IMG/VR virus record: IMGVR_UViG_3300000553_000051
Coordinates: 1-54,947 of that record
From: a virus
DNA: 54,947 bases
Strand: one strand, 5' to 3'
Shown: positions 1-54,947 of the stretch, piece after piece
Layout of the letters: every line of letters begins with the position of its first letter
Position numbering within the stretch: position 1 is the first letter of the stretch
The notes under the pieces: model-generated
Told to the model about the DNA's origin: nothing
Seen by the model: only the letters and a program-made list of their open reading frames with translations
The model's database searches: none
Made by a program: the position numbers and the translations under genes

Positions 1-95
1 GGTTGAGTTCACCCGAATTAACGCCTCAGGAGGGAAAACCAGAAGGTCCCCGTAGAATGAGGAAAGAAAATGTGAAAAAATTAGAGTGTCATTAA
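1..95 (+). CDS. 3' end of a small phage protein gene (cut by window edge)
   Basis: A frame starting at base 3 is open from the window edge to the TAA at 93-95. The product ends MRKENVKKLECH, which fits the basic RK..K.KL tail that recurs on the small proteins of this genome. The next gene starts at the very next base. The function cannot be judged from about 30 residues. Confidence 0.45.
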   Translation, partial: LSSPELTPQEGKPEGPRRMRKENVKKLECH

Positions 96-299
96 ATGAC
101 ATCATTTCACGGAACTATAGACAATGAAACTCTTATTAGTTATTATTACGTGGGTAATAATATCATTGGACATTCTACGGAAGCGCCAATCCCCACGATC
201 ACAAATACTCATGGTGAGTTTTTTATCGGTAATTTTTTCAATAAATTATTAGAAGAAAGAAAAAATAAATTAATAAAAATTAATGAAAATAGTTTGTAA
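96..299 (+). CDS. small unknown phage protein with RKxKLxKI tail
   Basis: 67 residues. I do not recognise the family. The last 14 residues (RKNKLIKINENSL) carry the basic C-terminal module shared by many neighbours. The ATG directly follows the TAA of the preceding gene, and the 3' end overlaps the next gene by 17 bases, so the genes are tightly packed and probably translated from one message. No signal peptide or membrane segment is visible. Confidence 0.7.
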   Translation: MTSFHGTIDNETLISYYYVGNNIIGHSTEAPIPTITNTHGEFFIGNFFNKLLEERKNKLIKINENSL

Positions 300-525
300 G
301 AAGAATTATAATGAATATGGTCGTTTTTTTAACCGAAATCAAATTTATGAAATTGTCAGCAAATATGACACAGATTATTTTATTTTAACACCTGATCATG
401 CTGCAGATGATTTTATTGAACCAAAAGGTTTATGGTTCAGAAATAATACCATATGGGATTTTTTTTATACAACTCAAGAATTAAGAAAATTCAAACTAAA
501 AAAATTAAATGATAGATTGGAATAA
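283..525 (+). CDS. small unknown protein, MK(I/V)VC family with RKxKLxKLN tail
   Basis: 80 residues. It starts MKIVCKKN, has a central stretch with the pattern expected of a small beta-barrel (NQIYEIVSKY...DYFIL), and ends in FFYTTQELRKFKLKKLN. The same layout appears in the broken paralogue near 36.6-36.8 kb (LTIGKFY...KYLICND...FFLTEKEYRKQKLQKIN), so this is a repeated family in the genome. It overlaps both neighbours. Function unknown. Confidence 0.72.
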   Translation: MKIVCKKNYNEYGRFFNRNQIYEIVSKYDTDYFILTPDHAADDFIEPKGLWFRNNTIWDFFYTTQELRKFKLKKLNDRLE

Positions 526-829
526 ACATAATATTATAATTTGTAGTAATCAAATTCAATCTGAACAAATTCAAAAAATTTTATTTAAAAAAGGGTTTGT
601 TTGGAATGATAACAACAATAATAATGATAACAACATATATGATATATGGAAGGACGTAGGTCTATCCTGTGGTGATATTGTAATAAATATAAACGAACGT
701 GAATATGGCAAGTTAACGATGGGTAGATATATATCAGATTGGTATAAATGTAATCGTATTAGAGCGGAAATATTACTAAGAAAAGATAAACTTAAAAAAT
801 TAAATTATGAATCATATAATACAATGTAA
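509..829 (+). CDS. unknown protein with Asn-rich insert and RKxKLxKLN tail
   Basis: 106 residues. The first half (QIQSEQIQKILFKKGFVWN) has the helix-then-GF.W pattern that is also seen in the next, broken gene. An Asn/Asp-only run follows at about residues 33-42. The C-terminus contains LLRKDKLKKLNY, the shared basic tail. The start overlaps the preceding gene by 17 bases. No enzymatic motif is seen. Confidence 0.7.
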   Translation: MIDWNKHNIIICSNQIQSEQIQKILFKKGFVWNDNNNNNDNNIYDIWKDVGLSCGDIVININEREYGKLTMGRYISDWYKCNRIRAEILLRKDKLKKLNYESYNTM

Positions 830-1171
830 AAATGATAATGAATTTATAATGATTCAAGAATTTATTTTTTCTATCGGTGGTTATTGGGGACGTGATTCTG
901 GACCCGCCATTTGGGACGAGTTTGGGTTAAGAGAAAATAATTAGAAGAAATATTTTAAGAAAACCTGAAAAAAATGTGACTTGTTTGAGAGTTAGAGGTT
1001 TTATTATGGAAGGTTTTTGGTGATTCAAAATTTTATATAAATGATGAAAACGATGGTGCGGCCGATAACATTGGCTATTCAAATTTTAACGGTGAGTTTT
1101 ATAAATTTGTATCAGCTTACCAGTTTATGAGAAAAATTAAATTAAAAAATTTATTAAATGAAAATAGGTGA
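807..1171 (+). pseudogene. frameshifted paralogue of the upstream gene
   Basis: An ATG at 807 opens 45 residues (MNHIIQCKNDNEFIMIQEF... similar in layout to the gene before it) that stop at about 944. Protein-like sequence continues in a second frame to about 1021 (LRKPEKNVTCLRVRG) and in a third frame to TGA at 1169-1171, ending YQFMRKIKLKNLLNENR with the usual basic tail. At least two small indels separate the pieces. This is a decayed gene or contains assembly errors. The 3' end overlaps the next ATG as intact neighbours do, which supports a formerly continuous gene. Confidence 0.6.
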
Positions 1172-1433
1172 TATCTGCTATACAAATAAAAAAAACAGAT
1201 GGTGTGAAAATTGTATTGGTGCTGACATTTGGCATGATGTACCAAAAAATGAATCATTCTATATAATAGGTTTCTCAAATAATTCTAGTTATATTGATCT
1301 AAAAAATATTAGAGAAGGTTATAAAATACTTATGACAATAGCAGAATTTAATAATGATTTTAATATAAAGATCTTACGAAAACAAAAAATAGAAAAATTA
1401 AAATTATATGAAGAAAATGATAAAGCAATGTAA
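1158..1433 (+). CDS. small unknown protein with RKxKIxKLK tail
   Basis: 91 residues starting MKIGDICYTNKKNRWCENC. A CxxC pair (residues 16-19) and two further Cys/His positions lie near the N-terminus, and the end carries ILRKQKIEKLKLYEE. The first 55 residues look like a small all-beta domain. It overlaps the preceding frameshifted gene by 14 bases. Function unknown. Confidence 0.68.
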   Translation: MKIGDICYTNKKNRWCENCIGADIWHDVPKNESFYIIGFSNNSSYIDLKNIREGYKILMTIAEFNNDFNIKILRKQKIEKLKLYEENDKAM

Positions 1434-1435
1434 TA

Positions 1436-1588
1436 ATGTGAAATTGCACTCACACAATATTACACAATGAAAAACCAGATTGTTGTCAAAATATACCTTG
1501 CTGGGTAGATGATAAACCCTGTAATTGTTCAAATATTAATGATATTCGTAAGAAAAAATTAGAGAAATTAGAGAATTATAAAAATTAA
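1436..1588 (+). pseudogene. Cys-rich small protein gene with TGA as second codon
   Basis: ATG at 1436 is followed at once by TGA (1439-1441). The same frame is then open for 48 codons: a Cys-rich stretch (CTH, CC, C, CNC) followed by DIRKKKLEKLENYKN, the common tail. Coding quality is clear, so a point mutation, a small indel or a sequencing error at codon 2 is likely. TGA is used as a normal stop elsewhere in this window, so recoding is not supported. Confidence 0.5.
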
Positions 1589-1593
1589 ATTTT

Positions 1594-1899
1594 TTAATAT
1601 TCATTTCTAATAGTACCAATCAAATTGTCGTAAATGGTTTGAAGATATGACTCATTCAAATTGAGTATTTCTTCCCAATTTAACAAATATTCTTCTGGTT
1701 TACTTGCTCTAAAATCTTTGATATAGTGAACACCGTCAAAAGTAATATCAGTCACCATAATATCTGTACCGTTCAAATTAAAATCATCACACGAATCTAG
1801 TTCAATCTTTTTTTCTTCGTGTGATGGTAAAATATTAGCTGTTCTTTCAAAAAGACTTTTAATTCTATTTCTAATTCTTTCTTTTGTTGTGGTTTCCAT
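1594..1899 (-). CDS. unknown acidic phage protein
   Basis: 101 residues, mostly acidic in the second half and without recognisable motifs. It is the only minus-strand gene of the first 20 kb, convergent with the small-gene run before it. Its leader contains GATATATAAAT, close to the late-type TATATA motif of this genome. Function unknown. Confidence 0.7.
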   Translation of the reverse strand: METTTKERIRNRIKSLFERTANILPSHEEKKIELDSCDDFNLNGTDIMVTDITFDGVHYIKDFRASKPEEYLLNWEEILNLNESYLQTIYDNLIGTIRNEY

Positions 1900-1949
1900 A
1901 ATTTTTATTTATATATCAAATATAAGTAACTTTTTTTAAAATAAAAAAA

Positions 1950-1962
1950 TTTAATATATAGG
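1950..1962 (+). promoter_or_regulatory. TTTAATATATA late-type promoter candidate
   Basis: The TTTAATATATAGG motif ends 3 bases before the lysozyme ATG. The same motif stands before several probable late genes in the window. Confidence 0.45.
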
Positions 1963-1965
1963 TTT

Positions 1966-2535
1966 ATGAAGAGAGCCTTTATAGTAATATCAATATTTCT
2001 TAGTTTTATTTTTTTAAGTTTAAAAACAGATTATCCTGAAAATTTCAACAAAATAATGAAATATGTTTTACTCTTTGAAGGTGGCTATAGTGATATAATT
2101 AATGACCCAGGTGGATCTACAAATCACGGAATCACTCAGGAAACTTATGATATTTATAGAACCAGAAAACATTTAAAAATACGTTCTGTTAAAAATATTA
2201 CAATGGATGAAGTTTATGATTGTTATTATAATAAATTTTATCTTTCAACAGGTTGCGATACACTACCATCAGCAACATCTTTTGTTAATATGGATGTAGC
2301 CGTTAATTCAGGTATAGGAAAAGCGAGAATTTTTTTAGCAACTATTCTATCCGAAAATCCAGATTTAGCAAGTAATTTAGATAGTTGTGACAAAGAAATA
2401 GCTATTAAATATATAGAATTTAGAATGAAGGAAAGATATAATATTGTTGCTAGAAATGAGAAAAAAAGAAAATTTTTAAAAGGTTGGTTAAATCGTGATA
2501 AACAAGTCAGAGATATAATTGAAAAGGAATATTAA
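1966..2535 (+). CDS. GH108-type lysozyme (endolysin) with N-terminal membrane anchor
   Basis: 189 residues. Residues 3-19 form one hydrophobic segment, followed by LLFEGGYSDIINDPGG and THGIT-like NHGIT, the signature of glycoside hydrolase family 108. The glutamate at about residue 38 in FEGGY is the expected catalytic acid. The family cleaves the beta-1,4 MurNAc-GlcNAc bond of peptidoglycan. The single N-terminal segment without an obvious cleavage site suggests a signal-arrest-release endolysin secreted by the host Sec system, which would need no holin. It is preceded by a late-type TATATA box, which fits a lysis gene. Confidence 0.9.
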   Translation: MKRAFIVISIFLSFIFLSLKTDYPENFNKIMKYVLLFEGGYSDIINDPGGSTNHGITQETYDIYRTRKHLKIRSVKNITMDEVYDCYYNKFYLSTGCDTLPSATSFVNMDVAVNSGIGKARIFLATILSENPDLASNLDSCDKEIAIKYIEFRMKERYNIVARNEKKRKFLKGWLNRDKQVRDIIEKEY

Positions 2536-2609
2536 AATTTTGAAAACTTTTAAAATTTTAGTTCATATCAGATAATATCAAAATAATTTTTTTATTCGTA
2601 AACTATACG

Positions 2610-2617
2610 TAACTTTG
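2610..2617 (+). promoter_or_regulatory. Bacteroidota-type promoter (TAACTTTG)
   Basis: TAnnTTTG box with an upstream T-run and TTATTCG. The block TTATTCG-AAACTAT-CGTAA-TTTGT recurs almost unchanged at 14.06-14.09 kb. It lies 37 bases before the next ATG. Confidence 0.6.
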
Positions 2618-2653
2618 TTAAACGAAAGAAAAATAAAAAAATACAATTAAAAA

Positions 2654-3028
2654 ATGAAACAAGAAGTCTGGGAGAAGGCATTTCCGAATGCGAATTTAAC
2701 AATTGAAGAAAAAATTTTTCTTTATCATAAATATGAAGAAGAAATGAAAGATTATTATAAGTTCATGAATGGTAATAAGTATGAGTATGAGATAGATCGG
2801 AAAATATTTGACAAATATGAAAATGACTTAAAACAAGGAACAAAAGTCAGATATAAGCCATCACCTTTTATTAATCTCACAGGAAAAATTTGTGGTATTT
2901 CTAATACTGGTGTTGTATTGCTTGGTAAATGTTATATTATTGAATTAGATGAAGAAAGCAAATTAAAAGTTCCCAAGTATCCATACTCTAATGTAGTAGG
3001 ATTTGAATTATATCTTGAAAAAATTTAG
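2654..3028 (+). CDS. unknown protein with C-terminal SH3/KOW-like beta domain
   Basis: 124 residues. The N-terminal half is helical and charged. From about residue 60 the sequence (GTKVRYKPSP...GKICGISNTGVVLLG) alternates in the way of a small SH3-like barrel. It stands alone between a TAnnTTTG promoter and a strong terminator, so it is a single-gene unit. Function unknown. Confidence 0.75.
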   Translation: MKQEVWEKAFPNANLTIEEKIFLYHKYEEEMKDYYKFMNGNKYEYEIDRKIFDKYENDLKQGTKVRYKPSPFINLTGKICGISNTGVVLLGKCYIIELDEESKLKVPKYPYSNVVGFELYLEKI

Positions 3029-3054
3029 GAATCTTAAGATTCCTTTTTTTTTTT
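3028..3054 (+). terminator. rho-independent terminator
   Basis: Perfect 8-bp palindrome GGAATCTTAAGATTCC followed by eleven T, overlapping the stop codon of the preceding gene. Confidence 0.85.
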
Positions 3055-3068
3055 CTGAATTTTTTTTA

Positions 3069-3076
3069 TATCTTTG
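3069..3076 (+). promoter_or_regulatory. Bacteroidota-type promoter (TATCTTTG)
   Basis: TATCTTTG with a T-rich upstream region, about 30 bases before the next ATG and just after a terminator. Confidence 0.6.
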
Positions 3077-3106
3077 TCTATAGATAAAAATGATAAACTA
3101 TAAAAA

Positions 3107-3514
3107 ATGGTAAAAATAAAAAATGTAAAACTAATTGATGTGTCCGATTGGAACAAACTAGTTTCAGAAACTTATGGTAAAGTTTATGACTTTCAGCAAC
3201 AAGAAGGTTGCCAAGATAGAGGACAATTTAAGTTGATTATTCCATCAGGTTATGAAGATGATGAAGAAGAAATGAATTATGAGATACCTGAAATTGTTAA
3301 CAACGATACAATGGGTGTTAAATTTGAAAAATGGTTAGAACGCGATCCGAAACAAGTCGTCCATGACGAATCTGTTGGTATTAGAAATGAACAGTGGGCT
3401 ATTGATATGTGGTGGCAACGAAATTTTTATCCTAGCATTTTCACTGTTGCTAACGATTTATATAAAAGGGGTTTAATTGACGCTGGTGAATATTTTATTG
3501 ATATTAATTGGTAA
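3107..3514 (+). CDS. unknown phage protein
   Basis: 135 residues, with an acidic middle (DDEEE) and a Trp-rich C-terminal part (WAIDMWWQRNFYPSIF). I have no family name for it. It has its own promoter and is followed by two closely spaced genes. No signal peptide or metal-binding motif is seen. Confidence 0.75.
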   Translation: MVKIKNVKLIDVSDWNKLVSETYGKVYDFQQQEGCQDRGQFKLIIPSGYEDDEEEMNYEIPEIVNNDTMGVKFEKWLERDPKQVVHDESVGIRNEQWAIDMWWQRNFYPSIFTVANDLYKRGLIDAGEYFIDINW

Positions 3515-3543
3515 AATAGAAAATTATTTAATTTGGATAGTAT

Positions 3544-3738
3544 ATGAAAGAAATTTATTCTGAAAATGAACGGGAAAATATTGAATTAGCATTACTTGAA
3601 GCAATTTGGATTTCAAGATGGACTACGAATGGACAAGCATTAGTTGCTGTTCTTGAGGTAGAAGAAGCACAACAAATTGTGAAAGATATTTTTTTTGAAT
3701 TGGATAAGATTGGTTACGAAATAAAGAAAAAGGTATGA
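3544..3738 (+). CDS. small helical unknown protein
   Basis: 64 residues, almost entirely predicted helix (NERENIELALLEAIWISRW...VEEAQQIVKDIFFELDKIG). Its TGA overlaps the start of the following envelope-protein gene by 4 bases, so the two are probably co-translated. Function unknown. Confidence 0.7.
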   Translation: MKEIYSENERENIELALLEAIWISRWTTNGQALVAVLEVEEAQQIVKDIFFELDKIGYEIKKKV

Positions 3739-4490
3739 AAACTTTACAATTATTTGTGATATTTTTATTTTTATTCTGTGAGGTATTCTCACAGAATATA
3801 TTTACTAGTAAATTTGGGTTTGCGGTAAATAACATGGAAGTATCTTCGATGCCAGAATATTTCAGGAATGTACCAATACATCCTGATGATGGTGGTGGAC
3901 CGAATTCTGGAACTATAGGTAAGACCAGTTATCATAATTGGCTTGTTATACCAACATTTGGAGTTGAGTTTTCACATAGATTTAAAGATAGAATATCTGT
4001 TGGTGTTGGTGTGAATTTTGAATTTAGTTGGGCTGACAGAGCTGAAGTTAATTATAATAGTAGTGGTTCGCCACAAAGAGGTACTGGTACAGCATTGACA
4101 TATTGTGGTACCTTATCAAGAGGTATGTGTTCTTTACTATCATACACTCAAACGGATGATCCAGATGTAATACCAACAACTTATAATATAAGTTTAACTC
4201 CTAATATTTTTATTACTTTCCCCATCACAAAAAAAGTGGATATTAAATTTAATGTGACATATCAAAGATATGCTTGTGTAAATGGTTGGGATAGATATAA
4301 TACACTAGAGATTAATCAGAAAAAAACATTAGCATATATAGTTCCAATTGATATATTGTTCAGCTTTAAATATGTAGAGTTTGGGCCAAGGATACCTATA
4401 AGTTGGAGAACTGATGCTGGTAAGGAGTTTGGTACTAAAATATTTTCATTTGGTTTTGTAGTAAATTATAGATTAGGCACAGATAATTAA
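3735..4490 (+). CDS. secreted outer-membrane beta-barrel protein
   Basis: 251 residues. Residues 1-19 are a clear Sec signal peptide (basic MKT, hydrophobic LFVIFLFLF, small FS then Q, the usual cleavage context in Bacteroidota). The mature part alternates hydrophobic and polar residues, with aromatic-rich strands and a terminal strand FSFGFVVNYRLG, typical of an outer-membrane barrel. A phage-coded barrel could remodel the host surface, for example to block superinfection, but no specific family is recognised. Two cysteine pairs could form disulfides. Confidence 0.75.
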   Translation: MKTLQLFVIFLFLFCEVFSQNIFTSKFGFAVNNMEVSSMPEYFRNVPIHPDDGGGPNSGTIGKTSYHNWLVIPTFGVEFSHRFKDRISVGVGVNFEFSWADRAEVNYNSSGSPQRGTGTALTYCGTLSRGMCSLLSYTQTDDPDVIPTTYNISLTPNIFITFPITKKVDIKFNVTYQRYACVNGWDRYNTLEINQKKTLAYIVPIDILFSFKYVEFGPRIPISWRTDAGKEFGTKIFSFGFVVNYRLGTDN

Positions 4491-4501
4491 AACGAAAAAA
4501 T

Positions 4502-4762
4502 ATGAAAAAATTTTTATTCGGAACATTGATGTTTATTGGTTTCATTTTAATAGGAACAATAGTGAATTATTTTTGTATTCCGTTGTATGTTGATTTGTGT
4601 ATAATGAAACCAGCTATACTAACTGATACTATTGTGAGTAAGTGGTTAATATCATTAATGATTTCATATCTACCTTGGTTATTTATGATGCTATGTTTAT
4701 CTATAATCAGCATTGTTATAATATTAGGATTTGAAATTTGGTCTCATTATCACAATTTATGA
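4502..4762 (+). CDS. small membrane protein with two transmembrane segments
   Basis: 86 residues with hydrophobic segments at about 4-27 and 48-77. No family recognised. It follows the barrel gene by 11 bases and overlaps the next start by ATGA, so it is in the same unit. It could be an envelope or lysis helper (inference only). Confidence 0.7.
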   Translation: MKKFLFGTLMFIGFILIGTIVNYFCIPLYVDLCIMKPAILTDTIVSKWLISLMISYLPWLFMMLCLSIISIVIILGFEIWSHYHNL

Positions 4763-5028
4763 AATTAAACAAAAAATCTATAAAATATTACAGACGGAAC
4801 TGGAAGATGTTTATTCATTTATTATTCAGGACTAAAAGGTTTGGTGTTAATAACAGATGGTGGGATGAATTTGATTCTATATTCGGATTGCCAATATGGA
4901 AAATAATATGGAGAATAATAACGATTCAACCATTGATTACAGAATGGAATAAGATTAAATTTCGTGTAGTTGCTTGTCATTTTATGACTGATAAAGAAAA
5001 AAATATAATAGGATGGACTAAGATGTAA
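4759..5028 (+). CDS. small basic Trp-rich protein
   Basis: About 89 residues from the ATG at 4759, which overlaps the preceding TGA. This start is preferred over a TTG seven codons upstream. The protein is basic and rich in Trp/Ile (KIIWRIITIQPLITEWNKIKF). Possibly membrane-associated. Function unknown. Confidence 0.6.
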   Translation: MKLNKKSIKYYRRNWKMFIHLLFRTKRFGVNNRWWDEFDSIFGLPIWKIIWRIITIQPLITEWNKIKFRVVACHFMTDKEKNIIGWTKM

Positions 5029-5084
5029 AATTATGAATTTATTTTTGGATATAGAAAAGAAAAATTAAACTGATTAAAAAATTT

Positions 5085-5489
5085 ATGATAAAATTTTTTA
5101 CATATCAATTTGAAACGAGACTTTATTATGGTTATAAACTTCTTTCTGAAAAGAGTGTTTTTGAATCTTTTAAAAAACTTGAATATCAAGGATTTAAGAT
5201 TTTATATTCAACCTCGGAAGTTATTAGCTATCAAATAGATAGTCAAATAATTAGAAAATTAAAATTAAAAAGAATTAATAATACTGCTAATCGTATAGAG
5301 GAAAGATTGTATCAACTATTATATAGATCAGAGGAGAATAAAGAAGAAGAATTTAATAATTACTATTGGACTTATAATTGTTGGAAGGAGAACTCGGCGG
5401 CTGAACTTTCCATTAATAGAAATAATAATTTCTTGGAGAAACGAAGGAGAGATAAATATTGTGCAAATAAATATAAAAATAGAAAATGA
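5085..5489 (+). CDS. unknown protein with internal RKLKLKRIN motif
   Basis: 134 residues. The first 65 residues resemble the small beta domain plus basic tail of the genes at the left edge, with IIRKLKLKRINN at about residues 58-69. The tail is followed by about 65 charged residues, so the module is internal here. Read-through of an ancestral stop or a fusion would explain that. Function unknown. Confidence 0.65.
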   Translation: MIKFFTYQFETRLYYGYKLLSEKSVFESFKKLEYQGFKILYSTSEVISYQIDSQIIRKLKLKRINNTANRIEERLYQLLYRSEENKEEEFNNYYWTYNCWKENSAAELSINRNNNFLEKRRRDKYCANKYKNRK

Positions 5490-5558
5490 TGAATTGATGA
5501 AGAAAGTAAAAATACTTAAGAAAATTAATAATAAATAACAATTTAAAATTAAAAAATT

Positions 5559-5900
5559 ATGAAAATTAGAGCAGGATTTGTATCGAACAGCAGCAGTAGT
5601 TCATTTGTATTACTATTGCCTGAGAACTTTGTAGAAACTATTGATTATGATAAAATCACGAATGGTGATGATGAATTTCCATTGGATGATTTCAAACGAA
5701 TGATTAATGATTTCGTTAAACAAGGTGGAATGTGGAATGAATCAATTTTTGAATATGATGAAGATGATTATGACTTTCCTGATATTTTAGATGATTTGGT
5801 TCGACCATATGTAATTGCTAGTGTAGAATGTGGTTCTGATGATGGTGGTCAGTACGTAGTTGTAAATCGTGAGAAAATAAAAAAATTGTTGAAAAAATGA
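5559..5900 (+). CDS. GFVSNSSSSSF-headed protein 1
   Basis: 113 residues beginning MKIRAGFVSNSSSSSF, then a hydrophobic strand (VLLLP) and a very acidic remainder that ends in EKIKKLLKK. First of seven intact members of an array between 5.5 and 11.5 kb that share only the first 16-17 residues. Serine codons here mix AGC, AGT, TCG and TCA. No function is known to me for this head. It is not a Sec signal because the hydrophobic stretch is too short. Confidence 0.85.
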   Translation: MKIRAGFVSNSSSSSFVLLLPENFVETIDYDKITNGDDEFPLDDFKRMINDFVKQGGMWNESIFEYDEDDYDFPDILDDLVRPYVIASVECGSDDGGQYVVVNREKIKKLLKK

Positions 5901-6036
5901 AAGCTAGATTAGTTTTGTAAGCAATAGTAGCAGTAGTTTATTTGTGTTGTTTGGTATTCCAGTAAATTTAAGTGTCAAATTCATCAAACTAATTGTTTTC
6001 TTTGACGGACGTTATAAAAGAAAAAATCCAACTTGA
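5897..6036 (+). pseudogene. degenerate GFVSNSSSSSF-headed gene
   Basis: An ATG overlapping the preceding TGA opens MKARLVL and stops. Shifting frame gives VSNSSSSLFVLFG, the family head, and about 30 more residues up to TGA at 6034-6036. A small deletion in the head codons and an early end leave a remnant. The last third coincides with a dispersed repeat (5971-6010), which may have replaced the original 3' end. Confidence 0.6.
5971..6010 (+). repeat. dispersed repeat copy 1
   Basis: Contains GTCAAATTCATCAAACTA and GTTTTCTTTGACGGAC. Both blocks recur on the opposite strand at 54830-54884, and the second recurs at 45470-45490. Compared with the 54.8 kb copy it lacks a 17-base stem-loop between the blocks. 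Confidence 0.75.
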
Positions 6037-6062
6037 GATGGAAAAATATAAAATAGAAAAAA

Positions 6063-6275
6063 ATGTGTAAAAGAGAAGGAATATTTTTTAGTGTTATGAT
6101 ACTTTGGCTTTTGATGTTAACGATTGAAATAACGATGTTTAGTAGTTTTGCTAAGGAATATGGTGCAATATTAAATATTGTACCTATTTTGATATTATTG
6201 ATAATAATTATACCTAGATATTTTTCAAGAACTTATAATAATTGGTTAGAATCAGGATTGAATCAAAAAAAATGA
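6063..6275 (+). CDS. small membrane protein with two transmembrane segments
   Basis: 70 residues. Hydrophobic segments at about 9-28 and 34-50, followed by a basic tail. The stop overlaps the next ATG as ATGA. No recognised family. It sits inside the GFVSNSSSSSF gene array but lacks the head. Confidence 0.7.
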   Translation: MCKREGIFFSVMILWLLMLTIEITMFSSFAKEYGAILNIVPILILLIIIIPRYFSRTYNNWLESGLNQKK

Positions 6276-6610
6276 CACAAAAAGAGATAGATCTAATTTT
6301 TAATATTACAATAATTCTTCATGAAGATGAATATTTCAATATTCCTAAACCATGGTTTTCATTATTTCAATTTAATAAATCTCAAAGAAGAGATAGAAAC
6401 GAAACTCAGAAATGGGTAGCAGAACAATTAGCAACTGCTGGAATTTATACAGTTCCTGTAGGAATGAGTTGGGGTGTGTTAACAACTGAAGAATACTACA
6501 AACATAGTAAAAATACATATGCACTCCAGGAACTAAGAGCAAAAAAAATTAAAAAGATTAAATCAAAAAAGTTTGGAATATTCAGAATAAACAAAAAAAT
6601 GATTAAATAA
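6272..6610 (+). CDS. unknown protein with basic KIKKIK tail
   Basis: 112 residues from the ATG at 6272 (overlapping the previous TGA), which is preferred to an in-frame GTG upstream. The middle has several helices and a PVGMSWGVL stretch. The tail LRAKKIKKIKSKKFG is a version of the shared RKxKLxKL ending. Function unknown. Confidence 0.68.
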   Translation: MTQKEIDLIFNITIILHEDEYFNIPKPWFSLFQFNKSQRRDRNETQKWVAEQLATAGIYTVPVGMSWGVLTTEEYYKHSKNTYALQELRAKKIKKIKSKKFGIFRINKKMIK

Positions 6611-6613
6611 TAT

Positions 6614-7138
6614 ATGAAGGTTAGATCAGGATTTGTAAGTAATAGTAGTTCAAGTTCTTTCGTTCTAATTGGACGAAAGTTAACTGATGATGATCTTAAG
6701 TTGGGAATACTTAAAAATGGAAATATGATAAAAGCCGTTGGACATTATTTGGCAGATGGTGCCGATGTTATTGATATTGATAGTCCCGAAAAATTAGGTT
6801 TCGTAAAGGCTGTGAATAAATTAAATCCAGTTTTTACTATCTATGAAGGTTATTTCATGGGTGAAGATTTATCTATTGATGTTGAAAAATTGAAAGATAA
6901 ACTTCCTGAAAGAGGTAAAGTAGGATTTTATTCTATTGAACAAGATTATCATGGTTGTACATGTCTTGAAGATATGTTTAATTCATATTCTAATTATTCT
7001 AATTGTAACACCTGGTATGAGGATAATAATCCAAGTAGAAATGATATTGAACGAGAAATGCAAGTTTTTTTAAGAGCAAAGAAACTTAAAAAACTCAACA
7101 AAAAACAAAAAAATGACTATATAATATATGAAGGTTAG
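6614..7138 (+). CDS. GFVSNSSSSSF-headed protein 2
   Basis: 174 residues starting MKVRSGFVSNSSSSSF, then a strand (VLIG) and a helix (TDDDLKLGILKNG). The C-terminus carries FLR-KKLKKLN, so this protein has both the head module and the RKxKLxKL tail module. It overlaps the next gene of the array by 11 bases. Function unknown. Confidence 0.85.
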   Translation: MKVRSGFVSNSSSSSFVLIGRKLTDDDLKLGILKNGNMIKAVGHYLADGADVIDIDSPEKLGFVKAVNKLNPVFTIYEGYFMGEDLSIDVEKLKDKLPERGKVGFYSIEQDYHGCTCLEDMFNSYSNYSNCNTWYEDNNPSRNDIEREMQVFLRAKKLKKLNKKQKNDYIIYEG

Positions 7139-7544
7139 ATCAGGATTTGTAAGTAATAGTAGTAGTTCATCATTTTTAATACCTATTAATGCATTAACAG
7201 AAAGTCAAATTTTAATGATACAAGATTATATAAATGTGACTGAAAATTGGTGTAAATATCATAAAGAGGATAATTTATATCCTGAAGGTTGGGATATTAC
7301 AGTAAATGAAAAATGTGTTTATGGTTGGACTACGATGGATAATTTTGATATGTCATTTTTTCTTAATGTAATAGTAGGTGTAAATAAATACATACATTGG
7401 GGTGACGATTATACTGATAATAATATTGATTTAGATGCACTTAATCGTGAAATTTTACAAGAAGAAAGAAAAGAAAAATTAGATAATATTGAGAATTACG
7501 GTTACATATTACGAAATAAAATAAATAAAAATTATGAAAATTAG
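7128..7544 (+). CDS. GFVSNSSSSSF-headed protein 3
   Basis: 138 residues starting MKVRSGFVSNSSSSSF, followed by the strand LIPINAL and the helix TESQILMIQDYI. The centre is Trp/Tyr-rich. The C-terminus has EERKEKLDNIENYG, a looser tail motif. Its first bases lie within the end of the preceding gene and its last 11 bases within the next one. Function unknown. Confidence 0.85.
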   Translation: MKVRSGFVSNSSSSSFLIPINALTESQILMIQDYINVTENWCKYHKEDNLYPEGWDITVNEKCVYGWTTMDNFDMSFFLNVIVGVNKYIHWGDDYTDNNIDLDALNREILQEERKEKLDNIENYGYILRNKINKNYEN

Positions 7545-7983
7545 GCAAGGGTTTGTTAGCAACAGTAGTAGCAGTTCATTTGTTGTTATTATGAAAAATG
7601 GAAAAGAAATGACAAAAGAAACTCTTTTAGAGGCTTTTGATGTTAAAAAAACTTCACCTTTGTATGTCTTTGCAAAAGATTTAGCAGATTGGATTATGAA
7701 CAATGTTGAAAAACAAGATATTAAAAGTTTATTTGAGAATTATTGTTATAGGTCAGAAAAATTGACTGAAAATGAAATGATTGATAATATGGTTGAAGAG
7801 TGTTCAGAAAAATATAAGGCTGAAAAAAGAGAAGAATTAGAAAAAATTAGAGATAATGAAATTTTTTATTATGAAGGTAGTGCTGTAAGTGATAGCGGTG
7901 AAGGATTAGAATATTATCTTTGTGAAACAGGTATTAATGTTAACACCGACATTATTACAATAAAATCAGGTGGTGGATATTAA
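7534..7983 (+). CDS. GFVSNSSSSSF-headed protein 4
   Basis: 149 residues starting MKIRQGFVSNSSSSSF, then a strand (VVIM) and a helix (TKETLLEAFDV). The rest is acidic and helical with no family signature. Tandem with members 3 and 5. Function unknown. Confidence 0.85.
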   Translation: MKIRQGFVSNSSSSSFVVIMKNGKEMTKETLLEAFDVKKTSPLYVFAKDLADWIMNNVEKQDIKSLFENYCYRSEKLTENEMIDNMVEECSEKYKAEKREELEKIRDNEIFYYEGSAVSDSGEGLEYYLCETGINVNTDIITIKSGGGY

Positions 7984-8001
7984 TTTAAAAAAACTAATAA
8001 T

Positions 8002-8469
8002 ATGAAAGTAAGGCAAGGATTTGTAAGCAATAGTAGTAGTTCCTCTTTTATCTTAAGAGGTATGAAGTTCACAACGAAAGAACTTATTGCCGCATTGAAG
8101 ATTTCACAAGAAGAAGTGAATGAATGTGGTGAAGAATATGAGATCATGGAATTGATCGATTCGAAACTTTCAGGACCAGGTAAATATGGTAACCTTGAAG
8201 AATTTAGGGCTAAGGTAGAAAATGGTGTTACACTTGAAGAAGAAAAACTTCATTTAGACCTTCATGAAACTGGTAATTTTTTTGGTAGTTCAGATTATGA
8301 TAATCTTATTGTCGGTAAGTATATGGGAGATTTTGAAGATGGAGAAGTAACTGAAATTGGTGGTAATGAAGGCTGGATTGATGAATATGTCACCAGACAA
8401 CTTGCTAAAATTGGTTTATCAGGTACGATGAAGACTTATGTACAAATGGTTTCAAACGATAATTATTAA
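8002..8469 (+). CDS. GFVSNSSSSSF-headed protein 5
   Basis: 155 residues starting MKVRQGFVSNSSSSSF, followed by ILRGMKFTTKELIAALKI, the same strand-then-helix pattern as in members 2-4. This suggests that the conserved head is the first strand of a small domain and not just a leader. Acidic C-terminal two thirds. It lies directly before the IMP dehydrogenase/GMP reductase-like gene (3-base gap). Confidence 0.85.
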   Translation: MKVRQGFVSNSSSSSFILRGMKFTTKELIAALKISQEEVNECGEEYEIMELIDSKLSGPGKYGNLEEFRAKVENGVTLEEEKLHLDLHETGNFFGSSDYDNLIVGKYMGDFEDGEVTEIGGNEGWIDEYVTRQLAKIGLSGTMKTYVQMVSNDNY

Positions 8470-8472
8470 AAA

Positions 8473-9414
8473 ATGATAAATAAATTTGATTACGATGATA
8501 TCAATTTAATTCCTCGTTATAGTACGGTTGATAGTAGAAGTGAGTGTGATACAAGTGTACAACTTGGTAAATTCAGATTCAAAAATCCTGTCATTCCTGC
8601 TAATATGGAATCTGTTATGAATGAAGAATTAGCCATGAAATTAGCAAAGAGTGGCTATTTCTATGTCATGCACAGATTTGGTACTGATAATAAACAATTT
8701 ATTATCAATATGAAAAAAGAAAAATTGGTGACATCAATATCACTTGGTGTTAATCAAGATTCTTATGCTCTATTAAAAGAATTGGTCGAAGAAAAATTAG
8801 TACCAGATTATATCACAATTGATATTGCGCATGGACATTGTAAAAAAATGAAAAAAATCTTACAATTCATAAAAGGAAATTCAATAGATAGTTTTATCAT
8901 TGCTGGTAATGTTTCCAGCATCGAAGCAACTGAAGATTTAGATAATTGGGGTGCTGATGCAATTAAAGTGGGGATTGGATCTGGGTCGGTTTGTACGACA
9001 TATCCAACAACAGGTTTCGGAAGTAAAAATATACAAGCATCTATTGTAAATGAATGTACCAGTGTAACCAAAAAATCCATTATTGCTGATGGTGGCATTA
9101 AATCACCAGCAGATATAACAAAATCAATTGTTCTTGGTGCATCTATGGTCATGGTTGGTGGATTAATGTCAGCATTTCTAGATTCACCAGGTAGAATTGT
9201 TGAAATTGATGATGTTAAATATAAAGAATTTTATGGCTCTGCATCATCAAGACAAGGAAATATCAATAGAATTGAAGGAACTGTAAAATTGAATAAATTG
9301 AAAAATGTAACTAATGTTGAATATTTAGATTATTTGACTGAATGTTTACAATCAGCAATTAGTTATGGTGGTGGAAAAAAATTAGAAGATTTATATTCAG
9401 TAAGGTGGATTTAA
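8473..9414 (+). CDS. IMP dehydrogenase/GMP reductase family enzyme
   Basis: 313 residues, a TIM barrel of the IMPDH/GMPR family: FDYDDINLIP at the start, PVIPANMESV, then the flexible loop IGSGSVCTTYPTTGFG whose Cys at about residue 174 would form the covalent adduct with the purine nucleotide, and IIADGGIKS. No CBS domains, and shorter than typical IMPDH (about 490) or GMPR (about 345). GMPR-like activity (GMP to IMP, NADPH) or IMPDH-like activity is possible; the loop does not decide. It would change guanine nucleotide supply during infection. It sits inside the SNSSSSSF array, 3 and 1 bases from its neighbours. Confidence 0.88.
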   Translation: MINKFDYDDINLIPRYSTVDSRSECDTSVQLGKFRFKNPVIPANMESVMNEELAMKLAKSGYFYVMHRFGTDNKQFIINMKKEKLVTSISLGVNQDSYALLKELVEEKLVPDYITIDIAHGHCKKMKKILQFIKGNSIDSFIIAGNVSSIEATEDLDNWGADAIKVGIGSGSVCTTYPTTGFGSKNIQASIVNECTSVTKKSIIADGGIKSPADITKSIVLGASMVMVGGLMSAFLDSPGRIVEIDDVKYKEFYGSASSRQGNINRIEGTVKLNKLKNVTNVEYLDYLTECLQSAISYGGGKKLEDLYSVRWI

Positions 9415-9415
9415 T

Positions 9416-10063
9416 ATGAAATTTAGAGATGGTTTTGTAAGTAATAGTAGTTCTAGCAGTTTCATTATATCAATGGAGCATTTTTCTACGATTAAGGACC
9501 TTGCTACTTATATGATTCAACAACAAATGGATGATAGTGATGATAGTGATGATCCATCATGGCATGATAAATATATAGAACAGAATAAGTTATACATTGA
9601 AAGATTAAGAAAACTTGATGAAAATCAAGCTGTTAGTTTTCCAAGTTGTAATTATGATACTTATATAAAGAAAATAGGTGATATTTATTTAGTTTCAACT
9701 TGTAATAATACTGATTGGAATTTATGGAAATATTCAACCAATAAACTTTCAAAAATTACAAGAGAGGAATTAGAAAAAATTCAAAAAACATATTCTGAAA
9801 ATGATGAAAATTATAGAGATATTAGTTATATTTTAGATAATGGTGACTATTTATTATTTGGTAATGATTATTATAATTTATATAAAGATATAATTGGTGT
9901 TGAAACTTATGAAGATTGTCCTAAAAGGGATAACGTTAATTATGAACATGATCATTATTTGTGGAATACACCAAAATACGGTAAAATTTGTCCTAAATGT
10001 CATCCTTATTATCAAAGAAAAGATAAGTTAGATATTATAAATCAAATATCAAAGGAGGAATAA
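9416..10063 (+). CDS. GFVSNSSSSSF-headed protein 6 with zinc-binding end
   Basis: 215 residues starting MKFRDGFVSNSSSSSF, then IISMEHFSTIKDLATYMI (strand, helix). It has a DDSDDSDD run at about residues 40-47. The C-terminal part has CPKRD...HDHY...CPKCHPYYQRKDKLDIIN, a likely zinc site followed by the RKxKLxxI tail. It follows the IMPDH-like gene by one base. Function unknown. Confidence 0.85.
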   Translation: MKFRDGFVSNSSSSSFIISMEHFSTIKDLATYMIQQQMDDSDDSDDPSWHDKYIEQNKLYIERLRKLDENQAVSFPSCNYDTYIKKIGDIYLVSTCNNTDWNLWKYSTNKLSKITREELEKIQKTYSENDENYRDISYILDNGDYLLFGNDYYNLYKDIIGVETYEDCPKRDNVNYEHDHYLWNTPKYGKICPKCHPYYQRKDKLDIINQISKEE

Positions 10064-10065
10064 AT

Positions 10066-10263
10066 ATGAAACCAAGATCACTGGAAGATGTAGCTATCGA
10101 ATTAATGGAACAATCCAGAATTGAACAACTAAAAACACTTAGAAAAACTAAAATTGATTATGATTCCTTGCTAAAGGTTGTACCACTAGAAGAAATAGAA
10201 AAATATTTGAGAAAAAAGAAATTACAAAATATTCAAAAATTTACAGTTCATGGAATTTTATAA
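10066..10263 (+). CDS. small basic protein with RKKKLQNI tail
   Basis: 65 residues, helical, with LRKTKIDY in the middle and LRKKKLQNIQKF near the end. The ATG is preceded by an AGGAGG Shine-Dalgarno sequence (about 10054-10059), unusually strong for this genome. It overlaps the next gene by 14 bases. Function unknown. Confidence 0.7.
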   Translation: MKPRSLEDVAIELMEQSRIEQLKTLRKTKIDYDSLLKVVPLEEIEKYLRKKKLQNIQKFTVHGIL

Positions 10264-10813
10264 TAACTATATTAGTCAATTAACGAAACAATATAATGCA
10301 GAAATTGCTTTTCTTTCAAATGATATTCTTATAAATGAAGTTTTTTTCTTGGATTTTGTTGATCAATATCATAAACAAAGAGGGTTTTATCGTGACCAGT
10401 TTGGTTATTTAAAATCTTTATTTTGGGAAGCAAGGAAATCTTATGTAGATGTTAATAAATTTGCTTTTGAAAAAACAGATTTAATCACATCTATGAATCA
10501 TAATAAACAATTTCATACTTATATTCAAGTAATTAATGATATACAAAATCCACAATTGAATGGTCAATTTATGATTTTTAAATTTGGATTTACAATTTAT
10601 AGTAAAATTACAGACAATATGCCTGATATTTACGATAATACATTTATGATTAAGATTAATTTAAAGCATACTATGATTGGACTACTTAATAATTACGACA
10701 ATTCGCACATGTTAGAAAAGCATTATATACAACCATTACCAGAATTAGCACCATTAAATTCTATTATTCATTTTCCTAATTTCAATTTATTATCAATCAA
10801 AAAGAAAAGTTAG
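10250..10813 (+). CDS. unknown phage protein
   Basis: 187 residues with no recognisable motif, rich in aromatic residues and Asn. The last gene of the run before a new TAnnTTTG promoter. No signal peptide or zinc site. Function unknown. Confidence 0.75.
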   Translation: MEFYNNYISQLTKQYNAEIAFLSNDILINEVFFLDFVDQYHKQRGFYRDQFGYLKSLFWEARKSYVDVNKFAFEKTDLITSMNHNKQFHTYIQVINDIQNPQLNGQFMIFKFGFTIYSKITDNMPDIYDNTFMIKINLKHTMIGLLNNYDNSHMLEKHYIQPLPELAPLNSIIHFPNFNLLSIKKKS

Positions 10814-10854
10814 AAAAAATTCAAAAATCACTTTTTTTAACCTAAAGTTTTAAT

Positions 10855-10862
10855 TATATTTG
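10855..10862 (+). promoter_or_regulatory. Bacteroidota-type promoter (TATATTTG)
   Basis: TAnnTTTG box preceded by a T-run, between two gene units. It drives the small frame at 10888 and/or member 7 of the SNSSSSSF array. Confidence 0.55.
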
Positions 10863-10887
10863 TAGTTGATAAAAAAATTATGAAAAG

Positions 10888-10986
10888 TTGTTTGTAAATT
10901 GGTACGGCAAAAAGATATGTGGAGAATCTGAAATAGAAAAAATTATTACAATGCCATCACCAAGATGGGATTATTTGATTGTTTAA
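10888..10986 (+). CDS. possible 32-residue protein or gene remnant
   Basis: A TTG-started frame of 33 codons (FVNWYGKKICGESEIEKI in its first part) lies 25 bases after a promoter box. An ATG at 10880 in another frame stops after five codons, so this may be a frameshifted remnant. Coding character is suggested only by composition. Confidence 0.3.
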   Translation: MFVNWYGKKICGESEIEKIITMPSPRWDYLIV

Positions 10987-10996
10987 AATATAAAAA

Positions 10997-11542
10997 ATGA
11001 AGATAAGACAAGGATTTGTGAGTAACTCATCATCAAGTAGTTTTGTGGTTATTTTTCCAAAAGAACCTAATGATGTTATTGATGTTAAGAATATGCTTTT
11101 TAGTAAAGGTGAAACATTTTATTCAAATCCATATCAATATGGTGATAATGAATATGGTTGGTCTACAGATGAAGTTGCTGAAACAATATGGAATGATATT
11201 TCTAAACAAGAAAAGAATAATTTCAAAAGAGCAGAAGAGATAATAACTTCAGGTACATCTTATGAAGATGGCGCACCTGACTGGAATGATTATGGTCACA
11301 TTAAAGATTGGACTCTTAAAACAACTGCATATTATGCTGCGCAGGAAAAATTTGCGAAAAAGAAATTGAAAGAATTTTTTAATTTAAGAAAACTTAAACT
11401 TCAAAAGATTAATAATCAAAAAGTTGACGACATTATTCTTTATTGTTTTGAATATTCTGATAATGATGGTTCATATTTTACAGCACTAGAACACGGTGAT
11501 TTATTTAAAAATTTAAAACATATAAAAATTAACAATCATTAA
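10997..11542 (+). CDS. GFVSNSSSSSF-headed protein 7
   Basis: 181 residues starting MKIRQGFVSNSSSSSF. The serines are coded mainly by TCA here, against AGT/AGC in most members, so the peptide and not the DNA is conserved. Then VVIFPKEPNDVIDVKNMLF. The region around residues 120-135 has FFNLRKLKLQKINNQK, the basic module, with a further 45 residues after it. Last member of the array. Function unknown. Confidence 0.85.
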   Translation: MKIRQGFVSNSSSSSFVVIFPKEPNDVIDVKNMLFSKGETFYSNPYQYGDNEYGWSTDEVAETIWNDISKQEKNNFKRAEEIITSGTSYEDGAPDWNDYGHIKDWTLKTTAYYAAQEKFAKKKLKEFFNLRKLKLQKINNQKVDDIILYCFEYSDNDGSYFTALEHGDLFKNLKHIKINNH

Positions 11543-11543
11543 A

Positions 11544-11972
11544 ATGAATATAGATGAAAGTAAAATAATAGAAGATAGTAATGAAGAACTAGCGTTAGCT
11601 TGTCTCTTAGCTGATGGTACTTGTTTTCTTAATAATGTGAACATTTCTGATAATAAAGAGAAACCAATATATACAACCGTAGTATATGTTTTAACTAATG
11701 ATATATTTATTTGGGGTTGTGCTGATGCAGAACCAATTGAATATAGTGACGGGGAAACACCCAATGAAATAATAAATTTATATAAATTACAAAAGGAAAA
11801 AGGATTTTTTGGTGTTGTTGAATGGGCTTGCTTAAAAAGAAATATTCAGCCACAAAAAGCTATAAAAGATGATATGATAAAATCTGGCAAATGGACAAAT
11901 GAATTAAATGAACTATCAATAAACAGATATGAAAATAGAATTAAAAATAAAACTAATAGAAATGTTAGATGA
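11544..11972 (+). CDS. unknown phage protein
   Basis: 142 residues. The middle (VVYVLTNDIFIWGCADAEPI) looks like a folded alpha/beta domain and the end is basic (RYENRIKNKTNRNVR). It starts one base after the preceding gene and overlaps the next one by 44 bases. No family recognised. Confidence 0.72.
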   Translation: MNIDESKIIEDSNEELALACLLADGTCFLNNVNISDNKEKPIYTTVVYVLTNDIFIWGCADAEPIEYSDGETPNEIINLYKLQKEKGFFGVVEWACLKRNIQPQKAIKDDMIKSGKWTNELNELSINRYENRIKNKTNRNVR

Positions 11973-12249
11973 TTATACAAAATTAAAATCAGGTGACGAA
12001 GGTACTATTCAATTTACTGATGATATCGGTCAAATTCATGTAAAATGGGATAACGGTGAACATCTTGCTCTTATTCCAGGTGTTGATAAATATGAAATAT
12101 TAGATCATAATAAAGTCAAATGTCAAAAATGTGGATACCTTTTTGACTACCTATCTGTACCAGAAGCTGGTATGGGATATGTTCTTTGTCCTAAATGTAA
12201 AGAACCTATAACTCAAAAAAATGTAAAAAATTATGACATATTACGATGA
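11929..12249 (+). CDS. DUF4314 protein with C-terminal zinc ribbon
   Basis: 106 residues. Residues about 11-60 (LIEMLDDYTKLKSGDEG, then GQIHVKWDNGEHLALIPG) match the DUF4314 domain, a small SH3-like fold. The C-terminus has CQKCG...CPKC, a zinc ribbon. DUF4314 proteins are common in phages and mobile elements and have no established function to my knowledge. It overlaps both neighbours. Confidence 0.85.
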   Translation: MKIELKIKLIEMLDDYTKLKSGDEGTIQFTDDIGQIHVKWDNGEHLALIPGVDKYEILDHNKVKCQKCGYLFDYLSVPEAGMGYVLCPKCKEPITQKNVKNYDILR

Positions 12250-12592
12250 TGGTAATTTTAATTGGAGATATGAATGTAAATATGTAACTCCAACAAATAA
12301 ACCAAAAGACTATTGTTATAATGTTGATTTTAAAACAAAAGATGGTGGTTACTTGAATGGGAATGAGATAACTTGTACTTATTGGAAAACTAAAAATGAA
12401 TTGACTATTAGTAGAAAAGGTATAAAAGGTATAAAATTACATTTCTTTGTTGAAAATTTTCAGGATATTGAAGTGATTATGACACCAATGATTAAAGCAC
12501 ACGGTGCTAAGCCATATCCGGTATTTGAAAGCCAAATGAGTAAAATCAGAAAAGAACGAAAACAAAAACTTCATAAAATTAAAAAATTGTAA
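12233..12592 (+). CDS. unknown protein with RKERKQKLHKIKKL tail
   Basis: 119 residues with a predicted beta-rich core (GYLNGNEITCTYWKTKNEL) and the basic module at the extreme C-terminus, one of the clearest examples of it. It overlaps the preceding zinc-ribbon gene by 17 bases and ends one base before the YqeY-like gene. Function unknown. Confidence 0.75.
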   Translation: MTYYDDGNFNWRYECKYVTPTNKPKDYCYNVDFKTKDGGYLNGNEITCTYWKTKNELTISRKGIKGIKLHFFVENFQDIEVIMTPMIKAHGAKPYPVFESQMSKIRKERKQKLHKIKKL

Positions 12593-12593
12593 T

Positions 12594-13037
12594 ATGAAAA
12601 TGGAAGATATTATCAATCAAGATATTAAAAATGCTATGATTGAAAAAAATGAAGAAAAATTAAATGCTATCCGTACTATTAAATCTGCTATACAGAATGA
12701 AAAAGCAAAGGATGGTAAAGAAGTTTCTGATGAAGGTATTATTAAAATTATTCAAAAACTTGTTAGCCAACGAACAGAATCTGCTATGCAATATGCTGAA
12801 GGTGAAAGACAAGATTTAGTTCTTCAGGAAGAAACACTTATTAAGATTTTCAAAACTTATCTTCCTACACAATTAACAGAAGATGAAGTCACCATTAAAA
12901 TTAAAGAATTTATTTTAATTACTAATGCATCTTCAATTCGTGATATGGGTAAAGTTATGGCTTTAGCAAATAAAGAATTTGTTGGAAAAGCAGATATGAA
13001 ACAAGTTGGTTCTATTGTGAAAACCTTATTAACATAA
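12594..13037 (+). CDS. YqeY/GatB-tail family protein
   Basis: 147 residues, nearly the full length of the YqeY family: INQDIKNAMIEKNEEKLNAI, then LSAIRxxKSAI-like NAIRTIKSAIQNE, and the C-terminal DMGKVMALANKEFVGKADM motif. The family is related to the helical tail of GatB, which in the tRNA-dependent amidotransferase contacts Glu-tRNA-Gln or Asp-tRNA-Asn. A role in tRNA or aminoacyl-tRNA handling would fit the nearby tRNA cluster, but this is inference. Starts at 12594 (or at the ATG two codons later). Confidence 0.85.
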   Translation: MKMEDIINQDIKNAMIEKNEEKLNAIRTIKSAIQNEKAKDGKEVSDEGIIKIIQKLVSQRTESAMQYAEGERQDLVLQEETLIKIFKTYLPTQLTEDEVTIKIKEFILITNASSIRDMGKVMALANKEFVGKADMKQVGSIVKTLLT

Positions 13038-13044
13038 TTTATTA

Positions 13045-13160
13045 ACCGAAATGGGAAACCGTGACCCTTTGAAATGCAGCAGTAATCGGTGCAGGACTAA
13101 AAAGACCCATCTGCATAAGTGACGCTAGTTCCGAAAAAGACTAGGTGCGGTCTGCATAAG
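13045..13160 (+). ncRNA. candidate structured RNA or cis-regulator
   Basis: About 115 bases without an ORF but much richer in G and C than the surroundings. It shows nested pairings: ACCGA(13045)/TCGGT(13086), TGCAG/CTGCA, CTAGT/ACTAG, and ATGGG(13051)/CCCAT(13106), which would be a pseudoknot. CTGCATAAGTG occurs twice, at 13111 and 13152. I recognise no known riboswitch. A promoter box for the next gene follows about 50 bases later, so the RNA could be independent or the 3' part of the upstream message. Confidence 0.4.
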
Positions 13161-13210
13161 TGGAATTAAATACCTGTAATGAATTAATTTTTTTATTGAA
13201 AAATAATTTG

Positions 13211-13218
13211 TACATTTG
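13211..13218 (+). promoter_or_regulatory. Bacteroidota-type promoter (TACATTTG)
   Basis: TAnnTTTG box 14 bases before the ATG at 13232, which argues for that start and against a TTG-type start 24 codons upstream. Confidence 0.6.
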
Positions 13219-13231
13219 TAAAAATAAAACT

Positions 13232-13405
13232 ATGGAATTTTTCGTTTGTAAAAAAGAAATTAAAAATGAAATGAAAGCCATACATTTAGGTGATGGCGAT
13301 TTCGTTTGTGACGAAAAATGTGAAGAAAAATTTAATAAAGAGAAAGATGATTTTTTTGAAAATATAAATGATGATGCTTGGTATACCCGTTATATGAGTT
13401 TATAA
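13232..13405 (+). CDS. small zinc-finger-like protein
   Basis: 57 residues from the ATG at 13232, chosen because the promoter box lies inside the longer frame. FFVCKKEIKNEMKAI and FVCDEKCEEKF form a C..C..C treble-clef-like arrangement (FCS/MYM type). Function unknown; may bind nucleic acid or protein. Confidence 0.65.
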   Translation: MEFFVCKKEIKNEMKAIHLGDGDFVCDEKCEEKFNKEKDDFFENINDDAWYTRYMSL

Positions 13406-13422
13406 ACCTAAAAACATAAAAA

Positions 13423-13608
13423 ATGGCACTTCTAACTACAACACAATCTTCAAAAGAACTTAAAAAAATGCGTTTAACTTTACTTGGTGAATATCGCAGA
13501 GTCTTAGCAAAGCCAAGTAGTTATTATGAAGAATTGAAAAGACTCAATAAAGAAATAATGGTGGCTGAAAAACTTGAAGAATTTAGAAATAAAAAATTAA
13601 ATAAATAA
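13423..13608 (+). CDS. small helical protein with FRNKKLNK tail
   Basis: 61 residues, all helix (SSKELKKMRLTLLGEYRRVL), ending EEFRNKKLNK, a short form of the basic tail. In a run with the zinc-finger gene before it and the zinc-ribbon gene after it (4-base gap). Function unknown. Confidence 0.7.
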   Translation: MALLTTTQSSKELKKMRLTLLGEYRRVLAKPSSYYEELKRLNKEIMVAEKLEEFRNKKLNK

Positions 13609-13612
13609 AATT

Positions 13613-14029
13613 ATGAGTTACGATAACAGATTTAGCTTAAAAATTAAGGGTGAAGTAACAAAGTTAGCAAAATTTTGTCCAACTTGTAAAACCCAAGAAA
13701 AAGGTAAATTTTGTCCTGAATGTGGTACACCATTAGAAGAAATTGAAGTGCCAGTTCCAATTGAAGAAATTATTAACCAACTTCGTATAGAAGATAATGA
13801 TTCTGGCTATCTCTTAGATGAAGATGGATCTTCATATGAAACAGGTAGCGGTTATAATATTGAAGAAGAAGTTCAAGAATTTTCAAAAAAATATCCTACA
13901 TTGATCTTTCAGTTGGATTGTGAATGGGATAGTGGTTTTGGTGATCCGCCAAGTAGATATTATTATAAAAATGGTGTCAAACAAGGCGGTAGTGCAAAGA
14001 TTAGTTACGATGAACCAGATTTTGAATAA
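13613..14029 (+). CDS. zinc-ribbon protein
   Basis: 138 residues. FCPTCKTQEKGKFCPECG at about residues 22-39 is a clean zinc ribbon. The remainder is acidic, ending with a Gly/Tyr-rich segment (SGFGDPPSRYYYKNGVKQGG). Last gene before the leader region of the tRNA cluster. Function unknown. Confidence 0.75.
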   Translation: MSYDNRFSLKIKGEVTKLAKFCPTCKTQEKGKFCPECGTPLEEIEVPVPIEEIINQLRIEDNDSGYLLDEDGSSYETGSGYNIEEEVQEFSKKYPTLIFQLDCEWDSGFGDPPSRYYYKNGVKQGGSAKISYDEPDFE

Positions 14030-14078
14030 TTTTTTATTAAAAATTAAGCAGTAATTTTTTTTATTCGAAAACTATCCG

Positions 14079-14086
14079 TAATTTTG
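14079..14086 (+). promoter_or_regulatory. Bacteroidota-type promoter (TAATTTTG)
   Basis: TAnnTTTG box in the same extended context as at 2.6 kb. It is followed by about 150 bases of untranslated leader, then the first leader peptide/terminator module. Confidence 0.6.
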
Positions 14087-14234
14087 TACTATCAAATTAA
14101 AAATAAAAATAATTAACGTCGAAAAACCAAAAAATAGAAAAAAATGACTTTTTTTAAATAATATATAAAAAAGATTAAACTTTTAAAACAAAAAGAACTA
14201 AACTAATAAAATAATCGCAAAAAAGCAAAACAAA

Positions 14235-14309
14235 ATGTATCGTAATTTATATATAGAGTGTATTAATGAAATGAACAATATTGATGATGAATCAAAATTG
14301 ACTGGATAA
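14235..14309 (+). CDS. leader peptide 1 (24 residues)
   Basis: ATG at 14235 opens 24 codons ending ESKLTG, with the TAA (14307-14309) at the end of segment 1 of the attenuator that follows. The position of the stop, repeated at 15.5 kb, suggests a regulatory leader and not a functional protein. Confidence 0.45.
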   Translation: MYRNLYIECINEMNNIDDESKLTG

Positions 14310-14366
14310 TATCTGTGCATATGGCATTTGAAAAACCCAGTCAATCAAAAAATGACTGGGTTTTTT
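14298..14366 (+). promoter_or_regulatory. attenuator-like module 1
   Basis: Three segments: TTGACTGG (14298), CCAGTCAA (14337) and TGACTGGGTT plus T-run (14353). Segment 2 can pair with segment 1 (8 bp) or with segment 3 (10 bp, AACCCAGTCA/TGACTGGGTT followed by T6, a normal terminator). The two pairings exclude each other. A ribosome ending the leader peptide would cover segment 1 and so favour the terminator. Confidence 0.6.
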
Positions 14367-14369
14367 GTT

Positions 14370-14567
14370 ATGGAACAAGAAAAGAAAATACAAGAAAATT
14401 TTGAAGAGCTAAAAAAACAATCAGAACTAACAGATAAATTTGTAAAACTCGTTGACCAACTTAAAATAGATGATAAAGATATTCCAAAAACTGAAAAAGG
14501 TCTAAATACAAAAGTTAAAGAATTGATGCAGAGATTAGAAAAGAAAATAGATAAATCAAAAGAATGA
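14370..14567 (+). CDS. small coiled-coil protein
   Basis: 65 residues from ATG 14370, just after the terminator T-run. A longer frame would start inside the hairpin and is rejected. Almost wholly charged helix (EQEKKIQENFEELKKQSELT...). Its stop overlaps the next gene. Expression would depend on read-through of the terminator. Function unknown. Confidence 0.65.
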   Translation: MEQEKKIQENFEELKKQSELTDKFVKLVDQLKIDDKDIPKTEKGLNTKVKELMQRLEKKIDKSKE

Positions 14568-14920
14568 TGAAAATATTAGAATATAAAGAATATCAGGAAC
14601 AAGAACTTTTAGAAATGGCAAATGTTACTGATAAAACAACTGGAATTCAAGATATTATATTATGGATAGGACCAAATCCTGGACAACATTGGAAAAGAAT
14701 TAAAGTTTGTAATTTGAAAAATACTTTTGATATGTCTGATTGTTTTACACTTACAATACCAAATTTCAAAATAATAGGTGAAGTAAACACAAAGTTAATA
14801 ACAACAGAAATATTAGAAAAAATAAAAGAATTTGTAAATATTAATTATCAAGTAATTTGTGATTATTCTGATTATAAAATATCAACAAAGGATTTTTTAG
14901 AAAATTTGAAAAAAATATAA
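14567..14920 (+). CDS. unknown protein with MKILEYKEY start
   Basis: 117 residues (a second ATG three bases upstream is possible). It begins MKILEYKEYQEQELLEMA, of the MKxIxxFxE type that recurs at 38-49 kb. The body has an alpha/beta pattern and ends DFLENLKKI. It lies immediately before the first tRNA. Function unknown. Confidence 0.72.
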   Translation: MKILEYKEYQEQELLEMANVTDKTTGIQDIILWIGPNPGQHWKRIKVCNLKNTFDMSDCFTLTIPNFKIIGEVNTKLITTEILEKIKEFVNINYQVICDYSDYKISTKDFLENLKKI

Positions 14921-14929
14921 AAATATATC

Positions 14930-14999
14930 GCGAGGAGGTTGCTGGCTACCCTCAAGGCTCATAACCTTTGATTACATCAGTTCGATTCTGATCCTCGCT
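14930..14999 (+). tRNA. tRNA-Met/Ile2 (CAT anticodon)
   Basis: Acceptor GCGAGGA/TCCTCGC is perfect. Anticodon loop CTCATAA in a stem CAAGG/CCTTT, T-arm ATCAG-TTCGATT-CTGAT. The D-arm is short. CAT could be Met or, if C34 is modified, Ile. No CCA is encoded (T then ACA follows). First tRNA of the cluster. Confidence 0.75.
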
Positions 15000-15015
15000 A
15001 CAAAATAAATATAAA

Positions 15016-15405
15016 ATGAACATAATTAATGAATTTAATATTTTTAAACATAATTTGTTGCTTGAATTTGCACAAATAACGAATAAAAATGATTTTTTTT
15101 ATCAAAATTATGGAAAAATAAAAGTGTATGGCGGCGGAGAAGATGGAAATATAACCCCCGGAGAACATAATCCTCCTCATTTTCATATAGAAATGAATAA
15201 TGTTGAAATTCAGGTAATTATACCATCTAATATTGATGATGAATTAAAAACAATAAATGGAGAATTAAATAGCAAATTGATAAAGGATTTAAGAAAATGG
15301 TTTAAAATGCCATTTAAAACTGATAGAAATAAAAATAATTATGAAGCATTAAAAGAGTATTGGAATACTCTTAATGATGGTGATGAAAATGTAAATAAAA
15401 TATAA
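15016..15405 (+). CDS. DUF4160-like protein with tag-like N-terminus
   Basis: 129 residues. Residues 36-100 (YGKIKVYGGGEDGNITPGEH, NPPHFHIEMNNVEI) match the DUF4160 pattern with its HPPHFH-like core. DUF4160 proteins are small and linked to toxin-antitoxin and regulatory loci, without settled function. The N-terminus MNIINEFNIFKHNLLLEFAQ resembles the MKxIxxFxE module plus the ELLEMA segment of the preceding gene. Sits between the first tRNA and the second attenuator. Confidence 0.7.
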   Translation: MNIINEFNIFKHNLLLEFAQITNKNDFFYQNYGKIKVYGGGEDGNITPGEHNPPHFHIEMNNVEIQVIIPSNIDDELKTINGELNSKLIKDLRKWFKMPFKTDRNKNNYEALKEYWNTLNDGDENVNKI

Positions 15406-15415
15406 AAAATAAAAA

Positions 15416-15529
15416 ATGAGAAACTATTGTTACATACTTGAAATGTTAATTTCAAATCTGAACTTTGTTCAGATATGTGATTATCGCAACATTAATATTA
15501 ATGATGAGGATACTATGCGAACTGGGTGA
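15416..15529 (+). CDS. leader peptide 2 (37 residues)
   Basis: ATG at 15416 opens 37 codons ending TMRTG, with TGA at 15527-15529 at the end of segment 1 of the second attenuator. It is also rich in Asn, Ile, Asp and Tyr/Cys codons, several of which are read by tRNAs coded downstream. Confidence 0.45.
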   Translation: MRNYCYILEMLISNLNFVQICDYRNININDEDTMRTG

Positions 15530-15583
15530 GTTATAAAAAACTTGATTTTTTACCAACCCAGTTCTGAAAAGACTGGGTTTTTT
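15520..15583 (+). promoter_or_regulatory. attenuator-like module 2
   Basis: AACTGGGT (15520), ACCCAGTT (15556) and ACTGGGTT plus T6 (15572). Segment 2 pairs with either flank over 8 bp, so an antiterminator and a terminator exclude each other. Downstream lie about fifteen tRNA genes with no other clear promoter before 16.29 kb, so this element may set their transcription. Confidence 0.65.
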
Positions 15584-15632
15584 GTTTATAATAGAATTTA
15601 GGTTCTTTGACATCTTGGAAATTAAAATAAAT

Positions 15633-15651
15633 GGTGGGTTGACTACCCACC
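15633..15651 (+). other. stem-loop before tRNA
   Basis: GGTGGGT-TGACT-ACCCACC, a perfect 7-bp stem 5 bases before the tRNA-Glu 5' end. There is no T-run, so an RNA-processing role is more likely than termination. Confidence 0.5.
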
Positions 15652-15656
15652 AAAAT

Positions 15657-15742
15657 GCTCGATTCGGCTAGCGGTCCAGGCTCCCAGAATTTCAATCTGG
15701 CGTGGAGTAATCCACTCAGGGGTTCGAATCCCCTATCGAGTA
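15657..15742 (+). tRNA. tRNA-Glu(TTC) with an expanded variable arm
   Basis: Acceptor GCTCGAT/ATCGAGT (G1:U72), Glu-like D-arm (TTCGGCTAGCGGTCCAGG), perfect anticodon stem CCAGA/TCTGG with loop ATTTCAA, T-arm AGGGG-TTCGAAT-CCCCT. The variable region is 17 bases and forms GTGGA-GTAA-TCCAC, a class-II-like arm capped by a GNRA loop. Glu tRNAs are normally class I with a 4-5 base variable loop. Confidence 0.75.
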
Positions 15743-15821
15743 CGAAAATAAAGAAAACTTGCAGCAACTTAAAAAAATGAACTGTCAATTCAATAAAATG
15801 TTTTCTGTTTTCATTAAAATT

Positions 15822-15888
15822 GCCAACGAGCAGGTGCAAGCCAGGTCTGTAAAACCTTTGCTAGGGGGTTCGAAACCCTCCGGTGGCA
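15822..15888 (+). tRNA. shortened tRNA, anticodon GTA (Tyr) by loop position
   Basis: Acceptor GCCAACG/CGGTGGC with one A.G mismatch, loop CTGTAAA in stem AGGT/ACCT, T-arm GGGGG-TTCGAAA-CCCTC. Only 67 bases, because the D-arm is reduced to a 2-bp stem. With U33 fixed the anticodon is GTA. A Thr(TGT) reading needs C33 and is less likely. It may be non-functional. Confidence 0.5.
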
Positions 15889-15897
15889 CAATAAATA

Positions 15898-15944
15898 CCA
15901 TCTGGTGGTGTAATGGATGCATATCACTCTGTCACAGTGAAGGT
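15898..15944 (+). tRNA. 5' portion of a tRNA-Asp (GTC), truncated
   Basis: A D-arm-like segment and a perfect anticodon arm TCACT-CTGTCAC-AGTGA (anticodon GTC) are present, but no T-arm or 3' acceptor follows. The sequence runs straight into the next tRNA. It looks like a deletion fusion of two tRNA genes. Confidence 0.4.
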
Positions 15945-16020
15945 TTCGCATAGTGGCAATTGCGGGGGTCTGTAAAACCTCTCTCTTTCGAGTCCAGTAG
16001 TTCGAGTCTACCTACTTCCA
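15938..16020 (+). tRNA. tRNA-Tyr(GTA), class II
   Basis: D-stem CGC/GCG, anticodon arm GGGGT-CTGTAAA-ACCTC (GTA), a long variable arm with CTC-TTTC-GAG as expected for Tyr, T-arm GTAG-TTCGAGT-CTAC, 3' acceptor TACTTCC. The 5' acceptor (TGAAGGT) pairs at only 4 of 7 positions because it is shared with the truncated tRNA before it. Function doubtful. Confidence 0.5.
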
Positions 16021-16030
16021 CAAAAAATTT

Positions 16031-16103
16031 GGGTTATTGGTGTAGTGATTAACATAACTGACTGTCGCTCAGTGGATCACGGGTTTGAGTCCCGTATAAC
16101 CCG
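16031..16103 (+). tRNA. tRNA-Asp(GTC)
   Basis: 73 bases. Acceptor GGGTTAT/ATAACCC perfect, anticodon arm ACTGA-CTGTCGC-TCAGT, T-arm ACGGG-TTTGAGT-CCCGT, discriminator G as usual for Asp. An intact canonical gene. Confidence 0.9.
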
Positions 16104-16119
16104 CCTGTGTTTGTTTTTT

Positions 16120-16153
16120 ATGATTTTGTTTCAGCCGAAAAAATCAAAATCAT
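16120..16153 (+). other. spacer stem-loop between tRNAs
   Basis: ATGATTTTG ... CAAAATCAT, a perfect 9-bp inverted repeat with a 16-base loop between the tRNA-Asp and tRNA-Cys genes. It could guide processing of the precursor. Confidence 0.4.
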
Positions 16154-16158
16154 TACAT

Positions 16159-16244
16159 GACAGAATGCTAGAGTGGTCTATTGGCGCAGCCTGCAAAGCT
16201 GATCGGGGAGCAATCCTGCGTGAGTTCGAATCTCACTTCTGTCT
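16159..16244 (+). tRNA. tRNA-Cys(GCA) with an expanded variable arm
   Basis: Acceptor GACAGAA/TTCTGTC perfect, anticodon loop CTGCAAA, T-arm GTGAG-TTCGAAT-CTCAC. The variable region forms GGGA-GCAA-TCCT with a GNRA loop. Cys tRNAs normally have a short variable loop. Confidence 0.75.
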
Positions 16245-16289
16245 CTTTTGGAAAACTTTGTAAAACCAGAAAAAATAGAGTTCGATATT

Positions 16290-16301
16290 TTTATATATAG
16301 A
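16290..16301 (+). promoter_or_regulatory. TTTATATATAG late-type promoter candidate
   Basis: The motif lies 14-25 bases before the HNH endonuclease ATG. This gives the endonuclease its own transcription within the tRNA cluster. Confidence 0.4.
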
Positions 16302-16314
16302 ATAAAAATGTTTT

Positions 16315-16971
16315 ATGAAAAAGTTAAAAACTAAAATTTTAGAATTGAGAGATAAACATAAGTCCTATAATGAAATCGCAAAAATATTAAATTGTGCTAA
16401 AAGCACAATATCATATCATTGTAAGAATTTAAATATCAAATTAAAGGAAAGTGAAATTAAAAAGTCTGAAATAATTGATTTTTATAATAAAAATAAAAAT
16501 TTTAGAGAAACGGCTAGATATTTCAATCTTACAAGATATAAATTGGGTAAAATATTAGGAATACCATTTAATCCTAAAAAATCAAATTGTGTAATTTGTG
16601 GTAATGAAATAATATCATCTATAAGTACTAAAAAATGTTGTTCAGATAAATGTAGAAGAAAATTTAGATTAAATTATTTTAAATTAAATAATTATCAATA
16701 TGATAAATTAGTAATATGGAGAAAAAATAAAAAATTAAAGGCAATTGAATATAAAGGTGGAAGTTGTCAAATTTGTGGATATAATAAATGTGAAAATTCA
16801 TTATCTTTTCATCATATTGAACCTGATAAAAAAGATTTTAGTATAAGTTCAAATATAAATTGGTCATTTGAAAAAATAAAAAATGAATTAGATAAATGTG
16901 TTTTGGTGTGTATGAATTGTCATGGTGAAATTCATAGTGGATTACATTCAGAATTTTTAAAATTAAAATAA
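16315..16971 (+). CDS. free-standing HNH homing endonuclease
   Basis: 218 residues. N-terminal helix-turn-helix-like segment (SYNEIAKILNCAKSTISYHC), a first zinc pair CVICGNE...CCSDKCRR, then an HNH core: CQICGYNKC, LSFHHIEPDKKDF, CVLVCMNCHGEIH. HNH homing endonucleases cut intronless or unmodified alleles and spread by repair. Its place between tRNA genes is typical of such insertions; the group I intron at 20.1 kb is a possible partner but is 3 kb away. Confidence 0.88.
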   Translation: MKKLKTKILELRDKHKSYNEIAKILNCAKSTISYHCKNLNIKLKESEIKKSEIIDFYNKNKNFRETARYFNLTRYKLGKILGIPFNPKKSNCVICGNEIISSISTKKCCSDKCRRKFRLNYFKLNNYQYDKLVIWRKNKKLKAIEYKGGSCQICGYNKCENSLSFHHIEPDKKDFSISSNINWSFEKIKNELDKCVLVCMNCHGEIHSGLHSEFLKLK

Positions 16972-16973
16972 AT

Positions 16974-17059
16974 GCCGTCATGAGTAGAGTTGGTTATTAC
17001 GGAGGTCTCATAAACCTTTCAACCATAGTGTTGCGGTGGTTCAAATCCACCTGACGGTA
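16974..17059 (+). tRNA. tRNA-Met(CAT) with an expanded variable arm
   Basis: Acceptor GCCGTCA/TGACGGT (G1:U72), anticodon arm (G)AGGT-CTCATAA-ACCT(T), variable stem CAAC-CATAGT-GTTG, T-arm GGTGG-TTCAAAT-CCACC. Second CAT tRNA of the cluster; one may be read as Ile2. Starts 2 bases after the endonuclease stop. Confidence 0.75.
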
Positions 17060-17071
17060 CAAATTAAAAAT

Positions 17072-17144
17072 GGGCTCTTAGTATAACTGGTTAGTATGGA
17101 TGACTGATACTCATTCGATCCTGAATCATCCTCAGGAGAGCCTA
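17072..17144 (+). tRNA. tRNA-Ile(GAT) with odd T-loop
   Basis: Acceptor GGGCTCT/AGAGCCT (G1:U72), anticodon arm GATGA-CTGATAC-TCATT. The T-stem CCTGA/TCAGG is perfect, but the loop is ATCATCC and lacks the TTC motif. Loss of the conserved T-loop makes folding uncertain. Confidence 0.65.
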
Positions 17145-17150
17145 CAGAAA

Positions 17151-17224
17151 CCTGATGTGGCGCAATTGGTCAGCGCAGGACCCTTATAAGGTCAAGGTTG
17201 TTGGTTCAAGTCCAGCCATCAGGA
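17151..17224 (+). tRNA. tRNA-Ile(TAT)
   Basis: Acceptor CCTGATG/CATCAGG perfect, D-arm GCGC-AATTGGTCA-GCGC, anticodon arm GGACC-CTTATAA-GGTC, T-arm GTTGG-TTCAAGT-CCAGC. Reads ATA, a codon that is abundant in this AT-rich phage and often rare in hosts. Intact. Confidence 0.9.
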
Positions 17225-17255
17225 CTAAGGAGAAACGGACTCCAACCAAAAAATA

Positions 17256-17366
17256 GTCGTGACTGATGGAGAGACATCAAAATTTCGTGCTGTACCGAGA
17301 CACACTGATAATGTGGATATTCGTTGGTGAGTGGAAGATAAAGGTTCAAATCCTTTCTGCACGACA
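17256..17366 (+). tRNA. tRNA-like gene, atypical fold
   Basis: T-arm AAAGG-TTCAAAT-CCTTT and 3' acceptor GCACGAC are clear. The 5' acceptor may be GTCGTGA at 17256 (6 of 7 pairs, D-like arm TGATG/CATCA, 111 bases in all) or TCGTGC at 17285 (no D-arm, 82 bases). A hairpin CACA-CTGATAA-TGTG would give anticodon GAT. The two folds cannot be resolved by eye. Confidence 0.4.
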
Positions 17367-17371
17367 AAAAT

Positions 17372-17458
17372 GTTTGGTTAATCAAGTGGTCGAAGATATT
17401 ACGCTGTTAACGTAACGAGACGCAAGTCCCATCGTGGGTTCGAATCCTACACCAAACG
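17372..17458 (+). tRNA. tRNA-Asn(GTT) with an expanded variable arm
   Basis: Acceptor GTTTGGT/ACCAAAC and anticodon stem TTACG-CTGTTAA-CGTAA are perfect, D-stem ATC/GAT, T-arm GTGGG-TTCGAAT-CCTAC. The variable arm GAC-GCAA-GTC (GNRA loop) and the D-loop AAGTGGTCGAA are class-II-like, unusual for Asn. Confidence 0.75.
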
Positions 17459-17465
17459 CAAAATT

Positions 17466-17524
17466 GGTCAGTTGCCGTAGTGGCCAAACGGTCCGTGCCA
17501 CCCTGAAATTTCGGCTGTTAACCC
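17466..17524 (+). tRNA. tRNA 5' fragment
   Basis: GGTCAGT acceptor-like, D-stem CCG/CGG, then an arm with CTGTTAA (GTT). No T-arm or matching 3' acceptor follows. Probably a remnant. Confidence 0.3.
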
Positions 17525-17583
17525 AAATAAAAAATAAAGGATATTCAGATATAGTAAATAATATACAATAAAGACACCAAAAA

Positions 17584-17721
17584 GGGAAAGTAGCTCAGTT
17601 GGTAGAGCAGCGTTAAAAAAGATGTAATCTGTTGATACAAAAAATATCTTAAAGATTATTAACCGCACTTACAAAAAGCATGTAAAGCCGTGTGTCAGTC
17701 GTTCGAATCGATTCTTTCCCC
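17584..17721 (+). tRNA. tRNA interrupted in the anticodon region
   Basis: Canonical acceptor GGGAAAG/CTTTCCC, D-arm GCTC-AGTTGGTA-GAGC and T-arm AGTCG-TTCGAAT-CGATT, but 138 bases long. About 62 extra bases sit in the anticodon arm and can be closed by GCGTTAA...TTAACCGC. The original anticodon cannot be assigned. It could be an insertion, a degenerate intron, or a pseudogene. Confidence 0.5.
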
Positions 17722-17759
17722 ACAGAGATTAAAGAAAACTTCCAGCCAAAATAAAATCA

Positions 17760-17828
17760 GGCTCTGTAGTTTAGTCGGTAAAACCTATTCGCAAGTGTAG
17801 ATCCTTGGTTCGAGTCCAAGCGGAATCA
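17760..17828 (+). tRNA. tRNA, anticodon unclear
   Basis: GGCTCTG/CGGAATC (6 of 7 with wobbles), perfect D-stem GTTT/AAAC, T-arm CTTGG-TTCGAGT-CCAAG. The anticodon arm CTAT...GTAG has a loop of 8 (TCGCAAGT), so no anticodon is assigned. 69 bases, about 4 short. Flanked by AAGAAAAC/GTTTTCT inverted repeats. Confidence 0.45.
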
Positions 17829-17855
17829 AAAAAATGTTTTCTGTTCTCTTTAATA

Positions 17856-17936
17856 CCAGCACCCGCAGGCGCAAACCCGTAGAAGGATACTATATATATT
17901 GTATATGAAAGAAGGTTCAATTCCTTCGATGCTGGC
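17856..17936 (+). tRNA. tRNA-like, anticodon unclear
   Basis: CCAGCAC/ATGCTGG (one mismatch) and T-arm GAAGG-TTCAATT-CCTTC. The interior contains an AT-rich hairpin (ATAC...GTAT) that does not give a normal 7-base loop. Preceded by an ATGTTTTCTGTT spacer also found at 15.8 kb. Confidence 0.4.
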
Positions 17937-17954
17937 TTTTTTATTTGGAAAAAA

Positions 17955-17967
17955 TTTAATATATTTA
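17955..17967 (+). promoter_or_regulatory. TTTAATATATTTA late-type promoter candidate
   Basis: The motif lies 4-17 bases before the ATG at 17972. Confidence 0.35.
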
Positions 17968-17971
17968 TAAA

Positions 17972-18187
17972 ATGAGTATAGTAGAAAATAGGTTAAGAGT
18001 AGAAGCAGAAATTCTAAAGAAGATCAAAAGGGAAATTCTTAAGAGTGCTAAGAAAGGTGATGTGCATTATTATTGGGAAACAACTGGTTTAAGTGATTCT
18101 ATGGTAAGAAGCATTGTTACTCAATTGGAAGAAGATAAAAAAATGGTAAAAAGCAAAGGACCTAATTATAAGATAATTAGGTGGTAA
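17972..18187 (+). CDS. small winged-helix-like DNA-binding protein
   Basis: 71 residues: helix (RLRVEAEILKKIKREIL), then YYWETTGLSDSMVRSIVTQLEEDKKMV and KGPNYKIIRW, the order helix-turn-helix plus wing. Such small wHTH proteins are usually transcriptional regulators. It lies inside the tRNA cluster. Assignment rests on pattern only. Confidence 0.6.
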   Translation: MSIVENRLRVEAEILKKIKREILKSAKKGDVHYYWETTGLSDSMVRSIVTQLEEDKKMVKSKGPNYKIIRW

Positions 18188-18430
18188 TTATTTCTTTTTT
18201 AGAATTTTTATAATAATATCTTCTTTAATAATGATTAATGAATCTTTTTTAAGAATAAGTTTACTGATGCTATCATCTTGTTTTATTGCGACAGTATTTA
18301 TTTTTGCTGATTCTTGATTTTGTTTTATTATACGGCTATTTGATCCGAAATAATCAATTACATAGATACTAATTGTAAATAAGCAGAAAAATAATATAAA
18401 ATAAATTGTTTGTTCATAAACTTTTTTTAT
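18188..18430 (-). CDS. possible membrane protein without ATG start
   Basis: An open frame of about 80 codons with one transmembrane segment (YFILFFCLFTISIYVI) followed by a charged tail ending in IIIKILKKK. The only upstream start-like codons are ATA/ATT. An ATG two codons into another frame stops early, so a single indel may hide the real start. It is directly convergent with the wHTH gene. Confidence 0.35.
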   Translation of the reverse strand: MKKVYEQTIYFILFFCLFTISIYVIDYFGSNSRIIKQNQESAKINTVAIKQDDSISKLILKKDSLIIIKEDIIIKILKKK

Positions 18431-18452
18431 TCTATATATAAAAAAATAATAC

Positions 18453-18546
18453 TTGGTGTTGGAGAAATGGCGTATTCCGAAAAAGAATACTTAACTCGTC
18501 CCGGAGACTTGCGGGAAGATAGGTGGTTCGATTCCATCACACCATA
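18453..18546 (+). tRNA. class-II-like tRNA, anticodon unclear
   Basis: Acceptor TTGGTGT/ACACCAT (first pair mismatched) and T-arm GGTGG-TTCGATT-CCATC. It contains GTATTC-CGAAAAA-GAATAC (perfect stem, no U33) and a long arm CCCG...CGGG. The loop could be read CGA/GAA but U33 is missing. It may be a Ser, Leu or Phe gene with an inserted hairpin. Confidence 0.45.
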
Positions 18547-18742
18547 CTGAAAGAAGAGTTACATATAACAATAACCAAGGTTTTAAATATCGTTTATTAG
18601 TGCCTTATAAAGTTCATTATACTTTAAAATGATGTTTCGGTTCGTTTCGAAGGTAAATATACCCCAGAATTGACCTTACACTATAAAAAAACGATTTTGT
18701 GCTTAGATTCAAGAAAACAAAAACTACAAAATAATAAATAAC
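18547..18742 (+). other. intergenic stretch, no gene seen
   Basis: About 195 bases with no ORF over 30 codons and no tRNA. GGTTCGTTTCGAAGG-type short palindromes only. Probably the leader of the small genes that follow. Confidence 0.4.
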
Positions 18743-18916
18743 ATGGATGAACATTTAAGAATGAATTTTGAGAATTATGATGAATATTGTCGTAATATGC
18801 ATGAATGTGAATTTTACATAGAATGGTTGAATATTGATGAATTTATTGAAAGATTAGAAACAGATGAAAAGTTCAGAAAAGAATGGTCGATAATGAATGA
18901 AAAATCACAAATATAG
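18743..18916 (+). CDS. small acidic protein, 57 residues
   Basis: ATG 18743 to TAG 18914-18916. Charged and helical (NFENYDEYCRNMHECEFYIE ... RLETDEKFRKEW). Short, but the codon use is like its neighbours and it overlaps the next small gene in the usual way. Function unknown. Confidence 0.55.
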   Translation: MDEHLRMNFENYDEYCRNMHECEFYIEWLNIDEFIERLETDEKFRKEWSIMNEKSQI

Positions 18917-19028
18917 AATAGGTGAATTTGTTATGATTAAATCTCTTAAGTGGTATAAGAGTAATCATGATAGTTTTGGTAACATTTTGTGCTATGAATA
19001 TTACGGCATCTCTCTAAAAATCGAGTGA
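18897..19028 (+). CDS. small protein, 43 residues
   Basis: ATG 18897 to TGA 19026-19028, overlapping the previous gene by 20 bases. The sequence YRIGEFVMIKS...GNILCYEYYG has the pattern of a small beta-barrel. Ends just before a promoter box. Function unknown. Confidence 0.5.
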   Translation: MKNHKYRIGEFVMIKSLKWYKSNHDSFGNILCYEYYGISLKIE

Positions 19029-19034
19029 CTTTAT

Positions 19035-19042
19035 TATCTTTG
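19035..19042 (+). promoter_or_regulatory. Bacteroidota-type promoter (TATCTTTG)
   Basis: TAnnTTTG box 8 bases before the ATG at 19051, so the message would be nearly leaderless. Confidence 0.55.
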
Positions 19043-19050
19043 TTCCTGCA

Positions 19051-19346
19051 ATGAGTGTTTATTGTGGCCTGAAAGCGGAAATTATAGATTACACAAGAAG
19101 AGGATATCACATTAATATTATAGATAAAAATAAACCAAAGAATGGTTTTATCGGGTGGGAATGGAGTGATGAAATGTTTGAAAGTATTAGTAGTATAAGA
19201 AAAAACCTGCGTTATTACCTGGCCAGCATCTTCGACGGCTTGCCCACGTTGAATATGAATACCTTACACATTGGATTCATAGCCGAGGTATTGTTTATTG
19301 GTATTATCCCAAGAAATTAAAAAAACTGAAAAAGAAATCAGAATAA
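19051..19346 (+). pseudogene. frameshifted small gene with KKLKKL tail
   Basis: The frame from ATG 19051 reads through about 60 sensible residues (VYCGLKAEIIDYTRRGYHIN...), then switches in quality near 19232. The +1 frame from there continues RRLAHVEYEYLTHWIHSRG... and ends YPKKLKKLKKKSE at TAA 19344-19346, giving the shared basic tail. One single-base change restores a protein of about 98 residues. The uninterrupted frame would instead stop at 19320. Confidence 0.6.
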
Positions 19347-19354
19347 AAAAAATT

Positions 19355-19828
19355 ATGAAATTTGGATTATATACATTGCAAATAGAGTCAACATTAACAA
19401 AAATTCCAATTTATCAACGTATTTTTGATTTTGGTTGGGGAAATGGTTATGTTTTATTGCCACACAATCATCCTTTTTATGGAAAGCATTATGATGATAT
19501 AGGTGTTGTTGCACATGGTGGATTAACTTTTAGTGATTATTTGATGCTAAATCATTTTTTAGAATGGATAGGTGATAGAGAATTTGATGGTGATGTGACT
19601 TTAGAAAACTATAAAAAATTTGACAAATGGTGGATGATAGGTTTTGATACTGCGCATGCTGGTGATGATTCATATGTTTGTTCTAAGGAATTTGTTATAA
19701 ATGAGACTCATGAAATGATTGAGCAATGTTTATCAGATGATATTAAAGGAATGAATTTATATAAAGCAATTTATTTAAGGAAAGATAAATTGAAATTAAT
19801 TAATGCCTCTATGAGTTGTAATGAATAG
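19355..19828 (+). CDS. unknown protein with RKDKLKLIN tail
   Basis: 157 residues from ATG 19355 (MKFGLYTLQ), preferred to an upstream in-frame start that lies in the previous gene. It has a Gly/His-rich segment (LLPHNHPFYGKHYDDIGVVAHGG) and WMIGFDTAHAGDD, seen in phage proteins of unknown role. The YLRKDKLKLINAS tail is followed by six residues that are coded inside the tRNA-Arg gene. Confidence 0.75.
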   Translation: MKFGLYTLQIESTLTKIPIYQRIFDFGWGNGYVLLPHNHPFYGKHYDDIGVVAHGGLTFSDYLMLNHFLEWIGDREFDGDVTLENYKKFDKWWMIGFDTAHAGDDSYVCSKEFVINETHEMIEQCLSDDIKGMNLYKAIYLRKDKLKLINASMSCNE

Positions 19829-19878
19829 CATTTAGCGCTTCGAACGCTAAGGTGGGGGTTTGATTCCCTCTAGGGGTA
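19805..19878 (+). tRNA. tRNA-Arg(TCG) overlapping a CDS
   Basis: Acceptor GCCTCTA/TAGGGGT (G1:U72 and one G.U), perfect anticodon arm TTAGCG-CTTCGAA-CGCTAA, T-arm GGGGG-TTTGATT-CCCTC. The first 24 bases are also the last codons and stop of the preceding CDS, on the same strand. Confidence 0.7.
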
Positions 19879-19888
19879 CAATTGCGAG

Positions 19889-19913
19889 GAAGGTTCGAAT
19901 CCTTCTAGGCATA
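19889..19913 (+). tRNA. orphan tRNA 3' end
   Basis: T-arm GAAGG-TTCGAAT-CCTTC plus TAGGCATA right after the tRNA-Arg. No anticodon arm of its own. A leftover of a lost tRNA. Confidence 0.4.
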
Positions 19914-20046
19914 TAAAAAATTTAATTTCCAAGATGAATGGCATCTTTGCTGAAATGAATTATAGCAACTTTGGTAGAAAGTATAAGGTGAGTGGCAAGA
20001 CAATAAAAAATGGCTAAATTATTTTTTTATATTAAAAACTTTTTTG

Positions 20047-20054
20047 TATATTTG
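20047..20054 (+). promoter_or_regulatory. Bacteroidota-type promoter (TATATTTG)
   Basis: TAnnTTTG box 20 bases before the intron-bearing tRNA-Leu. Confidence 0.6.
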
Positions 20055-20073
20055 TATTATAAAATTTAAGTAT

Positions 20074-20368
20074 GCCGATGTGTTGTAATTGGTAGCCAAG
20101 ATGGACTTGTGTAAATGATTGAAAATGAGTGCTTTAAGGGAAACTTTAAATGTAGAATGCTTCAAATTCGGTGAATTCTTTAAAATGATAACGCCGAGCC
20201 AAGCTTCAGAAATGAAGAAGGTGTAGAGACTTGACGGAGCATACCTAAGTCAAAATTGATATGGTAAAGGCAAAGCCCAGACTACAAACAGAAATGGTAG
20301 TGAAAACTATAGTAGTAAGAAAATCCATTGGGAGCAATCCCGTGCCGGTTCGAGTCCGGCCATCGGCA
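20074..20368 (+). tRNA. tRNA-Leu(TAA) interrupted by a group I intron
   Basis: 5' exon 20074-20108: acceptor GCCGATG, D-arm with GTAATTGGTAGCC, then ATGGACTT. 3' exon 20320-20368: AAAATCCAT, variable arm GGGA-GCAA-TCCC, T-arm GCCGG-TTCGAGT-CCGGC, acceptor CATCGGC. Joining gives stem ATGGA/TCCAT with loop CTTAAAA, anticodon TAA, a class II Leu tRNA. The break lies after U34, the same site as in the tRNA-Leu(UAA) introns of cyanobacteria and plastids. Reads TTA, a major codon in an AT-rich genome. Confidence 0.85.
20109..20319 (+). ncRNA. group I intron in tRNA-Leu(UAA)
   Basis: 211 bases, with no ORF inside. It follows T34 and ends in G, as group I introns do. GAGT at 20128-20131 can pair with the exon end ACTT (U.G at the splice site) as P1. 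Core elements in order: a Q-like segment AACGCCGAGCCAAGC, an R-like segment GTGTAGAGACTTGACGG and an S-like segment AGCCCAGACTACAAA, close to those of trnL introns (subgroup IC3 in known cases). Small and probably self-splicing. Confidence 0.82.
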
Positions 20369-20434
20369 CAAATGAATAAAATTAATATTAAACTATGAAA
20401 ATAGATTTCCAATATACTTGGAAATAAAAATATT

Positions 20435-20596
20435 ATGAAAGAACTTACCGCAGAAGAAATGATTGTTCAGATGAATGCTCAACTTAGAGAAGTTGAAGAG
20501 CATATTGATAATGAAGAAAATGAAACTATTACTAGGTTAGATTCTGAAATTAAGGAGTTGACTGCGATAGAAAAAAAAGATGATTTAGGATTTTAA
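20435..20596 (+). CDS. small coiled-coil protein, 53 residues
   Basis: ATG 20435 to TAA 20594-20596. One long charged helix (MIVQMNAQLREVEEHIDNEE...). One base separates it from the next ATG. Function unknown. Confidence 0.6.
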   Translation: MKELTAEEMIVQMNAQLREVEEHIDNEENETITRLDSEIKELTAIEKKDDLGF

Positions 20597-20597
20597 T

Positions 20598-20867
20598 ATG
20601 GATAACATAACAGAAGAAGATTACAAAAAAGCACTTAATACAGTTGCTTTATACGAGTATCATTTAAGAGATACAAAACAAGTTTCGGTAACTTATAAGG
20701 CTGAGGTTTCTGTAACTGTTCAAGTTCCAAATAATTGGACAAATGAAAAAATATTGAAAGAATTAGAAGGTGGTGCATATCACGGATTAGAGCAGGATAG
20801 TGAGGAAGGGATTAATTTTGGTGAAATTGTTGAATTGATTGTTGCTGGTAAAGAGATAATATTATAA
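20598..20867 (+). CDS. unknown small protein
   Basis: 89 residues with a beta pair in the middle (QVSVTYKAEVSVTVQVP) and an acidic end. No family name. It follows the preceding coiled-coil gene by one base. Confidence 0.7.
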   Translation: MDNITEEDYKKALNTVALYEYHLRDTKQVSVTYKAEVSVTVQVPNNWTNEKILKELEGGAYHGLEQDSEEGINFGEIVELIVAGKEIIL

Positions 20868-20904
20868 TGTTGGAGAAATATTTATATTGTTCACAAATAT
20901 ACGA

Positions 20905-20923
20905 TGTTCACGTATCGTGAACA
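20905..20923. promoter_or_regulatory. palindromic operator-like site
   Basis: TGTTCACG-TAT-CGTGAACA, a perfect 8-bp inverted repeat, with another TTCAC half-site at 20890. No T-run follows, so it is more likely an operator or RNA stem before the gene at 20951 than a terminator. Confidence 0.45.
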
Positions 20924-20950
20924 CAAAAAAAATAAAAATAATAATAAATT

Positions 20951-21922
20951 ATGGAAACTCGTCATATTAATAATCTTCAAAAAATTGAAGATTTTTTAAC
21001 ACAATACTCAATTCCTTTTACTAAGACAGATAATATATTTTATCTTAATAATAACACTTTTGAAATTCGCTATGTTGATAGTGAAAATCATAAAATGGAT
21101 TATGAAAAACGGTTTGGTATAAAGGGTATTCCCCACAATTATTTCATTAACATTACTAAGGATAACAAAGCGAAAGGAATTCGAACAATGTGGATTAAGG
21201 ATTGGGAATGTGAAGAAACTAATGATTTTAAAACTGCTGAAGGTATTGAAATTACTAATTATCCGCGTAAATGGAATGTACTTCAGTCTTATATCAAAAC
21301 TGCTACAGGTAAGATTGAAAATAGATTTTATGCTAGAGAGTGTGAGATAAGAGAAATTACTAATCAGGAACTTAAACCTTTTCTGTTAGAAAATTGTTTT
21401 TATGGCTACAGAAGTTCTAATACTAATTTAGGCTTATTTAATAAAAAAGAAAAAAATGGTATTAACGCCGGTACACTGTTGATGATCTATACCTTCGGAC
21501 ACCCATTTTTTGGCAAAGGTTTATACGATGTAGAAATTATCAGAGTAGCCACTAAACTTAACTGCCAAGTGATTGGCGGTTCAAGTAAATTACTTAACAA
21601 TTTTATACTTAACTATCCAACACTTACTATTGCAGGTAAAGTCATAAATGTTAATAAAATCGTTTTTTTGGTGGATGCCGATCATAACGATGGTAAGTCT
21701 CTTGATACCTTAGGTTTTACTTTTGTTAGTCATAAAGATAATGGCTTCATGAATGTAGATGTAGCTACTGGTAAAGTAACTCACAGAGACCCTATGCATC
21801 ACAAAATGATTATGGAGAAAATGGCTAAGGGTGAAATGTATAGTGTTGCTAATTCTGGCACTATTATCTATACCATAGATAAAAACGAATACCTTAAAAA
21901 AATAAAGATAGAAAAAACTTAG
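20951..21922 (+). CDS. Hef-like homing endonuclease/Mom-type domain protein
   Basis: 323 residues. The N-terminal third has a Vsr-like pattern ending in GIRTMWIKDWE. Then RFYARECEIREI leads into ENCFYGYRSSNTNLGLF, TLLMIYTFGHPFFGKG, VIGGSSKLLNNFI and DADHNDGKSLDTLGF, the order seen in the C-terminal half of phage Hef-type homing endonucleases and in stand-alone Mom-like (GNAT-fold) proteins. The role could be homing or DNA modification. The N-terminal catalytic residues are not certain. It carries no intron itself and follows the intron-bearing tRNA gene by 0.6 kb. Confidence 0.65.
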   Translation: METRHINNLQKIEDFLTQYSIPFTKTDNIFYLNNNTFEIRYVDSENHKMDYEKRFGIKGIPHNYFINITKDNKAKGIRTMWIKDWECEETNDFKTAEGIEITNYPRKWNVLQSYIKTATGKIENRFYARECEIREITNQELKPFLLENCFYGYRSSNTNLGLFNKKEKNGINAGTLLMIYTFGHPFFGKGLYDVEIIRVATKLNCQVIGGSSKLLNNFILNYPTLTIAGKVINVNKIVFLVDADHNDGKSLDTLGFTFVSHKDNGFMNVDVATGKVTHRDPMHHKMIMEKMAKGEMYSVANSGTIIYTIDKNEYLKKIKIEKT

Positions 21923-21945
21923 TAAAAAATAATACTATATATAAT

Positions 21946-22001
21946 ATGAAAAATTTATCAAATATGGTTCAACAACAACAGATGTAAATCTGATTGGGTG
22001 A
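21946..22001 (+). CDS. possible leader peptide 3 (frame uncertain)
   Basis: From ATG 21946 the frame stops after 13 codons. The neighbouring frame reads KFIKYGSTTTDVNLIG and stops at TGA 21999-22001, inside segment 1 of attenuator 3, exactly like leader peptides 1 and 2. One missing A in the run after the ATG would join start and end. Confidence 0.3.
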
Positions 22002-22047
22002 ACTATATCTTTTTTAACCCAATCCTGCAACGGTTTGGGTTTTTTTC
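21992..22047 (+). promoter_or_regulatory. attenuator-like module 3
   Basis: GATTGGGT (21992), ACCCAATC (22017) and TTGGGTT plus T6 (22035): segment 2 pairs with segment 1 (8 bp) or with segment 3 (7 bp terminator). Same layout as modules 1 and 2. Downstream are one small gene and three tRNA-Gln genes. Confidence 0.6.
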
Positions 22048-22063
22048 TTTAAAAATTAGAATT

Positions 22064-22273
22064 ATGAATAAGGGTAGAAGAAATGAATTGACAAGGTTGA
22101 AGTTTAAAAAAAGACTTGAACAATTAGGACTAAAACAAGAAGATGGAAATTTGTTTTGTTATAAAACAAGTGGTAAACCTTGTAGTTGTGAAATGTGTTC
22201 TCCATATAAATATAAGAGAACAGAGAAGCACAAAGGAAATTTTGAAGAGAATTTTGAAGAGAATGAAGAATAA
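22064..22273 (+). CDS. HicA-like small basic protein
   Basis: 69 residues from ATG 22064, after the terminator. RRNELTRLKFKKRLEQLGL, then CYKTSGKPCSCEMCSPYKY: this RRKxxxRRxxxLxLxxxxxYCYxTSGKPCSCxMCS arrangement is common in small phage and host proteins of unknown role, with a probable Cys4 zinc site. The HicA comparison is weak. It lies in the attenuated unit with the tRNA-Gln genes. Confidence 0.55.
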   Translation: MNKGRRNELTRLKFKKRLEQLGLKQEDGNLFCYKTSGKPCSCEMCSPYKYKRTEKHKGNFEENFEENEE

Positions 22274-22280
22274 AGAATAT

Positions 22281-22355
22281 TGCTACATAGCGCAATTGGT
22301 TTAGAGCGTCAGATTTTGAATCTGAAGGTTGAAGGTTCAAGTCCTTCTGTGGCAA
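22281..22355 (+). tRNA. tRNA-Gln(TTG)
   Basis: Acceptor TGCTACA/TGTGGCA (one U.G), D-arm GCGC...GAGC, anticodon arm TCAGA-TTTTGAA-TCTGA, T-arm GAAGG-TTCAAGT-CCTTC. Intact. Confidence 0.9.
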
Positions 22356-22364
22356 CAAATAAAA

Positions 22365-22435
22365 TGCTCTATAGCATAATGTAGTGTGTCACCCTTTGAA
22401 GGTGGTCGGTATAGGTTCAAGTCCTGTTAGAGCAA
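22365..22435 (+). tRNA. second tRNA-Gln(TTG)
   Basis: Acceptor TGCTCTA/TAGAGCA perfect, anticodon arm TCACC-CTTTGAA-GGTGG, T-arm ATAGG-TTCAAGT-CCTGT. The D-arm is less regular than in its neighbours. Confidence 0.75.
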
Positions 22436-22440
22436 CAAAT

Positions 22441-22514
22441 TGTTCAGTAGCATAATTGGTTTGTGCAACTGCCTCTGAAGCAGAAGGTTGAAGGTTCGAC
22501 CCCTTCCTGAACAG
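22441..22514 (+). tRNA. tRNA-Gln(CTG)
   Basis: Acceptor TGTTCAG/CTGAACA perfect, anticodon arm CTGC-CTCTGAA-GCAG, T-arm GAAGG-TTCGACC-CCTTC, discriminator G. Third Gln tRNA in a row. Confidence 0.85.
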
Positions 22515-22569
22515 CAAAAATAAACTTTTTTTTAAAAAAAGAAATACAAATTAAAAAACAATTAAAATA

Positions 22570-23286
22570 ATGACTAATCTTTTAATACCATCGTTATGGC
22601 ACATTGCTGGATCAACTCCATGTGAAGATATTGAGCATGCTGGAAATTCTCCTCAGGGTGGAGTTTGTAATTTTCAAACAGAAGAAGTAAGTTTAACTGA
22701 GAATTTTTTTACTTTTGGTAATTCTAAAAAAACTAATACTGCTTGGTATAGAGGTGAAGGTGATTGGATTTGGCGGCAGAGAACAAGAGAATATCAAGGT
22801 GGATCTATTACTTCTATAAATAAATATGGTTTTGGAAAATATACTTTAGTGGCTAAAGTTCCTCAGTTTAGAGGATCTTGGCCTGCATGGTGGTTTATTG
22901 ATTGGACTGATAAATCTCAAGGTGGAATGGGTATGCCACCTGAAATTGATGCATTAGAACAAATGATAAAAAAATGTTGGGATAGATACAAAATAAGTCC
23001 AGGTTTTATTTATGGTAATTCCTATGCTAATAGTACTGATTTTATTAAATCTGTATGGAGATGGAAAAGGTGGGATAAAGATTTTCACACCTTTGTATTA
23101 ATTTGGAAGACAGATAGTTTAGAAGTTATTTATGACAATAAATCAATTTGGACAATTACGAATCATTCAATTATTCCACAAGGAACTATGAATATGATTT
23201 TAAATTCGGGGTTTGGTAATTGGAATCCAGATGAAAAAAATTTCAATTCACTTGAAATAAAGAGTCTTTCTTTTGAAGAGATTTAA
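22570..23286 (+). CDS. GH16 family glycoside hydrolase
   Basis: 238 residues, the size of a single GH16 jelly-roll domain. GKYTLVAKVPQFRGSWPAWW is the usual approach to the active site, and PPEIDALEQM at 123-132 gives the catalytic ExDxxE (Glu125, Asp127, Glu130). GH16 enzymes cut beta-1,3/1,4-glucans, agar, carrageenan and similar polysaccharides. No signal peptide, so it could be a virion depolymerase for host capsule or released at lysis. It follows the last tRNA by 55 bases. Confidence 0.85.
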   Translation: MTNLLIPSLWHIAGSTPCEDIEHAGNSPQGGVCNFQTEEVSLTENFFTFGNSKKTNTAWYRGEGDWIWRQRTREYQGGSITSINKYGFGKYTLVAKVPQFRGSWPAWWFIDWTDKSQGGMGMPPEIDALEQMIKKCWDRYKISPGFIYGNSYANSTDFIKSVWRWKRWDKDFHTFVLIWKTDSLEVIYDNKSIWTITNHSIIPQGTMNMILNSGFGNWNPDEKNFNSLEIKSLSFEEI

Positions 23287-23316
23287 TCTGTGTCCATATA
23301 ATATAATTCTTCCGTA

Positions 23317-24060
23317 TTATCTTTTTTTAAAAGGTTTGATTATTGTTTCTATCTTATTTTTAAGAAACGATCTAATATCTTCATCAGAAATATCATATTC
23401 TTTGCCTTTTTTAATCATTAAAGTTATGATATCGATATCGGAGTTAATTTCAATTATCTTGCTAAGATCTGTTATTACTTTTGTTAATATTTCAAAAAGA
23501 ATTTTTATTCTTTCTTTTTCAGAGTAAAGAAGAAATTTTCTAGTTTGTTCTCCTGTTTTTATTTTATCACCTTTTAGATTTTTTAATTTAATATATCTTT
23601 GCTCTTTGATATCAATTTCTTCAAATTTATAAGCTGAGATATAGTTTTTTACACCACGAATTTTTAATTTATGTGACAGGCTGTTGCCCAGCATAATTCT
23701 ACTTATTTCTTTTTTTTCTTTTTCTATGTAGTAAATTTCACCTTCTTTTAAGGTTTTTGAAGTGCCACTATATCTACATCTAACAAATTGACCTGTGTAA
23801 TCTTTTTTAGGATCAAGATTTTTTTTCTCCAGAGAAAAATCTGGTTCATTATCCAATGAAGATCCATTTAATAGCGTAAAATTTTTAGTATCATAATTTC
23901 CAACATATTTAATATAAATATCTCTTCTTTTCCTACCTGAGAAAAGGTGGGGTGTCCAGGTATGAATTGATAATGCTTCATAAATTGCGCCTTTTATTAA
24001 TTTCATAGAATTTGCTGGATTAATACAAATTACTTGAAGAGTGTAGTTGCGGAGTGTCAT
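23317..24060 (-). CDS. unknown protein with two SH3-like repeats
   Basis: 247 residues. QVICINPANSMKLIKGAIYEA near the start and FVRCRYSGTSKTLKEGEIYYI in the middle repeat the C(I)...LxxGxxYxI pattern of the small MKxVC family at the ends of this window. The C-terminal half is helical. It is the first of a long minus-strand run. Function unknown. Confidence 0.7.
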   Translation of the reverse strand: MTLRNYTLQVICINPANSMKLIKGAIYEALSIHTWTPHLFSGRKRRDIYIKYVGNYDTKNFTLLNGSSLDNEPDFSLEKKNLDPKKDYTGQFVRCRYSGTSKTLKEGEIYYIEKEKKEISRIMLGNSLSHKLKIRGVKNYISAYKFEEIDIKEQRYIKLKNLKGDKIKTGEQTRKFLLYSEKERIKILFEILTKVITDLSKIIEINSDIDIITLMIKKGKEYDISDEDIRSFLKNKIETIIKPFKKR

Positions 24061-24062
24061 GA

Positions 24063-24473
24063 TTAAAAATTAAATAAATGTTTAATGAATTGAATACCAT
24101 CTAATTGGAAATAAGAAAAATTAATAATTGTTAATGTTAATAATACTATTGAAAGTACGATATCTATTACGAACCAAATTTTCTTGAATGTTTTATTTTT
24201 TGTTTTAAACATTATAGTTTGTAATGCTGACAATAGAATGATTAAACAAAAAAAATATTCATTGAATGTAAATAATCCTATTAGGAGAATTATTAAATAT
24301 GCAAATTCCACAATAGCAATTTTTGTGTATTGTGTTGTAATTGAATTCGTTCTCTTTGATATTCTTTCTGAATATTCTGTTGAAAGCAATTTCAATTTGA
24401 AAAAGAAATTAATTTGAAAAAGTTTTTGAATTTCGAATGAAAGAAAAATTGTTACAAATAGATAATAAATCAT
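24063..24473 (-). CDS. membrane protein with about three to four transmembrane segments
   Basis: 136 residues, hydrophobic segments at about 2-20, 52-70, 72-88 and 99-118. No recognised family. It is followed by the SH3-repeat gene 2 bases downstream, so the two form a unit. Confidence 0.65.
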   Translation of the reverse strand: MIYYLFVTIFLSFEIQKLFQINFFFKLKLLSTEYSERISKRTNSITTQYTKIAIVEFAYLIILLIGLFTFNEYFFCLIILLSALQTIMFKTKNKTFKKIWFVIDIVLSIVLLTLTIINFSYFQLDGIQFIKHLFNF

Positions 24474-24524
24474 ATTTCATATATTTATGTAAATATATTA
24501 TATTTTCTTGAAATAAAAAAATTA

Positions 24525-24704
24525 TTAGTTTTTTAATCTATATTTATCCCATTGGGGATTAGAATAAATTTTATGATTTAAATTACTAATTCTGTGATAA
24601 AATTTATATTTTTTATTAGATAAATCTACCATAATCCATTGATCGTTAAGATTGTCATGAATAAATTCATAGTGATATTTTTCTTTGATAGATTTAACGA
24701 TCAT
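24525..24704 (-). CDS. small protein, 59 residues
   Basis: ATG at 24704 to TAA at 24525. The sequence (SIKEKYHYEFIHDNLNDQW...VDLSNKKYKFYHRISNLN) is a plausible small beta-rich domain with a basic end. Good coding character despite its length. Function unknown. Confidence 0.55.
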   Translation of the reverse strand: MIVKSIKEKYHYEFIHDNLNDQWIMVDLSNKKYKFYHRISNLNHKIYSNPQWDKYRLKN

Positions 24705-24749
24705 TATAAAAATTTATTTATGTATATATAAATAAATAAAAATTGGTTT

Positions 24750-25222
24750 TTAAAACCATTTACTCCAAAACTTTTTCTTTGGTAGTTTTAACTCAATGTT
24801 TTGTTTGTTTTCCGGTGTTTTTTCATTGATTTCAAGAGGTTCTTCATCGGGTAATTCTTTTGAAATTTCTGATAAAGCCGGATGAGGGCTGCTCTAAGCT
24901 TTGATGCTCTTGATTCTAAGCCGTCAATGAGAGACTTTCTTATTTTTTCATCTAGTTCTTTTTTCAATCTTATTTTGTTATCCTCAAAAATTTTAATGGA
25001 TTTTTGATAAATTCCATTTGTTAATTTTGGATCTACAAAACTGTATAAATTAGGAGCAATAAGACATACAGATTTATCAATATCTGATAAATACAAAAGA
25101 TAATTTTTTCTTAAATGTTGAATTGAACTTGTACCTGAAGAATTATTTTTCCAATTTTCAGGTTTATCTAATTCTCTAGATAATTTTTCAACTAATGCGA
25201 TTTCGAATGCTTTTATATCCAT
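24750..25222 (-). pseudogene. frameshifted unknown gene
   Basis: From ATG 25222, about 112 residues of good coding sequence (ALVEKLSRELDKPENWKNN ... LIDGLESRASKLRAA). The downstream frame changes near 24885, where another frame continues ALSEISKELPDEEPLEINEK and ends KKKFWSKWF at TAA 24750-24752. The uninterrupted frame gives an implausible basic tail ending at 24788. A single small indel is the simplest explanation. Confidence 0.6.
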
Positions 25223-25695
25223 TATTTTGTTAAATTGGCGAGTTTTTGTAATTTTAATTTTCTATTTTTTTTCAATGGTATGAATTTAAATATTTTCTCT
25301 CTTTCTATAAAGACATTACCCATATAATGACCATTGAACGTTTCATTATAACCACATGTAAATATTTGACCTAATGTAAATTCAGGATCTGGATAACCGA
25401 CAATCACTTTTTTTTCTTTATATAATTTATCAATATATCTAGAATGAATTTTAAGTAAATTTTTTCTGTAAAGATATAAAAAAAGAGTGTTTAAATTTAG
25501 TAGAAAAATTAATGACCACCAGATCAATAAATTAATATGCATACTAAATTTAGGTTTGAAATGCCAAGATACACCAATGGTCAATAATAGAAAAATATAA
25601 ATAAAAATAGAATATAAACTTATTTTTTGTGCCTTGTTTATTGTGTAGTTATGTCTACACAAATAAATAATGAAATTTTCAAAAATTTTTTTCAT
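25222..25695 (-). CDS. membrane protein with two transmembrane segments and RKLKLQKL tail
   Basis: 157 residues. Hydrophobic segments at about 25-44 and 52-75, then a soluble domain with VGYPDPEFTLGQIFTCG. It ends NRKLKLQKLANLTK, the basic tail module. Overlaps the next gene by one base. Function unknown. Confidence 0.7.
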   Translation of the reverse strand: MKKIFENFIIYLCRHNYTINKAQKISLYSIFIYIFLLLTIGVSWHFKPKFSMHINLLIWWSLIFLLNLNTLFLYLYRKNLLKIHSRYIDKLYKEKKVIVGYPDPEFTLGQIFTCGYNETFNGHYMGNVFIEREKIFKFIPLKKNRKLKLQKLANLTK

Positions 25696-25704
25696 CGTTG
25701 TAGT

Positions 25705-25884
25705 TCATCGTGTCATTTCAATAGCATCTGAAAGAGAAAAATCAAGTGTTACTTTACCAAAAAATTCTGCTTTTTCAGCATCTGTTAGATCATTAATACA
25801 CATTTCGGGCATTGTTCCATTTTCGATCATTCGGGAATCAACTTCAAAGTTGTCTTCTGTGCCGAGGAAAAATTTTTCGTTCAT
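25705..25884 (-). CDS. small acidic protein, 59 residues
   Basis: ATG 25884 to TGA 25705 (EKFFLGTEDNFEVDSRM ... DLTDAEKAEFFGKVTLDF). Preceded by a promoter box and the conserved leader described at 25900. Higher GC than most neighbours, which suggests good expression. Function unknown. Confidence 0.65.
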   Translation of the reverse strand: MNEKFFLGTEDNFEVDSRMIENGTMPEMCINDLTDAEKAEFFGKVTLDFSLSDAIEMTR

Positions 25885-25899
25885 AATTTTTTAAATTAG

Positions 25900-25934
25900 A
25901 GGGTTTATACTATCGTTTCAACAGTACAAAGATA
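25900..25934 (-). promoter_or_regulatory. promoter (TATCTTTG) with conserved leader
   Basis: On the minus strand: TATCTTTGTACTGTTGAAACG, then ATAGTATAAACC. The block TTGAAACGATATAGTATAAACC recurs in front of four other minus-strand genes. Confidence 0.65.
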
Positions 25935-25960
25935 CGGAAGTTTCTTGAATAAAAAAAAAT

Positions 25961-26581
25961 TCACCGCCTTTTTTGTGTTGATTTTATGATATTTTTTAGT
26001 TTTCGTTTTCTATGATCTTTAATATCATCCAATTTAACTGTAATTGCTTCATTTGGATGTATTAAATTATAAGATGAATCTACTGTCATAGCGCTTTTAT
26101 TTGGATTTTCTTTCCAAAATTCATGACGTATGATTTGTATCATATCATACGATTCTCTACAGGTTTCATCAACTCTCTCATCGTAAATTCCATAATTTCC
26201 ATCTTCACCAGAAATTAAAAATTTAATTTTATTTAAATAAATAATGATTTCATCATTTGTTTTGTGGACGTTTGGCCAATTAGGTGCCAGCTTTGTTAAT
26301 GGTTTTACTTTTTCAACATCAATCCAAGTTTTAATTTCTTCACCTTTACCCCAATTACCTTTAGTTTTGATAAATCCATCGCCAATTTCTACAATTTCAC
26401 CTTTCATTGTATGATCACCAACTTCAAATTTTTTATGAGGGGAAAATCGTTCAATAACAGCATTATCAATAGTTGGATGATTTAAAATTTCTTCAAATTG
26501 TAAAGATCCAATTCTTGAATAGAAATCCAAAGCTTTCTGTATCAATCTGAGTTGCTTATTTGTCAATTCTATTTTAGCCAT
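25961..26581 (-). CDS. unknown phage protein with RKRKLKNI tail
   Basis: 206 residues. It starts MAKIELTNKQLRLIQKALDF and contains a GE(I/V)VEIGDGFIKTKG beta segment. The end is DHRKRKLKNIIKSTQKRR. I believe similar proteins occur in other Bacteroidota phages, but I know no function. Confidence 0.75.
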   Translation of the reverse strand: MAKIELTNKQLRLIQKALDFYSRIGSLQFEEILNHPTIDNAVIERFSPHKKFEVGDHTMKGEIVEIGDGFIKTKGNWGKGEEIKTWIDVEKVKPLTKLAPNWPNVHKTNDEIIIYLNKIKFLISGEDGNYGIYDERVDETCRESYDMIQIIRHEFWKENPNKSAMTVDSSYNLIHPNEAITVKLDDIKDHRKRKLKNIIKSTQKRR

Positions 26582-26598
26582 AATTTTTTGAATTTCCT

Positions 26599-26898
26599 TT
26601 ATCGTGATACATTTTTGGCGTTTCCAGTTACATTTTTACACTCTACATTGTGTGCTTTTACATTACCACCAACATTTCCACACTCAACATTATGTGCATC
26701 CACATCTCCAGTAACATTTCCGTTTACTTTTACATTGTGAGCATCAAGATTTGCAAGATCACCTTCAAACTTGATTTCTACAATACCATTTAATTCACTT
26801 TGAATAGTAACACCATCAACTGTGATGGAATCGCCTGATACGGAAATATTATTTCCTTTGACATTAAATGTCTTTCCATTAATTGTGATTCTGTTCAT
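26599..26898 (-). CDS. repeat protein with DAHNV repeats (solenoid-like)
   Basis: 99 residues. From about residue 51 an 11-residue unit (VDAHNVE, VKAHNVE, LDAHNVK with C/N-V-G/T-G spacing) repeats four times, and the first half has shorter beta repeats (INGKTFNVKG, ISVSGDSITVDG). This is a right-handed beta-helix pattern, often found in surface, fiber or polymer-forming proteins. It overlaps the J-domain gene by one base. Confidence 0.65.
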   Translation of the reverse strand: MNRITINGKTFNVKGNNISVSGDSITVDGVTIQSELNGIVEIKFEGDLANLDAHNVKVNGNVTGDVDAHNVECGNVGGNVKAHNVECKNVTGNAKNVSR

Positions 26899-27224
26899 TA
26901 TTTTTCAGTTAAAAATGTGTATGCTGCGATAATTTTCTGCATCATTTCGGTTGTATCTACACCAGGATTGCGATCTGGATGCCATTTCATAGCCATTTTT
27001 CTATATTGGGTTTTGATTTCAGCAAGAGTTGCACCTACAAGGATTTCAAGAATGGTATAAGGATCTTCAATACCGAGAATTGTTGCGGCTTCATCATAAC
27101 CCATTCTCTGGTTAAATGCCTGTTTCCATTGTGTTGCATCGCCATAACCTTCGGTTGTGGTATCATAGGTTTTATAACCTTCGCAAAATCCTTTTTTCGG
27201 TTTATTAGACTTGGGTCGTGCCAT
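26898..27224 (-). CDS. J-domain (DnaJ-like) protein
   Basis: 108 residues from ATG 27224 (MARPKSNKPKKGFCEGY); a longer frame would translate the promoter. The last 60 residues are a J-domain: DPYTILEILVGATLAEIKTQ, YRKMAMKWHPDRNPG with the HPD triplet, and a final helix. J-domains stimulate the ATPase of DnaK, so the phage may recruit host Hsp70. T4-like phages are not usually so equipped. Confidence 0.85.
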   Translation of the reverse strand: MARPKSNKPKKGFCEGYKTYDTTTEGYGDATQWKQAFNQRMGYDEAATILGIEDPYTILEILVGATLAEIKTQYRKMAMKWHPDRNPGVDTTEMMQKIIAAYTFLTEK

Positions 27225-27253
27225 ATTTTTGTTTTTTATCGTTTCAATTAGTG

Positions 27254-27261
27254 CAAAGATA
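27254..27261 (-). promoter_or_regulatory. Bacteroidota-type promoter (TATCTTTG)
   Basis: TAnnTTTG box on the minus strand with TTGAAACGAT downstream, 30 bases before the J-domain ATG. Confidence 0.6.
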
Positions 27262-27285
27262 CGAAAAATATTCAATACAAAAAAA

Positions 27286-27516
27286 TTATTTTTTATACAT
27301 TGGTATTGTATCAAATGTTAAATTTCTGATAGATAGTTCTTTATCTAAAGCATCTTTACTACAGCAGACTGCAATTGTATCTGTGCCATGGATACCAAAA
27401 ATAGACCATTCGTAATAAAGGATATATCCCTTATATGGTTTACATTCATAATCATAAATTACTTCTTGAATACGATAGCCAACATTGTGAAATAAAAAAT
27501 ATTTTAATTTTTTCAT
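27286..27516 (-). CDS. small unknown protein
   Basis: 76 residues, beta-rich (VGYRIQEVIYDYECKPYKGY, SIFGIHGTDTIAVCCSKDAL). No known family. It ends just before the J-domain promoter. Confidence 0.7.
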   Translation of the reverse strand: MKKLKYFLFHNVGYRIQEVIYDYECKPYKGYILYYEWSIFGIHGTDTIAVCCSKDALDKELSIRNLTFDTIPMYKK

Positions 27517-27563
27517 AAGATTTAGATTATATTGTGAAATTATTGTTTCAAATTTCTTTCATA

Positions 27564-27824
27564 TTACTTTACATTAAGTTTAAGGTTTACAGGTTCTTCG
27601 TGACCAGGAAGACCAAGTGCGGAGAGATGCTTACAAGTACGATAACGCCTCCAGCCCATACAGGAACAACCCATATGACCCTTTGCGATATTCTGTGATA
27701 CAATATAAACACGGTCAGATGATTCAGAATGAATTTCAAAACGGTTTTTCCAAAGTTTATTATCTTCAAGAACATTGGATTTTCTTACTGGAAGAATAAT
27801 CGTGGGGAGATTTGACTTTGCCAT
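27564..27824 (-). CDS. SWIM zinc-finger protein
   Basis: 86 residues. CSCMGWRRYRTCKHL at about 54-68 is the SWIM motif CxCx(n)CxH. SWIM fingers bind DNA or protein. Here the finger is nearly the whole protein, so it may be an accessory subunit. Preceded by a promoter with the conserved leader. Confidence 0.8.
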   Translation of the reverse strand: MAKSNLPTIILPVRKSNVLEDNKLWKNRFEIHSESSDRVYIVSQNIAKGHMGCSCMGWRRYRTCKHLSALGLPGHEEPVNLKLNVK

Positions 27825-27845
27825 ATTTTTTATATTTAGTGAGGT

Positions 27846-27877
27846 TTATACTATATCGTTTCAACATTGCAAAGATA
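27846..27877 (-). promoter_or_regulatory. promoter (TATCTTTG) with conserved leader
   Basis: TATCTTTGCAATGTTGAAACG, then ATATAGTATAAACC on the minus strand; same leader as at 25.9, 32.3 and 36.0 kb. Confidence 0.65.
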
Positions 27878-27900
27878 CGGAACTTTACTGAAATAAAAAA

Positions 27901-28125
27901 TTACTTCAGTAAAGTTCTGTTCTTTCCAATGTGATATTTGAAACAAAAATTACACTTATAAGCCACTACTTTATGAATGTTTATTTTCAACCCATTGATT
28001 CTTTTTGCTTCTGTAATAGCATCTTCTAATGAATCAAATTTTCGTTTATCTTTTTTTATGTAATTTTTTGTTATAGGATCAATATAAAGAACTCTTTGAC
28101 AGATATTTTTATATTTTTGTTGCAT
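27901..28125 (-). CDS. small zinc-binding protein
   Basis: 74 residues. The C-terminus VVAYKCNFCFKYHIGKN is a CxxC...H zinc knuckle often found in small phage proteins. The N-terminal part (FDSLEDAITEAKRIN) is helical. It overlaps the preceding gene by one base. Function unknown. Confidence 0.7.
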   Translation of the reverse strand: MQQKYKNICQRVLYIDPITKNYIKKDKRKFDSLEDAITEAKRINGLKINIHKVVAYKCNFCFKYHIGKNRTLLK

Positions 28126-28724
28126 TATTGTTTTTTAAGAAAATCACCAATCATTGATCTTGCTGCAGCATCTGATACTACAGGTTTTTTATCTGTTTTA
28201 GTGTTTACCTTATTTAAAACAACAGGTTTTTTATCTGTTTTAGTGTTTACAAAAGATACCTGTTTTACTTTTGGCTTATTTACAGGTTTTGGTTTAACAA
28301 AGGTTGGTTCAGAGACTACTTTTTTAGTTTCTTCTTTTTTAACAACTGGTAAAGGATAAACTCCAGTCCATTTAAGATGATAGCAATATTCTTCAAATTT
28401 ATTAGAATAACCTAATAGTTTGTACCTCATTTTCTTTTCCATAGAAAAATCATTGACGGAAGGAAGTTCATTTTTACCCCAAACAAAATCAAATCTTGGT
28501 TCAAGTTTAAACCAACTTTTACCTTCACCTAATCCTAGCACATAATCAACACCTTCTTTGTCACCGGGCACATACATTACAAAATTGTTCTTCAATTTCC
28601 TTTCTAATTCAACTAACTTTTCAAAGTTAGAATCACAAAGTTCAAAAAGAAATTGTGTTTGTCTGGAATGACGCCATGTTTGGTTAATCAATTCTTCCAT
28701 TAAATTTTCATCCAATAATTTCAT
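28125..28724 (-). CDS. unknown protein with tandem NTKTDKKPVV repeat
   Basis: 199 residues. The N-terminal 120 residues look folded (helices, then YVLGLGEGKSWFKLEPRFDF). A Pro/Lys/Val linker follows, and a 14-residue unit (VNTKTDKKPVV) occurs twice, also at the DNA level. The last 15 residues are helical. The linker repeats suggest slippage or a flexible tether. Function unknown. Confidence 0.7.
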   Translation of the reverse strand: MKLLDENLMEELINQTWRHSRQTQFLFELCDSNFEKLVELERKLKNNFVMYVPGDKEGVDYVLGLGEGKSWFKLEPRFDFVWGKNELPSVNDFSMEKKMRYKLLGYSNKFEEYCYHLKWTGVYPLPVVKKEETKKVVSEPTFVKPKPVNKPKVKQVSFVNTKTDKKPVVLNKVNTKTDKKPVVSDAAARSMIGDFLKKQ

Positions 28725-28735
28725 AGTTTTTATTG

Positions 28736-28743
28736 CAAATATA
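28736..28743 (-). promoter_or_regulatory. Bacteroidota-type promoter (TATATTTG)
   Basis: TAnnTTTG box 12 bases before the ATG of the preceding minus-strand gene. Confidence 0.5.
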
Positions 28744-28803
28744 TGGAATTTTTCCCAAAATAAAAAATAGTCAACTTTTAAATTAAAAATATGTATATTT
28801 TAT

Positions 28804-29580
28804 ATGTTCACACTTAAAGATTTACAGGAAAAGATTGAAAAAAGAATATCGGATTATATAGAGTTTGATGTCAGAGAGTTATTTGAAATATCAGATTATA
28901 TAACTATTTATGGTGGTGCTGTTAGAGATAGCATTGCTGCGTTAGAAATACATGATGTTGATATACTTTGTATGCCTAATTCAGCATATTTACTTAGATC
29001 TTTCTTGAAAAAGGAGTACAATTATCAAACACTTGATTTATTTGATCAAGATACACTTAATATGTATAATGGAATATCATTAATTTCTGAACCTTGGACA
29101 CTTATGAATGATAACAAAAAAATTATACAAATTATCAGACCTACTTGGAAAGGTGGAATCAAACAGAATATAGGTTCAGCTTACCAACAAGAATATAGAG
29201 ATCTAATTAAAAATGTAGATATTAGTTGTTGTGGTGTTTTTATTGAAAAACAAGACGAAAAAATAATATTAAAGGAAGCATGTAAAGATGCGATAATACA
29301 TTGTTTATCAAAAACATATATAATTAATGAGTGGTCAAAATTGTATAATATGAATAGAATCTCACATAGAGAGAATAAATTGATATCAAGAGGTTGGTCA
29401 AATTATAATGATATAATATATCCTTATAGGAGTAATAAAATAGAGAATAGAAAAAAAAGAAAAATTAAAATTTATACTTTAGAATTTAAACCTGAGTATG
29501 ATTATAAAATTTGGACTGAAGATGAATATTTAAATAGGGTGGCACCAAAAAATGATAAACGCCTTGGTTGGCCGTTTTAA
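28804..29580 (+). CDS. nucleotidyltransferase of the poly(A) polymerase/CCA-adding class
   Basis: 258 residues. ITIYGGAVRDSIAALEIHDVDIL at about 37-59 is the class II nucleotidyltransferase head: GGxVRD, then the DxD pair that binds the two metals. The C-terminal part has KACKDAIIHCLS and basic, Tyr-rich segments and RKKRKIKIYT. Enzymes of this class add CCA or A to RNA 3' ends. None of the phage tRNAs seen encodes CCA, so tRNA 3'-end maintenance is a plausible job. Confidence 0.7.
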   Translation: MFTLKDLQEKIEKRISDYIEFDVRELFEISDYITIYGGAVRDSIAALEIHDVDILCMPNSAYLLRSFLKKEYNYQTLDLFDQDTLNMYNGISLISEPWTLMNDNKKIIQIIRPTWKGGIKQNIGSAYQQEYRDLIKNVDISCCGVFIEKQDEKIILKEACKDAIIHCLSKTYIINEWSKLYNMNRISHRENKLISRGWSNYNDIIYPYRSNKIENRKKRKIKIYTLEFKPEYDYKIWTEDEYLNRVAPKNDKRLGWPF

Positions 29581-29595
29581 AAAAATTAGAATATA

Positions 29596-29608
29596 TTTTA
29601 ATATATAC
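29596..29608 (+). promoter_or_regulatory. TTTTAATATATA late-type promoter candidate
   Basis: The motif lies 18-30 bases before the ATG at 29626. Confidence 0.4.
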
Positions 29609-29625
29609 AAATAAAATTCTTTAAA

Positions 29626-29952
29626 ATGAGATATATTAAAGATATTAATGAATTGAATGAAGATTTATTCATGAATGAAAACAAACAAGAAATTGTGCAT
29701 GAACTTGATATGTGGCATAAACCTTCTCCAGATGAAATGAAGAGATTAAATAAAATTTTACAAGGTTTTGAAAAAGTTGAGTTTACAGATTGGGATGGTA
29801 AAGAACATATTGTTAAGATTAAAGAATTTTATGTAGATCCAATCTATGAAGAAGACGAGGATGATAAAACCATAAAAATGACATATATCATTATGGATTC
29901 TGAAGGAAACCATTATCTAGTTGATAACTATAAACCAATATCTGGATTGTAA
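29626..29952 (+). CDS. unknown protein with MRYIKDINELNE start
   Basis: 108 residues. The N-terminus resembles the MKxIxxFxE module. The body is acidic with a GKEHIVKIKEFYV beta hairpin. A late-type promoter motif precedes it. Function unknown. Confidence 0.7.
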   Translation: MRYIKDINELNEDLFMNENKQEIVHELDMWHKPSPDEMKRLNKILQGFEKVEFTDWDGKEHIVKIKEFYVDPIYEEDEDDKTIKMTYIIMDSEGNHYLVDNYKPISGL

Positions 29953-30059
29953 AAACAATTCTCTCTCATGTCTTATAATATGACTTTCAAAACCTGGCTA
30001 ATAAATGTATGGTATTATTATGTTCGTTTTTACACATGTGTAAAAGTGAGGGATATACA

Positions 30060-30342
30060 ATGTCAAAAAGAGTTAGGAGAATGATGGAATTGGATATTTT
30101 ATTGAATAAATTGAATATTAATGGAATCAAGGAATTAGAAAAAAATATTAATACAAAATTTGTGGTTTTGAATTACTTAATTCAAAACCACAAAAATATT
30201 GGACGAAAGAAAAAATATTATTAGAATCAAATAATTGTGATACCTTAAAAGACTTTACAAAATTTGAAAATAAAGTATTATATAATATATGTATAAGACA
30301 TAAATGGTTAAGTGATATTAAAAATTATAGAAATTGGAATTA
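30060..30342 (+). pseudogene. frameshifted endonuclease-like gene fragment
   Basis: From ATG 30060 about 45 residues of helical sequence, then near 30200 the frame changes. The next frame continues YWTKEKILLESNNCDTLKDF and NICIRHKWLSDIKNYRNWN to TAA 30340-30342. The YWTKE..L(E)...C.....DF....LY.....R..WL pattern is a repeat frequent in phage homing endonucleases and their DNA-binding parts. Probably a remnant of one. Convergent with the RNA ligase gene, overlapping by 3 bases. Confidence 0.5.
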
Positions 30343-30978
30343 ATTTCTATAATTTTTAGTAGGTTTACGGCATTTATGAGACATGTTGTTTTTTTCACTT
30401 AATCCTCTGGTTAATTTTTGCTTTTTCTTTTTTAATACTACACCTTCTAACATTCCAACTTTTATAATTTCATTCCATCTTACTAAGAAATTATCATAAA
30501 AAGTTTTAACTCTAAAAATTTTATCTGTTATTTTATAAAGATATTCATTTTCATCTGTTGTACCAAAAATTTTATCTAATAATGAGACTCTGTCTTCAAA
30601 TGTTGAACCTAAAAGATATTCACCGTTATAAACCAGAACATCAAAAATTACAAATTTGTGATTCCAAATTTTACCATCAAGTCCTGTTTGACTTTTATTC
30701 ATATATTCTCCGACAAAAACATTCCAGTTATCTTCATTTCCACAATTAAGAACTTTTAAATCTTCGATTTTTAATTTAAAATTCGTAAGATTTTCATTTT
30801 TATGACGACCAAAATATCTGAATTCATCACCTTTAATGAAAATTAAACAGCAACTGCCATTCATTTTAACTTGAATGAAATGATCCTTTTCATATCCGTT
30901 AAGTCTATCTGGTGATATAATATACTCCGGTCTTGGCGGATAAATATAACGAAAAGTAGAATATGGTTGATATATCAT
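30340..30978 (-). CDS. ATP-dependent RNA ligase-like protein
   Basis: 212 residues. QVKMNGSCCLIFIKGDEFRY at about 37-56 has the KxNG motif I (lysine adenylated by ATP). EYM and KFVIFDVLVYNGEYL match motifs III/IIIa, and MLEGVVLKKKKQKL matches motifs IV and V. Size and order fit small phage RNA ligases that reseal broken tRNAs and mRNAs. The C-terminal 20 residues are basic. DNA ligase is possible but less likely given the size. Confidence 0.78.
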   Translation of the reverse strand: MIYQPYSTFRYIYPPRPEYIISPDRLNGYEKDHFIQVKMNGSCCLIFIKGDEFRYFGRHKNENLTNFKLKIEDLKVLNCGNEDNWNVFVGEYMNKSQTGLDGKIWNHKFVIFDVLVYNGEYLLGSTFEDRVSLLDKIFGTTDENEYLYKITDKIFRVKTFYDNFLVRWNEIIKVGMLEGVVLKKKKQKLTRGLSEKNNMSHKCRKPTKNYRN

Positions 30979-30981
30979 AAA

Positions 30982-31203
30982 TTAAGATTTTGCGATTTGT
31001 TCTGCTTCAAAGATGTGAATAAGTTCCGTGTGTGTTATAGATACTGAAATTGTATCAACCCGTTGTTTTCCTAAACATTGAGATACTTTGATAAAACGAG
31101 GATCAGCAAGATATGTAGTAATCTCAAGTTCAGGAAATTTAATTTTTAATACCTCTATGATAGAGATTATTTTTTCAGTTGTATATTTTTGTGTTTCAAT
31201 CAT
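30982..31203 (-). CDS. small unknown protein
   Basis: 73 residues (TTEKIISIIEVLKIKFPELE... VDTISVSITHTELIHIFEAEQ), alpha/beta, no known family. It lies 3 bases upstream of the RNA ligase gene and shares its promoter at 31208. Confidence 0.7.
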   Translation of the reverse strand: MIETQKYTTEKIISIIEVLKIKFPELEITTYLADPRFIKVSQCLGKQRVDTISVSITHTELIHIFEAEQIAKS

Positions 31204-31207
31204 AATG

Positions 31208-31215
31208 CAAAGATA
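31208..31215 (-). promoter_or_regulatory. Bacteroidota-type promoter (TATCTTTG)
   Basis: TAnnTTTG box 5 bases before the ATG at 31203, so a near-leaderless start for the RNA ligase unit. Confidence 0.6.
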
Positions 31216-31250
31216 AAAAAAATCAGTGAGATAAAAAAATAAACTAAAAA

Positions 31251-31262
31251 TTTATATATAAA
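31251..31262 (+). promoter_or_regulatory. TTTATATATAAA late-type promoter candidate
   Basis: The motif lies 12-23 bases before the Dps-like ATG, divergent from the RNA ligase promoter. Confidence 0.45.
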
Positions 31263-31274
31263 GATAAAAATATT

Positions 31275-31778
31275 ATGAAAAATAAAATTATACCATTCTC
31301 TTTATTTGAAGGTTTTGATAATGGTGATATTGGAATTAAAGATAAAGAACCAACAATTGAATTTTTAAATAAATTATTATCTAATCATTTTGTGTTATTT
31401 ATGAAAATATGGAATTTTCATTGGATAATAGTAAGTAAAAGATTTGGACCGCTTCATAGTTTTTTTAATGATTTGTATGATAAATTTTTTAATGATATTG
31501 ATGGTATCGCAGAAAGAATAAGAATGATTGGTGGAAGACCTATAGGTACATTAGAAGGTTATTTAAAAGAAACTGAATTAAAAGAATATACAGATTCTTC
31601 TGTTCCTGATGATACAAAAATGATTAAAGAAATTTTAGAAAATTATGAAACTATCATTAAACAAATAAGGAAATTTTTAGAAGATGAAAAAATGGATAAT
31701 GGAACCAGTAAATATTTAGAAGATTTAATTGAAGAACATGAAAAAGATGCTTGGATGTTAAGATCACACTTAGAGTAA
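31275..31778 (+). CDS. Dps/ferritin-like protein with tag-like N-terminus
   Basis: 167 residues, the Dps length. IWNFHWIIVSKRFGPLHSFF supplies His49 and His61, and DIDGIAERIRMIGGRP supplies Asp76 and Glu80, the residues of the inter-subunit ferroxidase site. Dps dodecamers bind DNA and oxidise iron with peroxide. The first 14 residues (MKNKIIPFSLFEGF) lie before the fold and resemble the MKxIxxFxE module, so the protein may be packaged. Late-type promoter before it and a terminator after it. Confidence 0.85.
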   Translation: MKNKIIPFSLFEGFDNGDIGIKDKEPTIEFLNKLLSNHFVLFMKIWNFHWIIVSKRFGPLHSFFNDLYDKFFNDIDGIAERIRMIGGRPIGTLEGYLKETELKEYTDSSVPDDTKMIKEILENYETIIKQIRKFLEDEKMDNGTSKYLEDLIEEHEKDAWMLRSHLE

Positions 31779-31784
31779 AAAAGA

Positions 31785-31807
31785 AAGCCACCCTAAAGGT
31801 GGCTTTT
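31785..31807 (+). terminator. rho-independent terminator
   Basis: AAGCCACC-CTAAA-GGTGGCTT followed by T, 7 bases after the Dps-like stop. Confidence 0.85.
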
Positions 31808-31866
31808 CCATTCTATTATTTTTTGCTTTTTCGGCTTTCTATATATTATATTATTACATTTTTTAT

Positions 31867-31998
31867 AATCTTAATTCGGGGGACTATGACATTTTAACAT
31901 AATTCATCTATTTTACCAATCCATATCTAATTTTCATTTTTCCATTTCTAATTTTCATTTACCAATCCAGTTCTAATTCGGGGGTCCGTGACACCTTA
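31867..31998. repeat. non-coding direct repeats with AATTCGGGGG
   Basis: AATTCGGGGG occurs at 31874 and 31976, each followed by a TATGACA/GTGACAC-like sequence. Between them TCTAATTTTCATTT occurs twice and ACCAATCCA twice. No ORF. The roughly 240 bases from 31808 to 32045 hold nothing else recognisable. It could be a regulatory or recombination site. Confidence 0.5.
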
Positions 31999-32044
31999 TT
32001 AGGTTAATACTAAAAATTAAGGATATATAATAGAGTTGATTATT

Positions 32045-32166
32045 TTAGAAATTATAAACAAAATTGTATCCTAAAACCATACCACATTCAGATTTGCTAA
32101 TTGCCATGTCAGATGGTAGAAAAAGCATTTGTTGAATCTTTCTGATTTTATAGTTAAAGTTTTCAT
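32045..32166 (-). pseudogene. frameshifted small gene
   Basis: ATG 32166 overlaps the end of the preceding gene and opens MKTLTIK. One base of shift gives KIRKIQQMLFLPSDMAISKS and then GMVLGYNFVYNF up to TAA 32045. A single-base change restores about 40 residues. Function unknown. Confidence 0.45.
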
Positions 32167-32167
32167 T

Positions 32168-32305
32168 TTATTCGGGCAAATTACAGGTATCGATTCGATC
32201 GGATTCATCAATAAAAACTACATTTACAGGTTTATCAAAATTTACATTGGGCTTAATCTTACTTGAAGATTCAAATCCAAAACCAGTCAACATCATTTCG
32301 TTCAT
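32168..32305 (-). CDS. small unknown protein, 45 residues
   Basis: Starts at ATG 32305 (MNEMMLTGFGFESSSK); the longer frame upstream would translate the promoter and leader. Acidic end (FIDESDRIDTCNLPE). Function unknown. Confidence 0.6.
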   Translation of the reverse strand: MNEMMLTGFGFESSSKIKPNVNFDKPVNVVFIDESDRIDTCNLPE

Positions 32306-32324
32306 TTTGTTTATTTTTAAAAGG

Positions 32325-32357
32325 TTTATACTATATCCGTTCAACAAGGCAAAGATA
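32325..32357 (-). promoter_or_regulatory. promoter (TATCTTTG) with conserved leader
   Basis: TATCTTTGCCTTGTTGAACGG, then ATATAGTATAAACC on the minus strand, 20 bases before the ATG at 32305. Confidence 0.65.
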
Positions 32358-32384
32358 CGGAAAATTTTTGAAATAAAAAATAAT

Positions 32385-32861
32385 TTAGTAATTTTGAGTA
32401 ACAATTAATTTATAATCGGGATTAAAACCTTTAATACCATGCATTCCACAAGACATAGTATATTTTGGCAATCTACCAACATAATATTTTTCACCACAAA
32501 CAGAACAAGTTAAAGTATATTTTTTAATTTTTTCCATAACATCAACTCTATCATTCTTATATTTAGTGTCTTCACCAACTCTTTGACCATTCCCGCCAAG
32601 TTCAATACATTTCCTTTTCCAAACATTATCATGATGATGTCCTGGTGTTAAAGCGTGCGCAATTTCGTGAATAATTGTATCTATAACGCCTTGTTCAGTA
32701 CATTCGGGAATAAGAAAATATGAAAGTTGAATTTCTTTTTTGGTATAAGAACAAACTCCGAACGAACTTTTACGTCTATTAGTTGTGATTCTCCATCCTC
32801 TTAATTCATTATGTTTTCCAAGTAAATTCTTTGCTAAAGTAACTGCTTGATTGATTGTCAT
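32385..32861 (-). CDS. SprT-like zinc metalloprotease
   Basis: 158 residues. DTIIHEIAHALTPGHHHDNVW at 61-81 is the SprT/Spartan HExxH core with the following HDNxW. The C-terminus has CSVCGEKYYVGRLPKYTMSC, a zinc ribbon typical of SprT. Spartan-type proteases digest proteins crosslinked to DNA. A phage copy could clear replication blocks. Own promoter at 32898. Confidence 0.88.
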   Translation of the reverse strand: MTINQAVTLAKNLLGKHNELRGWRITTNRRKSSFGVCSYTKKEIQLSYFLIPECTEQGVIDTIIHEIAHALTPGHHHDNVWKRKCIELGGNGQRVGEDTKYKNDRVDVMEKIKKYTLTCSVCGEKYYVGRLPKYTMSCGMHGIKGFNPDYKLIVTQNY

Positions 32862-32878
32862 AATATATATTTTAAGAA

Positions 32879-32905
32879 ATATATCGTTTCAACAATACAA
32901 AAGTA
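32879..32905 (-). promoter_or_regulatory. promoter (TACTTTTG) with partial conserved leader
   Basis: TACTTTTGTATTGTTGAAACG, then ATATAT on the minus strand, before the SprT-like gene. Confidence 0.6.
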
Positions 32906-32946
32906 CGGATATTTTTTAAATTAAAAAAATTAGACAACAACTTTAG

Positions 32947-34062
32947 TTAATCGTAGTTCACAATATATATATGAAATTTGAAAAATTCAAACCATCCCCA
33001 AGGCGGTAAAACATTATAGAATTCCTTATCTGATTCGTTTACTATTTTTATATCAACTTCAATCATAAGTTGTTTTTTTGGAAATCCTTGTTTAATTCTA
33101 TCCATAAATCTATTTAAATCATCTATACTGGTTATCTTTACAATCAAATAATCAACATTTTCTGTTTCAGAAAAATAAAGATTTTGATCAAAATAAAGTT
33201 CTCTTAAAATTCTTTTGTCTTCATAAGTAGATGTAGGTGAAAAATATTCAATAGAACATTTATTTTTTTCTATATTTAATCTGGAGAGATAAAATGGTGT
33301 AGTTTGATAATAAATATTGTCATAATATTTATTTATAGAATTAAGATTTGTTCTATCTATTCTTGAATCTGAATCTTTTTTCATATTGTCAAATTCGCCT
33401 GCTAGATCAGCACCATATGTTTCTAAATGAGAAATTGATTTTTCTCTAAAAGCATATGTGTGTAGTGTTCTAGGAAGGTATAAAATTTTACCTTTTTCTT
33501 CATTCACTAACATTTTAATATAATCTTCGCCACAAAATTGCCATTTGCAATTAGGTTCGAAAGTTGAAATATTATTTCTCCATGCTCTACAGTCACCCCA
33601 GTTATACTCAAAGTTTTGATCCAACATGGCTTCGTATAAATGCCTATTTTCTTTATAATGAATATGACGATAAGATCGTAATTGGCCTTTTATAGAATCA
33701 TTTTTTATAATTGAATTTGTTGATATTAATTGAACTTCTGGAAATTTATTAAAATTATAATTATAAACTTCAAGAAGTTTAGGATGCATTACATCATCAG
33801 AATCCATTACCATCATTATATCACCCGAAGCATATTCAAAAGGTGGTGAAAAATAAAATTCTTTTTTTGTTGTTGTTTGAATTTTTTTAATTTTAGAATT
33901 TTTTCCTAATTCAATTAATTTTTTTTCAACATCAGGATTTTCACTGAAATCATTAACAACAATCCACTCCCAATCAGTATAGGTTTGTGATAACACACTT
34001 TCAACCAATTCATCAAACGTGTCCATATAGTTATAAAATGCAGTAAAAATAGTAAATTTCAT
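32947..34062 (-). CDS. family 2 glycosyltransferase
   Basis: 371 residues. FTIFTAFYNYMDTFDELVES, SVLSQTYTDWEWIVVNDFSE and DIMMVMDSDDVMHPKLLEVY give the GT-A nucleotide-binding fold with the DxD-type motif (DSDD, about residues 88-91). Later CGEDYIKM is the usual acceptor-side ED motif. It transfers a sugar from a nucleotide-sugar, target unknown: phage DNA bases, virion proteins or host surface glycans are all possible. The C-terminal 130 residues are unassigned. Confidence 0.85.
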   Translation of the reverse strand: MKFTIFTAFYNYMDTFDELVESVLSQTYTDWEWIVVNDFSENPDVEKKLIELGKNSKIKKIQTTTKKEFYFSPPFEYASGDIMMVMDSDDVMHPKLLEVYNYNFNKFPEVQLISTNSIIKNDSIKGQLRSYRHIHYKENRHLYEAMLDQNFEYNWGDCRAWRNNISTFEPNCKWQFCGEDYIKMLVNEEKGKILYLPRTLHTYAFREKSISHLETYGADLAGEFDNMKKDSDSRIDRTNLNSINKYYDNIYYQTTPFYLSRLNIEKNKCSIEYFSPTSTYEDKRILRELYFDQNLYFSETENVDYLIVKITSIDDLNRFMDRIKQGFPKKQLMIEVDIKIVNESDKEFYNVLPPWGWFEFFKFHIYIVNYD

Positions 34063-34076
34063 ATTTTTCTTTTTTT

Positions 34077-34092
34077 ATTATATATATAAAAA
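34077..34092 (-). promoter_or_regulatory. TTTTATATATATAA late-type promoter candidate
   Basis: On the minus strand, 15-30 bases before the glycosyltransferase ATG. Confidence 0.4.
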
Positions 34093-34232
34093 ATATTAAT
34101 GTTTAATTCAATTTATATGATTGTAAATCAATTACTTATATAATAAAAAATAGAATAAACTTTGTTAAAAAATAGAATATATATAGCACAAAAAACAAAT
34201 AAAAAATAAAAGGAGGATAAAAGTAAATTAAA

Positions 34233-35291
34233 ATGAAAATAGAACCAGACGCTTGTGGTTTCGACTGGGAAGATTGGCATAAACAACTTGCTAATTCAGT
34301 CACAACAATAGAAGAATTGAAAAAAATAAATTTAGAAGAAGATCAAATAATAGATCTACCGAACCTACCGATTAAAATCACACCGTATTATTTAAAATTA
34401 ATAAAAGACAACCCAATATTAAAAAGAACTGTTATTCCATCAGAAAAAGAATTTATAATATCTGATTATGAGAATAGTGATCCCTTATCCGAAGAGCAAT
34501 ATAAGAAAACGGCTTGTATAATTCATAAATATCCGAATAGAGTATTGTTTACCGTAACTAAACAGTGTGCCAGTTATTGTAGGTATTGTACAAGATCTCG
34601 TATGGTTGGAAATGATAAAAATTTTAATAAAAAAGATTGGGAAGATGCTTTTGAATATATAAAGAATAATGATATAAAAGATGTTTTACTTAGTGGTGGT
34701 GATGGTTTAATGCTCACTAATTCACAATTAGAATTTTTATTAAATAAAATAACAGAAATTCCAAATGTAGATATAGTTAGAATTGGCACTAAGATGCCAA
34801 TTGTTTTGCCATTTAGAGTTGATTCAGGTTTAATTGAAATCTTAAAAAGATATAATGAAATAAAATCAATATACATTAATCTTCATGTGACACATCCAGC
34901 TGAAATAACAAAAGAATTTATAGAAGCTTGTAAAAAATTATCAATAGATGGTGGATGTATTCTTGGTTCACAAACAGTTATTCTTAAAGGAATTAATGAT
35001 GATTCAAATATACTAAAAGAATTGTTTCACAAATTGCTAAAGAACAGAGTTCGTCCATATTACGCATATCAAATGGATAAGATATCTGGTGGCTCTCATT
35101 TTAGAGTGGACATAGAAAAATTTATTAATCTTCAAAAGGAATTGATATCCTACAATTCTGGACTGGAAGTACCTGATTTTATTTTAGATTCTGAAATCGG
35201 TAAGATTCCTTTAAGGATAGATTTTGTTGTAAGAGATAATGGAAAATATATTTTGAATAGTTTTGAAAAGAATAAATCAATTGAATATTAA
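34233..35291 (+). CDS. lysine 2,3-aminomutase-like radical SAM protein (KamA/EpmB family)
   Basis: 352 residues. VTKQCASYCRYCTRSRMVG holds the CxxxCxxC cluster (Cys112, 116, 119) that binds the 4Fe-4S centre and SAM. VLLSGGDGLML is the family GGE-like SAM motif. YYAYQMDKISGGSHFRVDI and VPDFILDSEIGKIPL match the C-terminal segments that surround PLP in KamA, with the Lys of GGGGK kept as the K of IGKIPL. The length fits EpmB, which beta-lysylates EF-P with EpmA, more than long KamA. Strong Shine-Dalgarno AGGAGG at 34211. A long AT-rich leader precedes it. Confidence 0.85.
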   Translation: MKIEPDACGFDWEDWHKQLANSVTTIEELKKINLEEDQIIDLPNLPIKITPYYLKLIKDNPILKRTVIPSEKEFIISDYENSDPLSEEQYKKTACIIHKYPNRVLFTVTKQCASYCRYCTRSRMVGNDKNFNKKDWEDAFEYIKNNDIKDVLLSGGDGLMLTNSQLEFLLNKITEIPNVDIVRIGTKMPIVLPFRVDSGLIEILKRYNEIKSIYINLHVTHPAEITKEFIEACKKLSIDGGCILGSQTVILKGINDDSNILKELFHKLLKNRVRPYYAYQMDKISGGSHFRVDIEKFINLQKELISYNSGLEVPDFILDSEIGKIPLRIDFVVRDNGKYILNSFEKNKSIEY

Positions 35292-35296
35292 TAACC

Positions 35297-35335
35297 AAAA
35301 AAAGGAAAGCCAACATATTTTGTTGTTGACTTTCC
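35297..35335 (-). terminator. terminator for the minus-strand unit
   Basis: Read on the minus strand: GGAAAG-CAACA ... TGTTG-CTTTCC followed by seven T. It ends the unit at 35365-35970 and lies just after the convergent radical SAM gene. Confidence 0.8.
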
Positions 35336-35364
35336 TGCTCCCTGCTACTTTAATAAATTATTTA

Positions 35365-35970
35365 CTATCGTGTTTCTTTCAGCATCAGAACCGGGTTGAT
35401 ATCTGAGATAAGTCCTTCAACATCACCTTTACCAAGTGTGAAAGCTTCGTTGATTGCATCTGACTTGATATTGTAAGTCACCTTGTTGGTGAAGAGTTCT
35501 TCTTTTTCTTCATCGGTCATAAAATCGTTGGCATCACCAAGAATGAGTTCTTCAAGTTTTGCGGCGTATTTGGCGTACAGTTCAGGATTCATAATCAGAT
35601 CAGATTTTTCTTCCACGAAGGTTTCGCCATACTTTTCACGAAGTTCGGTGGCACGGTCTTCGTCCATTGCTCCGGTGTACTTCTTCATTACGATGAACAT
35701 AACATTATCACCAGTTTCACTCTGAACCTTCATAGATTCGGGATTGCGTTTCAGGTTGGTGTACATCTTTTTATATTCGTCAAGTGCGGTTGCCTTGATG
35801 TCACCTTCGATTGACTTCTGGTCTGCGGTGAGATTCTTAATCTCTTCCTTGATGGTTACGAACTTCTTCAGTTTCTCTGCGAAATCCTGACCTTTTACAA
35901 TAGAAACAGGATGAGTGTCTTTTTTTACGGTTTCTTTCTTTGCTGCTACTACTTTCTTACCAAGTGCCAT
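35365..35970 (-). CDS. unknown soluble protein, probably highly expressed
   Basis: 201 residues, Lys/Glu-rich and mostly helical (VTIKEEIKNLTADQKSIEGD ... AKYAAKLEELILGDANDFM), N-terminus basic (ALGKKVVAAKKETVKK). Codon use is clearly less AT-biased than its neighbours, and the gene is isolated with its own promoter, conserved leader and strong terminator, as expected for an abundant protein. I do not recognise the family; a DNA-replication accessory or structural role is possible. Confidence 0.75.
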   Translation of the reverse strand: MALGKKVVAAKKETVKKDTHPVSIVKGQDFAEKLKKFVTIKEEIKNLTADQKSIEGDIKATALDEYKKMYTNLKRNPESMKVQSETGDNVMFIVMKKYTGAMDEDRATELREKYGETFVEEKSDLIMNPELYAKYAAKLEELILGDANDFMTDEEKEELFTNKVTYNIKSDAINEAFTLGKGDVEGLISDINPVLMLKETR

Positions 35971-35989
35971 AATTTTTTTTATTTAATGA

Positions 35990-36024
35990 GGTTTATACTA
36001 TATCGTTTCAACAGTACAAAGATA
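35990..36024 (-). promoter_or_regulatory. promoter (TATCTTTG) with conserved leader
   Basis: TATCTTTGTACTGTTGAAACG, then ATATAGTATAAACC on the minus strand; the closest match to the copy at 25.9 kb. Confidence 0.7.
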
Positions 36025-36050
36025 CGGATCTTTAACTGAATAAAAAAATA

Positions 36051-36554
36051 TTATGACATTTTATTTAACATTTTCTTTAGTTCTTTTTTATAGATTTTTA
36101 ATTTTTCTTTATCTCCTTCATTTTTAAATTTACACAATTTACATATTTTGATTAATTCTTTCTTGGTGAGTTTAGTGTGTTTTGATGTTTTAGGACCAAA
36201 AAGTACAAGTTTTCTTACTATTTCTGAAAAAGTTTCAATAATTTTTTCTATTTTTGGTGAATCGTGATTATAATCTCTTTCTTCTACAAGTTTGAAAAGA
36301 TAATTTTTTACATTATTATCAAGTTTACAAAATAAACAATATCTGAGATACTGAATAATGAATTCAACATCATCAGTATGAATAGTTTCTTCTGTGAAAG
36401 GTATACTCTTAAGAAAGAGTTTGTTATCATTGTAATTGTATTCTCTTACAGCAAAGTTATCAAAACAATAATAAACCTCACCATTTTCCTCATATGATTT
36501 ATCATAAAACTTAGGAAAATTCAAGCTTTTCAAGATTTCATTAATTCGCTTCAT
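36051..36554 (-). CDS. unknown protein with Lys-rich C-terminus
   Basis: 167 residues. Central CxxC-free helical part, then KLTKKELIKICKLCKFKN with a CxxC and a long basic helix to the end. May bind nucleic acid. Promoter TAATTTTG at 36576. Function unknown. Confidence 0.7.
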   Translation of the reverse strand: MKRINEILKSLNFPKFYDKSYEENGEVYYCFDNFAVREYNYNDNKLFLKSIPFTEETIHTDDVEFIIQYLRYCLFCKLDNNVKNYLFKLVEERDYNHDSPKIEKIIETFSEIVRKLVLFGPKTSKHTKLTKKELIKICKLCKFKNEGDKEKLKIYKKELKKMLNKMS

Positions 36555-36575
36555 ATTTTTATTTTTAAATGTTTA

Positions 36576-36583
36576 CAAAATTA
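36576..36583 (-). promoter_or_regulatory. Bacteroidota-type promoter (TAATTTTG)
   Basis: TAnnTTTG box on the minus strand 22 bases before the ATG at 36554. Confidence 0.5.
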
Positions 36584-36611
36584 AAATATTTTTCTGAAAA
36601 TATAAAAAATT

Positions 36612-36818
36612 ATTCATCTTCGTCATGACCTTTCATTTCAAAATTTCAATTTTCTAACAATAGGCAAATTTTATAATACTGAACAGATAAAAGGAACTAA
36701 ATATTTAATCTGTAATGATTTAGGATTTTACACTTATTATATGAAAATAGAAAATTTCTTTTTAACTGAAAAAGAATATCGTAAACAAAAACTACAAAAA
36801 ATAAATTTTTTATCTTAA
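36612..36818 (+). pseudogene. 5'-truncated paralogue of the MKxVC small-protein family
   Basis: A plus-strand frame without start codon reads FLTIGKFYNTEQIKGTKYLI, then FYTYYMKIENFFLTEKEYRK and QKLQKINFLS to TAA 36816-36818. The layout matches the gene at 283-525. All neighbours run on the minus strand, and a minus-strand ATG starting MKVVCVNNI lies 60 bases downstream, as if the N-terminal piece had been inverted. Confidence 0.5.
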
Positions 36819-36878
36819 ATATTCTAATATAGATTCATTTGCAACAATGGAAATGTTATTTACACATACAACTTTCAT
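36810..36878 (-). CDS. 22-codon ORF starting MKVVCVNN
   Basis: The start is like that of the MKxVC family (MKIVCKKN at 283), but it stops after 22 codons, with its stop overlapping the stop of the truncated paralogue on the other strand. Probably the inverted 5' piece of the same gene; unlikely to be functional. The rest of 36555-36944 shows no other gene. Confidence 0.3.
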   Translation of the reverse strand: MKVVCVNNISIVANESILEYLR

Positions 36879-36944
36879 TTCAATTTATTTTTACTTGATT
36901 TTTCTTATTTTTGTAAGTACATTTGAAGAAATTACTTTCGTGAC

Positions 36945-37133
36945 TCATTTTACTATGTATTGATAACCTGTGCCAAATTTTAATAATGTGCGAATACCTG
37001 ATGAACTAATATGTTCAAATTCTCTATCACAAAAGATGCTAATTGACTTGATATCAGGCATTAAATCCTGTAAATATTTATACTCAAGAAATTGAAGTCG
37101 TTTAAATTCTGATAATATTATATTAAGATTCAT
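36945..37133 (-). CDS. C-terminal fragment of a nucleotidylyltransferase-like protein
   Basis: 62 residues. FEHISSSGIRTLLKFG resembles the ISSTxIR motif near the C-terminus of HIGH-type nucleotidylyltransferases (CoaD, NadM class). The N-terminal half with the HxGH motif is absent, so this is a fragment or a divergent remnant. Confidence 0.4.
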   Translation of the reverse strand: MNLNIILSEFKRLQFLEYKYLQDLMPDIKSISIFCDREFEHISSSGIRTLLKFGTGYQYIVK

Positions 37134-37199
37134 TTTGTAAATTATTGAGTTTTTGTAATTTATATTTTCTCAAAATCAAAATTCAAAAAATAGTGAAGA

Positions 37200-37730
37200 T
37201 TATTTGTGATAAGATTCATTTGTTTTAAAACTCCAATCAGGGTTTGGTTTATATTTAGAATTTACAAAATAATCATAAATCGGTTTCCAATCGATATCGG
37301 GGTCGAAGCCCGATTTATCTTCCCAACAAGTATTCCAATATGGTTTTTGATAATAATAACCAAATGAACCTTTTGATTCTGAAATTTCAGGATTTTCATT
37401 TACATATTTAAAATGAATATCATCTTTTTTAAATATATCCATATAACTTTTTGTTTCTTCTGGATATGAAGATGTGAAAAGAAATAAAATCATATCAGGA
37501 CGATTTTTTGTTAAATATTGTAATGTTTCTTTTGCATATGGATAATAGTTTATAGAAAATTCTTGTCCCTTATCAGTAGTTTTTCTATAATCTGGCTTCG
37601 ATATAACACCATGAATATCGAAAGCGTGATATGTTTCATACCATTGTTTTTCTTCAGAATGCAAAAACATTTTTTTGATCCATTTTAATAAGGCTGGTTC
37701 ATATAAAAATTCATCAATCATATTATTCAT
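37200..37730 (-). CDS. HAD-like phosphatase-type protein
   Basis: 176 residues. FDIHGVISKPDYR looks like HAD motif I (DxxG type), and MILFLFTSSYPEETKSYMDI looks like motif II (TS). Later acidic residues (WEDKSGFDPDIDW) may serve as motif IV. Members hydrolyse phosphates of nucleotides or nucleic-acid ends, for example the phosphatase half of T4 Pnkp. The substrate is unknown. Overlaps the upstream gene by 8 bases. Confidence 0.6.
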   Translation of the reverse strand: MNNMIDEFLYEPALLKWIKKMFLHSEEKQWYETYHAFDIHGVISKPDYRKTTDKGQEFSINYYPYAKETLQYLTKNRPDMILFLFTSSYPEETKSYMDIFKKDDIHFKYVNENPEISESKGSFGYYYQKPYWNTCWEDKSGFDPDIDWKPIYDYFVNSKYKPNPDWSFKTNESYHK

Positions 37731-38235
37731 TGTCTTCGCTTTTTAAGGATAATTGACCAAGTTTTAACATTCTATCTAACAAGAAGATATCATTGTATTT
37801 TTTACCATCAGCATTTGTATTTGACGGTTTTCTATAATATTTAGAATATCTACTTTGTGTTGGATTAAGTACAGGTACATTGACAAATGATTCATCTTTG
37901 GAATAAAAACTTGAACCAGAGCATGTTACCTTAAATTTTTTACCTTGAACTATTTCTGTTTTCATTTGATAACCAACAGATACTGGTTGTTTATAAATAT
38001 CATCAACAGGATCTGAAAGTTTGCAAGTTCTATAAAGAATATAATTTTGGGGTTTGAACTTCATTTGCCATACAATATAAAGTTCATCATTATTTTCCTC
38101 ACAAATTCTTTTGGTTTCCATGAGTTTCTTGATAAGATTATCTGTCAAAGCAACTAAATAGAACCCTTTATCAGATTGCTTAGCCATTTTGATAAACTTT
38201 TTTTCTTTTGTATTAAATGTTAAAAATCTTTTCAT
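37723..38235 (-). CDS. unknown phage protein
   Basis: 170 residues starting MKRFLTFNTKEKKFIK. Beta-rich centre (IVWQMKFKPQNYILYRTCKL). No family recognised. It overlaps the NADAR gene by 4 bases and the HAD-like gene by 8, so the three form one operon. Confidence 0.7.
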   Translation of the reverse strand: MKRFLTFNTKEKKFIKMAKQSDKGFYLVALTDNLIKKLMETKRICEENNDELYIVWQMKFKPQNYILYRTCKLSDPVDDIYKQPVSVGYQMKTEIVQGKKFKVTCSGSSFYSKDESFVNVPVLNPTQSRYSKYYRKPSNTNADGKKYNDIFLLDRMLKLGQLSLKSEDNE

Positions 38236-38666
38236 AAATTTTTCCTTATTTCCATTAATGTTTTTCCTAAATTATTTTGTGATTTGTAATGTTGACAAGT
38301 ATCACAAGTACAATTTCCCCATACATTGTCATGCCAGTAATTGGTTTCTTCTAAATATGCATCACCTGTAGCAAGTAATAGTTGTTTAAGTTCTTCATCT
38401 TTAAATTTTTCAATCAAGACTTCTCGCATCACATTGAATTTTATAGTATTCCAATCAAGTCTCATAGTAATCTTTTGACCTCTTTTCTTTGCGTCATTGG
38501 GTGTCGGTGACATTCTAACAAATTCATGATCTTCTTCATTTGTTGCTTTGAAAGCCTGATAAGCATGTTCAGAGGATTGATAAGTTTTGCCTTTATAAGT
38601 AAATTCTTTCACATGAAAATTACTTAAAAATCTGTATTCCTTGAAAAATCCCTCTATTGCTTTCAT
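38232..38666 (-). CDS. NADAR (YbiA-like) protein
   Basis: 144 residues, the usual length. It has EYRFLSNFHVKEFTYKGKTY, SSEHAYQAFKA and ATGDAYLEETNYWHDNVWGN, the NADAR/YbiA signature. NADAR proteins are N-glycosidases that remove ADP-ribose from guanine or act on NAD-linked compounds, and phage copies may counter ADP-ribosyl-based host defence. An inserted CTCDTCQHY may bind metal. First gene of a three-gene unit with HAD-like and unknown partners. Confidence 0.88.
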   Translation of the reverse strand: MKAIEGFFKEYRFLSNFHVKEFTYKGKTYQSSEHAYQAFKATNEEDHEFVRMSPTPNDAKKRGQKITMRLDWNTIKFNVMREVLIEKFKDEELKQLLLATGDAYLEETNYWHDNVWGNCTCDTCQHYKSQNNLGKTLMEIRKNL

Positions 38667-38690
38667 AAACTTTATATTACTATTTTTCTA

Positions 38691-38698
38691 CAAAGTTA
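38691..38698 (-). promoter_or_regulatory. Bacteroidota-type promoter (TAACTTTG)
   Basis: TAnnTTTG box on the minus strand 25 bases before the NADAR ATG. Confidence 0.55.
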
Positions 38699-38721
38699 GA
38701 AAAAAATTTGATAATAAAAAA

Positions 38722-38732
38722 TTATATATAGT
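38722..38732 (+). promoter_or_regulatory. TTATATATAG late-type promoter candidate
   Basis: The motif lies 4 bases before the ATG at 38736, the first gene of the plus-strand MKxIxxFxE cassette run. Confidence 0.45.
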
Positions 38733-38735
38733 TAG

Positions 38736-39075
38736 ATGAAATATTTAGCCTTATATGAGAATTTTATAACTGATTTATTCAAGAAGAAAAATGTCCGACA
38801 TATTGATTTTAGGCACAAACACAGTTTAGATCCAGAACCTGATGATACATATCTTCATGAAGTAAAAGATATTGTTAAAAGGAAAAAAGATAATGAACTT
38901 GGAATGATTTTCGCGAGAGGACAAGAAAGGTGTAAATAAATATTGGGTTGATTTTAATGATTTTCAAGAAAAATGGGTATCAAAACTGGATTGTTCATAT
39001 ACGGAAGATGAAATAGAAAAACCTACGACAGATGAAATAGAATTATATAATGATATGAAAAAATATAATGTTTAA
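38736..39075 (+). pseudogene. frameshifted MKxIxxFxE/KKYNV cassette gene
   Basis: The frame from ATG 38736 (MKYLALYENFITDLFKKK) stops at 38939. The +1 frame from about 38915 continues GVNKYWVDFNDFQEKWVSKL and ends NDMKKYNV at TAA 39073-39075. One base restores a protein of about 112 residues with both the head and the tail module. Next start 1 base downstream. Confidence 0.65.
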
Positions 39076-39076
39076 T

Positions 39077-39463
39077 ATGAAAATAGAGAAATATACGGAA
39101 TTTTTAAATGAAGCAATAACTAAAAAATTCTTTAAGAAAGGTAATCATTATAAAATGTCAAATATTCCAGATTTTGAAGGTCAACCTATGCCTGATATGT
39201 ATTTTCATGTAAATTCTATTGGTCATGAAAAAGGTACAGATTATTTAGATGTTAGATTGTTTTTATTGGACGAAAAAAGTTTTGATGATACAGTATTTGT
39301 TATTAAATCATTTGATGAAAATAATATAAAAATTGAGGATCTTGGTGATATGACTGAAAAAGATGAAGATAACTATTATAATGGTATACCACCAGAAGAC
39401 CTTTCAATTCCGAAACATTTTTCACCAGAAGAAAGAGGAGATGTAAAAAAATATAATTTATGA
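39077..39463 (+). CDS. MKxIxxFxE/KKYNL cassette protein
   Basis: 128 residues from ATG 39077; an ATG three codons earlier falls in the previous gene's tail. Head MKIEKYTEFLNEA, tail DVKKYNL. The middle (YLDVRLFLLDEKSFDDTVFV) is unlike the other cassette proteins. The TGA overlaps the next ATG. Function unknown. Confidence 0.75.
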   Translation: MKIEKYTEFLNEAITKKFFKKGNHYKMSNIPDFEGQPMPDMYFHVNSIGHEKGTDYLDVRLFLLDEKSFDDTVFVIKSFDENNIKIEDLGDMTEKDEDNYYNGIPPEDLSIPKHFSPEERGDVKKYNL

Positions 39464-39783
39464 AGCATTTAACATTATATGGAAATTTTATAACTAATTT
39501 GTTTAAGAAAAAACATAAAGATACACCTTTGAATGATGAATCAGAAATTGATATAACAAAATTATTTGAATACTATGGTTATAGTTTATATGACAGAAGT
39601 GCGAAAAAAGACAAAGCAATGTTAAATATTTTTAAATATTTAGAATCAAAAATAAAGAATCAATATATAGAACTTTATGATAAAAATGATAATATAATTC
39701 AAAGTATGTTTTATGTATATAGGATTGAAATATCAAATGCTAATATTGATTCAAGATTACGAAGTTACAGGAAAAAAATATAA
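39460..39783 (+). CDS. MKxIxxFxE cassette protein, tail out of frame
   Basis: 107 residues, head MKHLTLYGNFITNLFKKK (close to the gene at 38736). It ends YRKKI at TAA 39781-39783. A run of seven A precedes TATAATTTATG; with six, the end would read KKYNL and overlap the next ATG as in the other cassettes. So the end is probably shifted by one base. Confidence 0.7.
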   Translation: MKHLTLYGNFITNLFKKKHKDTPLNDESEIDITKLFEYYGYSLYDRSAKKDKAMLNIFKYLESKIKNQYIELYDKNDNIIQSMFYVYRIEISNANIDSRLRSYRKKI

Positions 39784-39786
39784 TTT

Positions 39787-40413
39787 ATGAAGCATTTAGA
39801 AACATTTGAATTTCATATAATAAACGAAAGTTTTGATTATGAATTGCTTATGGAAGATAAGAAATTTAGTATTTATAGAACTGTTCAAGATAAGATAATT
39901 AAAAAATTAGGATTGAATTTATATTTTGTTGGTACATTTCAAATGGGTGTAACTGTCTTATATCCTGTAATTGAAGCACTTGTAAAAAATTCAAATATAC
40001 CGGCGATAGGACCAGAACAAATTGTATTATTAACAATATTTGCTATTGCTCAGATTCTTCATCTTGCAACTGAAGATGTTCAAAAAATTCAATCAGAATT
40101 AGAAAAAAATGATTTAACTTCACTTGTAGAAAAGGTTAAACAATCTTTATTGTCATTATATAAGATATTTAGTTTCGTATCGAGAAGTTTTGGAAAAATA
40201 GTGGATGTTTTTACTGATATGTTAGCGTATGTGGGTTTAGGTGTGCCAATATATATGGCAATAATAGAGATAATTTCTAAAGAAGGATTAAATTTAGATA
40301 CATTGCCACAAAAAGTACTGATATTTGGTGTAGGAGCAGGAGCATTTGCCTTTAAAAGTTTGATTGAAGTTATTGTAAATATATTAAAAAATAAATTTAA
40401 AAAACAAATTTAA
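39787..40413 (+). CDS. membrane protein with tag-like N-terminus
   Basis: 208 residues. Head MKHLETFEFHIINE. Hydrophobic segments at about 55-75, 80-100, 148-165 and 176-198. No recognised family. A hydrophobic protein with a capsid-targeting-like start would be a candidate for ejection into the envelope, but this is only inference. Confidence 0.65.
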   Translation: MKHLETFEFHIINESFDYELLMEDKKFSIYRTVQDKIIKKLGLNLYFVGTFQMGVTVLYPVIEALVKNSNIPAIGPEQIVLLTIFAIAQILHLATEDVQKIQSELEKNDLTSLVEKVKQSLLSLYKIFSFVSRSFGKIVDVFTDMLAYVGLGVPIYMAIIEIISKEGLNLDTLPQKVLIFGVGAGAFAFKSLIEVIVNILKNKFKKQI

Positions 40414-40446
40414 TTCTTTTTCATATACTAAAGAAAAATAACACTC

Positions 40447-41628
40447 GTGGTCACTCCAACTGAGGATGGAATTTCTCAATTCATTTCAAAAGATTTCCAA
40501 TATCTTACACAGCAAAATAAAATTCAATACAAAGGCATAAATTTAAAATGCACTTATCTCATTAATATTATACATGAATTATTAGTAAAATATTATTTCA
40601 GCAATAATCTAGAAATAAAATTTAATTTATCATCTACAATTCTTCGTAAAAAATACGGAGAATATTATAATTATTATATAAATTATTTATGTGAAAATGG
40701 GTTTATGAGTTTAGTTTCAAAATATTATGTCGGCAAAAAAACAAATTCATATAAGCTTGATACTAAGTATGTTTACGATGTTGTACGATGGAAAAGTTAT
40801 GATAAATTTATATTAAAAAAATGTAAAAATAGATATGAAACATCTATAACTGAAATGACTCAAAATCTGATTTGCATCGATGTGAAAAAAAGACTGGTGG
40901 AATCATTAAATAAAATTCAAATAGATTATGAAGGTGCTATGAATTTTTTAACTACATTAAAAAATAATGATCTAATAGAAGATTCGAAATATTTTTCTAA
41001 TTTATTATCTGTTGATAATATAAGTTTAAATAATATCTATTTTAATTTTGATGATTTCGGTAGATTTCACACAAATTATACGATTCTTAAAAAAGAAATA
41101 AGAAATTCATATTTAACAATTAACAATGAAATCCTAACCGAAATTGATATAAAAAATTCACAACCACTTTTTTTTGCAGCATTATTGAAGGAAGAATTAA
41201 CAATCATAAATAAAGACACACAAAAATATTTTGATCTTGTGAAAGCCGGACTTCTTTATGATGATATTGTCGAAAATTCAGATGTAGAAACTAGGAATGA
41301 TGCTAAAGAATTAATTTATAAAGTTTTATTTGGTAGAAATAGAGAAACTAAAAAAGAAAATAAAATTTTTAAAAAACTCTATCCATCAATATATGAATAT
41401 ATTCTGGAATTTAAAGATTTAAGAGATAATTATAAAGAATTGTCGCATGAATTACAAAAAATGGAAAGTCAATTTATTTATAATAAAGTCATTAAGGAGA
41501 TATATGACACTTATCCAAACATTGTTTTATTTACTATTCATGATTCTATTATGTTTCCTATGTCTTATAAAGAAAAAATAGAAACAATATTCAATAAACA
41601 CTTTCAAGATTTGATAAAAAATATTTGA
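40447..41628 (+). CDS. divergent family-A polymerase-like protein
   Basis: 393 residues from a GTG start (no ATG in the first 80 codons). The C-terminal 170 residues hold three spaced motifs of the Pol A/T7 RNA polymerase palm and fingers: EIDIKNSQP (Asp234, motif A), RNDAKELIYKVLFG (Arg283, Lys287, then FG; the R-x3-K-x7-(Y/F)G O-helix, motif B) and FTIHDSIMF (His365-Asp366, motif C, HDS as in T7-type RNA polymerases). An QKMESQFI segment sits where Pol A has the Q-helix. The first 230 residues are unassigned. I have seen the NSQP/HDS pattern in uncharacterised Bacteroidota mobile-element proteins. It could be a DNA polymerase, primase or RNA polymerase. Confidence 0.6.
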   Translation: MVTPTEDGISQFISKDFQYLTQQNKIQYKGINLKCTYLINIIHELLVKYYFSNNLEIKFNLSSTILRKKYGEYYNYYINYLCENGFMSLVSKYYVGKKTNSYKLDTKYVYDVVRWKSYDKFILKKCKNRYETSITEMTQNLICIDVKKRLVESLNKIQIDYEGAMNFLTTLKNNDLIEDSKYFSNLLSVDNISLNNIYFNFDDFGRFHTNYTILKKEIRNSYLTINNEILTEIDIKNSQPLFFAALLKEELTIINKDTQKYFDLVKAGLLYDDIVENSDVETRNDAKELIYKVLFGRNRETKKENKIFKKLYPSIYEYILEFKDLRDNYKELSHELQKMESQFIYNKVIKEIYDTYPNIVLFTIHDSIMFPMSYKEKIETIFNKHFQDLIKNI

Positions 41629-41637
41629 AAATAAAAA

Positions 41638-41650
41638 TTAATATATAAAA
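41638..41650 (+). promoter_or_regulatory. TTAATATATAAAA late-type promoter candidate
   Basis: The motif lies 15-27 bases before the TTG start at 41665. Confidence 0.45.
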
Positions 41651-41664
41651 TAAAATTCAAATAT

Positions 41665-42663
41665 TTGAAGACTTATTTTAATTTTCTTAATGAAAACTCT
41701 GAGACATCAGACACTTTACACGAAAGAATAAGAAAGATTTTAAGAACTTATGGAACAATACCCATCACTAAGGATAATGCAACTGAAATCATTCAAAGAA
41801 TTGTAGGTAGTGAAGTTAAATATAAAACTGATTTACAACATCCAACACATTTCAATCGCCCAATAATAGGTCAGGATTCAGATTTTGGTTTAATGAAGCC
41901 TTCTAATAAAATTAGAATGTATGATTATTTGAGTAGTTTAATTAAAACTAAAACTATAAGGGGTGATAGTTTCGAAGGTTTAATTGCAGGATTATATAAT
42001 GGTATAACTGCACAAAAGAAAGATAAAAATTCTTCAAGTAAATGGGACGTTGAATTATCAGACGGTAAAAAAATCAGTGTTAAATTTTTAGATAGTAGTA
42101 CCGAAAGACCTGTTTTAGGCAATATAAAATCAGTTATTGATAAAATGTATCCTACACTTAAAAATTTACCTCTTAATGAGGTTTTAGCAAAAATTGGAAA
42201 TAATCAAGCAAGGAAGATGTTGAATGTCGCATTTGGTGATGTAACACATTTTTTATTCGCATATCCAGAAGGATTGAATATCAAATGTTTATTATTCGAA
42301 AGAGCTAGTTTAATTTTCAGATATATTGAAAAATCAGATGTTAGATATGCACCAAAACAAAAGGGTTCATATCAAATAAGAATTAATTTTAATAATTTAC
42401 TTCCACCTAGAAAAACTGATTTATCATGGACTCTTTATGCACCTAAACCAACAGAAGAAGATTTTAAATATTTAGAAATGAGCAATATTGATAAATCAAA
42501 GAAATTATTTGGCAGTGATTCTTATAGAATCAGAGGTTCTATATTAAATGCGATTCTGAAATATGGTGAATTTGTAAATATGAGAGATCCTTTTGATGAT
42601 GAAGGAACAAAAGATTATTTTGTTTTTGATTATGAAAAATATAAAGAAGAAAGAGGACATTAA
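41665..42663 (+). CDS. predicted PD-(D/E)XK-type nuclease with capsid-targeting-like start
   Basis: 332 residues from TTG 41665. The head MKTYFNFLNENSE is the closest in this window to the T4 internal-protein signal MKTYQEFIAEA. GDSFEGLIAGLYNG, then SKWDVELSDGKKISVKFL at about 128-145, gives E...D...SVK, the order of a restriction-type nuclease core. The rest is unassigned. If packaged and ejected it could attack host DNA or process phage DNA. Catalytic residues need alignment. Confidence 0.55.
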   Translation: MKTYFNFLNENSETSDTLHERIRKILRTYGTIPITKDNATEIIQRIVGSEVKYKTDLQHPTHFNRPIIGQDSDFGLMKPSNKIRMYDYLSSLIKTKTIRGDSFEGLIAGLYNGITAQKKDKNSSSKWDVELSDGKKISVKFLDSSTERPVLGNIKSVIDKMYPTLKNLPLNEVLAKIGNNQARKMLNVAFGDVTHFLFAYPEGLNIKCLLFERASLIFRYIEKSDVRYAPKQKGSYQIRINFNNLLPPRKTDLSWTLYAPKPTEEDFKYLEMSNIDKSKKLFGSDSYRIRGSILNAILKYGEFVNMRDPFDDEGTKDYFVFDYEKYKEERGH

Positions 42664-43265
42664 TTTTCAAATTGTAATTTTAGTCTGCTTAATTTATATT
42701 TTCTCATTGCAACTTTGACATCATAATTTTCAAAAAAGTGTTGTTTAAAATTATTTCCGGGGTTAGCAACTTCTACATGAATCACATAACCTTCTTTATC
42801 TACAATTTGATACAATTCTAATTTTTTTAAAAAAGTTTTTTCTATAATAATTTCTTCAAAGGGATGGTTTAAATCATCAAGTTTTTTCTCTATAGGCACA
42901 AACCATATACCAGCAAAATAACTCATATTATTTGGATAGAATTTTCCATTTATTATGATTCCGTATTCAAAAGAAATATTAAAATTTTTGTTTTGTATTA
43001 ATTTTTTATATGCTGAAAAGAAAACTTGAAAATTAGGTTGATAATTATATGTACAATAAACTATAGTGCTATCATCATTTATATCATAGAATTTCAGATA
43101 TTTAAGATCAAATCCTATTTCTTTAAATTTATTTAATAGTTCACTATAAGTAATAGGTGCAAATTTATCTTGTTTGATTTTTGATATCAAAAAACTGTAA
43201 TCAAAAGGAATATCATTCCAGAATGGTTGATATTTGAAATTGATATGTATGGTATCGTGGTACAT
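42660..43265 (-). CDS. unknown protein with RKYKLSRLKL tail
   Basis: 201 residues, aromatic-rich, beta-rich centre (TIVYCTYNYQPNFQVFF). It ends MRKYKLSRLKLQFEN, the basic tail module. Convergent with the predicted nuclease (4-base overlap) and overlapping the next minus-strand gene by one base. Function unknown. Confidence 0.72.
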   Translation of the reverse strand: MYHDTIHINFKYQPFWNDIPFDYSFLISKIKQDKFAPITYSELLNKFKEIGFDLKYLKFYDINDDSTIVYCTYNYQPNFQVFFSAYKKLIQNKNFNISFEYGIIINGKFYPNNMSYFAGIWFVPIEKKLDDLNHPFEEIIIEKTFLKKLELYQIVDKEGYVIHVEVANPGNNFKQHFFENYDVKVAMRKYKLSRLKLQFEN

Positions 43266-43459
43266 TATTCTTCCTCAGGTTTAATTCTAAATTCTTCATC
43301 ACAAAGTTCTGATGTTCCATCAAATATACCATCAGTATTAATTAAATCAATCCATTTTTCATATTCAGAAAACATATTCAAACAATTAATTTTAATTTGT
43401 ATGATTTTTCCATTTTTATGTGCCTCTTCAAGTTCTTTAAGATTCTTTTTTTCAAACAT
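43265..43459 (-). CDS. small acidic protein
   Basis: 64 residues (FEKKNLKELEEAHKNGKIIQ ... FRIKPEEE). No family recognised. Between a small membrane protein gene and the tail-bearing gene at 42660. Confidence 0.65.
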   Translation of the reverse strand: MFEKKNLKELEEAHKNGKIIQIKINCLNMFSEYEKWIDLINTDGIFDGTSELCDEEFRIKPEEE

Positions 43460-43469
43460 ATAAATTATT

Positions 43470-43673
43470 TTATGATGTAATTAAAAATGCTAATATATTG
43501 CCAACTATAACCACAAATGCCGCGATTCTAACATAATCACATATTGTTGCTATTGACATTTGAAATTTCCATAGAGTTGGTGATATTTCATTCCATTTCA
43601 TTGATAAATTCATCCATTCCATCATCATTCTTATACCACGAGGATGTACCATCCACAACAAGAAAGTTTTCAT
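43470..43673 (-). CDS. small membrane protein
   Basis: 67 residues, one C-terminal transmembrane segment (IAAFVVIVGNILAFLI) and a Met/Trp-rich N-terminal part. No family recognised. Confidence 0.6.
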   Translation of the reverse strand: MKTFLLWMVHPRGIRMMMEWMNLSMKWNEISPTLWKFQMSIATICDYVRIAAFVVIVGNILAFLITS

Positions 43674-43680
43674 ATTTAAT

Positions 43681-44025
43681 TCATTTTAAGAGTTTTACAA
43701 AAGTGTTATCAATCAATTTTTTAGAAGATTTATCCCATTCAACAAAGAAATCGTTTTTTTCAAATGCCTTAACTTTATCAATAAAATTTTTATCTTCAGG
43801 AATACGGACATAATCAGATACAATAGAATCGTTGCAAACCTTAGCATATTTTTTCATATCTTCCTTATATTTGTTTTTAAGGTCAGAATAGAGGTCAAGT
43901 AAATTATCAGTATCTAATGCAGGATTATTCTTCTGAAGTTCATCATAAACTGGTTCAAAGGGTTTTACAACTGCTCTACGATTGTAATAGAGTACGAGTT
44001 CGAAATCTTCAATATATTCTGTCAT
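43681..44025 (-). CDS. unknown helical protein
   Basis: 114 residues, charged and helical (DELQKNNPALDTDNLLDLYS ...). Promoter TACTTTTG at 44048 stands 23 bases upstream, so this gene probably begins the unit that runs to 42660. Function unknown. Confidence 0.7.
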   Translation of the reverse strand: MTEYIEDFELVLYYNRRAVVKPFEPVYDELQKNNPALDTDNLLDLYSDLKNKYKEDMKKYAKVCNDSIVSDYVRIPEDKNFIDKVKAFEKNDFFVEWDKSSKKLIDNTFVKLLK

Positions 44026-44047
44026 ATTTTTTCATTTATCGTTAATG

Positions 44048-44055
44048 CAAAAGTA
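44048..44055 (-). promoter_or_regulatory. Bacteroidota-type promoter (TACTTTTG)
   Basis: TAnnTTTG box on the minus strand, then TTAACGAT, before the gene at 44025. Confidence 0.55.
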
Positions 44056-44079
44056 CGAAAAATTATTGGAATAAAAAAA

Positions 44080-44803
44080 TTATTGGGATCTTTGATAAAG
44101 CCAAATTTGATGATCTAATAATCTTGGATTGATATTACCTATCATTTCACAAACTTGTATTATCATCTCTCATCTCTCTGATCTTGTATTTATCTGGTGA
44201 ATAACCAATTGCGTCTATCATGAATCTAATCATCATTCTATCAACCTTAACAAAAGTTTCATCACCAGCCAGCATGAAAAAATAATCTAATGAAATACCA
44301 GTTGTTTGCCCTGGTATTTTTCTAATTTCACTTTCAAGTTCTTCATTACCAATAAATTGTTGCAAATCTTGAAAATAATTTATGCCAAAATTATTTAATG
44401 TTTTAGCAAAAAGGTAGACTGCTTCTGCTTTTGTGACGGCTTTTGCACCATGTGTTGCAGTTCTACATCTATTTTGATAAACTTTAATCGCCATTTGTTG
44501 GGGAGTTTCTTCTTCTGTTCTTTGTATTAAGTCTTCTAAAGAATCTTGTTCACTAATTGAGGGATAATTATCTGAATCTCTAAATAGCTTCAAATCATAA
44601 TATTCATTATATCTTTCTACTGCTTTTCTAGTTTGCTCATAACTTATTCCAATTGAGAATACTGCATCAATAACACAACTTGTAATGCTTTGATAATAAT
44701 ATTCCTTACCTAATTCAGCATTTTTAAGTTTTAAATTTTTCATACAAAAATGATATAATTTGGTTATATCGTTTTGATTTTCAAATAGTTTAATGTATTT
44801 CAT
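44080..44803 (-). pseudogene. HhH-GPD DNA-glycosylase-like gene, frameshifted near 3' end
   Basis: Head MKYIKLFENQND. Then SITSCVIDAVFSIGISYE and IRKIPGQTTGISLDYFFMLA with VKVDRMMIRFM, the helix-hairpin-helix and following Asp of the HhH-GPD base-excision glycosylase fold. The frame ends at 44147 (218 residues). A neighbouring frame continues IQVCEMIGNINPRLLDHQIW and LYQRSQ to TAA 44080, the expected end of the family. A 7-base AGATGAG-type duplication is the likely cause. The uninterrupted product would still contain the core fold. Confidence 0.6.
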
Positions 44804-45180
44804 AAGTTATATTTTTTAATATCTGAATATGTATCAGGATTTTTTAAGAATATTAAAAGATCCTTGAATTGCTTATGTGTTAATCCAACTTCTAAACTTT
44901 CATTATAATCCTTGTTTGGATAATATAATATAATCATTTTATATTTAGGATTGTCTAATAATTCGTATGATGTTACCCAAGAAGATTGATTATCGACGAG
45001 ATTATCATCATAACCAAAATCTCTAATAATTTCAGGATTTAGAATTAAATATTTAATTAATAATAGCAATAATTCATTTTCTTCTGTATGAATATATTTT
45101 TTCATCGCAGCAATTTTATCAAATTTTGCCTGTGTCCAAGTTTCATTTTCTATGCTTTCTTTAAATTTACTAATTTTCAT
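44800..45180 (-). CDS. MKxIxxFxE/KKYNL cassette protein
   Basis: 126 residues. Head MKISKFKESIENE, tail YSDIKKYNL (codons AAC TTA TGA), stop overlapping the next ATG. The middle (LLLLLIKYLILNPEIIRDFG) is unlike other members. Function unknown. Confidence 0.75.
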   Translation of the reverse strand: MKISKFKESIENETWTQAKFDKIAAMKKYIHTEENELLLLLIKYLILNPEIIRDFGYDDNLVDNQSSWVTSYELLDNPKYKMIILYYPNKDYNESLEVGLTHKQFKDLLIFLKNPDTYSDIKKYNL

Positions 45181-45462
45181 TTATAAATTATATTTTTTTA
45201 CAATTTTACCAAAATCAGGGCTCGAAAAATTACATTCAAAATCATCTGTTAAATCCCATAACATCATAAATGCTTCTAAATATTGATTCTGTTTATTTGT
45301 TAATTTATCTGAATATTGATCTTCTGCTGAAAGTTGTTCTAATCCTTCTGCGTCACACCATAATTGGTATGATGCTGATAAATAATCTATCATACTTCTA
45401 TCATAACCAAGTTCTTTGTAATATGGAATTTCTGACGATTCGTTAAATCTTTTAATCTTCAT
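45181..45462 (-). CDS. MKxIxxFxE/KKYNL cassette protein
   Basis: 93 residues from ATG 45462 (MKIKRFNESSEI), preferred to an ATG three codons earlier because of the shared head. Tail GKIVKKYNL, stop TAA directly before the next ATG. Upstream lies one copy of the dispersed repeat. Confidence 0.75.
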   Translation of the reverse strand: MKIKRFNESSEIPYYKELGYDRSMIDYLSASYQLWCDAEGLEQLSAEDQYSDKLTNKQNQYLEAFMMLWDLTDDFECNFSSPDFGKIVKKYNL

Positions 45463-45467
45463 GAACC

Positions 45468-45490
45468 ACAATTGTTTTCTTTGACGGACT
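45468..45490 (-). repeat. dispersed repeat copy 2 (short)
   Basis: GTCCGTCAAAGAAAACAATT on the minus strand, between two cassette genes. Shared with 5971-6010 and 54830-54884. Confidence 0.7.
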
Positions 45491-45844
45491 TTATAAATTA
45501 TATTTATATGCTTCTATTTTTGCTTCATAATCTTCAATTTCATCAGGTGCCATATTAATATATCCCATAAATTGAAAGCCACGTGATATCATCTCTTGAT
45601 ATGACCGTGACCAATACCATTGTGTCTTTCCTTTTTCGAGTAAATTTGTTCTTGTTTTAAAAGAACAAACAAGTATAAATTCTTCTTCTTGGAAGTAACT
45701 GTCTAACTGGATTTGTTTAATTTTATCGTCGTTACAAATAGATCCAATTATATCAACACAATCGTTATATCTATCATCAGTTGGTACCACCCAATATTGT
45801 TTTTGAAAAATTTCAAATCTTTCAAATTGTTGTAAGTATTTCAT
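45491..45844 (-). CDS. MKxIxxFxE/KYNL cassette protein
   Basis: 117 residues. Head MKYLQQFERFEIFQKQYW, tail EAYKYNL (codons AAT TTA TAA). The stop is separated from the next gene by the repeat. Function unknown. Confidence 0.75.
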   Translation of the reverse strand: MKYLQQFERFEIFQKQYWVVPTDDRYNDCVDIIGSICNDDKIKQIQLDSYFQEEEFILVCSFKTRTNLLEKGKTQWYWSRSYQEMISRGFQFMGYINMAPDEIEDYEAKIEAYKYNL

Positions 45845-46284
45845 AGGTTATATTTTTTAATATCTTTTCTTCTCTGTTTTACATCATTAAGAATTTTTCT
45901 ACCTTCACCTGTCGGATCACCTCTCCTTTTATATTTATTAATTAATTCTGCTAACCAAGGTTCAATATTAGAACCTTTACCTTCCACATCTTCTCTAATT
46001 TCTTTTGGAAGCCAAATATGATAAAGGATAGCATCATGTTGAAGTCTTGCTCTCATTTGCAACATTTGCATAGCATTAACACTTTGTTTATCTCCTGTTA
46101 TTCTAACCATATTTTCAATGGCTATAGTTTTTTTATATAGACCATTTTCGGCTTCTTCAAATTTTTCACTTGCTAGAAATATATAAAAATCATGAGTTTC
46201 ATTATCAGGATTTTCGGCTAATAGATCAGCCAATAATTCATCTTCGTCTTCTTCTTTTGTTTCAAATTTTTTAATATGTTTCAT
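45841..46284 (-). CDS. MKxIxxFxE/KKYNL cassette protein
   Basis: 147 residues. Head MKHIKKFETKEEDEDELLAD, tail RRKDIKKYNL (codons AAC CTA TGA). The middle is helical (QMLQMRARLQHDAILYHIWL). ATGA overlap with the next gene. Function unknown. Confidence 0.75.
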   Translation of the reverse strand: MKHIKKFETKEEDEDELLADLLAENPDNETHDFYIFLASEKFEEAENGLYKKTIAIENMVRITGDKQSVNAMQMLQMRARLQHDAILYHIWLPKEIREDVEGKGSNIEPWLAELINKYKRRGDPTGEGRKILNDVKQRRKDIKKYNL

Positions 46285-46673
46285 AAGTTATATTTATTTA
46301 TATTTTTGTAGATATCCATATCGTTCATATAATCAACAAGTTCATTAATTTGATCTGTTGTAAGAAAAACTTCATCACTCTCATCCCCGTCATCCCATCT
46401 AAGTTTAACCTCTATTTTTCCCTTGATGCCGGTGTTTTGAATTTTATATACATCAAATAAATTTTCTGAACCAAAATCTTTGCCATATATTTCTATGATT
46501 GCTTTTAAATTAGTTGGTAATAATTCCTTATTGTATATTAAAAATTCTTCCATTCTTCTATGTAGATATTGTTCTTTGATATACATATCATCTCTTTCTA
46601 TAAGAAAGTTTAATACTTTATCCTTAGACCAGTCTGTTTTTTGTGCGGTCTCATTAAATTTTCTGATTTTCAT
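46281..46673 (-). CDS. MKxIxxFxE/KYNL cassette protein
   Basis: 130 residues. Head MKIRKFNETAQKTDW, tail KNINKYNL (codons AAC TTA TGA). The C-terminal part (VKLRWDDGDESDEVFLTTDQ) resembles that of the gene at 44800 (HKQFKDLL), so these two may be distant paralogues. Confidence 0.75.
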   Translation of the reverse strand: MKIRKFNETAQKTDWSKDKVLNFLIERDDMYIKEQYLHRRMEEFLIYNKELLPTNLKAIIEIYGKDFGSENLFDVYKIQNTGIKGKIEVKLRWDDGDESDEVFLTTDQINELVDYMNDMDIYKNINKYNL

Positions 46674-47161
46674 AAATTATATTTATTTGCGTCTTTGTGT
46701 ATTAAATATTCTGCATATTCATCAGGAAATAATTCTTTGATCATTTCTTTATATTTTGGAGTAAGCCTTGTAAAAAAATCTGGAGCATTAAGTCTATTTA
46801 TGGTTGAACGATTTTTACCTTTATAAGATATTTCACGACTTATATTTGTATTCCAATTTGCACCGGCTTTAATTAATTGCTCAATTGTTTTTATATTTGG
46901 TGACATTGCACATTGCGTTAATGCTGTTTCACCATCATTATTCTCCGAATTAATATCAGCACCAGCATTTATAAATTCTCCAATTAATCGGTGTTTATTA
47001 TTAAATGCAGCAATCATTAAAGGTGTATCACCATCTTGATTTCTTATATTTAAATCACCTCCAAATTGAATATATTTTAAGACACCTTTTGTGTCTCCTC
47101 CACGGACTAATGCAAATATATCTAAATCTATTTTCTTTTCAAATGTTTTAATATATTTCAT
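46670..47161 (-). CDS. ankyrin-repeat protein with head and tail modules
   Basis: 163 residues. Head MKYIKTFEKKIDLDIF, then about three and a half ankyrin repeats: IRNQDGDTPLMIAAFNNKHR, INSENNDGETALTQCAMSPN and KTIEQLIKAGANWNTNI. Tail DANKYNL. Ankyrin repeats bind proteins. As a possibly ejected protein it could target a host factor (inference). Overlaps the ribbon-helix-helix gene by ATGA. Confidence 0.85.
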   Translation of the reverse strand: MKYIKTFEKKIDLDIFALVRGGDTKGVLKYIQFGGDLNIRNQDGDTPLMIAAFNNKHRLIGEFINAGADINSENNDGETALTQCAMSPNIKTIEQLIKAGANWNTNISREISYKGKNRSTINRLNAPDFFTRLTPKYKEMIKELFPDEYAEYLIHKDANKYNL

Positions 47162-47301
47162 TTTATCATTCTGTTTTTTAATTCTTTTTTAATTAAGTCC
47201 TCTACAAATTTAGATTTATTGCCGATTCTCAAATTTATTAAATGTTCTTTTAACATTGCTTCCACTTCGGAATCAACGGTTATTGTAATTTTCTTCTTCA
47301 T
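47158..47301 (-). CDS. ribbon-helix-helix protein
   Basis: 47 residues: a basic strand KKKITITVDSEVEAML followed by two helices (INLRIGNKSKFVEDLIKKEL), the MetJ/Arc/CopG fold. It likely binds DNA as a dimer. Divergent from a second ribbon-helix-helix gene at 47402 across 100 bases that hold two late-type promoter motifs, so the pair may regulate this boundary. Confidence 0.7.
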   Translation of the reverse strand: MKKKITITVDSEVEAMLKEHLINLRIGNKSKFVEDLIKKELKNRMIK

Positions 47302-47318
47302 AATGATATATTTTCTAT

Positions 47319-47389
47319 GTTATATATTAAAATTTAATTAATGATTTTTATTTTTGACTTTTTTTGACTTTTTTATATTTATATATAGA
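47319..47389. promoter_or_regulatory. divergent late-type promoter candidates
   Basis: TTTTAATATATAAC on the minus strand (47319-47332) and TTTATATATAGA on the plus strand (47378-47389), back to back between the two ribbon-helix-helix genes. TTTTTGACTTT occurs twice between them, a possible operator. Confidence 0.45.
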
Positions 47390-47401
47390 ATAAAACCAAA
47401 T

Positions 47402-47572
47402 ATGAGACGAAAAACAAAAACAGAATTATCTATATCATTAGATGATAGCATCATTAAAATTTTGAATGAAGAATTTGAAAATCGTTCAAAATTTATTGAA
47501 TATTGTATTATAAAAGAATTAGAAAACAATGATGTATTTAGAAAAAGAATTGAAAAATCAATTATATTTTAA
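47402..47572 (+). CDS. ribbon-helix-helix (CopG-like) protein
   Basis: 56 residues from ATG 47402, chosen because the promoter lies in the longer frame. TELSISLDDSIIKILNEEF and NRSKFIEYCIIKELENN give strand-helix-helix. The last base of its stop is the first base of the endonuclease ATG, so it is likely a regulator co-expressed with that gene. Confidence 0.75.
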   Translation: MRRKTKTELSISLDDSIIKILNEEFENRSKFIEYCIIKELENNDVFRKRIEKSIIF

Positions 47573-48660
47573 TGAAAAGACAATCAACAGAATATTTTAT
47601 TGAAAAAGCAATACAAAAACACGGGAATAAATATGATTACTCACTATTCGATTATAAAAATAACAGAACAAAAGTAAAAATAATATGTCCTACTCATGGT
47701 ATGTTTGAACAGGATCCAAGTTCTCATTTGAACGGTAATAATTGTAAATTGTGTTATTTAATTTCAAAAAATTCAACTACAGAAGAATTTATAAAAAAAG
47801 CAAAAAAAATACATGAGGATAGATATGACTATTCATTAGTTGATTATATAAACGCAAAAACGAAAATTAAAATAATTTGTTCTGAACACGGTATTTTTGA
47901 ACAAGAGCCTAGACTGCATTTATCCGGTCAAAATTGTCCAAGATGTAATATTATAACAAGTGAAAAATTTATTAAAAATGCAAAAATTGTTCGAGGTAAT
48001 AGATATGATTATTCACTAGTCGAGTATAAAAATAATAGCACAAAAATTAAAATAGTTTGTAATATACATGGTATTTTTGAACAAACACCAGCAAACCACA
48101 TAACTTGTAAACATGATTGTCCAAAATGTTCATGTTTATTATCAAATACAAAAGATTTTATAACAAAATCAAATATTATTCACGAAAATAAATATGATTA
48201 TTCTTTAGTTGATTATAAAAATAATAGGACAAAAGTTAAAATAACATGCTTAAAACATGGTGTTTTCGAGCAACTTCCAAGTTCTCATTTAAATAAGCAA
48301 GGATGTCCCATATGTAATGAATCTAAAGGTGAAAATATGATAAAAAAATATTTTAAAGATAATAATATTAAATATAATAGTCAAAAAACTTTTGATGGTT
48401 GTAATTATAAATATCCATTACGGTTTGATTTTTACTTAATAGAACATAATATATGTGTTGAATATGATGGCATGCAACACTTTAAACCTATTGATTATTT
48501 TGGTGGTATAGACACATTTAATTATATTTTATTAAAAGATAAAATAAAAAATGAGTATTGTAAAAAAAATAATATAAAATTGATAAGAATAAAATATGAT
48601 GATAATATTATAGAAAAACTTATAAATCAATTAGTTTTTTCGTATATAGAAAAACCATAA
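47572..48660 (+). CDS. EDxHD-type homing endonuclease with four zinc-finger repeats
   Basis: 362 residues. Four repeats of about 60 residues, each with YDYSLVDYKNN-TK(V/I)KI, C..HG-FEQ.P..HL and a closing CPxC, a treble-clef zinc unit. The C-terminal 115 residues have RFDFYLIEHNICVEYDGMQH, then DxxKNxYC and LIRIKYDD: the PD-(D/E)XK/EDxHD nuclease of the I-Bth0305I class. The repeats should read DNA. A free-standing homing endonuclease is most likely, with a restriction or defence role possible. Confidence 0.8.
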   Translation: MKRQSTEYFIEKAIQKHGNKYDYSLFDYKNNRTKVKIICPTHGMFEQDPSSHLNGNNCKLCYLISKNSTTEEFIKKAKKIHEDRYDYSLVDYINAKTKIKIICSEHGIFEQEPRLHLSGQNCPRCNIITSEKFIKNAKIVRGNRYDYSLVEYKNNSTKIKIVCNIHGIFEQTPANHITCKHDCPKCSCLLSNTKDFITKSNIIHENKYDYSLVDYKNNRTKVKITCLKHGVFEQLPSSHLNKQGCPICNESKGENMIKKYFKDNNIKYNSQKTFDGCNYKYPLRFDFYLIEHNICVEYDGMQHFKPIDYFGGIDTFNYILLKDKIKNEYCKKNNIKLIRIKYDDNIIEKLINQLVFSYIEKP

Positions 48661-49480
48661 AACTTGTCATAATTTTCTCTCTTGACCATTTCTCAATCAT
48701 TACAGGTATATTTAAGTATTCATTATATTTATTTGAATATTCAGTTTCATAGTCAAGTAAAAAGGTATTAAAGATTGTCAAAGAATCAGCCTTAACTATT
48801 TTATTATAAAGTTTGAATGGATCTTTTTCTTTCTGTTTGTTTTTGAATTCATCAACTTCTTTCGCTCTATCAACATTTATAAATAATATATTACGAATTT
48901 GTTCATCGGTTAAATTTTTCTTTACATTTTTTAGATGATTTACAATTATATCTGTAATAACACTTGCTTTTTTACCATACATCATTTTAACAATTCTAGT
49001 AAAACTTTCAGCAAATTCTTTTTTGAATTCATTTGTAATCCTTTGAAATTTAGATTCTTCCGCCCTAATTTTTCTTGTACCTGAGAATTCGTGTAGCCAA
49101 TTCCCAGAAATTAATTCATATATTTTACAACCTTTTTCAATCTTTTTTGTTATGTTAGTAATTGTATCTTTCACTCTTTCGATTCTTTGCCATTGTTCAT
49201 TTCCAAAATCATCTTTTTCAGTAATAAAATAACTTTCAATGTAAAATTCTTTTTCATATGAAAAAATAATAAATAATTTTTCTTTACAAATAGAAATTAA
49301 GAGAGTATTCTTAGGTTTATGTAATGCTGTTGTAATATCTTTTTTATATTTCAAAAATTTCCAATCAGCATCATCTGAAACAGCATAATTTCTTTGAATG
49401 CTTTGCATAACAGAGTAAGGTACACCAATACCTATCAGAGATGTTTTTTCAAAAAGTTTATATGATAACAAAAATTTCAT
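48620..49480 (-). CDS. unknown protein with tag-like N-terminus
   Basis: 286 residues. Head MKFLLSYKLFEKTSLIGIG. The middle has LISICKEKLFIIFSYEKEFY and GNWLHEFSGTRKI, the C-terminal half is helical. No family recognised. Convergent with the endonuclease, overlapping by 41 bases. A late-type promoter precedes it. A virion or ejected protein is possible. Confidence 0.7.
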   Translation of the reverse strand: MKFLLSYKLFEKTSLIGIGVPYSVMQSIQRNYAVSDDADWKFLKYKKDITTALHKPKNTLLISICKEKLFIIFSYEKEFYIESYFITEKDDFGNEQWQRIERVKDTITNITKKIEKGCKIYELISGNWLHEFSGTRKIRAEESKFQRITNEFKKEFAESFTRIVKMMYGKKASVITDIIVNHLKNVKKNLTDEQIRNILFINVDRAKEVDEFKNKQKEKDPFKLYNKIVKADSLTIFNTFLLDYETEYSNKYNEYLNIPVMIEKWSREKIMTSFMVFLYTKKLIDL

Positions 49481-49483
49481 CTC

Positions 49484-49498
49484 AATATATATAAAAAA
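49484..49498 (-). promoter_or_regulatory. TTTTATATATATTG late-type promoter candidate
   Basis: On the minus strand, 4-18 bases before the ATG at 49480. Confidence 0.4.
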
Positions 49499-49510
49499 TA
49501 AAGATGAATT

Positions 49511-49523
49511 TTTAATATATAAA
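49511..49523 (+). promoter_or_regulatory. TTTAATATATAAA late-type promoter candidate
   Basis: The motif lies 16-28 bases before the ATG of the large PKD/LRR gene. Confidence 0.45.
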
Positions 49524-49538
49524 AAAATAAATTTTTAT

Positions 49539-51953
49539 ATGGCAAGTTTAGAGGAAATTGCTAAAAAAATAGAACAACAAAGACTTCAAAAATTGGAAGA
49601 AGAAAGAATTTTGGAGTATAAAAAATATGAAGAATTAGAAAAACAACGATTGTTCATGATGCAAGAAATGAACTATTATCAGAGTTTGCACGAAAGAATA
49701 GCAGTATCTACTTCAGTTTCTTCAGCTTCAGCCGGAGGAAATAAAATACCTACATATTTTACCATTGATGTTACACCACAATCAGATGGTGATAATATAA
49801 GTTTCTATATATTATCACCTTCTGCCGTTACATATGATTGGGGAGATGGGACAATAGATGATAATGATAATCATACATATACCACCGCTGGATCATATCA
49901 AATAAAAATTTCACCTATAAATATAACAGAACTTCAAATTGTTTCTATGTCTGATGGTATATATAGTGGACCTAAATTTAGTGAATTTCTAAATTTAACC
50001 AAATTAGTTGCTTTATGGATATTGACTGTAGGTTCAACAATAGAAAATGGTGCTCTAGATAATTGTAAAAAATTAGAAATGTTAGCTTTCAAATTTGGAG
50101 GACCATCACAACTTAAAAAATCTATGTTTAATAATTTGACATCATTAACAGATTTTGGTATCATTTATGGAAATACAATAAATTCATTTGAATCTGGAAT
50201 ATTTGAAGGAACAAGTATAGAAAACATATATATTTATGGTACGCCATTCACTAGTACGACATTAGTTGATCAATTTTTAATTGATTTAAATAATTCTATA
50301 TTACCAAATTTAAAATATATAACCACATACACACATAGAACAACAAATAGTGATGTTGCTGTTAGTGGATTAACAGAAAAGGGCGTAGAAGTTGATATTG
50401 TTGTTGATCTATCACCATTATTAATAACGGCATATAGCGACATGGATTTTAATTTTAATGCAACATTAGCATATTCATCACAAGGAAATGTGATGCATGT
50501 AGATTGGGGTGATGGTACATCAGAAGATTATAATAATGATTCAAAGAAAAAAGGAGGATGGGCTTATTTTACAAGTCATTCTTATGCTACTGGAGGAACA
50601 TATAATATTACAATAAATACACCATCAGAGGACGCTTTATATTTTTATATAGATGGACGCTACATATCAAATATAACATTTCCATCTTTGACAAGCCTTG
50701 AAACTTTATATCTAGAAAATTTACAAATATCAGATATTAATCTTTCACCGTTAACAGGATTATTATATTTATATCTTGATGATGGAAATTTCACAAGAAT
50801 ACCAAATTTAAGCAATTTGTCTAAATTAAAAGAATTGAATATGAGTGCAAATCCATTATCAGGTACATTATCTTTTAGTGGATTGAGTAATTTACAATAT
50901 CTTGATATTAGTAATAGTCAAATAACTTCTTTGGATGGTAGTGATTTTAGTGATCTAATAAATTTACTACAATTAAATATAAATTCAAATAGGATATCAA
51001 ATATACCAACTGGAATATTTAGTCATTTAAGTTCTTTAACTTATTTAGATTTTGAATATAATTCTATAACAAATTTACAATCTAATGTGTTTTCTGGTCT
51101 CACATCTCTTACAGATATCGTAGGTGATAATAATATTATATCAAATATTGAAATTGGAGCATTTAATGGATTAAATAGTATAGAAAATATAAATTTAGCA
51201 AACAATCAATTATCCGGATTAACATATGGTATATTTAGTGGTTTAACTAATTTTTCTGGAATGTTATATTTAGTGAATAATTATATATCAAGTCTACCAG
51301 ATGATATATTTGAGGATCTAATATCATTAAAATATTTATATTTAAATAATAATAGAATAAGTTCTTTGCAAAATGGTTTATTTGATGGATTGAATGATTT
51401 GATAGATTTAGCTTTCGATAATAACCAAATAGTAACTTTACCAAATTTTAATAAGATGTCATCCTTAATAAATATTAATTTTCAACAAAATTTGATAACT
51501 GGCATAACATCTAATACGTTCACTAATATCTCATCAGCCATTCATATTGCTTTGACAAATAATAATATATCCTTTATTGATACCAACTCTTTTATAAATA
51601 ATACAGGATTAACAACTTTAGATTTAAGTAGGAATAAATTAACATCGTCCGGATTGGTTGACGGATCTTTCTATGGTTTAAATAATTTAGAATATTTGTA
51701 TTTATATTATAATAATTTACAAGGCATAGATCCAATGGTGTTTCAAGGAGTTAATGCACAATCTAATATAAATTTATATAGTTGTTATTTAACTACTACA
51801 GATGTAGATAATCTTCTTATAAGATTTAACAACACTGGTCGAAATCATTGTACATTAGATTTTCATGATGAATCTAGAACACATGATAGTGATGATGCTA
51901 TAAACAATTTAGTAACAACCTGGTCTTGTACTGTTTATTGTAACATTGGTTAA
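49539..51953 (+). CDS. large PKD plus leucine-rich-repeat protein
   Basis: 804 residues. An N-terminal charged helix of about 50 residues (coiled coil) leads to a first PKD-like domain with VTYDWGDGTIDDN...HTYTTAGSYQI, a second one at about 300-370 (HVDWGDGTSEDYN...HSYATGGTYNI), and then some fifteen leucine-rich repeats of about 24 residues (LxxLxxLxLxxNxIxxL, with bacterial-type GxFxGLxxL). No signal peptide. Probably a virion surface or receptor-binding fiber protein whose N-terminal coil attaches to the particle. The sulfotransferase gene follows by 16 bases. Confidence 0.85.
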   Translation: MASLEEIAKKIEQQRLQKLEEERILEYKKYEELEKQRLFMMQEMNYYQSLHERIAVSTSVSSASAGGNKIPTYFTIDVTPQSDGDNISFYILSPSAVTYDWGDGTIDDNDNHTYTTAGSYQIKISPINITELQIVSMSDGIYSGPKFSEFLNLTKLVALWILTVGSTIENGALDNCKKLEMLAFKFGGPSQLKKSMFNNLTSLTDFGIIYGNTINSFESGIFEGTSIENIYIYGTPFTSTTLVDQFLIDLNNSILPNLKYITTYTHRTTNSDVAVSGLTEKGVEVDIVVDLSPLLITAYSDMDFNFNATLAYSSQGNVMHVDWGDGTSEDYNNDSKKKGGWAYFTSHSYATGGTYNITINTPSEDALYFYIDGRYISNITFPSLTSLETLYLENLQISDINLSPLTGLLYLYLDDGNFTRIPNLSNLSKLKELNMSANPLSGTLSFSGLSNLQYLDISNSQITSLDGSDFSDLINLLQLNINSNRISNIPTGIFSHLSSLTYLDFEYNSITNLQSNVFSGLTSLTDIVGDNNIISNIEIGAFNGLNSIENINLANNQLSGLTYGIFSGLTNFSGMLYLVNNYISSLPDDIFEDLISLKYLYLNNNRISSLQNGLFDGLNDLIDLAFDNNQIVTLPNFNKMSSLININFQQNLITGITSNTFTNISSAIHIALTNNNISFIDTNSFINNTGLTTLDLSRNKLTSSGLVDGSFYGLNNLEYLYLYYNNLQGIDPMVFQGVNAQSNINLYSCYLTTTDVDNLLIRFNNTGRNHCTLDFHDESRTHDSDDAINNLVTTWSCTVYCNIG

Positions 51954-51969
51954 AAAATAAAATATAAAC

Positions 51970-52476
51970 ATGAATTTAAAAAGATATTTCAAAGTAGGTA
52001 ATAAATTACTCTGTTTTATACCAAGAACAGCGAGTACCTCTTTATTGACTTTAATACAAGAAAAATATTATCCTTTTTTAACAAAAATAGATAATGTGAC
52101 TCTTCATTTTAAAATACCGTCAATAGTAGATGACAATAAGAGTGAATTATTAGCTGTTATTAGAGAACCTATAGATAGATTTTTATCTGGTTGTGCAAGA
52201 AAAAAATGGAGTGTATCTCAAGGTATAGAAGAACTTAAAAAAGATAATGTTGATTTACATATTAGACCTCAATATACTTATTTAAGTGAAGGTAGACCAA
52301 CTAAACTTTATAAATTTCCAGATCAAATTGATGAATTAGTAGCATATCTAGGACTACCAACACCCGTACCAAAGAAAAATGTAAGTAAATCTAAACCAAT
52401 ACCAACTACCAATGAATTAATATGGTTGAAAGAGTATTATAAAAAAGACACAGAATTATATGAAAACATTATATAA
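51970..52476 (+). CDS. sulfotransferase (PAPS-dependent)
   Basis: 168 residues. CFIPRTASTSLLTLI at 15-29 is the 5'-phosphosulfate loop, and LLAVIREPIDRFLSGCARKK at about 56-75 is the 3'-phosphate loop of PAPS-dependent sulfotransferases (type 2 family). The protein is short but both loops are complete. Sulfation of a sugar or of tyrosine on a virion or host surface molecule is possible. It shares its 3' end with the next gene (17-base overlap). Confidence 0.82.
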   Translation: MNLKRYFKVGNKLLCFIPRTASTSLLTLIQEKYYPFLTKIDNVTLHFKIPSIVDDNKSELLAVIREPIDRFLSGCARKKWSVSQGIEELKKDNVDLHIRPQYTYLSEGRPTKLYKFPDQIDELVAYLGLPTPVPKKNVSKSKPIPTTNELIWLKEYYKKDTELYENII

Positions 52477-52870
52477 AGATAATAACTTAGAAATAGTGAT
52501 ACCAGAAAATTACGAAGATAATTTAAAAATAAATCATGGATGGTGTACTAATATTAAACACATGTATGATTTTCATACTAAAAAATTAAATCAAACTCTT
52601 TTTAGAATAATCTATGTAGATGGTTATATTTTATCTATTGGTGTAAATAAAAATGATTTAACAAATGGACATTGGATTGATAATGTAAAAGATGATAAAA
52701 ATAGACCTACATTTTTAGAAATTAAATTTTTAAATAGTGATATTTTCAATTATGAAAAAATAAAAGAAATAGCGGATTTAAAAAATAATAATAATTTATT
52801 AAATCTTGCAAATAGAGTATCTAAATTATCAGACAAAGCAAAGAATTCAATTTTAAAAGAATTAAAATGA
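52460..52870 (+). CDS. unknown phage protein of the GWCT type
   Basis: 136 residues. INHGWCTNIKHMYDFHTK resembles the G(T/S)xWCTxxxxxxxY motif of a family frequent in T4-like and other large phages, without known function. Helical C-terminus. It overlaps the sulfotransferase gene. Confidence 0.68.
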   Translation: MKTLYKDNNLEIVIPENYEDNLKINHGWCTNIKHMYDFHTKKLNQTLFRIIYVDGYILSIGVNKNDLTNGHWIDNVKDDKNRPTFLEIKFLNSDIFNYEKIKEIADLKNNNNLLNLANRVSKLSDKAKNSILKELK

Positions 52871-52894
52871 AAAGACAAAAAATCAGTTTTTTTA

Positions 52895-52907
52895 TTTAAT
52901 ATATAGA
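52895..52907 (+). promoter_or_regulatory. TTTAATATATAGA late-type promoter candidate
   Basis: The motif lies 32-44 bases before the ATG of the Ig-like structural gene. Confidence 0.45.
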
Positions 52908-52938
52908 AATAAAGGAAACAAAAAATAATTCAGAAACA

Positions 52939-53631
52939 ATGAAATGGAGAAAATTTATGCATAATTGCTTTGCTGCAAATAATGAAGCTTGGTCAGGTGT
53001 GACTAGTATGAGCGGTTTGACTAGTGATTTATATTATCATTATTCTAAACTTAGCGCACATTGGAAATTATCTGGTGAAACATTAGCAACAGCTTCTAAA
53101 CCAATATTTACAGATTCTGATACAACTTCAATTGTTGTTACTCCTGCTACTACTTATCAATATTCAGGACTCACTAGACAACTTGTAGTTGTTAATCAAG
53201 ACGCAGTTGACGTAATTACTGAATGTTTATTCGATAGTGGTGATTCTACAGTGTGTACCGTAAACACAGCAGGTCTTGTGACTATTGTTTATACTGGAAC
53301 AACAATTATTACAGTAACTCATAATGATGGACCTACTGGTACTACAACTGTTATTGGTTACTGGCCTGGTCCAGTTACAATTACACCGCTTACTGCAACT
53401 GGTATAACTGGAACAACATTACAATTCACATTAACTAGTGCAACTGGTAAAAATCTCACTACGTTAGCATCTTGGTCTAGTAGTACATCTGGTGTAACTA
53501 TTGGTGCAGCTACTGGTTTAGCAACTATTGCAGCACATGCAGGTTCAACTGCAAATATTACAGCAACTTATGGAACTTTAACTGGTACTCCTTATGCACC
53601 TGTAAGAACTTTAACAATAACTGGTTCTTAA
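52939..53631 (+). CDS. Ig-like virion protein
   Basis: 230 residues, extremely rich in Thr, Ser, Gly, Ala and Val. After a non-repetitive start (MKWRKFMHNCFAANNEAW), two Ig-like (Big_2-type) beta domains: about 60-140 (LVVVNQDAVDVITECLFDSG, STVCTVNTAGLVTI) and 145-228 (TGTTLQFTLTSATGKNL, TIGAATGLATIAAHA). Codon use is more regular than in neighbours, as in abundant structural genes. Such proteins decorate heads or tails. Own late-type promoter and strong terminator. Confidence 0.78.
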   Translation: MKWRKFMHNCFAANNEAWSGVTSMSGLTSDLYYHYSKLSAHWKLSGETLATASKPIFTDSDTTSIVVTPATTYQYSGLTRQLVVVNQDAVDVITECLFDSGDSTVCTVNTAGLVTIVYTGTTIITVTHNDGPTGTTTVIGYWPGPVTITPLTATGITGTTLQFTLTSATGKNLTTLASWSSSTSGVTIGAATGLATIAAHAGSTANITATYGTLTGTPYAPVRTLTITGS

Positions 53632-53641
53632 CGGTTTACTT

Positions 53642-53684
53642 TAAAATAAAAAAAGACCATTTTTCATGGTCTTTTTTTATTTTA
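53642..53684. terminator. bidirectional rho-independent terminator
   Basis: AAAAAAAGACCAT-TTTTC-ATGGTCTTTTTTT, a T-run on either strand, between the convergent Ig-like and gp32 genes. Confidence 0.9.
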
Positions 53685-53694
53685 AAGAACTAGA

Positions 53695-54645
53695 TTATTC
53701 ATCAATCTCAAAAAAATCAGATGCATCATCTTTCTCACCGAATGTTGATTCATTATCTGATTCATTTGAATCAGATAAAGTGTTATCCGAAGATGCCCTA
53801 TTAATTTGTCTTTCGGACATATTAATATCATTTCCAACAAGAACTTCAAGTACTTGTGTGACTTTGTACTTATCTTCTGCTGTCCATTCTTTTGCAATAT
53901 GATCTTCTAGATTTACAGTGCGTTCCATTAAGAAACTTGTGATTTTCTCCTTAACTTTAGGATTTGTGATTTTATTTTTTCCGGTTTTTTCATCTACTTC
54001 AACAGGTGCTTTTTTACCCTGAATTTTAATAGGTGAAGCTGTTAAGAAAAGGCTTGAATCATAGTTTGGAAATTCACCAAGTTGTTTAATAACGAGATTA
54101 AAATCCTTCCCGTTTGCAAGATCAAAGATATTACATGCTGATTTATCTGCATTTATACCATCTTTTTCATTTTTGATCTTTTCTTTGATTTTGTAACCAT
54201 AAGGATAAATCATAATTTTGCCTTCTAAATCACGATTCTGTTCATCTTCCATAACGAGAATATATGAGTAATATTTAGTGCTGCGTCCAATTAATTCTGC
54301 CTTTTCAACATCGGATGCATTTTTTGAGTTTTTTAATTTCCAATACATTGTGCAAAGATCACATTTATCAACAAAATTCTTCATACAATCGTAGTATCCC
54401 ATCAATTCAGGATGGTTCTTAAAATCGACATAGTGTTGATGTTTTTCAATAGCTGATTGTAATACTTTTCCTTCTTTGGATAAATTAGGTAAAAATCTGA
54501 TTGTAGCTGTATAACCTTTTTTCTTGTCGGTTATTTTTGGACGGTAGATACCATCAAGGCTACTGCCTTTTTTTTCTAGAAAATCTAGTGTTTCACTTTT
54601 TGCGTCGATACTATCAAAAATATCAACATTTTCAATTTCTTTCAT
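53695..54645 (-). CDS. gp32-like single-stranded DNA-binding protein
   Basis: 316 residues against 301 in T4 gp32. HPELMGYYDCMKNFVDKCDL with the following C gives His78, Cys87, Cys95 and Cys98, the zinc-stabilised subdomain. Aromatic/basic OB-fold segments before and after (TATIRFLPNL, YYSYILVMEDEQN, KIMIYPYGYKIKE). The last 35 residues are Ser/Asp/Glu-rich (SDSNESDNESTFGEKDDASD), the acidic tail that recruits replication and recombination partners. It coats ssDNA in replication, recombination and repair. Core gene that ties this phage to the T4-like lineage. Confidence 0.85.
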   Translation of the reverse strand: MKEIENVDIFDSIDAKSETLDFLEKKGSSLDGIYRPKITDKKKGYTATIRFLPNLSKEGKVLQSAIEKHQHYVDFKNHPELMGYYDCMKNFVDKCDLCTMYWKLKNSKNASDVEKAELIGRSTKYYSYILVMEDEQNRDLEGKIMIYPYGYKIKEKIKNEKDGINADKSACNIFDLANGKDFNLVIKQLGEFPNYDSSLFLTASPIKIQGKKAPVEVDEKTGKNKITNPKVKEKITSFLMERTVNLEDHIAKEWTAEDKYKVTQVLEVLVGNDINMSERQINRASSDNTLSDSNESDNESTFGEKDDASDFFEIDE

Positions 54646-54829
54646 TGCCTTTAATTATTTTTTTAAGCCTTTTTGCCTATAAAACATTCTAAAACCTTAA
54701 CGCCTTAAAATATTCAGTAAATTATATATGAAAATATGTAGAAAGTTTTAATTTTTAATTATTCTAAATAAATTTATTTAGAGTTAAAAATCAGAAAATT
54801 AGAAAAAAATGATATTTTTTTATTTATAG
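54646..54829. other. intergenic region upstream of gp32
   Basis: About 185 AT-rich bases without an ORF. AAAACCTTAACGCCTTAAAA and several TATAT stretches are present, but no clear TAnnTTTG box, so the gp32 promoter is not identified. Confidence 0.4.
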
Positions 54830-54884
54830 AGTCCGTCAAAGAAAACAACTACATCTTTAGTGTAGTTTGATGAATTTGACATTT
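54830..54884 (-). repeat. dispersed repeat copy 3 (with stem-loop)
   Basis: Plus-strand sequence AGTCCGTCAAAGAAAACAA, then CTACA-TCTTTAG-TGTAG (5-bp stem) and TTTGATGAATTTGACA. Relative to copy 1 (opposite strand, 5971-6010) the stem-loop is extra. No gene overlaps it here. Confidence 0.75.
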
Positions 54885-54947
54885 AAATTGGTAAAAAGTC
54901 ATTATTTTTTAATTATATATACATTTAACTAGAAATAGTTTTAAATA

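Follow-up and report, generated by a model that had tools for sequence, protein, structure and literature searches.

A conserved N-terminal peptide on unrelated phage proteins is linked to a companion radical SAM enzyme

Many genes of large phages encode proteins that begin with the same 16-residue head, MK(I/V/F)RxGFVSNSSSSSF, and continue into unrelated tails, and these genes are linked to a gene for a radical SAM enzyme. Comparison of gene content shows the tag genes and the enzyme to be a two-family system that is kept together in large phages and in some archaea, bacteria and plasmids. We regard the link between head and enzyme as well supported by these comparisons and consider it likely that the head is recognised, and probably also modified, by a dedicated radical SAM enzyme for which many different phage proteins would be substrates. 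Neither the head motif nor a phage radical SAM substrate system was described in the literature searched, and as far as that literature shows, the tag-plus-enzyme system of phages, archaea, bacteria and plasmids is undescribed.

Results

The starting point was an array in a viral window, by which we mean the whole stretch of 54,947 bases that was analysed. As the original prediction had it, seven intact genes and one relic share the head; all seven open reading frames lie on the plus strand, and the relic is frameshifted, reading ATG AAA GCT AG.. and then ..ISFVSNSSSSLFVLFG in a different frame. A degenerate DNA pattern for GFVSNSSS gave seven matches in the 54,947-base record, and the backwards pattern gave none. 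The features of the array are as follows.

5559..5900, plus strand: head gene 1, 113 aa; head at bases 5559-5606; tail family 5 (19 members)
5897..5950, plus strand: head-gene relic; start codon and head out of frame (frameshift), with a short open tail beyond the head
6614..7138, plus strand: head gene 2, 174 aa; head at bases 6614-6661; tail family 19
7128..7544, plus strand: head gene 3, 138 aa; overlaps gene 2; tail family 3 (33 members)
7534..7983, plus strand: head gene 4, 149 aa; overlaps gene 3; tail family 4 (23 members); AlphaFold2 model m94e37cd7264f
8002..8469, plus strand: head gene 5, 155 aa; tail family 15
8473..9414, plus strand: GMP reductase within the array; context, at most a candidate for a role in the system
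9416..10063, plus strand: head gene 6, 215 aa; tail family 7 (12 members)
10997..11542, plus strand: head gene 7, 181 aa; full-length phrog_7397 member; tail family 2 (35 members); AlphaFold2 model m47a5cbdac1e4

Homologues of head gene 7 are present in RB43-type phages. The GMP reductase was identified by its score of 380.9 bits with NF003966, above the cut-off of 344, and a relative of it was found within the same array in several related phages, in which five of the window's tails and the reductase relative recur mostly in the same order.

The seven proteins of the window agree at 14 of the 16 head positions. Serine codons of both types, AGY and TCN, are used at all six serine positions in these seven genes and in 423 heads elsewhere, and 418 of the 423 head 48-mers from the fetched loci are distinct. 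The interchangeable use of the codons and the distinctness of most 48-mers argue for selection on the peptide, in agreement with the earlier view that the peptide rather than the DNA is being kept, and an RNA or DNA element as the reason for the conservation was ruled out by the codon variation. The all-TCA serine run that had been reported for 10997 was an error, as the codons are TCA TCA TCA AGT AGT.

In total, 424 head genes from 113 genome groups were collected with a search pattern that permitted other residues at positions 10 to 12; tblastn with the head alone as query gave no matches, probably owing to low-complexity filtering. N10, S11 and S12 were invariant in this collection, and K2, R4, F7, S9, S15 and F/Y16 nearly so. 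Among the 278 unique heads of the first fetched set, which had been collected without a start-codon requirement, ATG, GTG or TTG stands exactly five residues ahead of position 6 in 277 and CTG in the remaining one. Heads occur in 106 IMG/VR candidates with up to 13 per contig, in large phages, in RB43-type T4-like phages and Vibrio phage D479, in contigs of Asgard archaea, spirochaetes, Verrucomicrobia, Fibrimonadales and others, and in a variant form on the Agrobacterium plasmid pAt2. Within a genome the heads resemble each other more than with shuffled labels, also where they precede unrelated tails. The prohead-protease motif (L/I)xE was not found in the consensus of the 424 heads. The glycyl-radical motif, R-V-x-G-[FYW], was rejected as the identity of the head, which reads R-x-G-F with a different spacing.

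Clustering of the non-head proteins encoded at 81 non-redundant head loci revealed one dominant family, a radical SAM protein of approximately 345 amino acids. A profile of this enzyme detected it in the fetched stretch of 55 of the 81 loci (a blast-based count of 59 contained spurious members and was not used) and elsewhere in the whole contig for eight more, including RB43, whose deposited copy is seemingly split. For the reverse test, 80 viral loci were chosen by the enzyme profile alone; 71 of them contained strict heads, 281 in total, compared to none for the reversed-motif control. Of the remaining nine loci, five carry variants of the head, namely MKIRLGFVANSSSSDF, MKIRNGFVSNSSSQSF, a head that is longer by one residue, MKIRASFVSNSSSTSF, and, in one phage, four copies of its own variant, MK(I/V/T)RQSFVANSSSSSF. 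The enzyme itself does not carry the head.

Head and enzyme genes lie on the same strand in all 306 pairs, and the nearest head is no more than 100 bp from the enzyme in 23 of 74 loci. On pAt2 a variant head gene is located immediately upstream of an enzyme gene whose product is 32% identical, and among 247 genomes of Spirochaetota the enzyme occurs in only two, adjoined by a head gene in both. Among cultured phages, which are related to each other, the enzyme was found in 172 records and the 10997-type head protein likewise in 172, with nearly the same host genera. In RB16 the enzyme is encoded approximately 20 kb away from the heads, and in three large head contigs of 261, 219 and 250 kb, which are perhaps incomplete, no enzyme was seen. 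The proposal of a candidate undescribed system with variable cargo behind a head kept at the peptide level was right, and the finding is stronger than first stated. A purine enzyme as general partner of the heads was rejected, since the GMP reductase family is present in nine of the 81 head loci, compared to 55 for the radical SAM enzyme. Comparison of neighbour families revealed no third family common to head and enzyme loci, and an RRE protein, a protease or a transporter was rejected as a third component for this reason.

By profile, the companion is closest to radical SAM/SPASM-twitch proteins of the peptide-modifying type. In an alignment of 40 enzymes, C52, C56 and C59 of the CxxxCxxC motif are invariant, as are C266, C284 and C333 after the core, and C241 is present nearly always (numbering of the enzyme from locus L012). 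Two members, among them the reference enzyme from L012, exceed the cut-off of PF04055 (36.2 and 33.0 bits against 29.5) and the L012 enzyme exceeds that of PF13186 (23.9 bits against 21.5), with the other members under the cut-off in each case. Leaving out repeat-protein matches, the best profile matches among solved structures were 5v1q, which we take to be SuiB (E 1.7e-10), and SkfB 6efn (E 2.5e-8); the match to a viperin structure was far weaker (E 2.6e-4). A viperin profile also matched weakly with 15-28 bits (E 3e-7 for one member and ~2e-3 for two others). No NCBIfam family cut-off was reached by the enzyme, the best being TIGR04317 with 39.7 bits against 380, and phrog_7293 matches the enzymes from end to end. 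According to PMC5491770, a full SPASM domain has seven conserved cysteines, and every SPASM enzyme known up to that publication acts on proteins or peptides. As three to four cysteines are conserved after the core in the present family, its C-terminal region is better described as twitch-like.

The tails of the collected head proteins, which have a median length of 133 residues, fall into 30 families with at least two members and 58 singletons, and the seven tails of the window belong to seven different families. The 10997 protein matches phrog_7397 over residues 1-180 (E 5e-16), and the other six window proteins do so solely via residues 1-19 to 1-30. Pfam, NCBIfam and PADLOC yielded no domain for any window tail, and among 138 diverse tails there were one Pfam match (DUF4325), three to phrog_132 and one to phrog_7397. 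Some tail families terminate in conserved residues (GGGY, NDNY, YNG, SHH), and tails with CxVCG zinc-finger-like starts bear the same head. In profile-profile comparisons of the 21 tail families with at least three members each, three of 210 had a probability above 70, so that the complete divergence claimed earlier holds by sequence; in predicted structures, however, two window families share their order of elements.

These two structures, of the 10997 and 7534 proteins, were predicted by AlphaFold2 with mean pLDDT values of 87.0 and 82.6, respectively; the alignments were shallow (35 and 22 rows), so that the models are moderate evidence. Residues 1-10 have a mean confidence of 50 (10997) and 39 (7534), and the first strand starts at residue 13-14 in both models. 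By these models the head would thus be a flexible stretch in front of the folded part, whose edge falls at N10-S11-S12, and it seemingly does not open a small cargo-anchoring domain as had been supposed. A disordered head ahead of a folded domain is as expected for an enzyme-accessible tag. Both models have the element order strand-helix-(helices)-strand-helix-strand, which suggests that some tails may be remotely related by fold. Foldseek searches against PDB (10997 model) and BFVD (both models) gave nothing at E <0.001, so that a function cannot be read from the fold.

The window, a 55-kb fragment, contains no copy of the enzyme according to its profile, which explains why the partner was invisible when the window was first read. 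In the closest relatives the enzyme is encoded 2-6 kb upstream of the first head gene, and in locus L039 it sits between homologues of the window genes 3107 and 3544. As these two genes are adjacent in the window with nothing between them, the enzyme gene is not at that site and is either elsewhere in the genome or lost. Seven perfect heads suggest continued selection, so that the enzyme may well be encoded in a part of the phage genome outside this contig; lengths of 141 and 330 kb are found among related contigs.

Discussion

We propose that the head marks all these proteins at the N-terminus as substrates of a dedicated radical SAM/SPASM-twitch enzyme. The flexible N-terminus of every tagged protein would enter the enzyme, where K2, R4, F7 and N10-S11-S12 would be read, and a 5'-deoxyadenosyl radical would be used to modify a residue within the invariant N-S-S core or next to it. 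Candidate chemistries are oxidation or epimerisation within N-S-S or a side-chain crosslink, for example involving F7. The modified N-terminus might then provide diverse folded cargo with a shared cap, a reactive group or a handle for binding, and the cargo domains, being small, diverse and clustered, could perhaps be early-acting effectors, such as small host-takeover or counter-defence proteins; both of these steps are put forward more tentatively. The array of the window would represent the substrate side, with the enzyme expected elsewhere in the same phage genome. Taken further, a phage-encoded enzyme would put one chemical group on the heads of as many as 13 folded proteins in a genome that are otherwise unrelated. 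The modified head would then be a genetically encoded, transferable element through which diverse effectors of phages, archaea, bacteria and plasmids react or bind in a common way, an extension to which we give about an even chance.

Alternatively, the head may act as a leader that only docks the enzyme, as in RiPP biosynthesis, and the tail may be what is modified, perhaps close to its conserved C-terminal residues. SPASM enzymes are often leader-dependent, and the KW cyclase needs a leader of eight residues (PMC5491770); the conserved C-terminal residues of some tail families fit such a role as well. However, the tails have neither a target residue nor a family in common and are predicted to be folded domains, and the residues that vary least in the whole protein are located in the head. 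For these reasons the head is the most likely modified site. RaS-RiPP systems resemble the present one in that a dedicated maturase is encoded with its precursors in reciprocal linkage, but they have short precursors with a leader and a cleaved core, a protease and an exporter; the head proteins, with a median of 133 aa, are predicted to contain folded domains, and no protease or exporter family accompanies the head genes. We therefore consider a mere docking function unlikely, but the most probable of the alternatives.

A single short N-terminal tag on unrelated phage proteins also resembles a sorting signal, for example into the capsid, with the radical SAM enzyme as an unrelated neighbour or extra cargo. 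The internal proteins of T4 are packaged into virions by means of a short N-terminal capsid-targeting sequence, which is followed by a prohead-protease site, (L/I)xE. The head is similar in being a short tag shared by unrelated phage proteins, but it has no conserved cleavage site of this kind, it is also found with the enzyme beside it in archaeal, bacterial and plasmid loci, and it is tied to a radical SAM enzyme that itself lacks the head. The reciprocal linkage is tighter than a chance neighbour would give, and sorting thus appears improbable.

It is more doubtful still that the enzyme makes a small molecule, such as a viperin-like nucleotide analogue, with unmodified head proteins binding this product or the enzyme. 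Prokaryotic viperins have a radical SAM core and a setting of phage-host conflict in common with the present system, the enzyme matches them weakly, and nucleotide enzymes lie within some arrays. Nevertheless, the enzyme profile matches the structures of SuiB and SkfB far better than that of viperin, tagged partner proteins are present, and the enzyme family has a SPASM-type C-terminal match (above the cut-off in L012), a region that viperins lack to our knowledge. Least probable of all is a reading in which one highly divergent domain superfamily has the head as its first strand, conserved for structural reasons and linked to the enzyme by common inheritance: the same element order does occur in two families without detectable tail similarity, but residues 1-10 lie outside the predicted fold, the CxVCG tails bear the same head, a structural strand does not require an invariant N-S-S, and the link holds across phages, archaea and plasmids.

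Among known enzymes, the SPASM/twitch maturases (SuiB/KW cyclase, SkfB, PqqE, anSME, EpeE) share with the companion of the tagged proteins the CxxxCxxC core, a C-terminal auxiliary-cluster region and the encoding of a dedicated enzyme with its presumed substrates. Here, however, the presumed substrates are up to 13 folded proteins with unrelated tails that have only the N-terminal tag in common, there is neither protease nor transporter, the genes are mostly phage-borne, and the enzyme falls into no curated NCBIfam family. Were the head to be modified, a single radical enzyme would act on a whole set of unrelated phage proteins, for which we know of no precedent, and the 16-residue head would be a candidate tag for enzymatic protein modification.

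In PHROGs, phrog_7397 (head protein) and phrog_7293 (enzyme) are both listed with 'unknown function', and the entries as shown are silent on the many families that carry the head and on the link between the two. This link provides a handle on hundreds of hypothetical phage proteins, pairs the tag with the enzyme, and suggests for them a probable biochemical class as well as a chemistry that can be tested; both occur in the laboratory phages RB16, RB43, Lw1 and KP15.

Occurrence of the Head in Other Genomes

Comparison of loci encoding the 16-residue N-terminal head demonstrated that a deviant form, RQSFVANSSSSSF, is common to all four heads of one phage (L171:12051-13928), as if the heads within one genome change together. 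On a Heimdallarchaeota contig (L085:412-3091), five head genes with tails of a single family are arranged in tandem and followed by the gene for the radical SAM enzyme, the usual companion of head genes. The only tail family with a named relative is that of the second head protein of the RB43-type (T4-like) phages (L081:13923-14387), the tail of which matched phrog_132, annotated 'head-tail adaptor', with an E value of 3.5e-8. The RB43 genome as deposited seems to contain the radical SAM gene in split form, at about 92.8-93.8 kb; a split gene has also been reported for phage Kpn35c1 (PMC9960720).

Additional Genes in the Window

Further predicted features of the window

8473-9414, GMP reductase/IMPDH-family gene, within the head-gene array
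10250-10813, candidate paralogue ORF 1
15657-22515, + strand, 13 predicted tRNA genes
53695-54645, − strand, candidate paralogue ORF 2

Both candidate ORFs matched one and the same ORF (7907-8527) of L039, a locus from a related phage, with ~30% identity, and are possibly paralogues. ORF 1 additionally matched, with an E value of 1.7e-6, the PHROG profile phrog_224, which is annotated as a single-strand DNA binding protein.

Several related phages also carry a GMP reductase/IMPDH-family gene within the same head-gene array, with an identity of only 27-35%. By eye, window ORF 12594-13037 resembles YqeY/GatB-domain proteins. Examples of atypical members among the predicted tRNA genes are a gene for tRNA-Ile with anticodon aat and three for tRNA-Gln.

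Follow-up and report, generated by a model that had tools for sequence, protein, structure and literature searches.

Ribosome-mediated attenuators of the trpL, hisL and pheST type control amino-acid biosynthetic and synthetase operons. T-box riboswitches share a conserved RNA fold and are bound directly by uncharged tRNA. The phage modules described here lie in a window of 54,947 nt (IMGVR_UViG_3300000553_000051, the whole stretch of DNA analysed). They resemble T-boxes in that tRNA supply would act through the choice between a terminator and an antiterminator, but differ from them in that specificity sits in a putative translated leader. T-box identity was rejected because no Rfam T-box family matched in the window at gathering scores, nor in the region 14850-22600, which starts downstream of module 1 and was searched up to an E value of 1.

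The theory of ribosome-mediated attenuators has been set out in PMC1183508. The trpL/hisL/pheST type combines a short leader ORF containing regulatory codons, a T-run, antiterminator and terminator hairpins that exclude one another, and a placement of codons that lets a stalled ribosome favour the antiterminator, all of which are likenesses to the phage modules. The phage modules differ in apparently controlling phage tRNA genes, in having three segments rather than four, and in placing segment 1 within the leader ORF or at its end. Many phage leaders also carry the codons of several amino acids, matching a mixed tRNA array. Antibiotic-resistance genes are likewise governed by attenuators with leader peptides (PMC6851288, PMC4191407). 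In those systems a uORF and ribosome stalling set termination, as proposed for the phage; there, however, a drug stalls the ribosome, whereas in the phage the leader codons correspond to the tRNA genes downstream. Phage tRNAs have been set against host tRNA cutting in PMC10264068, which concerns anticodon-loop mutations. That system involves the same genes and the same proposed need, the replacement of depleted host tRNAs, and the portion of its main text covered here is without the terms attenuat-, leader, terminator and promoter. The literature searched yielded no description of tRNA genes attenuated through a leader peptide.

Architecture of the three modules

Segment 1, segment 2, and segment 3 with a T-run were found at all three sites in the window. 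Segment 2 can pair either with segment 1 or with segment 3, the latter forming the predicted terminator. The features are as follows.

14235-14309, plus strand: module 1 putative leader ORF, MYRNLYIECINEMNNIDDESKLTG and stop; picked by rule from the sequence
14297-14305, plus strand: module 1 segment 1, 9 bp, partner 14337-14345; nascent 1:2 helix predicted at -15.2 kcal/mol
14332-14364, plus strand: module 1 terminator (segments 2, 3 and T-run), -21.4 kcal/mol with segment 1 masked
14930-15000, plus strand: tRNA-Met(CAT)-like sequence between modules 1 and 2, recognized by eye
15416-15529, plus strand: module 2 putative leader ORF, MRNYCYILEMLISNLNFVQICDYRNININDEDTMRTG and stop; from the sequence by the leader rule
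15519-15527, plus strand: module 2 segment 1, 9 bp, partner 15556-15564; nascent 1:2 helix predicted at -15.8 kcal/mol
15555-15579, plus strand: module 2 terminator (segments 2, 3 and T-run), -13.1 kcal/mol with segment 1 masked
15657-17459, plus strand: module 2 tRNA array, Glu(ttc), Tyr, Asp, Cys, Met, Ile(gat), Ile(tat), Asn (ARAGORN, Rfam)
18453-18547: additional tRNA-Ile call (ARAGORN; no Rfam match)
21946-21987, plus strand: module 3 putative leader ORF, MKNLSNMVQQQQM and stop, containing CAA CAA CAA CAG; a leader frame with a start
21992-21999, plus strand: module 3 segment 1, 8 bp, partner 22017-22024; nascent 1:2 helix predicted at -10.5 kcal/mol
22016-22041, plus strand: module 3 terminator (segments 2, 3 and T-run), -11.2 kcal/mol with segment 1 masked
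22281-22515, plus strand: three tRNA-Gln genes (TTG, TTG, CTG) behind module 3 (ARAGORN, Rfam)

An earlier note on this DNA had proposed that one design is repeated three times. The segments and T-runs bear this out at all three sites (9, 9 and 8 bp, with no G-U pairs in the segment 1:segment 2 pairing of any module), and the leaders ending in KLTG and MRTG in modules 1 and 2 are as it described them. The module 3 leader is where the proposal fails: the frame ending in NLIG has no ATG and was rejected, and MKNLSNMVQQQQM, whose stop lies 4 nt upstream of segment 1, replaces it. A strong competing upstream segment (segment 1 score of at least 12) accompanies 3 of the 14 window terminators, which are those of modules 1, 2 and 3. 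In a separate scan of the terminators their segment 1 scores are 12-14, and the other eight rows, covering both strands, have scores of 8 or below or no such segment. When modules 1 and 3 are folded in full, starting from segment 1, the terminator is favoured, so antitermination there would need to be kinetic.

The module 2 leader holds all seven amino acids (E, Y, D, C, M, I, N) of the called tRNA array downstream, and the same seven account for 16 of the 23 residues after Met in the module 1 leader (hand count). Within the array, the tRNA-Tyr matches Rfam only under the gathering score; the tRNA-Met(CAT)-like sequence has no ARAGORN call and no Rfam match up to E 1. The ORF at 22064-22270 led to one distant relative locus, where the tRNAs are absent.

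Leader codons, segment pairing and tRNA genes

We assembled modules from the window and other sources to compare leader codons with downstream tRNAs. Of 107 modules, 27 were dropped for want of a tRNA call within 500 nt (module 1 of the window included); removal of near-duplicates reduced the remaining 80 to 46, and hand-written peptide patterns then grouped the 46 into 26 leader families. A single fixed rule gives a putative ATG leader from the sequence in all 46 nonredundant modules. Across the 26 families the cognate fraction of leader codons is 0.447, compared with 0.243 after permutation, and 0 of 100,000 permutations reach the observed value. The families' own leaders contain 114 of the 116 downstream tRNA amino acids, against a permuted mean of 80.3 and maximum of 100 (100,000 permutations), with two families represented by misgrouped first rows: L018 8071, an Asp/Tyr/Gln leader placed with Pro/His/Gln leaders, and L031 8569, a Trp/His/Phe leader placed with Phe/Ile/Gln leaders. 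Leaders that truly belong to the Pro/His/Gln and Phe/Ile/Gln groups are missing from the 26 and included in the 46, and the ungrouped 46 modules give the same result (223 of 227 amino acids in their own leader). The signal is confined to the leader frame, since the cognate fraction is 0.21-0.22 in the other two frames and on the reverse strand.

The match extends to near-tRNA terminators that were not found by motif. With pattern-found modules excluded, 49 such leaders have a cognate fraction of 0.350 versus 0.175 permuted and hold 146 of 164 amino acids (permuted mean 99.5, maximum 124; 50,000 permutations). Permuting within genomes only (58 modules in 12 genomes, with pattern-found modules retained and three W01 modules repeated in G006) gives 0.376 versus 0.190, reached in 0 of 20,000 permutations, and 174 of 192 amino acids versus a permuted maximum of 152. 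For Arg, Leu and Ser, 120 of 142 leader codons fall in the box served by the downstream tRNA, where 101 are expected from other modules for the same amino acid; this excess lends mild support to isoacceptor specificity.

Segment 1 is also enriched ahead of tRNA genes. In these counts the segment 1 cut is a score of 12, and terminators scoring under 10 (under 12 in the test of own versus other upstream sequences) or lying too close to a stretch end are uncounted. Over the whole LR756504 record, which includes a Lys module, 7 of 8 terminators followed by an ARAGORN tRNA within 400 nt pass the cut, versus 1 of 163 elsewhere (Fisher p = 8.5e-11). One site falls below it with a score of 10, and shuffling the upstream sequence leaves 0.07 of 8 expected to pass. 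Mutually exclusive antiterminators and T-run terminators are predicted more widely: in the tRNA regions of 22 sources, pattern-found modules excluded, 26 of 59 near-tRNA terminators pass versus 11 of 224 others (p = 1.8e-12). Among 47 non-motif near-tRNA terminators, with the same exclusion, the mean pairing score is 11.3 with their own upstream sequence and 6.9 with other upstreams (0 of 20,000).

Relatives that keep the terminator and lose segment 1 had been named in advance as evidence against attenuation, and 33 of the 59 near-tRNA terminators indeed fall below the cut; yet 29 leaders at such sites match their tRNAs. Some sub-cut sites resemble plain terminators in sequence, for example in W05, G010, G015 and phi38:1. 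At five segment-1-positive sites (L023, L025, L027, L036 and the minus strand of L249) the stretch analysed shows no tRNA out to 2 kb.

Proposed mechanism and alternatives

The modules are very probably ribosome-mediated, codon-specific transcription attenuators of the tRNA genes behind them, supplying tRNAs on demand. A ribosome would trail RNA polymerase along a short leader ORF enriched in codons for the downstream tRNAs. With cognate charged tRNAs abundant, it would reach the stop and block pairing of segment 1, so that segment 2 pairs with segment 3 as the terminator and the tRNA genes remain silent. With a cognate tRNA scarce, whether host tRNA is cleaved, out-competed or in excess demand, the ribosome would stall approximately 15-30 nt before segment 1, which could then pair with segment 2; no terminator would form and the tRNA cluster would be transcribed. 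In the window, module 3 would respond to Gln codons and govern its three tRNA-Gln genes; module 2 would monitor the codons of its mixed Glu/Tyr/Asp/Cys/Met/Ile/Asn array, and module 1, in tandem ahead of module 2, would monitor a near-identical set. The sequence itself shows the leader, the competing helices, the terminator, the agreement between codons and tRNAs and where those codons lie; from these we infer that transcription terminates, ribosomes stall and polymerase reads through, and likewise what sets off the switch physiologically.

The position of the cognate codons bears on how such a switch would work. In the 46 modules, 70% of leader codons that begin 15-30 nt upstream of segment 1 are cognate, falling to 53% within 15 nt upstream and to 24% in the first 15 nt of segment 1; the first and last values are 2.8 and 1.0 times an expectation that uses 8 codons beyond +30 nt, 4 of them cognate. 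Such a peak, with background at segment 1, is expected if the stalled ribosome leaves segment 1 free. The leader stop lies between -7 and +41 nt relative to the segment 1 start (median +21). Reversed polarity, in which a ribosome stalled on cognate codons covers segment 1 and switches the tRNAs off when they are scarce, could draw on the cognate codons within 15 nt of segment 1, but a stall at the peak frees segment 1, there is no excess at segment 1 itself, and the feedback would worsen the shortage. We regard it as the least probable reading of all.

The earlier note's attenuator logic and polarity fit this comparative evidence, whereas the signal it had suggested, general translation quality, does not. 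A general sensor would employ the same helix competition, and an untranslated leader would likewise free segment 1; any stalled or absent ribosome would cause read-through and leader codon content would be irrelevant. It predicts neither the match of leader codons to particular downstream tRNAs nor their peak before segment 1, and we consider it improbable. Because the leaders are codon-specific for the downstream tRNAs, the signal sensed would be the supply of those tRNAs. It is very unlikely that the helices are tRNA-precursor processing sites or ordinary terminators of the upstream gene, with the leaders being small genes of another role. The terminators do lie close upstream of tRNAs, often by less than 50 nt, and the phi38:1 annotation places a hypothetical gene at one leader region, but this reading leaves unexplained why the codons match, why the match disappears in other frames, where the codons lie and why the 1:2 pairing is kept.

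Occurrence among phages

The design recurs in phages of 634-735 kb, in many IMG/VR contigs and in the cultured Cellulophaga phage phi38:1, which has two modules, with leader terminators near 35,411 and 36,912 of record NC_021796; one of the two has a segment 1 score of 10 and so lies below the cut. The cultured carriers are phi38:1, phi40:1 and Calle_1 to 3, which makes the mechanism directly testable. The module was not found in the scanned tRNA arrays of crAss001, T5, PaBG and Karimac, nor a near-tRNA terminator in the two pieces of DAC15 examined, and PTm1 gave no tRNA match. None of the four near-tRNA terminators of LR756500 reaches the cut. The single one in Lak-A1 also falls short (score 11), and its leader, with H, P, R, C, M and G before tRNAs for His, Pro, Arg and Arg, is suggestive only. 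BLAST searches of modules with their tRNAs against phages returned mostly tRNA genes among the matches listed (the best 15 of 293 and the best 15 of 481).

In several phage lineages (634-735-kb megaphages, 72-kb Cellulophaga phages and further contigs reaching 365 kb), the tRNA clusters are probably on-demand operons with a codon sensor each, and the leader of a mixed array would be an OR gate through which a shortage of any one tRNA switches on the whole set. If so, an infecting phage could sense that host tRNAs have been lost or cleaved and make good the deficit, its leaders would spell out, amino acid by amino acid, the shortages for which it is prepared, and each multi-codon leader would be a natural sensor of tRNA supply with several inputs.

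Motif scans that included no leader or tRNA terms placed a tRNA within 500 nt downstream in 68 of 106 IMG/VR stretches. The GAGGGT motif precedes tRNAs in 2 of 20 stretches, one of them (L166, at 410 nt) doubtful. For TTGGGT, the one motif scanned in cellular genomes as well, a tRNA lies within 500 nt in 16 of 23 viral versus 0 of 36 cellular stretches. One cellular stretch carrying this motif has a tRNA at 3.6 kb.

Candidate attenuators in the window

Three candidate attenuators, modules 1, 2 and 3, lie near 14298, 15520 and 21992 of this 54,947-base virus record. Each consists of a leader ORF, a segment 1 that can pair with segment 2 (the 1:2 helix), and a terminator formed by segments 2 and 3 with a T-run. 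All three modules claimed by an earlier note are present in the sequence, and a strong competing upstream segment occurs in 3 of the 14 window terminators, exactly those of modules 1-3. The leader ORFs of modules 1 and 2 match the note's description. The module 3 leader, said to end in NLIG, had been misread; the NLIG frame lacks a start codon, and the leader ORF that does have one is MKNLSNMVQQQQM*, which holds four Gln codons (CAA CAA CAA CAG) and is followed in order by the terminator, a small ORF, tRNA-Gln(TTG), tRNA-Gln(TTG) and tRNA-Gln(CTG). Leader 2 holds each of the seven amino acids represented in the called tRNA array behind module 2.

Several neighbouring features were also observed. 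A small protein encoded at 22064-22273, after the module 3 terminator and before the tRNA-Gln genes, is 62% identical to a relative in L002; ARAGORN called no tRNA in that 12-kb stretch. Proteins matching PHROG families of HNH or homing endonucleases are encoded directly 5' of module 3 (20951-21922) and at 47572-48660. A sub-threshold match to Rfam RF02956, 'DUF2693 RNA' (30.2 bits, gathering threshold 81.3, E 0.008), spans 15602-15743 and covers the spacer and the tRNA-Glu that follow module 2.

Leaders and the tRNAs behind them

The Gln-codon leader before three tRNA-Gln genes gave rise to the idea that leaders spell the downstream tRNAs. In relatives, leaders do spell the tRNAs behind them.

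Leaders and the tRNAs that follow them in relatives, in the compared contig G015 and in the cultured Cellulophaga phage phi38:1
Relative: MRTILIIKKKKRDAIPIKIE, then four tRNA-Lys
Relative: MNNILHINLLNSLCLLGIKLIG, using all six Leu codons, then five tRNA-Leu
Relative: MKNLTNIFWHFHF..., then His and Phe
Relative: MKAMILSLCLSLSLSLQKLG..., then Leu, Leu, Ser, Cys, Ser, Ser, Leu, Leu
Relative: MKTIAMIIRMRIIRPKMLG, then Arg, Ile, Met
Relative: MKNLVNIQPQPQQHPQGC, then Pro, Pro, His, Gln, His, Gln
Relative: MTTSFQQQQQQQINRTD, then four tRNA-Gln
G015: MKNMVYNINDCIYNDKRKMLIG, then Ile, Cys, Ile, Asp, Asn, Lys, Asn; like modules 1 and 2
G015: MNFRIENMIQEQMQQMDNLIG..., then Glu, Met, Gln, Gln; like module 3
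phi38:1: MKTIMNIATDIRTKGVKLLGRSRVL, segment 1 score 13, then Lys, Ile, Gly, Met, Asp, Thr, Val, Arg
phi38:1: MKTNMTYNNFSWYSNCSFSSYNVERLYLS, segment 1 score 10 (below the cut), then Ser, Ser, Asn, Phe

In phi38:1, the leader MKTIMNIATDIRTKGVKLLGRSRVL sits inside the annotated hypothetical gp066, and phi40:1 and Calle_1 to 3 carry the 251-nt stretch containing it at 99% identity or more. The two other near-tRNA terminators of phi38:1 look ordinary, and the module is absent from the scanned tRNA arrays of crAss001, T5, PaBG and Karimac.

The match was compared with chance using leaders picked by one fixed rule blind to the tRNAs, namely the longest ATG ORF ending near segment 1. A called tRNA lies within 500 nt in 80 of the 107 modules; removing near-duplicates leaves 46, which form 26 families; ARAGORN, the tRNA caller used, overlooks some tRNA genes. 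Cognate residues, whose amino acid matches a tRNA encoded downstream, make up 0.447 of leaders in the 26 families versus 0.243 with tRNA sets permuted among modules (0 of 100,000 permutations), and 0.21-0.22 when the two remaining frames or the opposite strand are read. Every tRNA amino acid is found in the leader in 24 of 26 families, and, counted singly, 114 of the 116 tRNA amino acids are represented in the leader of their own module (permuted mean 80.3, highest value 100). Near-tRNA terminators outside the motif finds give 146/164 for 49 leaders (maximum 124 in 50,000 permutations), including 72/87 for the 29 leaders with segment 1 below the cut (maximum 67 in 50,000). The window and named genomes alone give 97/101 for 31 leaders (maximum 86 in 50,000). 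The match survives permutation restricted to the same genome (58 modules, 12 genomes, 174/192; maximum 152 in 20,000), which removes genome composition as its cause.

Four IMG/VR motif scans, with no leader or tRNA term in the motif, returned 106 stretches, many of them near-copies of one another. A tRNA lies within 500 nt downstream in 68 of these (16/23, 11/22, 39/41 and 2/20 by motif). The first motif run on cellular genomes gave 0 of 36 stretches with a tRNA at that distance.

Segment 1 pairing and a candidate mechanism

Cuts for the segment 1 score (12) and terminator score were set by the author of this analysis. In the whole record of the large phage LR756504, 8 terminators lie no more than 400 nt ahead of tRNAs. 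Segment 1 scores at least 12 in 7 of these; the remaining one, with a score of 10, has a leader that contains Tyr and Gln codons and is followed by tRNAs for Tyr, Tyr and Gln. Elsewhere in the genome, the cut is reached by 1 of 163 terminators. Across tRNA regions from 22 sources, with modules located by motif scan removed, the counts are 26/59 near tRNAs versus 11/224 (p = 1.8e-12). Five of those 11 have a tRNA 555-764 nt downstream (in G005, G009, G010, G011 and G015), window module 1 is another, and the remaining five lack a tRNA within 2 kb in the sequence covered. Among these five are modules that have a leader but no tRNA called behind them, in L023 near 10478 (leader MKTMTINNRNRLTDII), L025 near 11755 (MKTLHTYKNVIDWM) and L036 on the minus strand near 11015 (MLQRFDMHMIAKFSGKSSLG); they may have undetected tRNAs or other targets. 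Among 47 modules, the terminator arm scores 11.3 against its own upstream and 6.9 against those of other modules (0 of 20,000), and score 12 is reached by 19 of 47 own pairs versus 1.3% of mismatched pairs. The pairing is thus kept while the letters change.

Cognate codons are concentrated just ahead of segment 1. Codons starting 15-30 nt before it are 70% cognate (2.8 times expectation), and those in the last 15 nt before it 53%; from the start of segment 1 onward the figure is 24% (1.0 times) for the first 15 nt and 17% (0.7 times) for the following 15 nt, with half cognate among only 8 codons farther downstream. The size of the ribosome footprint puts the front edge of a ribosome stalled at the cognate peak about at segment 1, so that segment 1 would be left free. 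Leader stops fall -7 to +41 nt from the segment 1 start (median +21), so full translation would cover or melt it. From these sequence features, stalling on cognate codons is predicted to cause antitermination. Computed nascent 1:2 helices of modules 1, 2 and 3 have energies of -15.2, -15.8 and -10.5 kcal/mol, and the terminators with segment 1 masked -21.4, -13.1 and -11.2 kcal/mol. For modules 1 and 3 the full-length fold prefers the terminator, for module 2 the 1:2 helix, and the choice would therefore have to fall during transcription. Of 46 leaders, 21 have a TAnnTTTG box in the 80 nt upstream (2.5 expected from shuffles); we take it to be the Bacteroidota promoter element. Hosts are on record for the isolates only.

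Literature and other features of the window

The gp32-like protein at 53695-54645 shares 41-48% identity with its counterparts in LR756504, LR745206, LR756502 and LR756501, 634-735-kb phages that we take to be the Mahaphage group. A search of open-licence papers gave no report of tRNA genes controlled by leader-peptide attenuation. In the passages covered, 'attenuat' is absent from the main text of the Mahaphage-group paper (PMC7162821), 'trna gene' and 'phage' have 0 occurrences in an attenuator survey (PMC2965389), and the phi38:1 paper (PMC13288928) holds nothing bearing on such attenuation.

By eye, a tRNA gene at 20071-20370 is apparently split by an insertion resembling a group I intron, with no Rfam intron match up to E 1. 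Positions 20126-20326 are 88.6% identical to LR756501, and 44 bases match crAss-like cr111_1 at 93.2%. Two stretches, 15823-15893 and 17586-17722 (the latter with an insertion), look tRNA-like by eye and receive no call by ARAGORN, nor by Rfam up to E 1. Protein-coding features are:
49539-51953, 804-aa protein bearing leucine-rich repeats, with a weaker match to PKD
52939-53631, Big_2 domain
22570-23286, glycosyl hydrolase 16 domain
8473-9414, IMPDH domain

Follow-up and report, generated by a model that had tools for sequence, protein, structure and literature searches.

An intron-split tRNA-Leu(UAA) gene in a probable huge phage, and its relationship to other same-site introns of phages and bacteria

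The group I intron in the tRNA-Leu(UAA) gene (trnL) of cyanobacteria and plastids is usually taken as ancient and vertically inherited. What does it mean when an intron is found at the same site in a phage? We have studied such a case in a viral DNA of 54,947 nucleotides, IMG/VR record IMGVR_UViG_3300000553_000051, positions 1 to 54,947, here called the window. A first-pass annotation had proposed a group I intron of cyanobacterial or plastid kind in this tRNA gene. Very probably, it is a small intron of the bacterial tRNA type (IC3-like), located in a huge-phage gene for tRNA-Leu(UAA) and belonging to a mobile phage population. As a ribozyme it is ordinary; its location, although unexpected, is evidently a common one.

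The gene is organized as follows:

20074-20368, plus strand: tRNA-Leu(UAA) gene split by an intron (ARAGORN on the spliced sequence and ARAGORN intron mode)
20074-20108, plus strand: 5' exon, from the acceptor to U34 (the spliced product is tRNA-Leu(taa))
20109-20319, plus strand: group I intron of 211 nt, IC3-like, with no open reading frame, omega G = G20319 (RF00028, covariation)
20320-20368, plus strand: 3' exon, from A35 to the discriminator A (ARAGORN)

The insertion point lies between U34 and A35 of the anticodon, as had been claimed, and the terminal base of the intron is G. When positions 20109-20319 are removed, ARAGORN identifies the joined exons as a class II tRNA-Leu(taa) with all stems paired, in agreement with the good leucine tRNA anticipated by the annotation. 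The CCA end is not encoded in the 3' exon. The proposed boundaries are also exact: The intron mode of ARAGORN recovers the gene independently, with the identical 211 nt intron. On the other hand, neither the default mode of ARAGORN nor the Rfam tRNA model calls a gene at 20074-20368.

ARAGORN finds a tRNA array in the window. A tRNA-like 3' half (GGTTCGAATCC...) at 19880-19914, directly after a tRNA-Arg(tcg), is perhaps a relic. The intron mode also calls a tRNA-Val(tac) with a 53 nt intron at 17584-17721, which is below group I size and probably spurious.

That the insertion is a group I intron was confirmed by a covariance model search. The Rfam model RF00028 matches 20111-20300 with 40.1 bits (E 5.4e-9, 381 nt searched), a significant match that is nevertheless below the gathering score of 50 bits, so that a default Rfam scan misses the intron. 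A RF00028 profile search of the window's own record had no hit at E 0.001. No extra group I intron was found at 15500-22700 with Rfam at E 0.5, a search in which the match of the known intron is likewise unlisted. Helices P1, P2, P3, P4, P6, P6a, P7, P8, P9.0 and P9 may be drawn in the window sequence. The main elements are:

20127-20130, plus strand: internal guide GAGU, forming P1 with ACUU of the exon (20105-20108), with U.G at the splice site
20133-20150, plus strand: P2 hairpin with a GAAA tetraloop (two-sided changes in 7 of 7 pairs, 32 relatives)
20157-20242, plus strand: P3 (20157-20163 with 20236-20242), which encloses P4, P5, P6 and P6a (two-sided changes in 7 of 7 pairs)
20228-20277, plus strand: P7 (20228-20232 with 20273-20277), the guanosine-binding helix (98.8% of cells paired, 32 relatives)
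20243-20265, plus strand: P8 with CCUAAG...UAUGG (base 100% paired, two-sided changes in 2 of 3 pairs)
20281-20316, plus strand: P9.0 (20281-20285 with 20312-20316) and the P9 hairpin 20298-20309 with a GAAA loop (100% of cells paired)

We have compared this hand-written structure with 32 distinct phage relatives, taken from a set of 38 phage trnL introns; the divergent short introns L046, L076, L081, L093, L094 and L104 were omitted (L numbers designate loci of our survey). Standard pairs are found in 93.5% of 1575 cells, while controls with slid partners pair 28-40% of cells, at most 40.1%. The structure was derived from one of the aligned sequences, which biases this comparison against the slid versions; the two-sided changes, found in 31 of 50 pairs, are free of that bias. 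Every pair in P2, P3, P6a and P9 (4 of 4 pairs in the latter) varies with compensation, and P5 is weak, with 51.6% of cells paired. Covariation in these 32 relatives supports a P1-P9 structure with the P3/P7 pseudoknot. The folding energy is ordinary (minimum free energy, z = -1.75), so the case for an intron rests on covariation and homology. P5 has only a few bases in the window and the P5abc extension is absent, as it is in IC3 introns (PMC11835236). The P8 element CCUAAG...UAUGG is 11-nt-receptor-like, and together with the GAAA loops of P2 and P9 it resembles the Azoarcus intron.

Does this intron still splice? One might think of a pseudo-tRNA in decay, with an intron that has lost this ability. 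The P3-P9 core has a single P7 mismatch, A20229-C20276, where nearly all relatives have A-U. The mismatch lies beside the guanosine site and is rare in relatives, so splicing could be slow or lost. The P1 loop region is also longer than in most relatives, P10 as read from the sequence is limited to one pair, and the Rfam score is below the cutoff. Against decay, the joined exons pair in every tRNA stem, the drawn helices are kept except for one pair, and the same mismatch is found in two other phage introns. A C at this position is present in 3 of 87 phage introns (the window, L104 and L127) and in no bacterial intron with a readable motif; the motif is unreadable in 39 bacterial introns and one phage intron. 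We consider decay improbable.

A functional intron would also be of consequence for the phage. In 18 window ORFs, chosen mostly by length, TTA accounts for 248 of 446 leucine codons, and no other tRNA-Leu is found within the 54,947 nt linear fragment. UUA being the main leucine codon of the phage, splicing would be needed if tRNA-Leu(UAA) is to serve. In the cell, the anticodon stem of the folded precursor tRNA would keep the two exons together, and the guide GAGU would pair with ACUU in the 5' exon. Splicing would begin with the attack of an external guanosine after U34; the freed U34 would in turn attack after G20319 to yield mature tRNA-Leu(UAA).

The phage itself was thought to infect Bacteroidota, which is plausible. 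Its single-stranded DNA-binding protein (SSB) is nearest to those of 636-, 634-, 642- and 735-kb phages (41-48% identity), and according to the available text of PMC7162821 the largest genomes of that study belong to the Mahaphage clade, with predicted Bacteroidetes hosts. Other genes recognized in the window are a glycosyl hydrolase of family 16 (22570-23286), a glycosyltransferase of family 2 (32947-34062) and a radical SAM protein (34233-35291). The 804 amino acid protein at 49539-51950 has no match in our phage collection.

Is this an isolated case? A blastn search of 50,697 phage records gave 24 records with a match. The nearest copy is found in the 735-kb phage LR756501: The introns are 87.7% identical and the tRNA exons 63.1%, with 42.9% and 48.2% for the SSB and radical SAM proteins. 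Introns in the same gene and site, with a spliced tRNA-Leu(taa), are present in LR756501, in LR756511 (595 kb) and in Agrobacterium phage Atu_ph07, a cultured phage whose trnL intron has 278 nt. The Atu_ph07 record shows no tRNA at this locus, and the word "intron" is absent from the text of its paper.

A scan of IMG/VR viral contigs with a pattern for the 3' junction gave many more. Among the 120 stretches listed, 83 splice to tRNA-Leu(taa), which makes at least 83 viral loci; with trimmed exons, 82 of the 83 are still called tRNA-Leu(taa), and at control GAAAATCC sites none of 71 are. These 83 introns form 59 clusters at 93% identity; 53 have at most 262 nt, eight have 263-500 nt and 22 are longer. 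Since the junction pattern contains trnL exon bases, the scan was repeated with a pattern confined to the intron core. This exon-independent scan places 59 of 120 listed stretches in trnL(UAA) and 85 in some tRNA. Eighteen of the 120 were already known, and the 102 new loci comprise 41 Leu(taa), 25-26 other tRNAs (25 sense or suppressor calls by ARAGORN and one Pyl label), 32 with no tRNA call and three at contig ends. All 23 previously known loci with the core pattern are Leu(taa). Both scans have at least 120 stretches and the contigs may be near copies, so these counts are samples rather than prevalences.

Intron-free trnL(UAA) genes were looked for as well. A rigid pattern found them in none of 10 records and a looser one in 2 of 13: LR745206 (634 kb) has two such sites and Vibrio phage D479 has one, called tRNA-Leu(taa) by ARAGORN. 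R1, a covariance model built from the 32 phage trnL introns and used here with stricter filters, gave no intron match in huge phages of 634, 636, 642 and 462 kb. R1 detects no further intron in the window, whose own intron, a training row of the model, scores 212.3 bits.

Divergent viral trnL introns ending in CATAGAGTAGTAAG (L018, L034, L044, L104 and others) are found at the same site with lower scores and are perhaps another subgroup; a blastn search of the phage collection with the L104 intron gave no match. In intron mode, ARAGORN calls suppressor-type tRNAs (CUA, UUA) around the same core in two viral contigs, at L317 330 and in L283. Lak phages were considered as a further same-site case and discarded: Their 3' junctions match, but no spliceable 5' exon was found. 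In Lak-B1 (MK250020, 412062-412318; L255 1501-1757) a group I-like intron with a weak R1 score of 42.7 bits splits a tRNA whose best spliced form (intron of 245 nt) has a CUA anticodon, an amber suppressor. If this is right, the tRNA behind the TAG recoding of Lak depends on splicing.

The site had been described as a cyanobacterial and plastid speciality, which no longer holds. A core scan of bacteria, with one genome per species, listed 118 stretches with at least 119 sites: 58 in Leu(taa), 15 in Arg(cct), 12 in tRNAs with a CAU anticodon, nine with no call and the rest in other tRNAs. The bacterial trnL introns included in our tree come from several phyla: Pseudomonadota, Cyanobacteriota (10), Bacteroidota (5), Acidobacteriota (3), Bacillota (1) and Vulcanimicrobiota (1). 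Many of these are MAG contigs, and the Bacilli MAG contig may be phage; the intron positions given by ARAGORN are off by a few bases in some bacteria (for example, L141 and L227).

R1 was applied to the 83 viral loci and to 100 of the 118 bacterial ones. All 100 score 41-194 bits, mostly above 87, and they had been picked by a phage-suited core pattern. Pseudomonadota introns in other tRNAs share the core: Of the loci scored, those in Arg(cct) reach about 87-139 bits, and several in CAU tRNAs, which are of the Azoarcus type, reach 92-111. All these introns differ from that of the window in tRNA and site, and in lying on a bacterial chromosome. The T4 td intron, split by its own ORF and scored lower for that reason, is matched as two fragments with no more than 20.9 and 15.9 bits.

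Could the intron have come recently from a cyanobacterium or a plastid? It resembles the cyanobacterial and plastid IC3 intron in gene, position (U34|A35), small core and P1 on the anticodon-stem exon, and R1 detects all 10 cyanobacterial introns of the tree set at 97-136 bits; many introns from Pseudomonadota and Acidobacteriota score higher than these. The tree was built from 199 columns of an R1 alignment of 99 matches, with 98 loci included and most exon columns omitted; L002 and the Lak loci are outside it, the bootstrap is unsettled, with 37 of the 96 internal branches left open. The window and LR756501 are sisters (100/96) within a group of 27 rows (95/97): 24 phage trnL introns, two Pelagibacter-type phage capsid introns and the Bacilli MAG. 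The 10 cyanobacterial introns form their own clade (100/100), with the window outside. The best tree groups the window with phages, and with 199 columns a cyanobacterial sisterhood is still allowed by the AU test (p 0.244 for the window with cyanobacteria, p 0.146 when LR756501 is added). The expected cyanobacterial affinity has been borne out for the site and a related core, and not for descent within the cyanobacterial clade. The link is at the family level only, and a recent transfer is very improbable.

The phage might instead have taken up a whole trnL gene, intron included, from a Bacteroidota host. Bacteroidota genomes do carry trnL introns (L140, L147, L222, L227 and L248), and the kin of this phage are predicted to infect Bacteroidetes in the accessible portion of PMC7162821. 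The five Bacteroidota introns are, nevertheless, a separate clade (98/98), and the nearest introns to the window are all from phages, so that we give this origin very little credence.

A third idea is that unrelated group I introns have repeatedly hit the same trnL site, in which case the shared site would say nothing about kinship. Some viral trnL introns are indeed divergent, several with R1 scores of 25-60 bits and the other 3' sequence (CATAGAGTAGTAAG), and a single clade of all trnL(UAA) introns is rejected by the AU test (p 0.02); for all phage trnL introns as one clade, p is 0.096. For the window, the sequence itself shows a clear relationship to the phage trnL group (87.7% identity to LR756501), and we find this explanation unlikely. 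Membership in a mobile phage population is the reading that we prefer.

If the population is mobile, what moves it? Across 38 phages, intron and exon identity are uncorrelated (Spearman 0.011, with 872 of 2000 permutations as high), which fits movement; the test has little power, since the exon halves barely agree with each other (5' against 3' exon 0.136, compared to 0.61 for the intron halves). The 3' half of the intron against the 3' exon gives 0.155 (11 of 2000 permutations). As had been stated, the window copy has no internal endonuclease: No ORF of that size fits in 211 nt. Its relatives do have one. Among the loci listed, 22 viral trnL introns exceed 500 nt and 13 of them contain an ORF with an HNH motif, as does the LR756511 intron. 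These ORFs, the one in LR756511 included, are for the most part alike; both of those tested belong to phrog_10822. They are located 5' of the guide region in L011 and L060 and in the P6 region in L002, L181 and L232; given these different positions, the HNH ORF was apparently acquired on more than one occasion.

The annotation had suggested that HNH genes near the intron could mobilize it, an idea that comparison with the intron-borne enzymes does not support. The window HNH at 16315-16971 is weakly similar (29% over 55 amino acids, E 8e-4), and the ORFs at 20951-21922 and 47572-48660 give nothing better than E 0.05. No HNH of the intron-borne type is present among the window ORFs compared, the window being a fragment. 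The HNH enzymes of related introns are more likely mobilizers than the window's own neighbours. The population would live mainly in phage tRNA genes, above all trnL(UAA), and move between them. The homing activity probably comes, or came, from relatives whose peripheral loop holds an HNH endonuclease, and the copy in the window would be a form that lacks this enzyme. We have looked for close relatives with and without the intron using neighbouring proteins: That at 22570-23283 gave none, and that at 19298-19825 led to one distant locus only (L266), which was not used.

Capsid-gene introns of marine podophages, located between two gene pieces (L003 1455-1657, L005 950-1123), are placed inside the phage trnL group. 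Their position in the tree suggests that the intron may have jumped between tRNA and protein genes.

The known phage introns of T4 td and nrdB, crAss dnaB and the Pelagibacter phage capsid are also group I, with protein-coding host genes; the capsid introns fall in the same phage trnL group as the window. All phage introns to date were in protein genes according to the accessible text of a 2014 paper (PMC3984707), and many group I introns, with protein genes named, are reported in the available parts of work on crAss-like and Jug phages (PMC7886860, PMC12363816). A 2014 review (PMC4033280), in the portion available, gives cyanobacteria, alpha- and beta-proteobacteria and plastids as carriers of group I introns in tRNA genes. 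Another close system is that of the Lak phages, placed in the same huge-phage clade in the accessible literature: Their introns in tRNA-Tyr and tRNA-Thr are called enigmatic, and the first in phages to the authors' knowledge, in 2019 (PMC6784885), and are not classed as group I in the available text of that paper. In the open-licence literature, as far as it was accessible, no group I intron of a phage trnL turned up; subscription journals are thinly covered, so novelty is provisional.

In summary, about seven in ten of the core-pattern phage introns listed are in tRNA genes and half are in trnL(UAA), and tRNA counts for phages made with default tools omit such split genes. The first suggestion that copies in phages may throw light on the mobility of this intron has gained strength. 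How an intron with no endonuclease comes to share one site across distant bacteria and plastids is an old question that may now be tested in phages, with at least one cultured phage (Atu_ph07) and the HNH enzymes inside phage copies as test systems. A wider scenario is possible, but we regard it as doubtful: Phages, especially huge ones with tRNA arrays, would harbour trnL(UAA) introns as a large population in active homing, and would have seeded bacterial trnL genes repeatedly, possibly including those of cyanobacteria and plastids. In any case, same-site insertion in many phages and in non-cyanobacterial bacteria makes phages a possible carrier of the classic trnL intron.

Follow-up and report, generated by a model that had tools for sequence, protein, structure and literature searches.

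In a 54,947-nucleotide stretch of viral DNA (positions 1 to 54,947 of IMG/VR record IMGVR_UViG_3300000553_000051, referred to below as the window) and in related phage contigs, many small proteins share a short N-terminal head and a C-terminal K[YF]N[LI] sequence, here called the tail. Both tags, their linkage and their spread over many different bodies are observed; a receptor, packaging, injection, cleavage and a role of the tail are inferred. The C-terminal K[YF]N[LI] is best read as a new tag, and the head of the more common form as a targeting-only variant of the T4 head signal. The tagged proteins may be carried in the phage particle, and we give a nearly even chance to a model in which the capsid-targeting-like head and the tail mark accessory proteins for packaging and for delivery with the DNA.

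In this model, a huge phage related to T4 would use the head as a capsid-targeting-like sequence, and K[YF]N[LI]-COOH would be a second tag at the opposite end of the same proteins. Through both tags, a single receptor made by the phage, for which the prohead core is the likeliest candidate, would recruit a large, changing set of small proteins, and the recruited accessory proteins would then be packaged and delivered with the DNA. The head would occur in two forms, i.e., a cleavable type, MK..[IL]..F..F[LIV]NE|[ASGN], which a gp21-like protease would remove, and a targeting-only type, MK[YH][IL]Kx[FY]E, in which the targeting residues would be kept, the cleavage site is absent and a C-terminal tail is usually present. 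More tentatively, the targeting-only head and the tail may form a two-ended address that labels up to about 100 different small proteins per genome for one particle.

Tagged genes of the window

A preliminary description had reported at least twelve proteins with an MKxIxxFxE head at positions 38736-49480; by eye, using a loose pattern, 13 heads are counted in this interval, which confirms and enlarges the observation. The C-terminal KYNL, which is found on seven window proteins, was absent from that description. Six of these are encoded in an array on the minus strand that starts with an ankyrin gene identified using Pfam (46670..47161; head MKYIKTFEKK, tail KYNL and stop at 46670-46684). It is followed by 46281..46673 (head MKIRKFNET, tail and stop at 46281-46295), which has an ATGA overlap with the next gene, 45841..46284 (head MKHIKKFETK, tail and stop at 45841-45855), a gene with tagged relatives in loci L100 and L052. 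The protein of 45491..45844 (head MKYLQQFERF, tail and TAA at 45491-45505) is a member of a 14-member body cluster, and a 28-base gap separates its gene from the start of 45181..45462 (head MKIKRFNES, tail and TAA at 45181-45195). The last tailed gene is 44800..45180 (head MKISKFKES, tail and stop at 44800-44814). Two further minus-strand genes have a head and no tail: 44147..44803 (MKYIKLFENQ), the body of which, from residue 11 onward, is matched by phrog_29694 (unknown function), and 48620..49480, with a weak head (MKFLLSYKLFE).

On the plus strand, the seventh tailed gene, 39077..39463, has the head MKIEKYTEFLNE|A, which includes an LxE|A site, and ends in KYNL and stop at 39449-39463; its head region at 39077 reads MKIEKYTEFLNEA. 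It is preceded by 38736..38939 (head MKYLALYENF, no tail) and followed by 39460..39783 (head MKHLTLYGNF, C-terminus RKKI), where tail DNA spans the end of the gene in another frame (39776-39790). The head MKHLETFEF of 39787..40413, i.e., MKHLETFEFHIINE|S, has a cleavage-type site and no tail, and both head and site are kept in relatives in L027 (58% identity) and L045 (59%). Of all window heads, MKTYFNFLNE|N resembles those of T4 most; it belongs to a 332-residue protein without a match in Pfam (41665..42663, plus strand) and depends on a TTG start codon that is in frame with an ATG ORF at 41893. Close relatives of two window proteins were found at 1 and 0 loci, respectively, in viral_contigs. 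By sequence, a T4-type gp32 (53695..54645, minus strand) puts the window phage close to four records of 635-735 kb, LR756504, LR745206, LR756502 and LR756501. Seven SNSSSSSF proteins were also noted.

When window ORFs were scored with a matrix built from 100 tail-selected proteins of contig G001, six out of 101 exceeded the threshold, compared to 0.44 expected, namely those at 38736, 39787, 44803, 45844, 46284 and 47161. The head at 41665 was left out of this scoring, and those at 39460 and 49480 as well as the MKI-type heads are below threshold; the MKI-type heads are supported because their proteins carry tails. The examples previously suggested outside the interval, at 14564 (given as 14567), 15016, 29626 and 31275, all fall below this threshold. 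The last of these is a Dps/ferritin-like protein according to Pfam (31275..31778, plus strand) with a loose head, MKNKIIPFSLFEG, and its membership is uncertain. In fold models of two unrelated proteins, among them the ankyrin protein, the head is without predicted structure, and a clasp between head and tail was therefore rejected. A fold model of the GDYV family gave no fold-search match at E<=0.001, only weak similarity to chromo/tudor-like barrels.

Linkage of head and tail

ORFs were called from the first ATG using a longest-ORF script (>=50 aa) in place of a gene finder. Because loci were chosen via a junction pattern, i.e., a tail overlapping the start of a head, they favor tagged genes, and for this reason rates are given for contigs G001 and G004, themselves reached through such loci, for the window and for LR756504. 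Pooled sets were used for body clusters, charge and the counts of cleavage sites, strong heads and residues 4, 7 and 8.

The K[YF]N[LI] end is found in 102 of 568 ORFs in G001 (330 kb) and in 22 of 210 in G004 (155 kb), and genes of the tagged class account for 13.3% of one genome fragment and 6.9% of another. The two ends are linked: in G001, 67 ORFs have both head and tail, 11 the head only, 35 the tail only and 455 neither. A hydrophobic residue 4 together with an aromatic residue 7 is seen in 264/312 tailed proteins compared to 172/1580 untailed ORFs called by the same rules (in G001 alone, 87/103 and 37/465, respectively), and residue 8 is E in 243 of the 312 tailed proteins. The tail is spelled KYNL in 22/22 cases in G004 and is of the KF type in 92/102 cases in G001. 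Such uniformity within a contig is what a shared receptor would predict; the mixed spellings at some loci (L002, L023 and L037) count against the packaging model.

A larger pool, which leaves out L106-L135, L057-L065, L068-L073, L136-L139 and L141 and includes near-identical copies from several samples, contains at least 591 distinct tailed ORFs. There is no tailed ORF in the whole T4 genome, the tail pattern is near control level in four LR genomes, and the junction pattern has no match in 84,980 species genomes. A search with three tagged proteins against named phages gave no match at E<=0.01, and no C-terminal tag like K[YF]N[LI] was met in those parts of the literature covered by our search.

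Likeness to T4 internal proteins

In the T4 capsid-targeting sequence, residues 4 and 7 carry most of the targeting (PMC9026906). At the level of sequence, the head discussed here keeps this register, residue 4 being hydrophobic and residue 7 aromatic. The T4 internal proteins IPI, IPII and IPIII also start with a short M-K head with these residues, and their shared head likewise precedes diverse bodies. A loose head pattern selects 9 of the 334 ORFs in the whole T4 genome, including all three internal proteins; the six others weaken the likeness. Of the four loose-pattern T4 ORFs with (L/I)xE within residues 7-24, three are the internal proteins; none of these three fits a stricter pattern that requires E at the end. 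The string MKTYQEF was not met in the literature searched.

The resemblance to T4 heads noted earlier thus holds for the register at residues 4 and 7; the accompanying suggestion that the head is then cut off is not supported for most tailed proteins, because [LIVM]NE[ANSG] is found within residues 5-24 in only 12/289 of these (46/289 for the looser [LIVM]xE[ANSG]). Unlike the T4 internal proteins, which have an (L/I)xE-type site, few tailed proteins have a cleavage site, i.e., it is a minority form here; residue 8 is mostly E, the bodies are acidic and a C-terminal K[YF]N[LI] is added. T4 has three internal proteins, while dozens to about 100 proteins are tagged here. Among the matches listed, strong heads have a cleavage-type site in 9/409 tailed and 8/87 untailed proteins. 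In the window, such sites are seen in the heads at 39787 and 41665 and, together with a tail, at 39077, and tagged contigs also contain near-T4 heads with a cleavage site, such as MRTYQEFIKE|S in L025. Within the initial 600 kb of LR756504, [LIV]NE[ASGN] is found in 11/137 loosely headed proteins at residues 6-24 and in 0/137 at residues 30-48. The tagged contigs do not show this enrichment: in G001 the counts are 3/164 loosely headed compared to 9/301 other proteins, in G004 0/41 and 1/148, and in the window 1/33 and 1/43. The gp23 of five relatives has the sequence H[QS][ILM][NH]E|N, i.e., in this clade gp23 seems to carry a T4-like cleavage site, as do a minority of the heads.

T4-type head genes are found in relatives of the tagged phages, i.e., in the four related records of 635-735 kb, which are headed phages without the tail. 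Contig G004 combines the 22 tailed genes with genes for a gp21-like protease, a portal protein and gp23. A gp21-like prohead protease, the search for which had been proposed earlier, is thus present in G004 and the four LR genomes, but was not found in the window or in most of the tag-rich contigs, all of which are fragments. Among IMG/VR contigs, again all fragments, phrog_207 was found in 2/12 in one search and 0/14 in another, and gp23 was over the cutoff in 1/4 and then 0/20. A match of a headed G004 gene to phrog_2667, "internal head protein" (E 0.013), was dropped because the family also gives matches at E<=1 in 5/14 control genomes and the genome search did not find it in G004. A T4 late-type promoter, TATAAATA, is not enriched before the tagged arrays.

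Other systems share parts of this arrangement. In encapsulins, unrelated cargo proteins enter a shell of the HK97 fold by means of loading peptides only a few residues long at their C-terminus; these peptides differ in sequence, belong to cellular compartments and are not known to be paired with an N-terminal head. The T4 protein Alt is internal, injected and processed at both termini (PMC9026906). Alt is a single protein, gp21 cuts its C-terminal propeptide, and K[YF]N[LI] is without an E for such a cut. In a study of phage SPN3US, gp53 and gp54 are reported to have an identical 15-residue start (PMC5694885). The inner-head proteins of SPN3US and phiKZ are likewise many and packed with DNA in a large head, but their propeptides are often longer than 100 residues with different cleavage motifs, and no C-terminal tag was met in the passages covered.

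Alternative explanations and implications

Conserved ends might also be remnants of ancestry without any tag function if the proteins were ordinary paralogues derived from one duplicated ancestor. The body clusters with 61, 26, 14 and 13 members among the 312 tailed proteins, and those with up to 166 members in another pooled set, among the matches listed, are consistent with duplication. However, the 312 proteins (LR756504 loci L106-L135 being left out) fall into 157 sequence clusters, of which 121 are single, and the recognizable bodies differ (ankyrin and LRR over the Pfam cutoff, a DnaJ-type zinc finger below it). Moreover, among the matches listed, both ends rank with the best conserved columns in two families, the body columns of which have mean values of 0.39 and 0.37, and a common ancestor as the sole explanation seems very improbable. 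The earlier view that the bodies are unrelated agrees with the number of clusters and, by Pfam, with the ankyrin and Dps/ferritin proteins (the latter outside the interval), but the DNA-glycosylase and nuclease folds lack Pfam support, and 46281-46673 and 44800-45180 fall in one cluster. A different possibility is that the tail acts mainly as a DNA or RNA signal (a stop/start overlap, translation coupling or homology for cassette exchange), such that K[YF]N[LI] would be a by-product and only the head would act in the protein. Third codon bases of the G001 tails deviate from background, with AAC in 52/102 compared to 13 expected, A in the last codon in 97/102 compared to 60, and A in codon -6 in 81/102 compared to 50; many tailed G001 genes (56/102) overlap the gene that follows. 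On the other hand, in three sets the motif is found upstream of tailed genes that have a tailed predecessor (65/71, 7/7 and 4/5) but rarely upstream of those that do not (3/31, 0/15 and 0/2), i.e., the motif belongs to the 3' end; as a result, an upstream signal of the next gene was rejected. In 11/102 (G001), 4/22 (G004) and 0/7 (window) cases no same-strand gene follows the tail, and of 165 motif matches in G001, 100 directly precede a stop codon in frame, 5 are near an end with a different offset and 60 are elsewhere. Third bases of K, Y and N in the KYNL tails are near background, as are the G001 head codons, except that TTC is less and TAC and CAC more frequent. A pure DNA motif was not accepted, and we regard a mainly nucleic-acid role as improbable; nevertheless, the DNA-level constraint is real and conservation of the tail is partly at the DNA level.

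The tags could instead be an address for another phage-made machine in the infected cell, such as a replication compartment, a protease or chaperone, or a membrane site, in which case the likeness to T4 heads would reflect convergence on a short amphipathic helix. The scarcity of cleavage sites in tailed proteins (12/289) points in this direction, as do the majority of the tag-rich contigs searched, in which no head genes were found, the T4 genome without the tail, and the six other T4 ORFs that fit the loose pattern. So does the charge: the mean net charge per 100 aa is -4.5 for tagged and 0.0 for untagged bodies. The internal proteins of T4 have been described as basic, and by charge the tagged bodies do not resemble the mature T4 proteins. 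We nevertheless consider this explanation rather unlikely, given that the loose pattern recovers all three T4 internal proteins and that some heads in tagged contigs are close to those of T4 and have a cleavage site.

Huge phages have many genes without known function, and a shared tag groups dozens of them into one testable class. For the largest mahaphages, Bacteroidetes hosts have been predicted (PMC7162821). If the two-ended address exists, the set would exceed that of the T4 internal proteins many times. If the prohead reads the tags, they would provide a list of injected proteins, perhaps counter-defense or host take-over factors, as well as loading signals for protein delivery; if it does not, they would define another sorting system in infected bacteria.

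A shared head and tail on otherwise different proteins

The preliminary description pointed to a short N-terminal MK module (MK(Y/H/I)(I/L)xxF/Y-x-E, here called the head) on many window proteins and to its likeness to the T4 capsid-targeting sequence, which takes internal proteins into the prohead before it is removed; the head might work in the same way. The module is indeed common, with 13 starts in 38736-49480 by loose reading. One example, MKTYFNFLNE, is present solely with a TTG start at 41665, and the values of four remote examples (14564, 15016, 29626 and 31275) fall under the threshold of a head scoring matrix. This matrix was trained on 100 proteins of G001, another IMG/VR contig, which were picked by their C-terminus with the head ignored. 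It identified 6/101 window ORFs (0.44 expected), 24/210 in contig G004 (0.9 expected), 6/104 in contig G003 (0.45 expected) and 34/836 in the first 600 kb of the huge phage record LR756504 (3.6 expected); the 91/568 found in G001 are not independent because the training set came from that contig.

A second element, a KYNL C-terminus overlooked in the preliminary description, is found in six genes in a row on the minus strand (47161 to 44800) and in the protein at 39077-39463. Ends of the form K[YF]N[LI], here called tails, are found in 102/568 ORFs of G001 (330,208 bp), 22/210 of G004 (154,853 bp) and 7/101 of the window. The corresponding DNA pattern, AARTWYAAYHTATRA, has 104 matches in G001 vs 3 in a reversed control, 24 vs 1 in G004 and 8 vs 0 in the window, while counts in four huge phage genomes (the LR records named below) are near the control level (8/5, 7/6, 3/3 and 9/3). 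T4 has 2 matches vs 0 in the control, and none of its ORFs of at least 60 aa ends in K[YF]N[LI]. Seven of the window matches are in-frame tails; the other, AAATATAATTTATGA (39776-39790), spans the end of gene 39460-39783 out of frame, and that protein ends in RKKI. The G001 consensus is [NDS][TAS][NK]K[FY]N[LI]-COOH, mainly with KF (92 KF, 10 KY); KYNL is the sole spelling in G004 (22/22) and the window (7/7), and some loci (e.g., L002, L023 and L037) mix spellings.

Head and tail are linked. Using a strict head regular expression, the numbers of ORFs with both, head only, tail only and neither were 67/11/35/455 in G001 (Fisher p 5e-49), 12/8/10/180 in G004, 6/3/1/91 in the window and 1/4/2/97 in G003 (p 0.14). 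Many tail-only ORFs begin M-I-x-x-F-x-x-[FY]-E, which is the same head moved by one residue. With identical start choice and register shift on both sides, a hydrophobic residue 4 and an aromatic residue 7 are found in 264/312 distinct tailed proteins vs 172/1580 untailed ORFs; with plain first-ATG starts, the same rule holds for 87/103 tailed vs 37/465 untailed in G001, 14/24 vs 25/186 in G004 and 3/7 vs 13/94 in the window.

The tailed bodies, with end residues stripped, fall into 157 clusters, of which 121 are singletons; those recognized include ankyrin repeats and leucine-rich repeats, and a DnaJ-type zinc finger under its cut-off. The end columns rank with the best conserved in two families (e.g., tail K and N, 1.00/1.00 and 0.98/1.00), against averages of 0.39 and 0.37 over body columns. 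For the window ankyrin protein and a GDYV-family protein, AlphaFold2 models have confident bodies, with mean pLDDT values of 56 and 46, respectively, for the first ten residues and 70 and 61 for the last three. At least the head resembles a flexible appendage. The head-and-tail tag system itself is secure.

Other terminal motifs were also observed. Seven plus-strand window proteins in 5559-11542 (5559, 6614, 7128, 7534, 8002, 9416 and 10997) begin MKxRxGFVSNSSSSSF, a second shared head unrelated to the MK head, on apparently different bodies. Eleven G003 proteins with partly alike starts (loci L084-L088, 1048-15587) have a C-terminal motif distinct from K[YF]N[LI], namely R[FY]Gx or variants of it (RFSL, RFAI).

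Protein-level and DNA-level constraint

Head codons in G001 are near background usage, except that TTC is less frequent and TAC and CAC are more frequent. The tail is constrained at both the protein and DNA level. Third-base usage in KYNL tails is near background for K, Y and N, but the final codon has A in that position, which codon -6 also favors; KFN[LI] tails have an excess of AAC. Stop/start overlap (ATGA) can account for part of this bias. The tail is a 3'-end feature of its gene: the motif is found upstream of tailed genes with a tailed predecessor in 65/71, 7/7 and 4/5 cases vs 3/31, 0/15 and 0/2 without one, and 11/102 (G001), 4/22 (G004) and 0/7 (window) tails have no adjoining same-strand gene.

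Comparison with T4 and cleavage sites

A review assigns targeting by the T4 IPIII head chiefly to the N-terminal part of this head, above all residues 4 and 7, and processing to residues 8 and 10; it gives L/I-X-E as the sequence after which gp21 cuts (PMC9026906). In the T4 record, IPII and IPIII begin MKTYQEFIAEA and IPI begins MKTFKEF. A loose head pattern without required E matches 9/334 T4 ORFs of at least 60 aa, including all three internal proteins; four of the nine also have (L/I)xE in residues 7-24, three of these being the internal proteins. The stricter pattern with E retains one of the nine and no internal protein.

Judged from their sequences, there appear to be two head classes, cleavable-type and targeting-only. 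The former, with an (L/I/V)xE site (arrow), include MKNIQSFKEFLNE↓S and MKFLKKFNSFVNE↓S in LR756504, MRTYQEFIKE↓S and MKKLKDFESFVNE↓A in loci L025 and L217, and MKTYFNFLNE↓N in the window; such a site is also kept in window protein 39787 and in its L027 and L045 relatives (58 and 59% identity). Targeting-only heads (MK[YH][IL]Kx[FY]E) have no cleavage-type site. Among loosely headed LR756504 proteins, [LIV]NE[ASGN] is found at residues 6-24 in 11/137, vs 0/137 at 30-48, 1/137 at 60-78 and 6/556 other proteins at 6-24. The tagged contigs have no such excess (headed vs other: G001, 3/164 vs 9/301; G004, 0/41 vs 1/148; window, 1/33 vs 1/43). Removal of the head is not supported for most tailed proteins: of 289, 12 have a cleavage-type site ([LIVM]NE[ANSG]) at residues 5-24, and the three stretches that follow yield 0, 1 and 3. 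In pooled loci, among the matches listed, strong heads have a site in 9/409 tailed vs 8/87 untailed proteins (p 0.004) and loose heads in 30/524 vs 27/227 (p 0.006). Four relatives have H[QS][ILM]NE↓N in gp23, and the LR756504 gp23 has HQIHE↓N; this is presumably the gp23 cleavage site. Similar proteins in four contigs (L091:1529-2293, L080:16230-17195, L021 and L031) start MK..K[YF].RYSF[FL]N; the L091 protein has no PHROG match.

Relatives, head genes and the role of the tags

The window, an IMG/VR virus record of 54,947 bases, is probably a fragment. Its gp32 (53698-54645; PF08804, E 1e-21) is nearest to huge phage records, with 48% identity to LR756504 (636 kb) and 41-43% to LR745206, LR756502 and LR756501, which we take to be genomes of Al-Shayeb et al., in agreement with their sizes. 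In that paper, the largest genomes are all assigned to the Mahaphage clade, and the five above 634 kb have predicted Bacteroidetes hosts (PMC7162821). Window proteins also include one of 804 aa (49539-51953) in which a PKD domain occurs together with many leucine-rich repeats, possibly a surface or tail protein, and two that resemble NADAR (38232-38666) and GMP reductase/IMP dehydrogenase (8473-9414).

A gp21-like protease is clustered with gp23 and portal in G004, which has 22 tailed genes, and is found with gp23 in 4/4 of the huge phage genomes; LR756501 has, besides the copy adjoining gp23, a second, short gp21-like ORF (11386-11790; 181-aa open frame). Among IMG/VR contigs, phrog_207 was found in 2/12 of one set (G004, and G006 weakly) and 0/14 of another, gp23 over cut-off in 1/4 of one set and 0/20 of another (one sub-threshold match, G021), portal in 1/13 and gp32 in 6/13, G004 not included. 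These contigs may be fragments; gp32 and gp23 are ~180 kb apart in LR756504, and a split of head genes and tags over fragments is therefore plausible, but unproven.

The main rival to a packaging role is that the tags are a non-virion address. The acidity of the tagged bodies (net charge of -4.5 per 100 aa), the few cleavage sites and the rarity of head genes in tagged contigs count against packaging. The destination that we infer for the tagged proteins is the virion: the prohead core would most likely recruit them via the head, the tail providing a second contact, and they would then be packaged and injected. T-even phages are reported to have highly diverse internal defense proteins in which the targeting sequence alone is conserved (PMC3012670).
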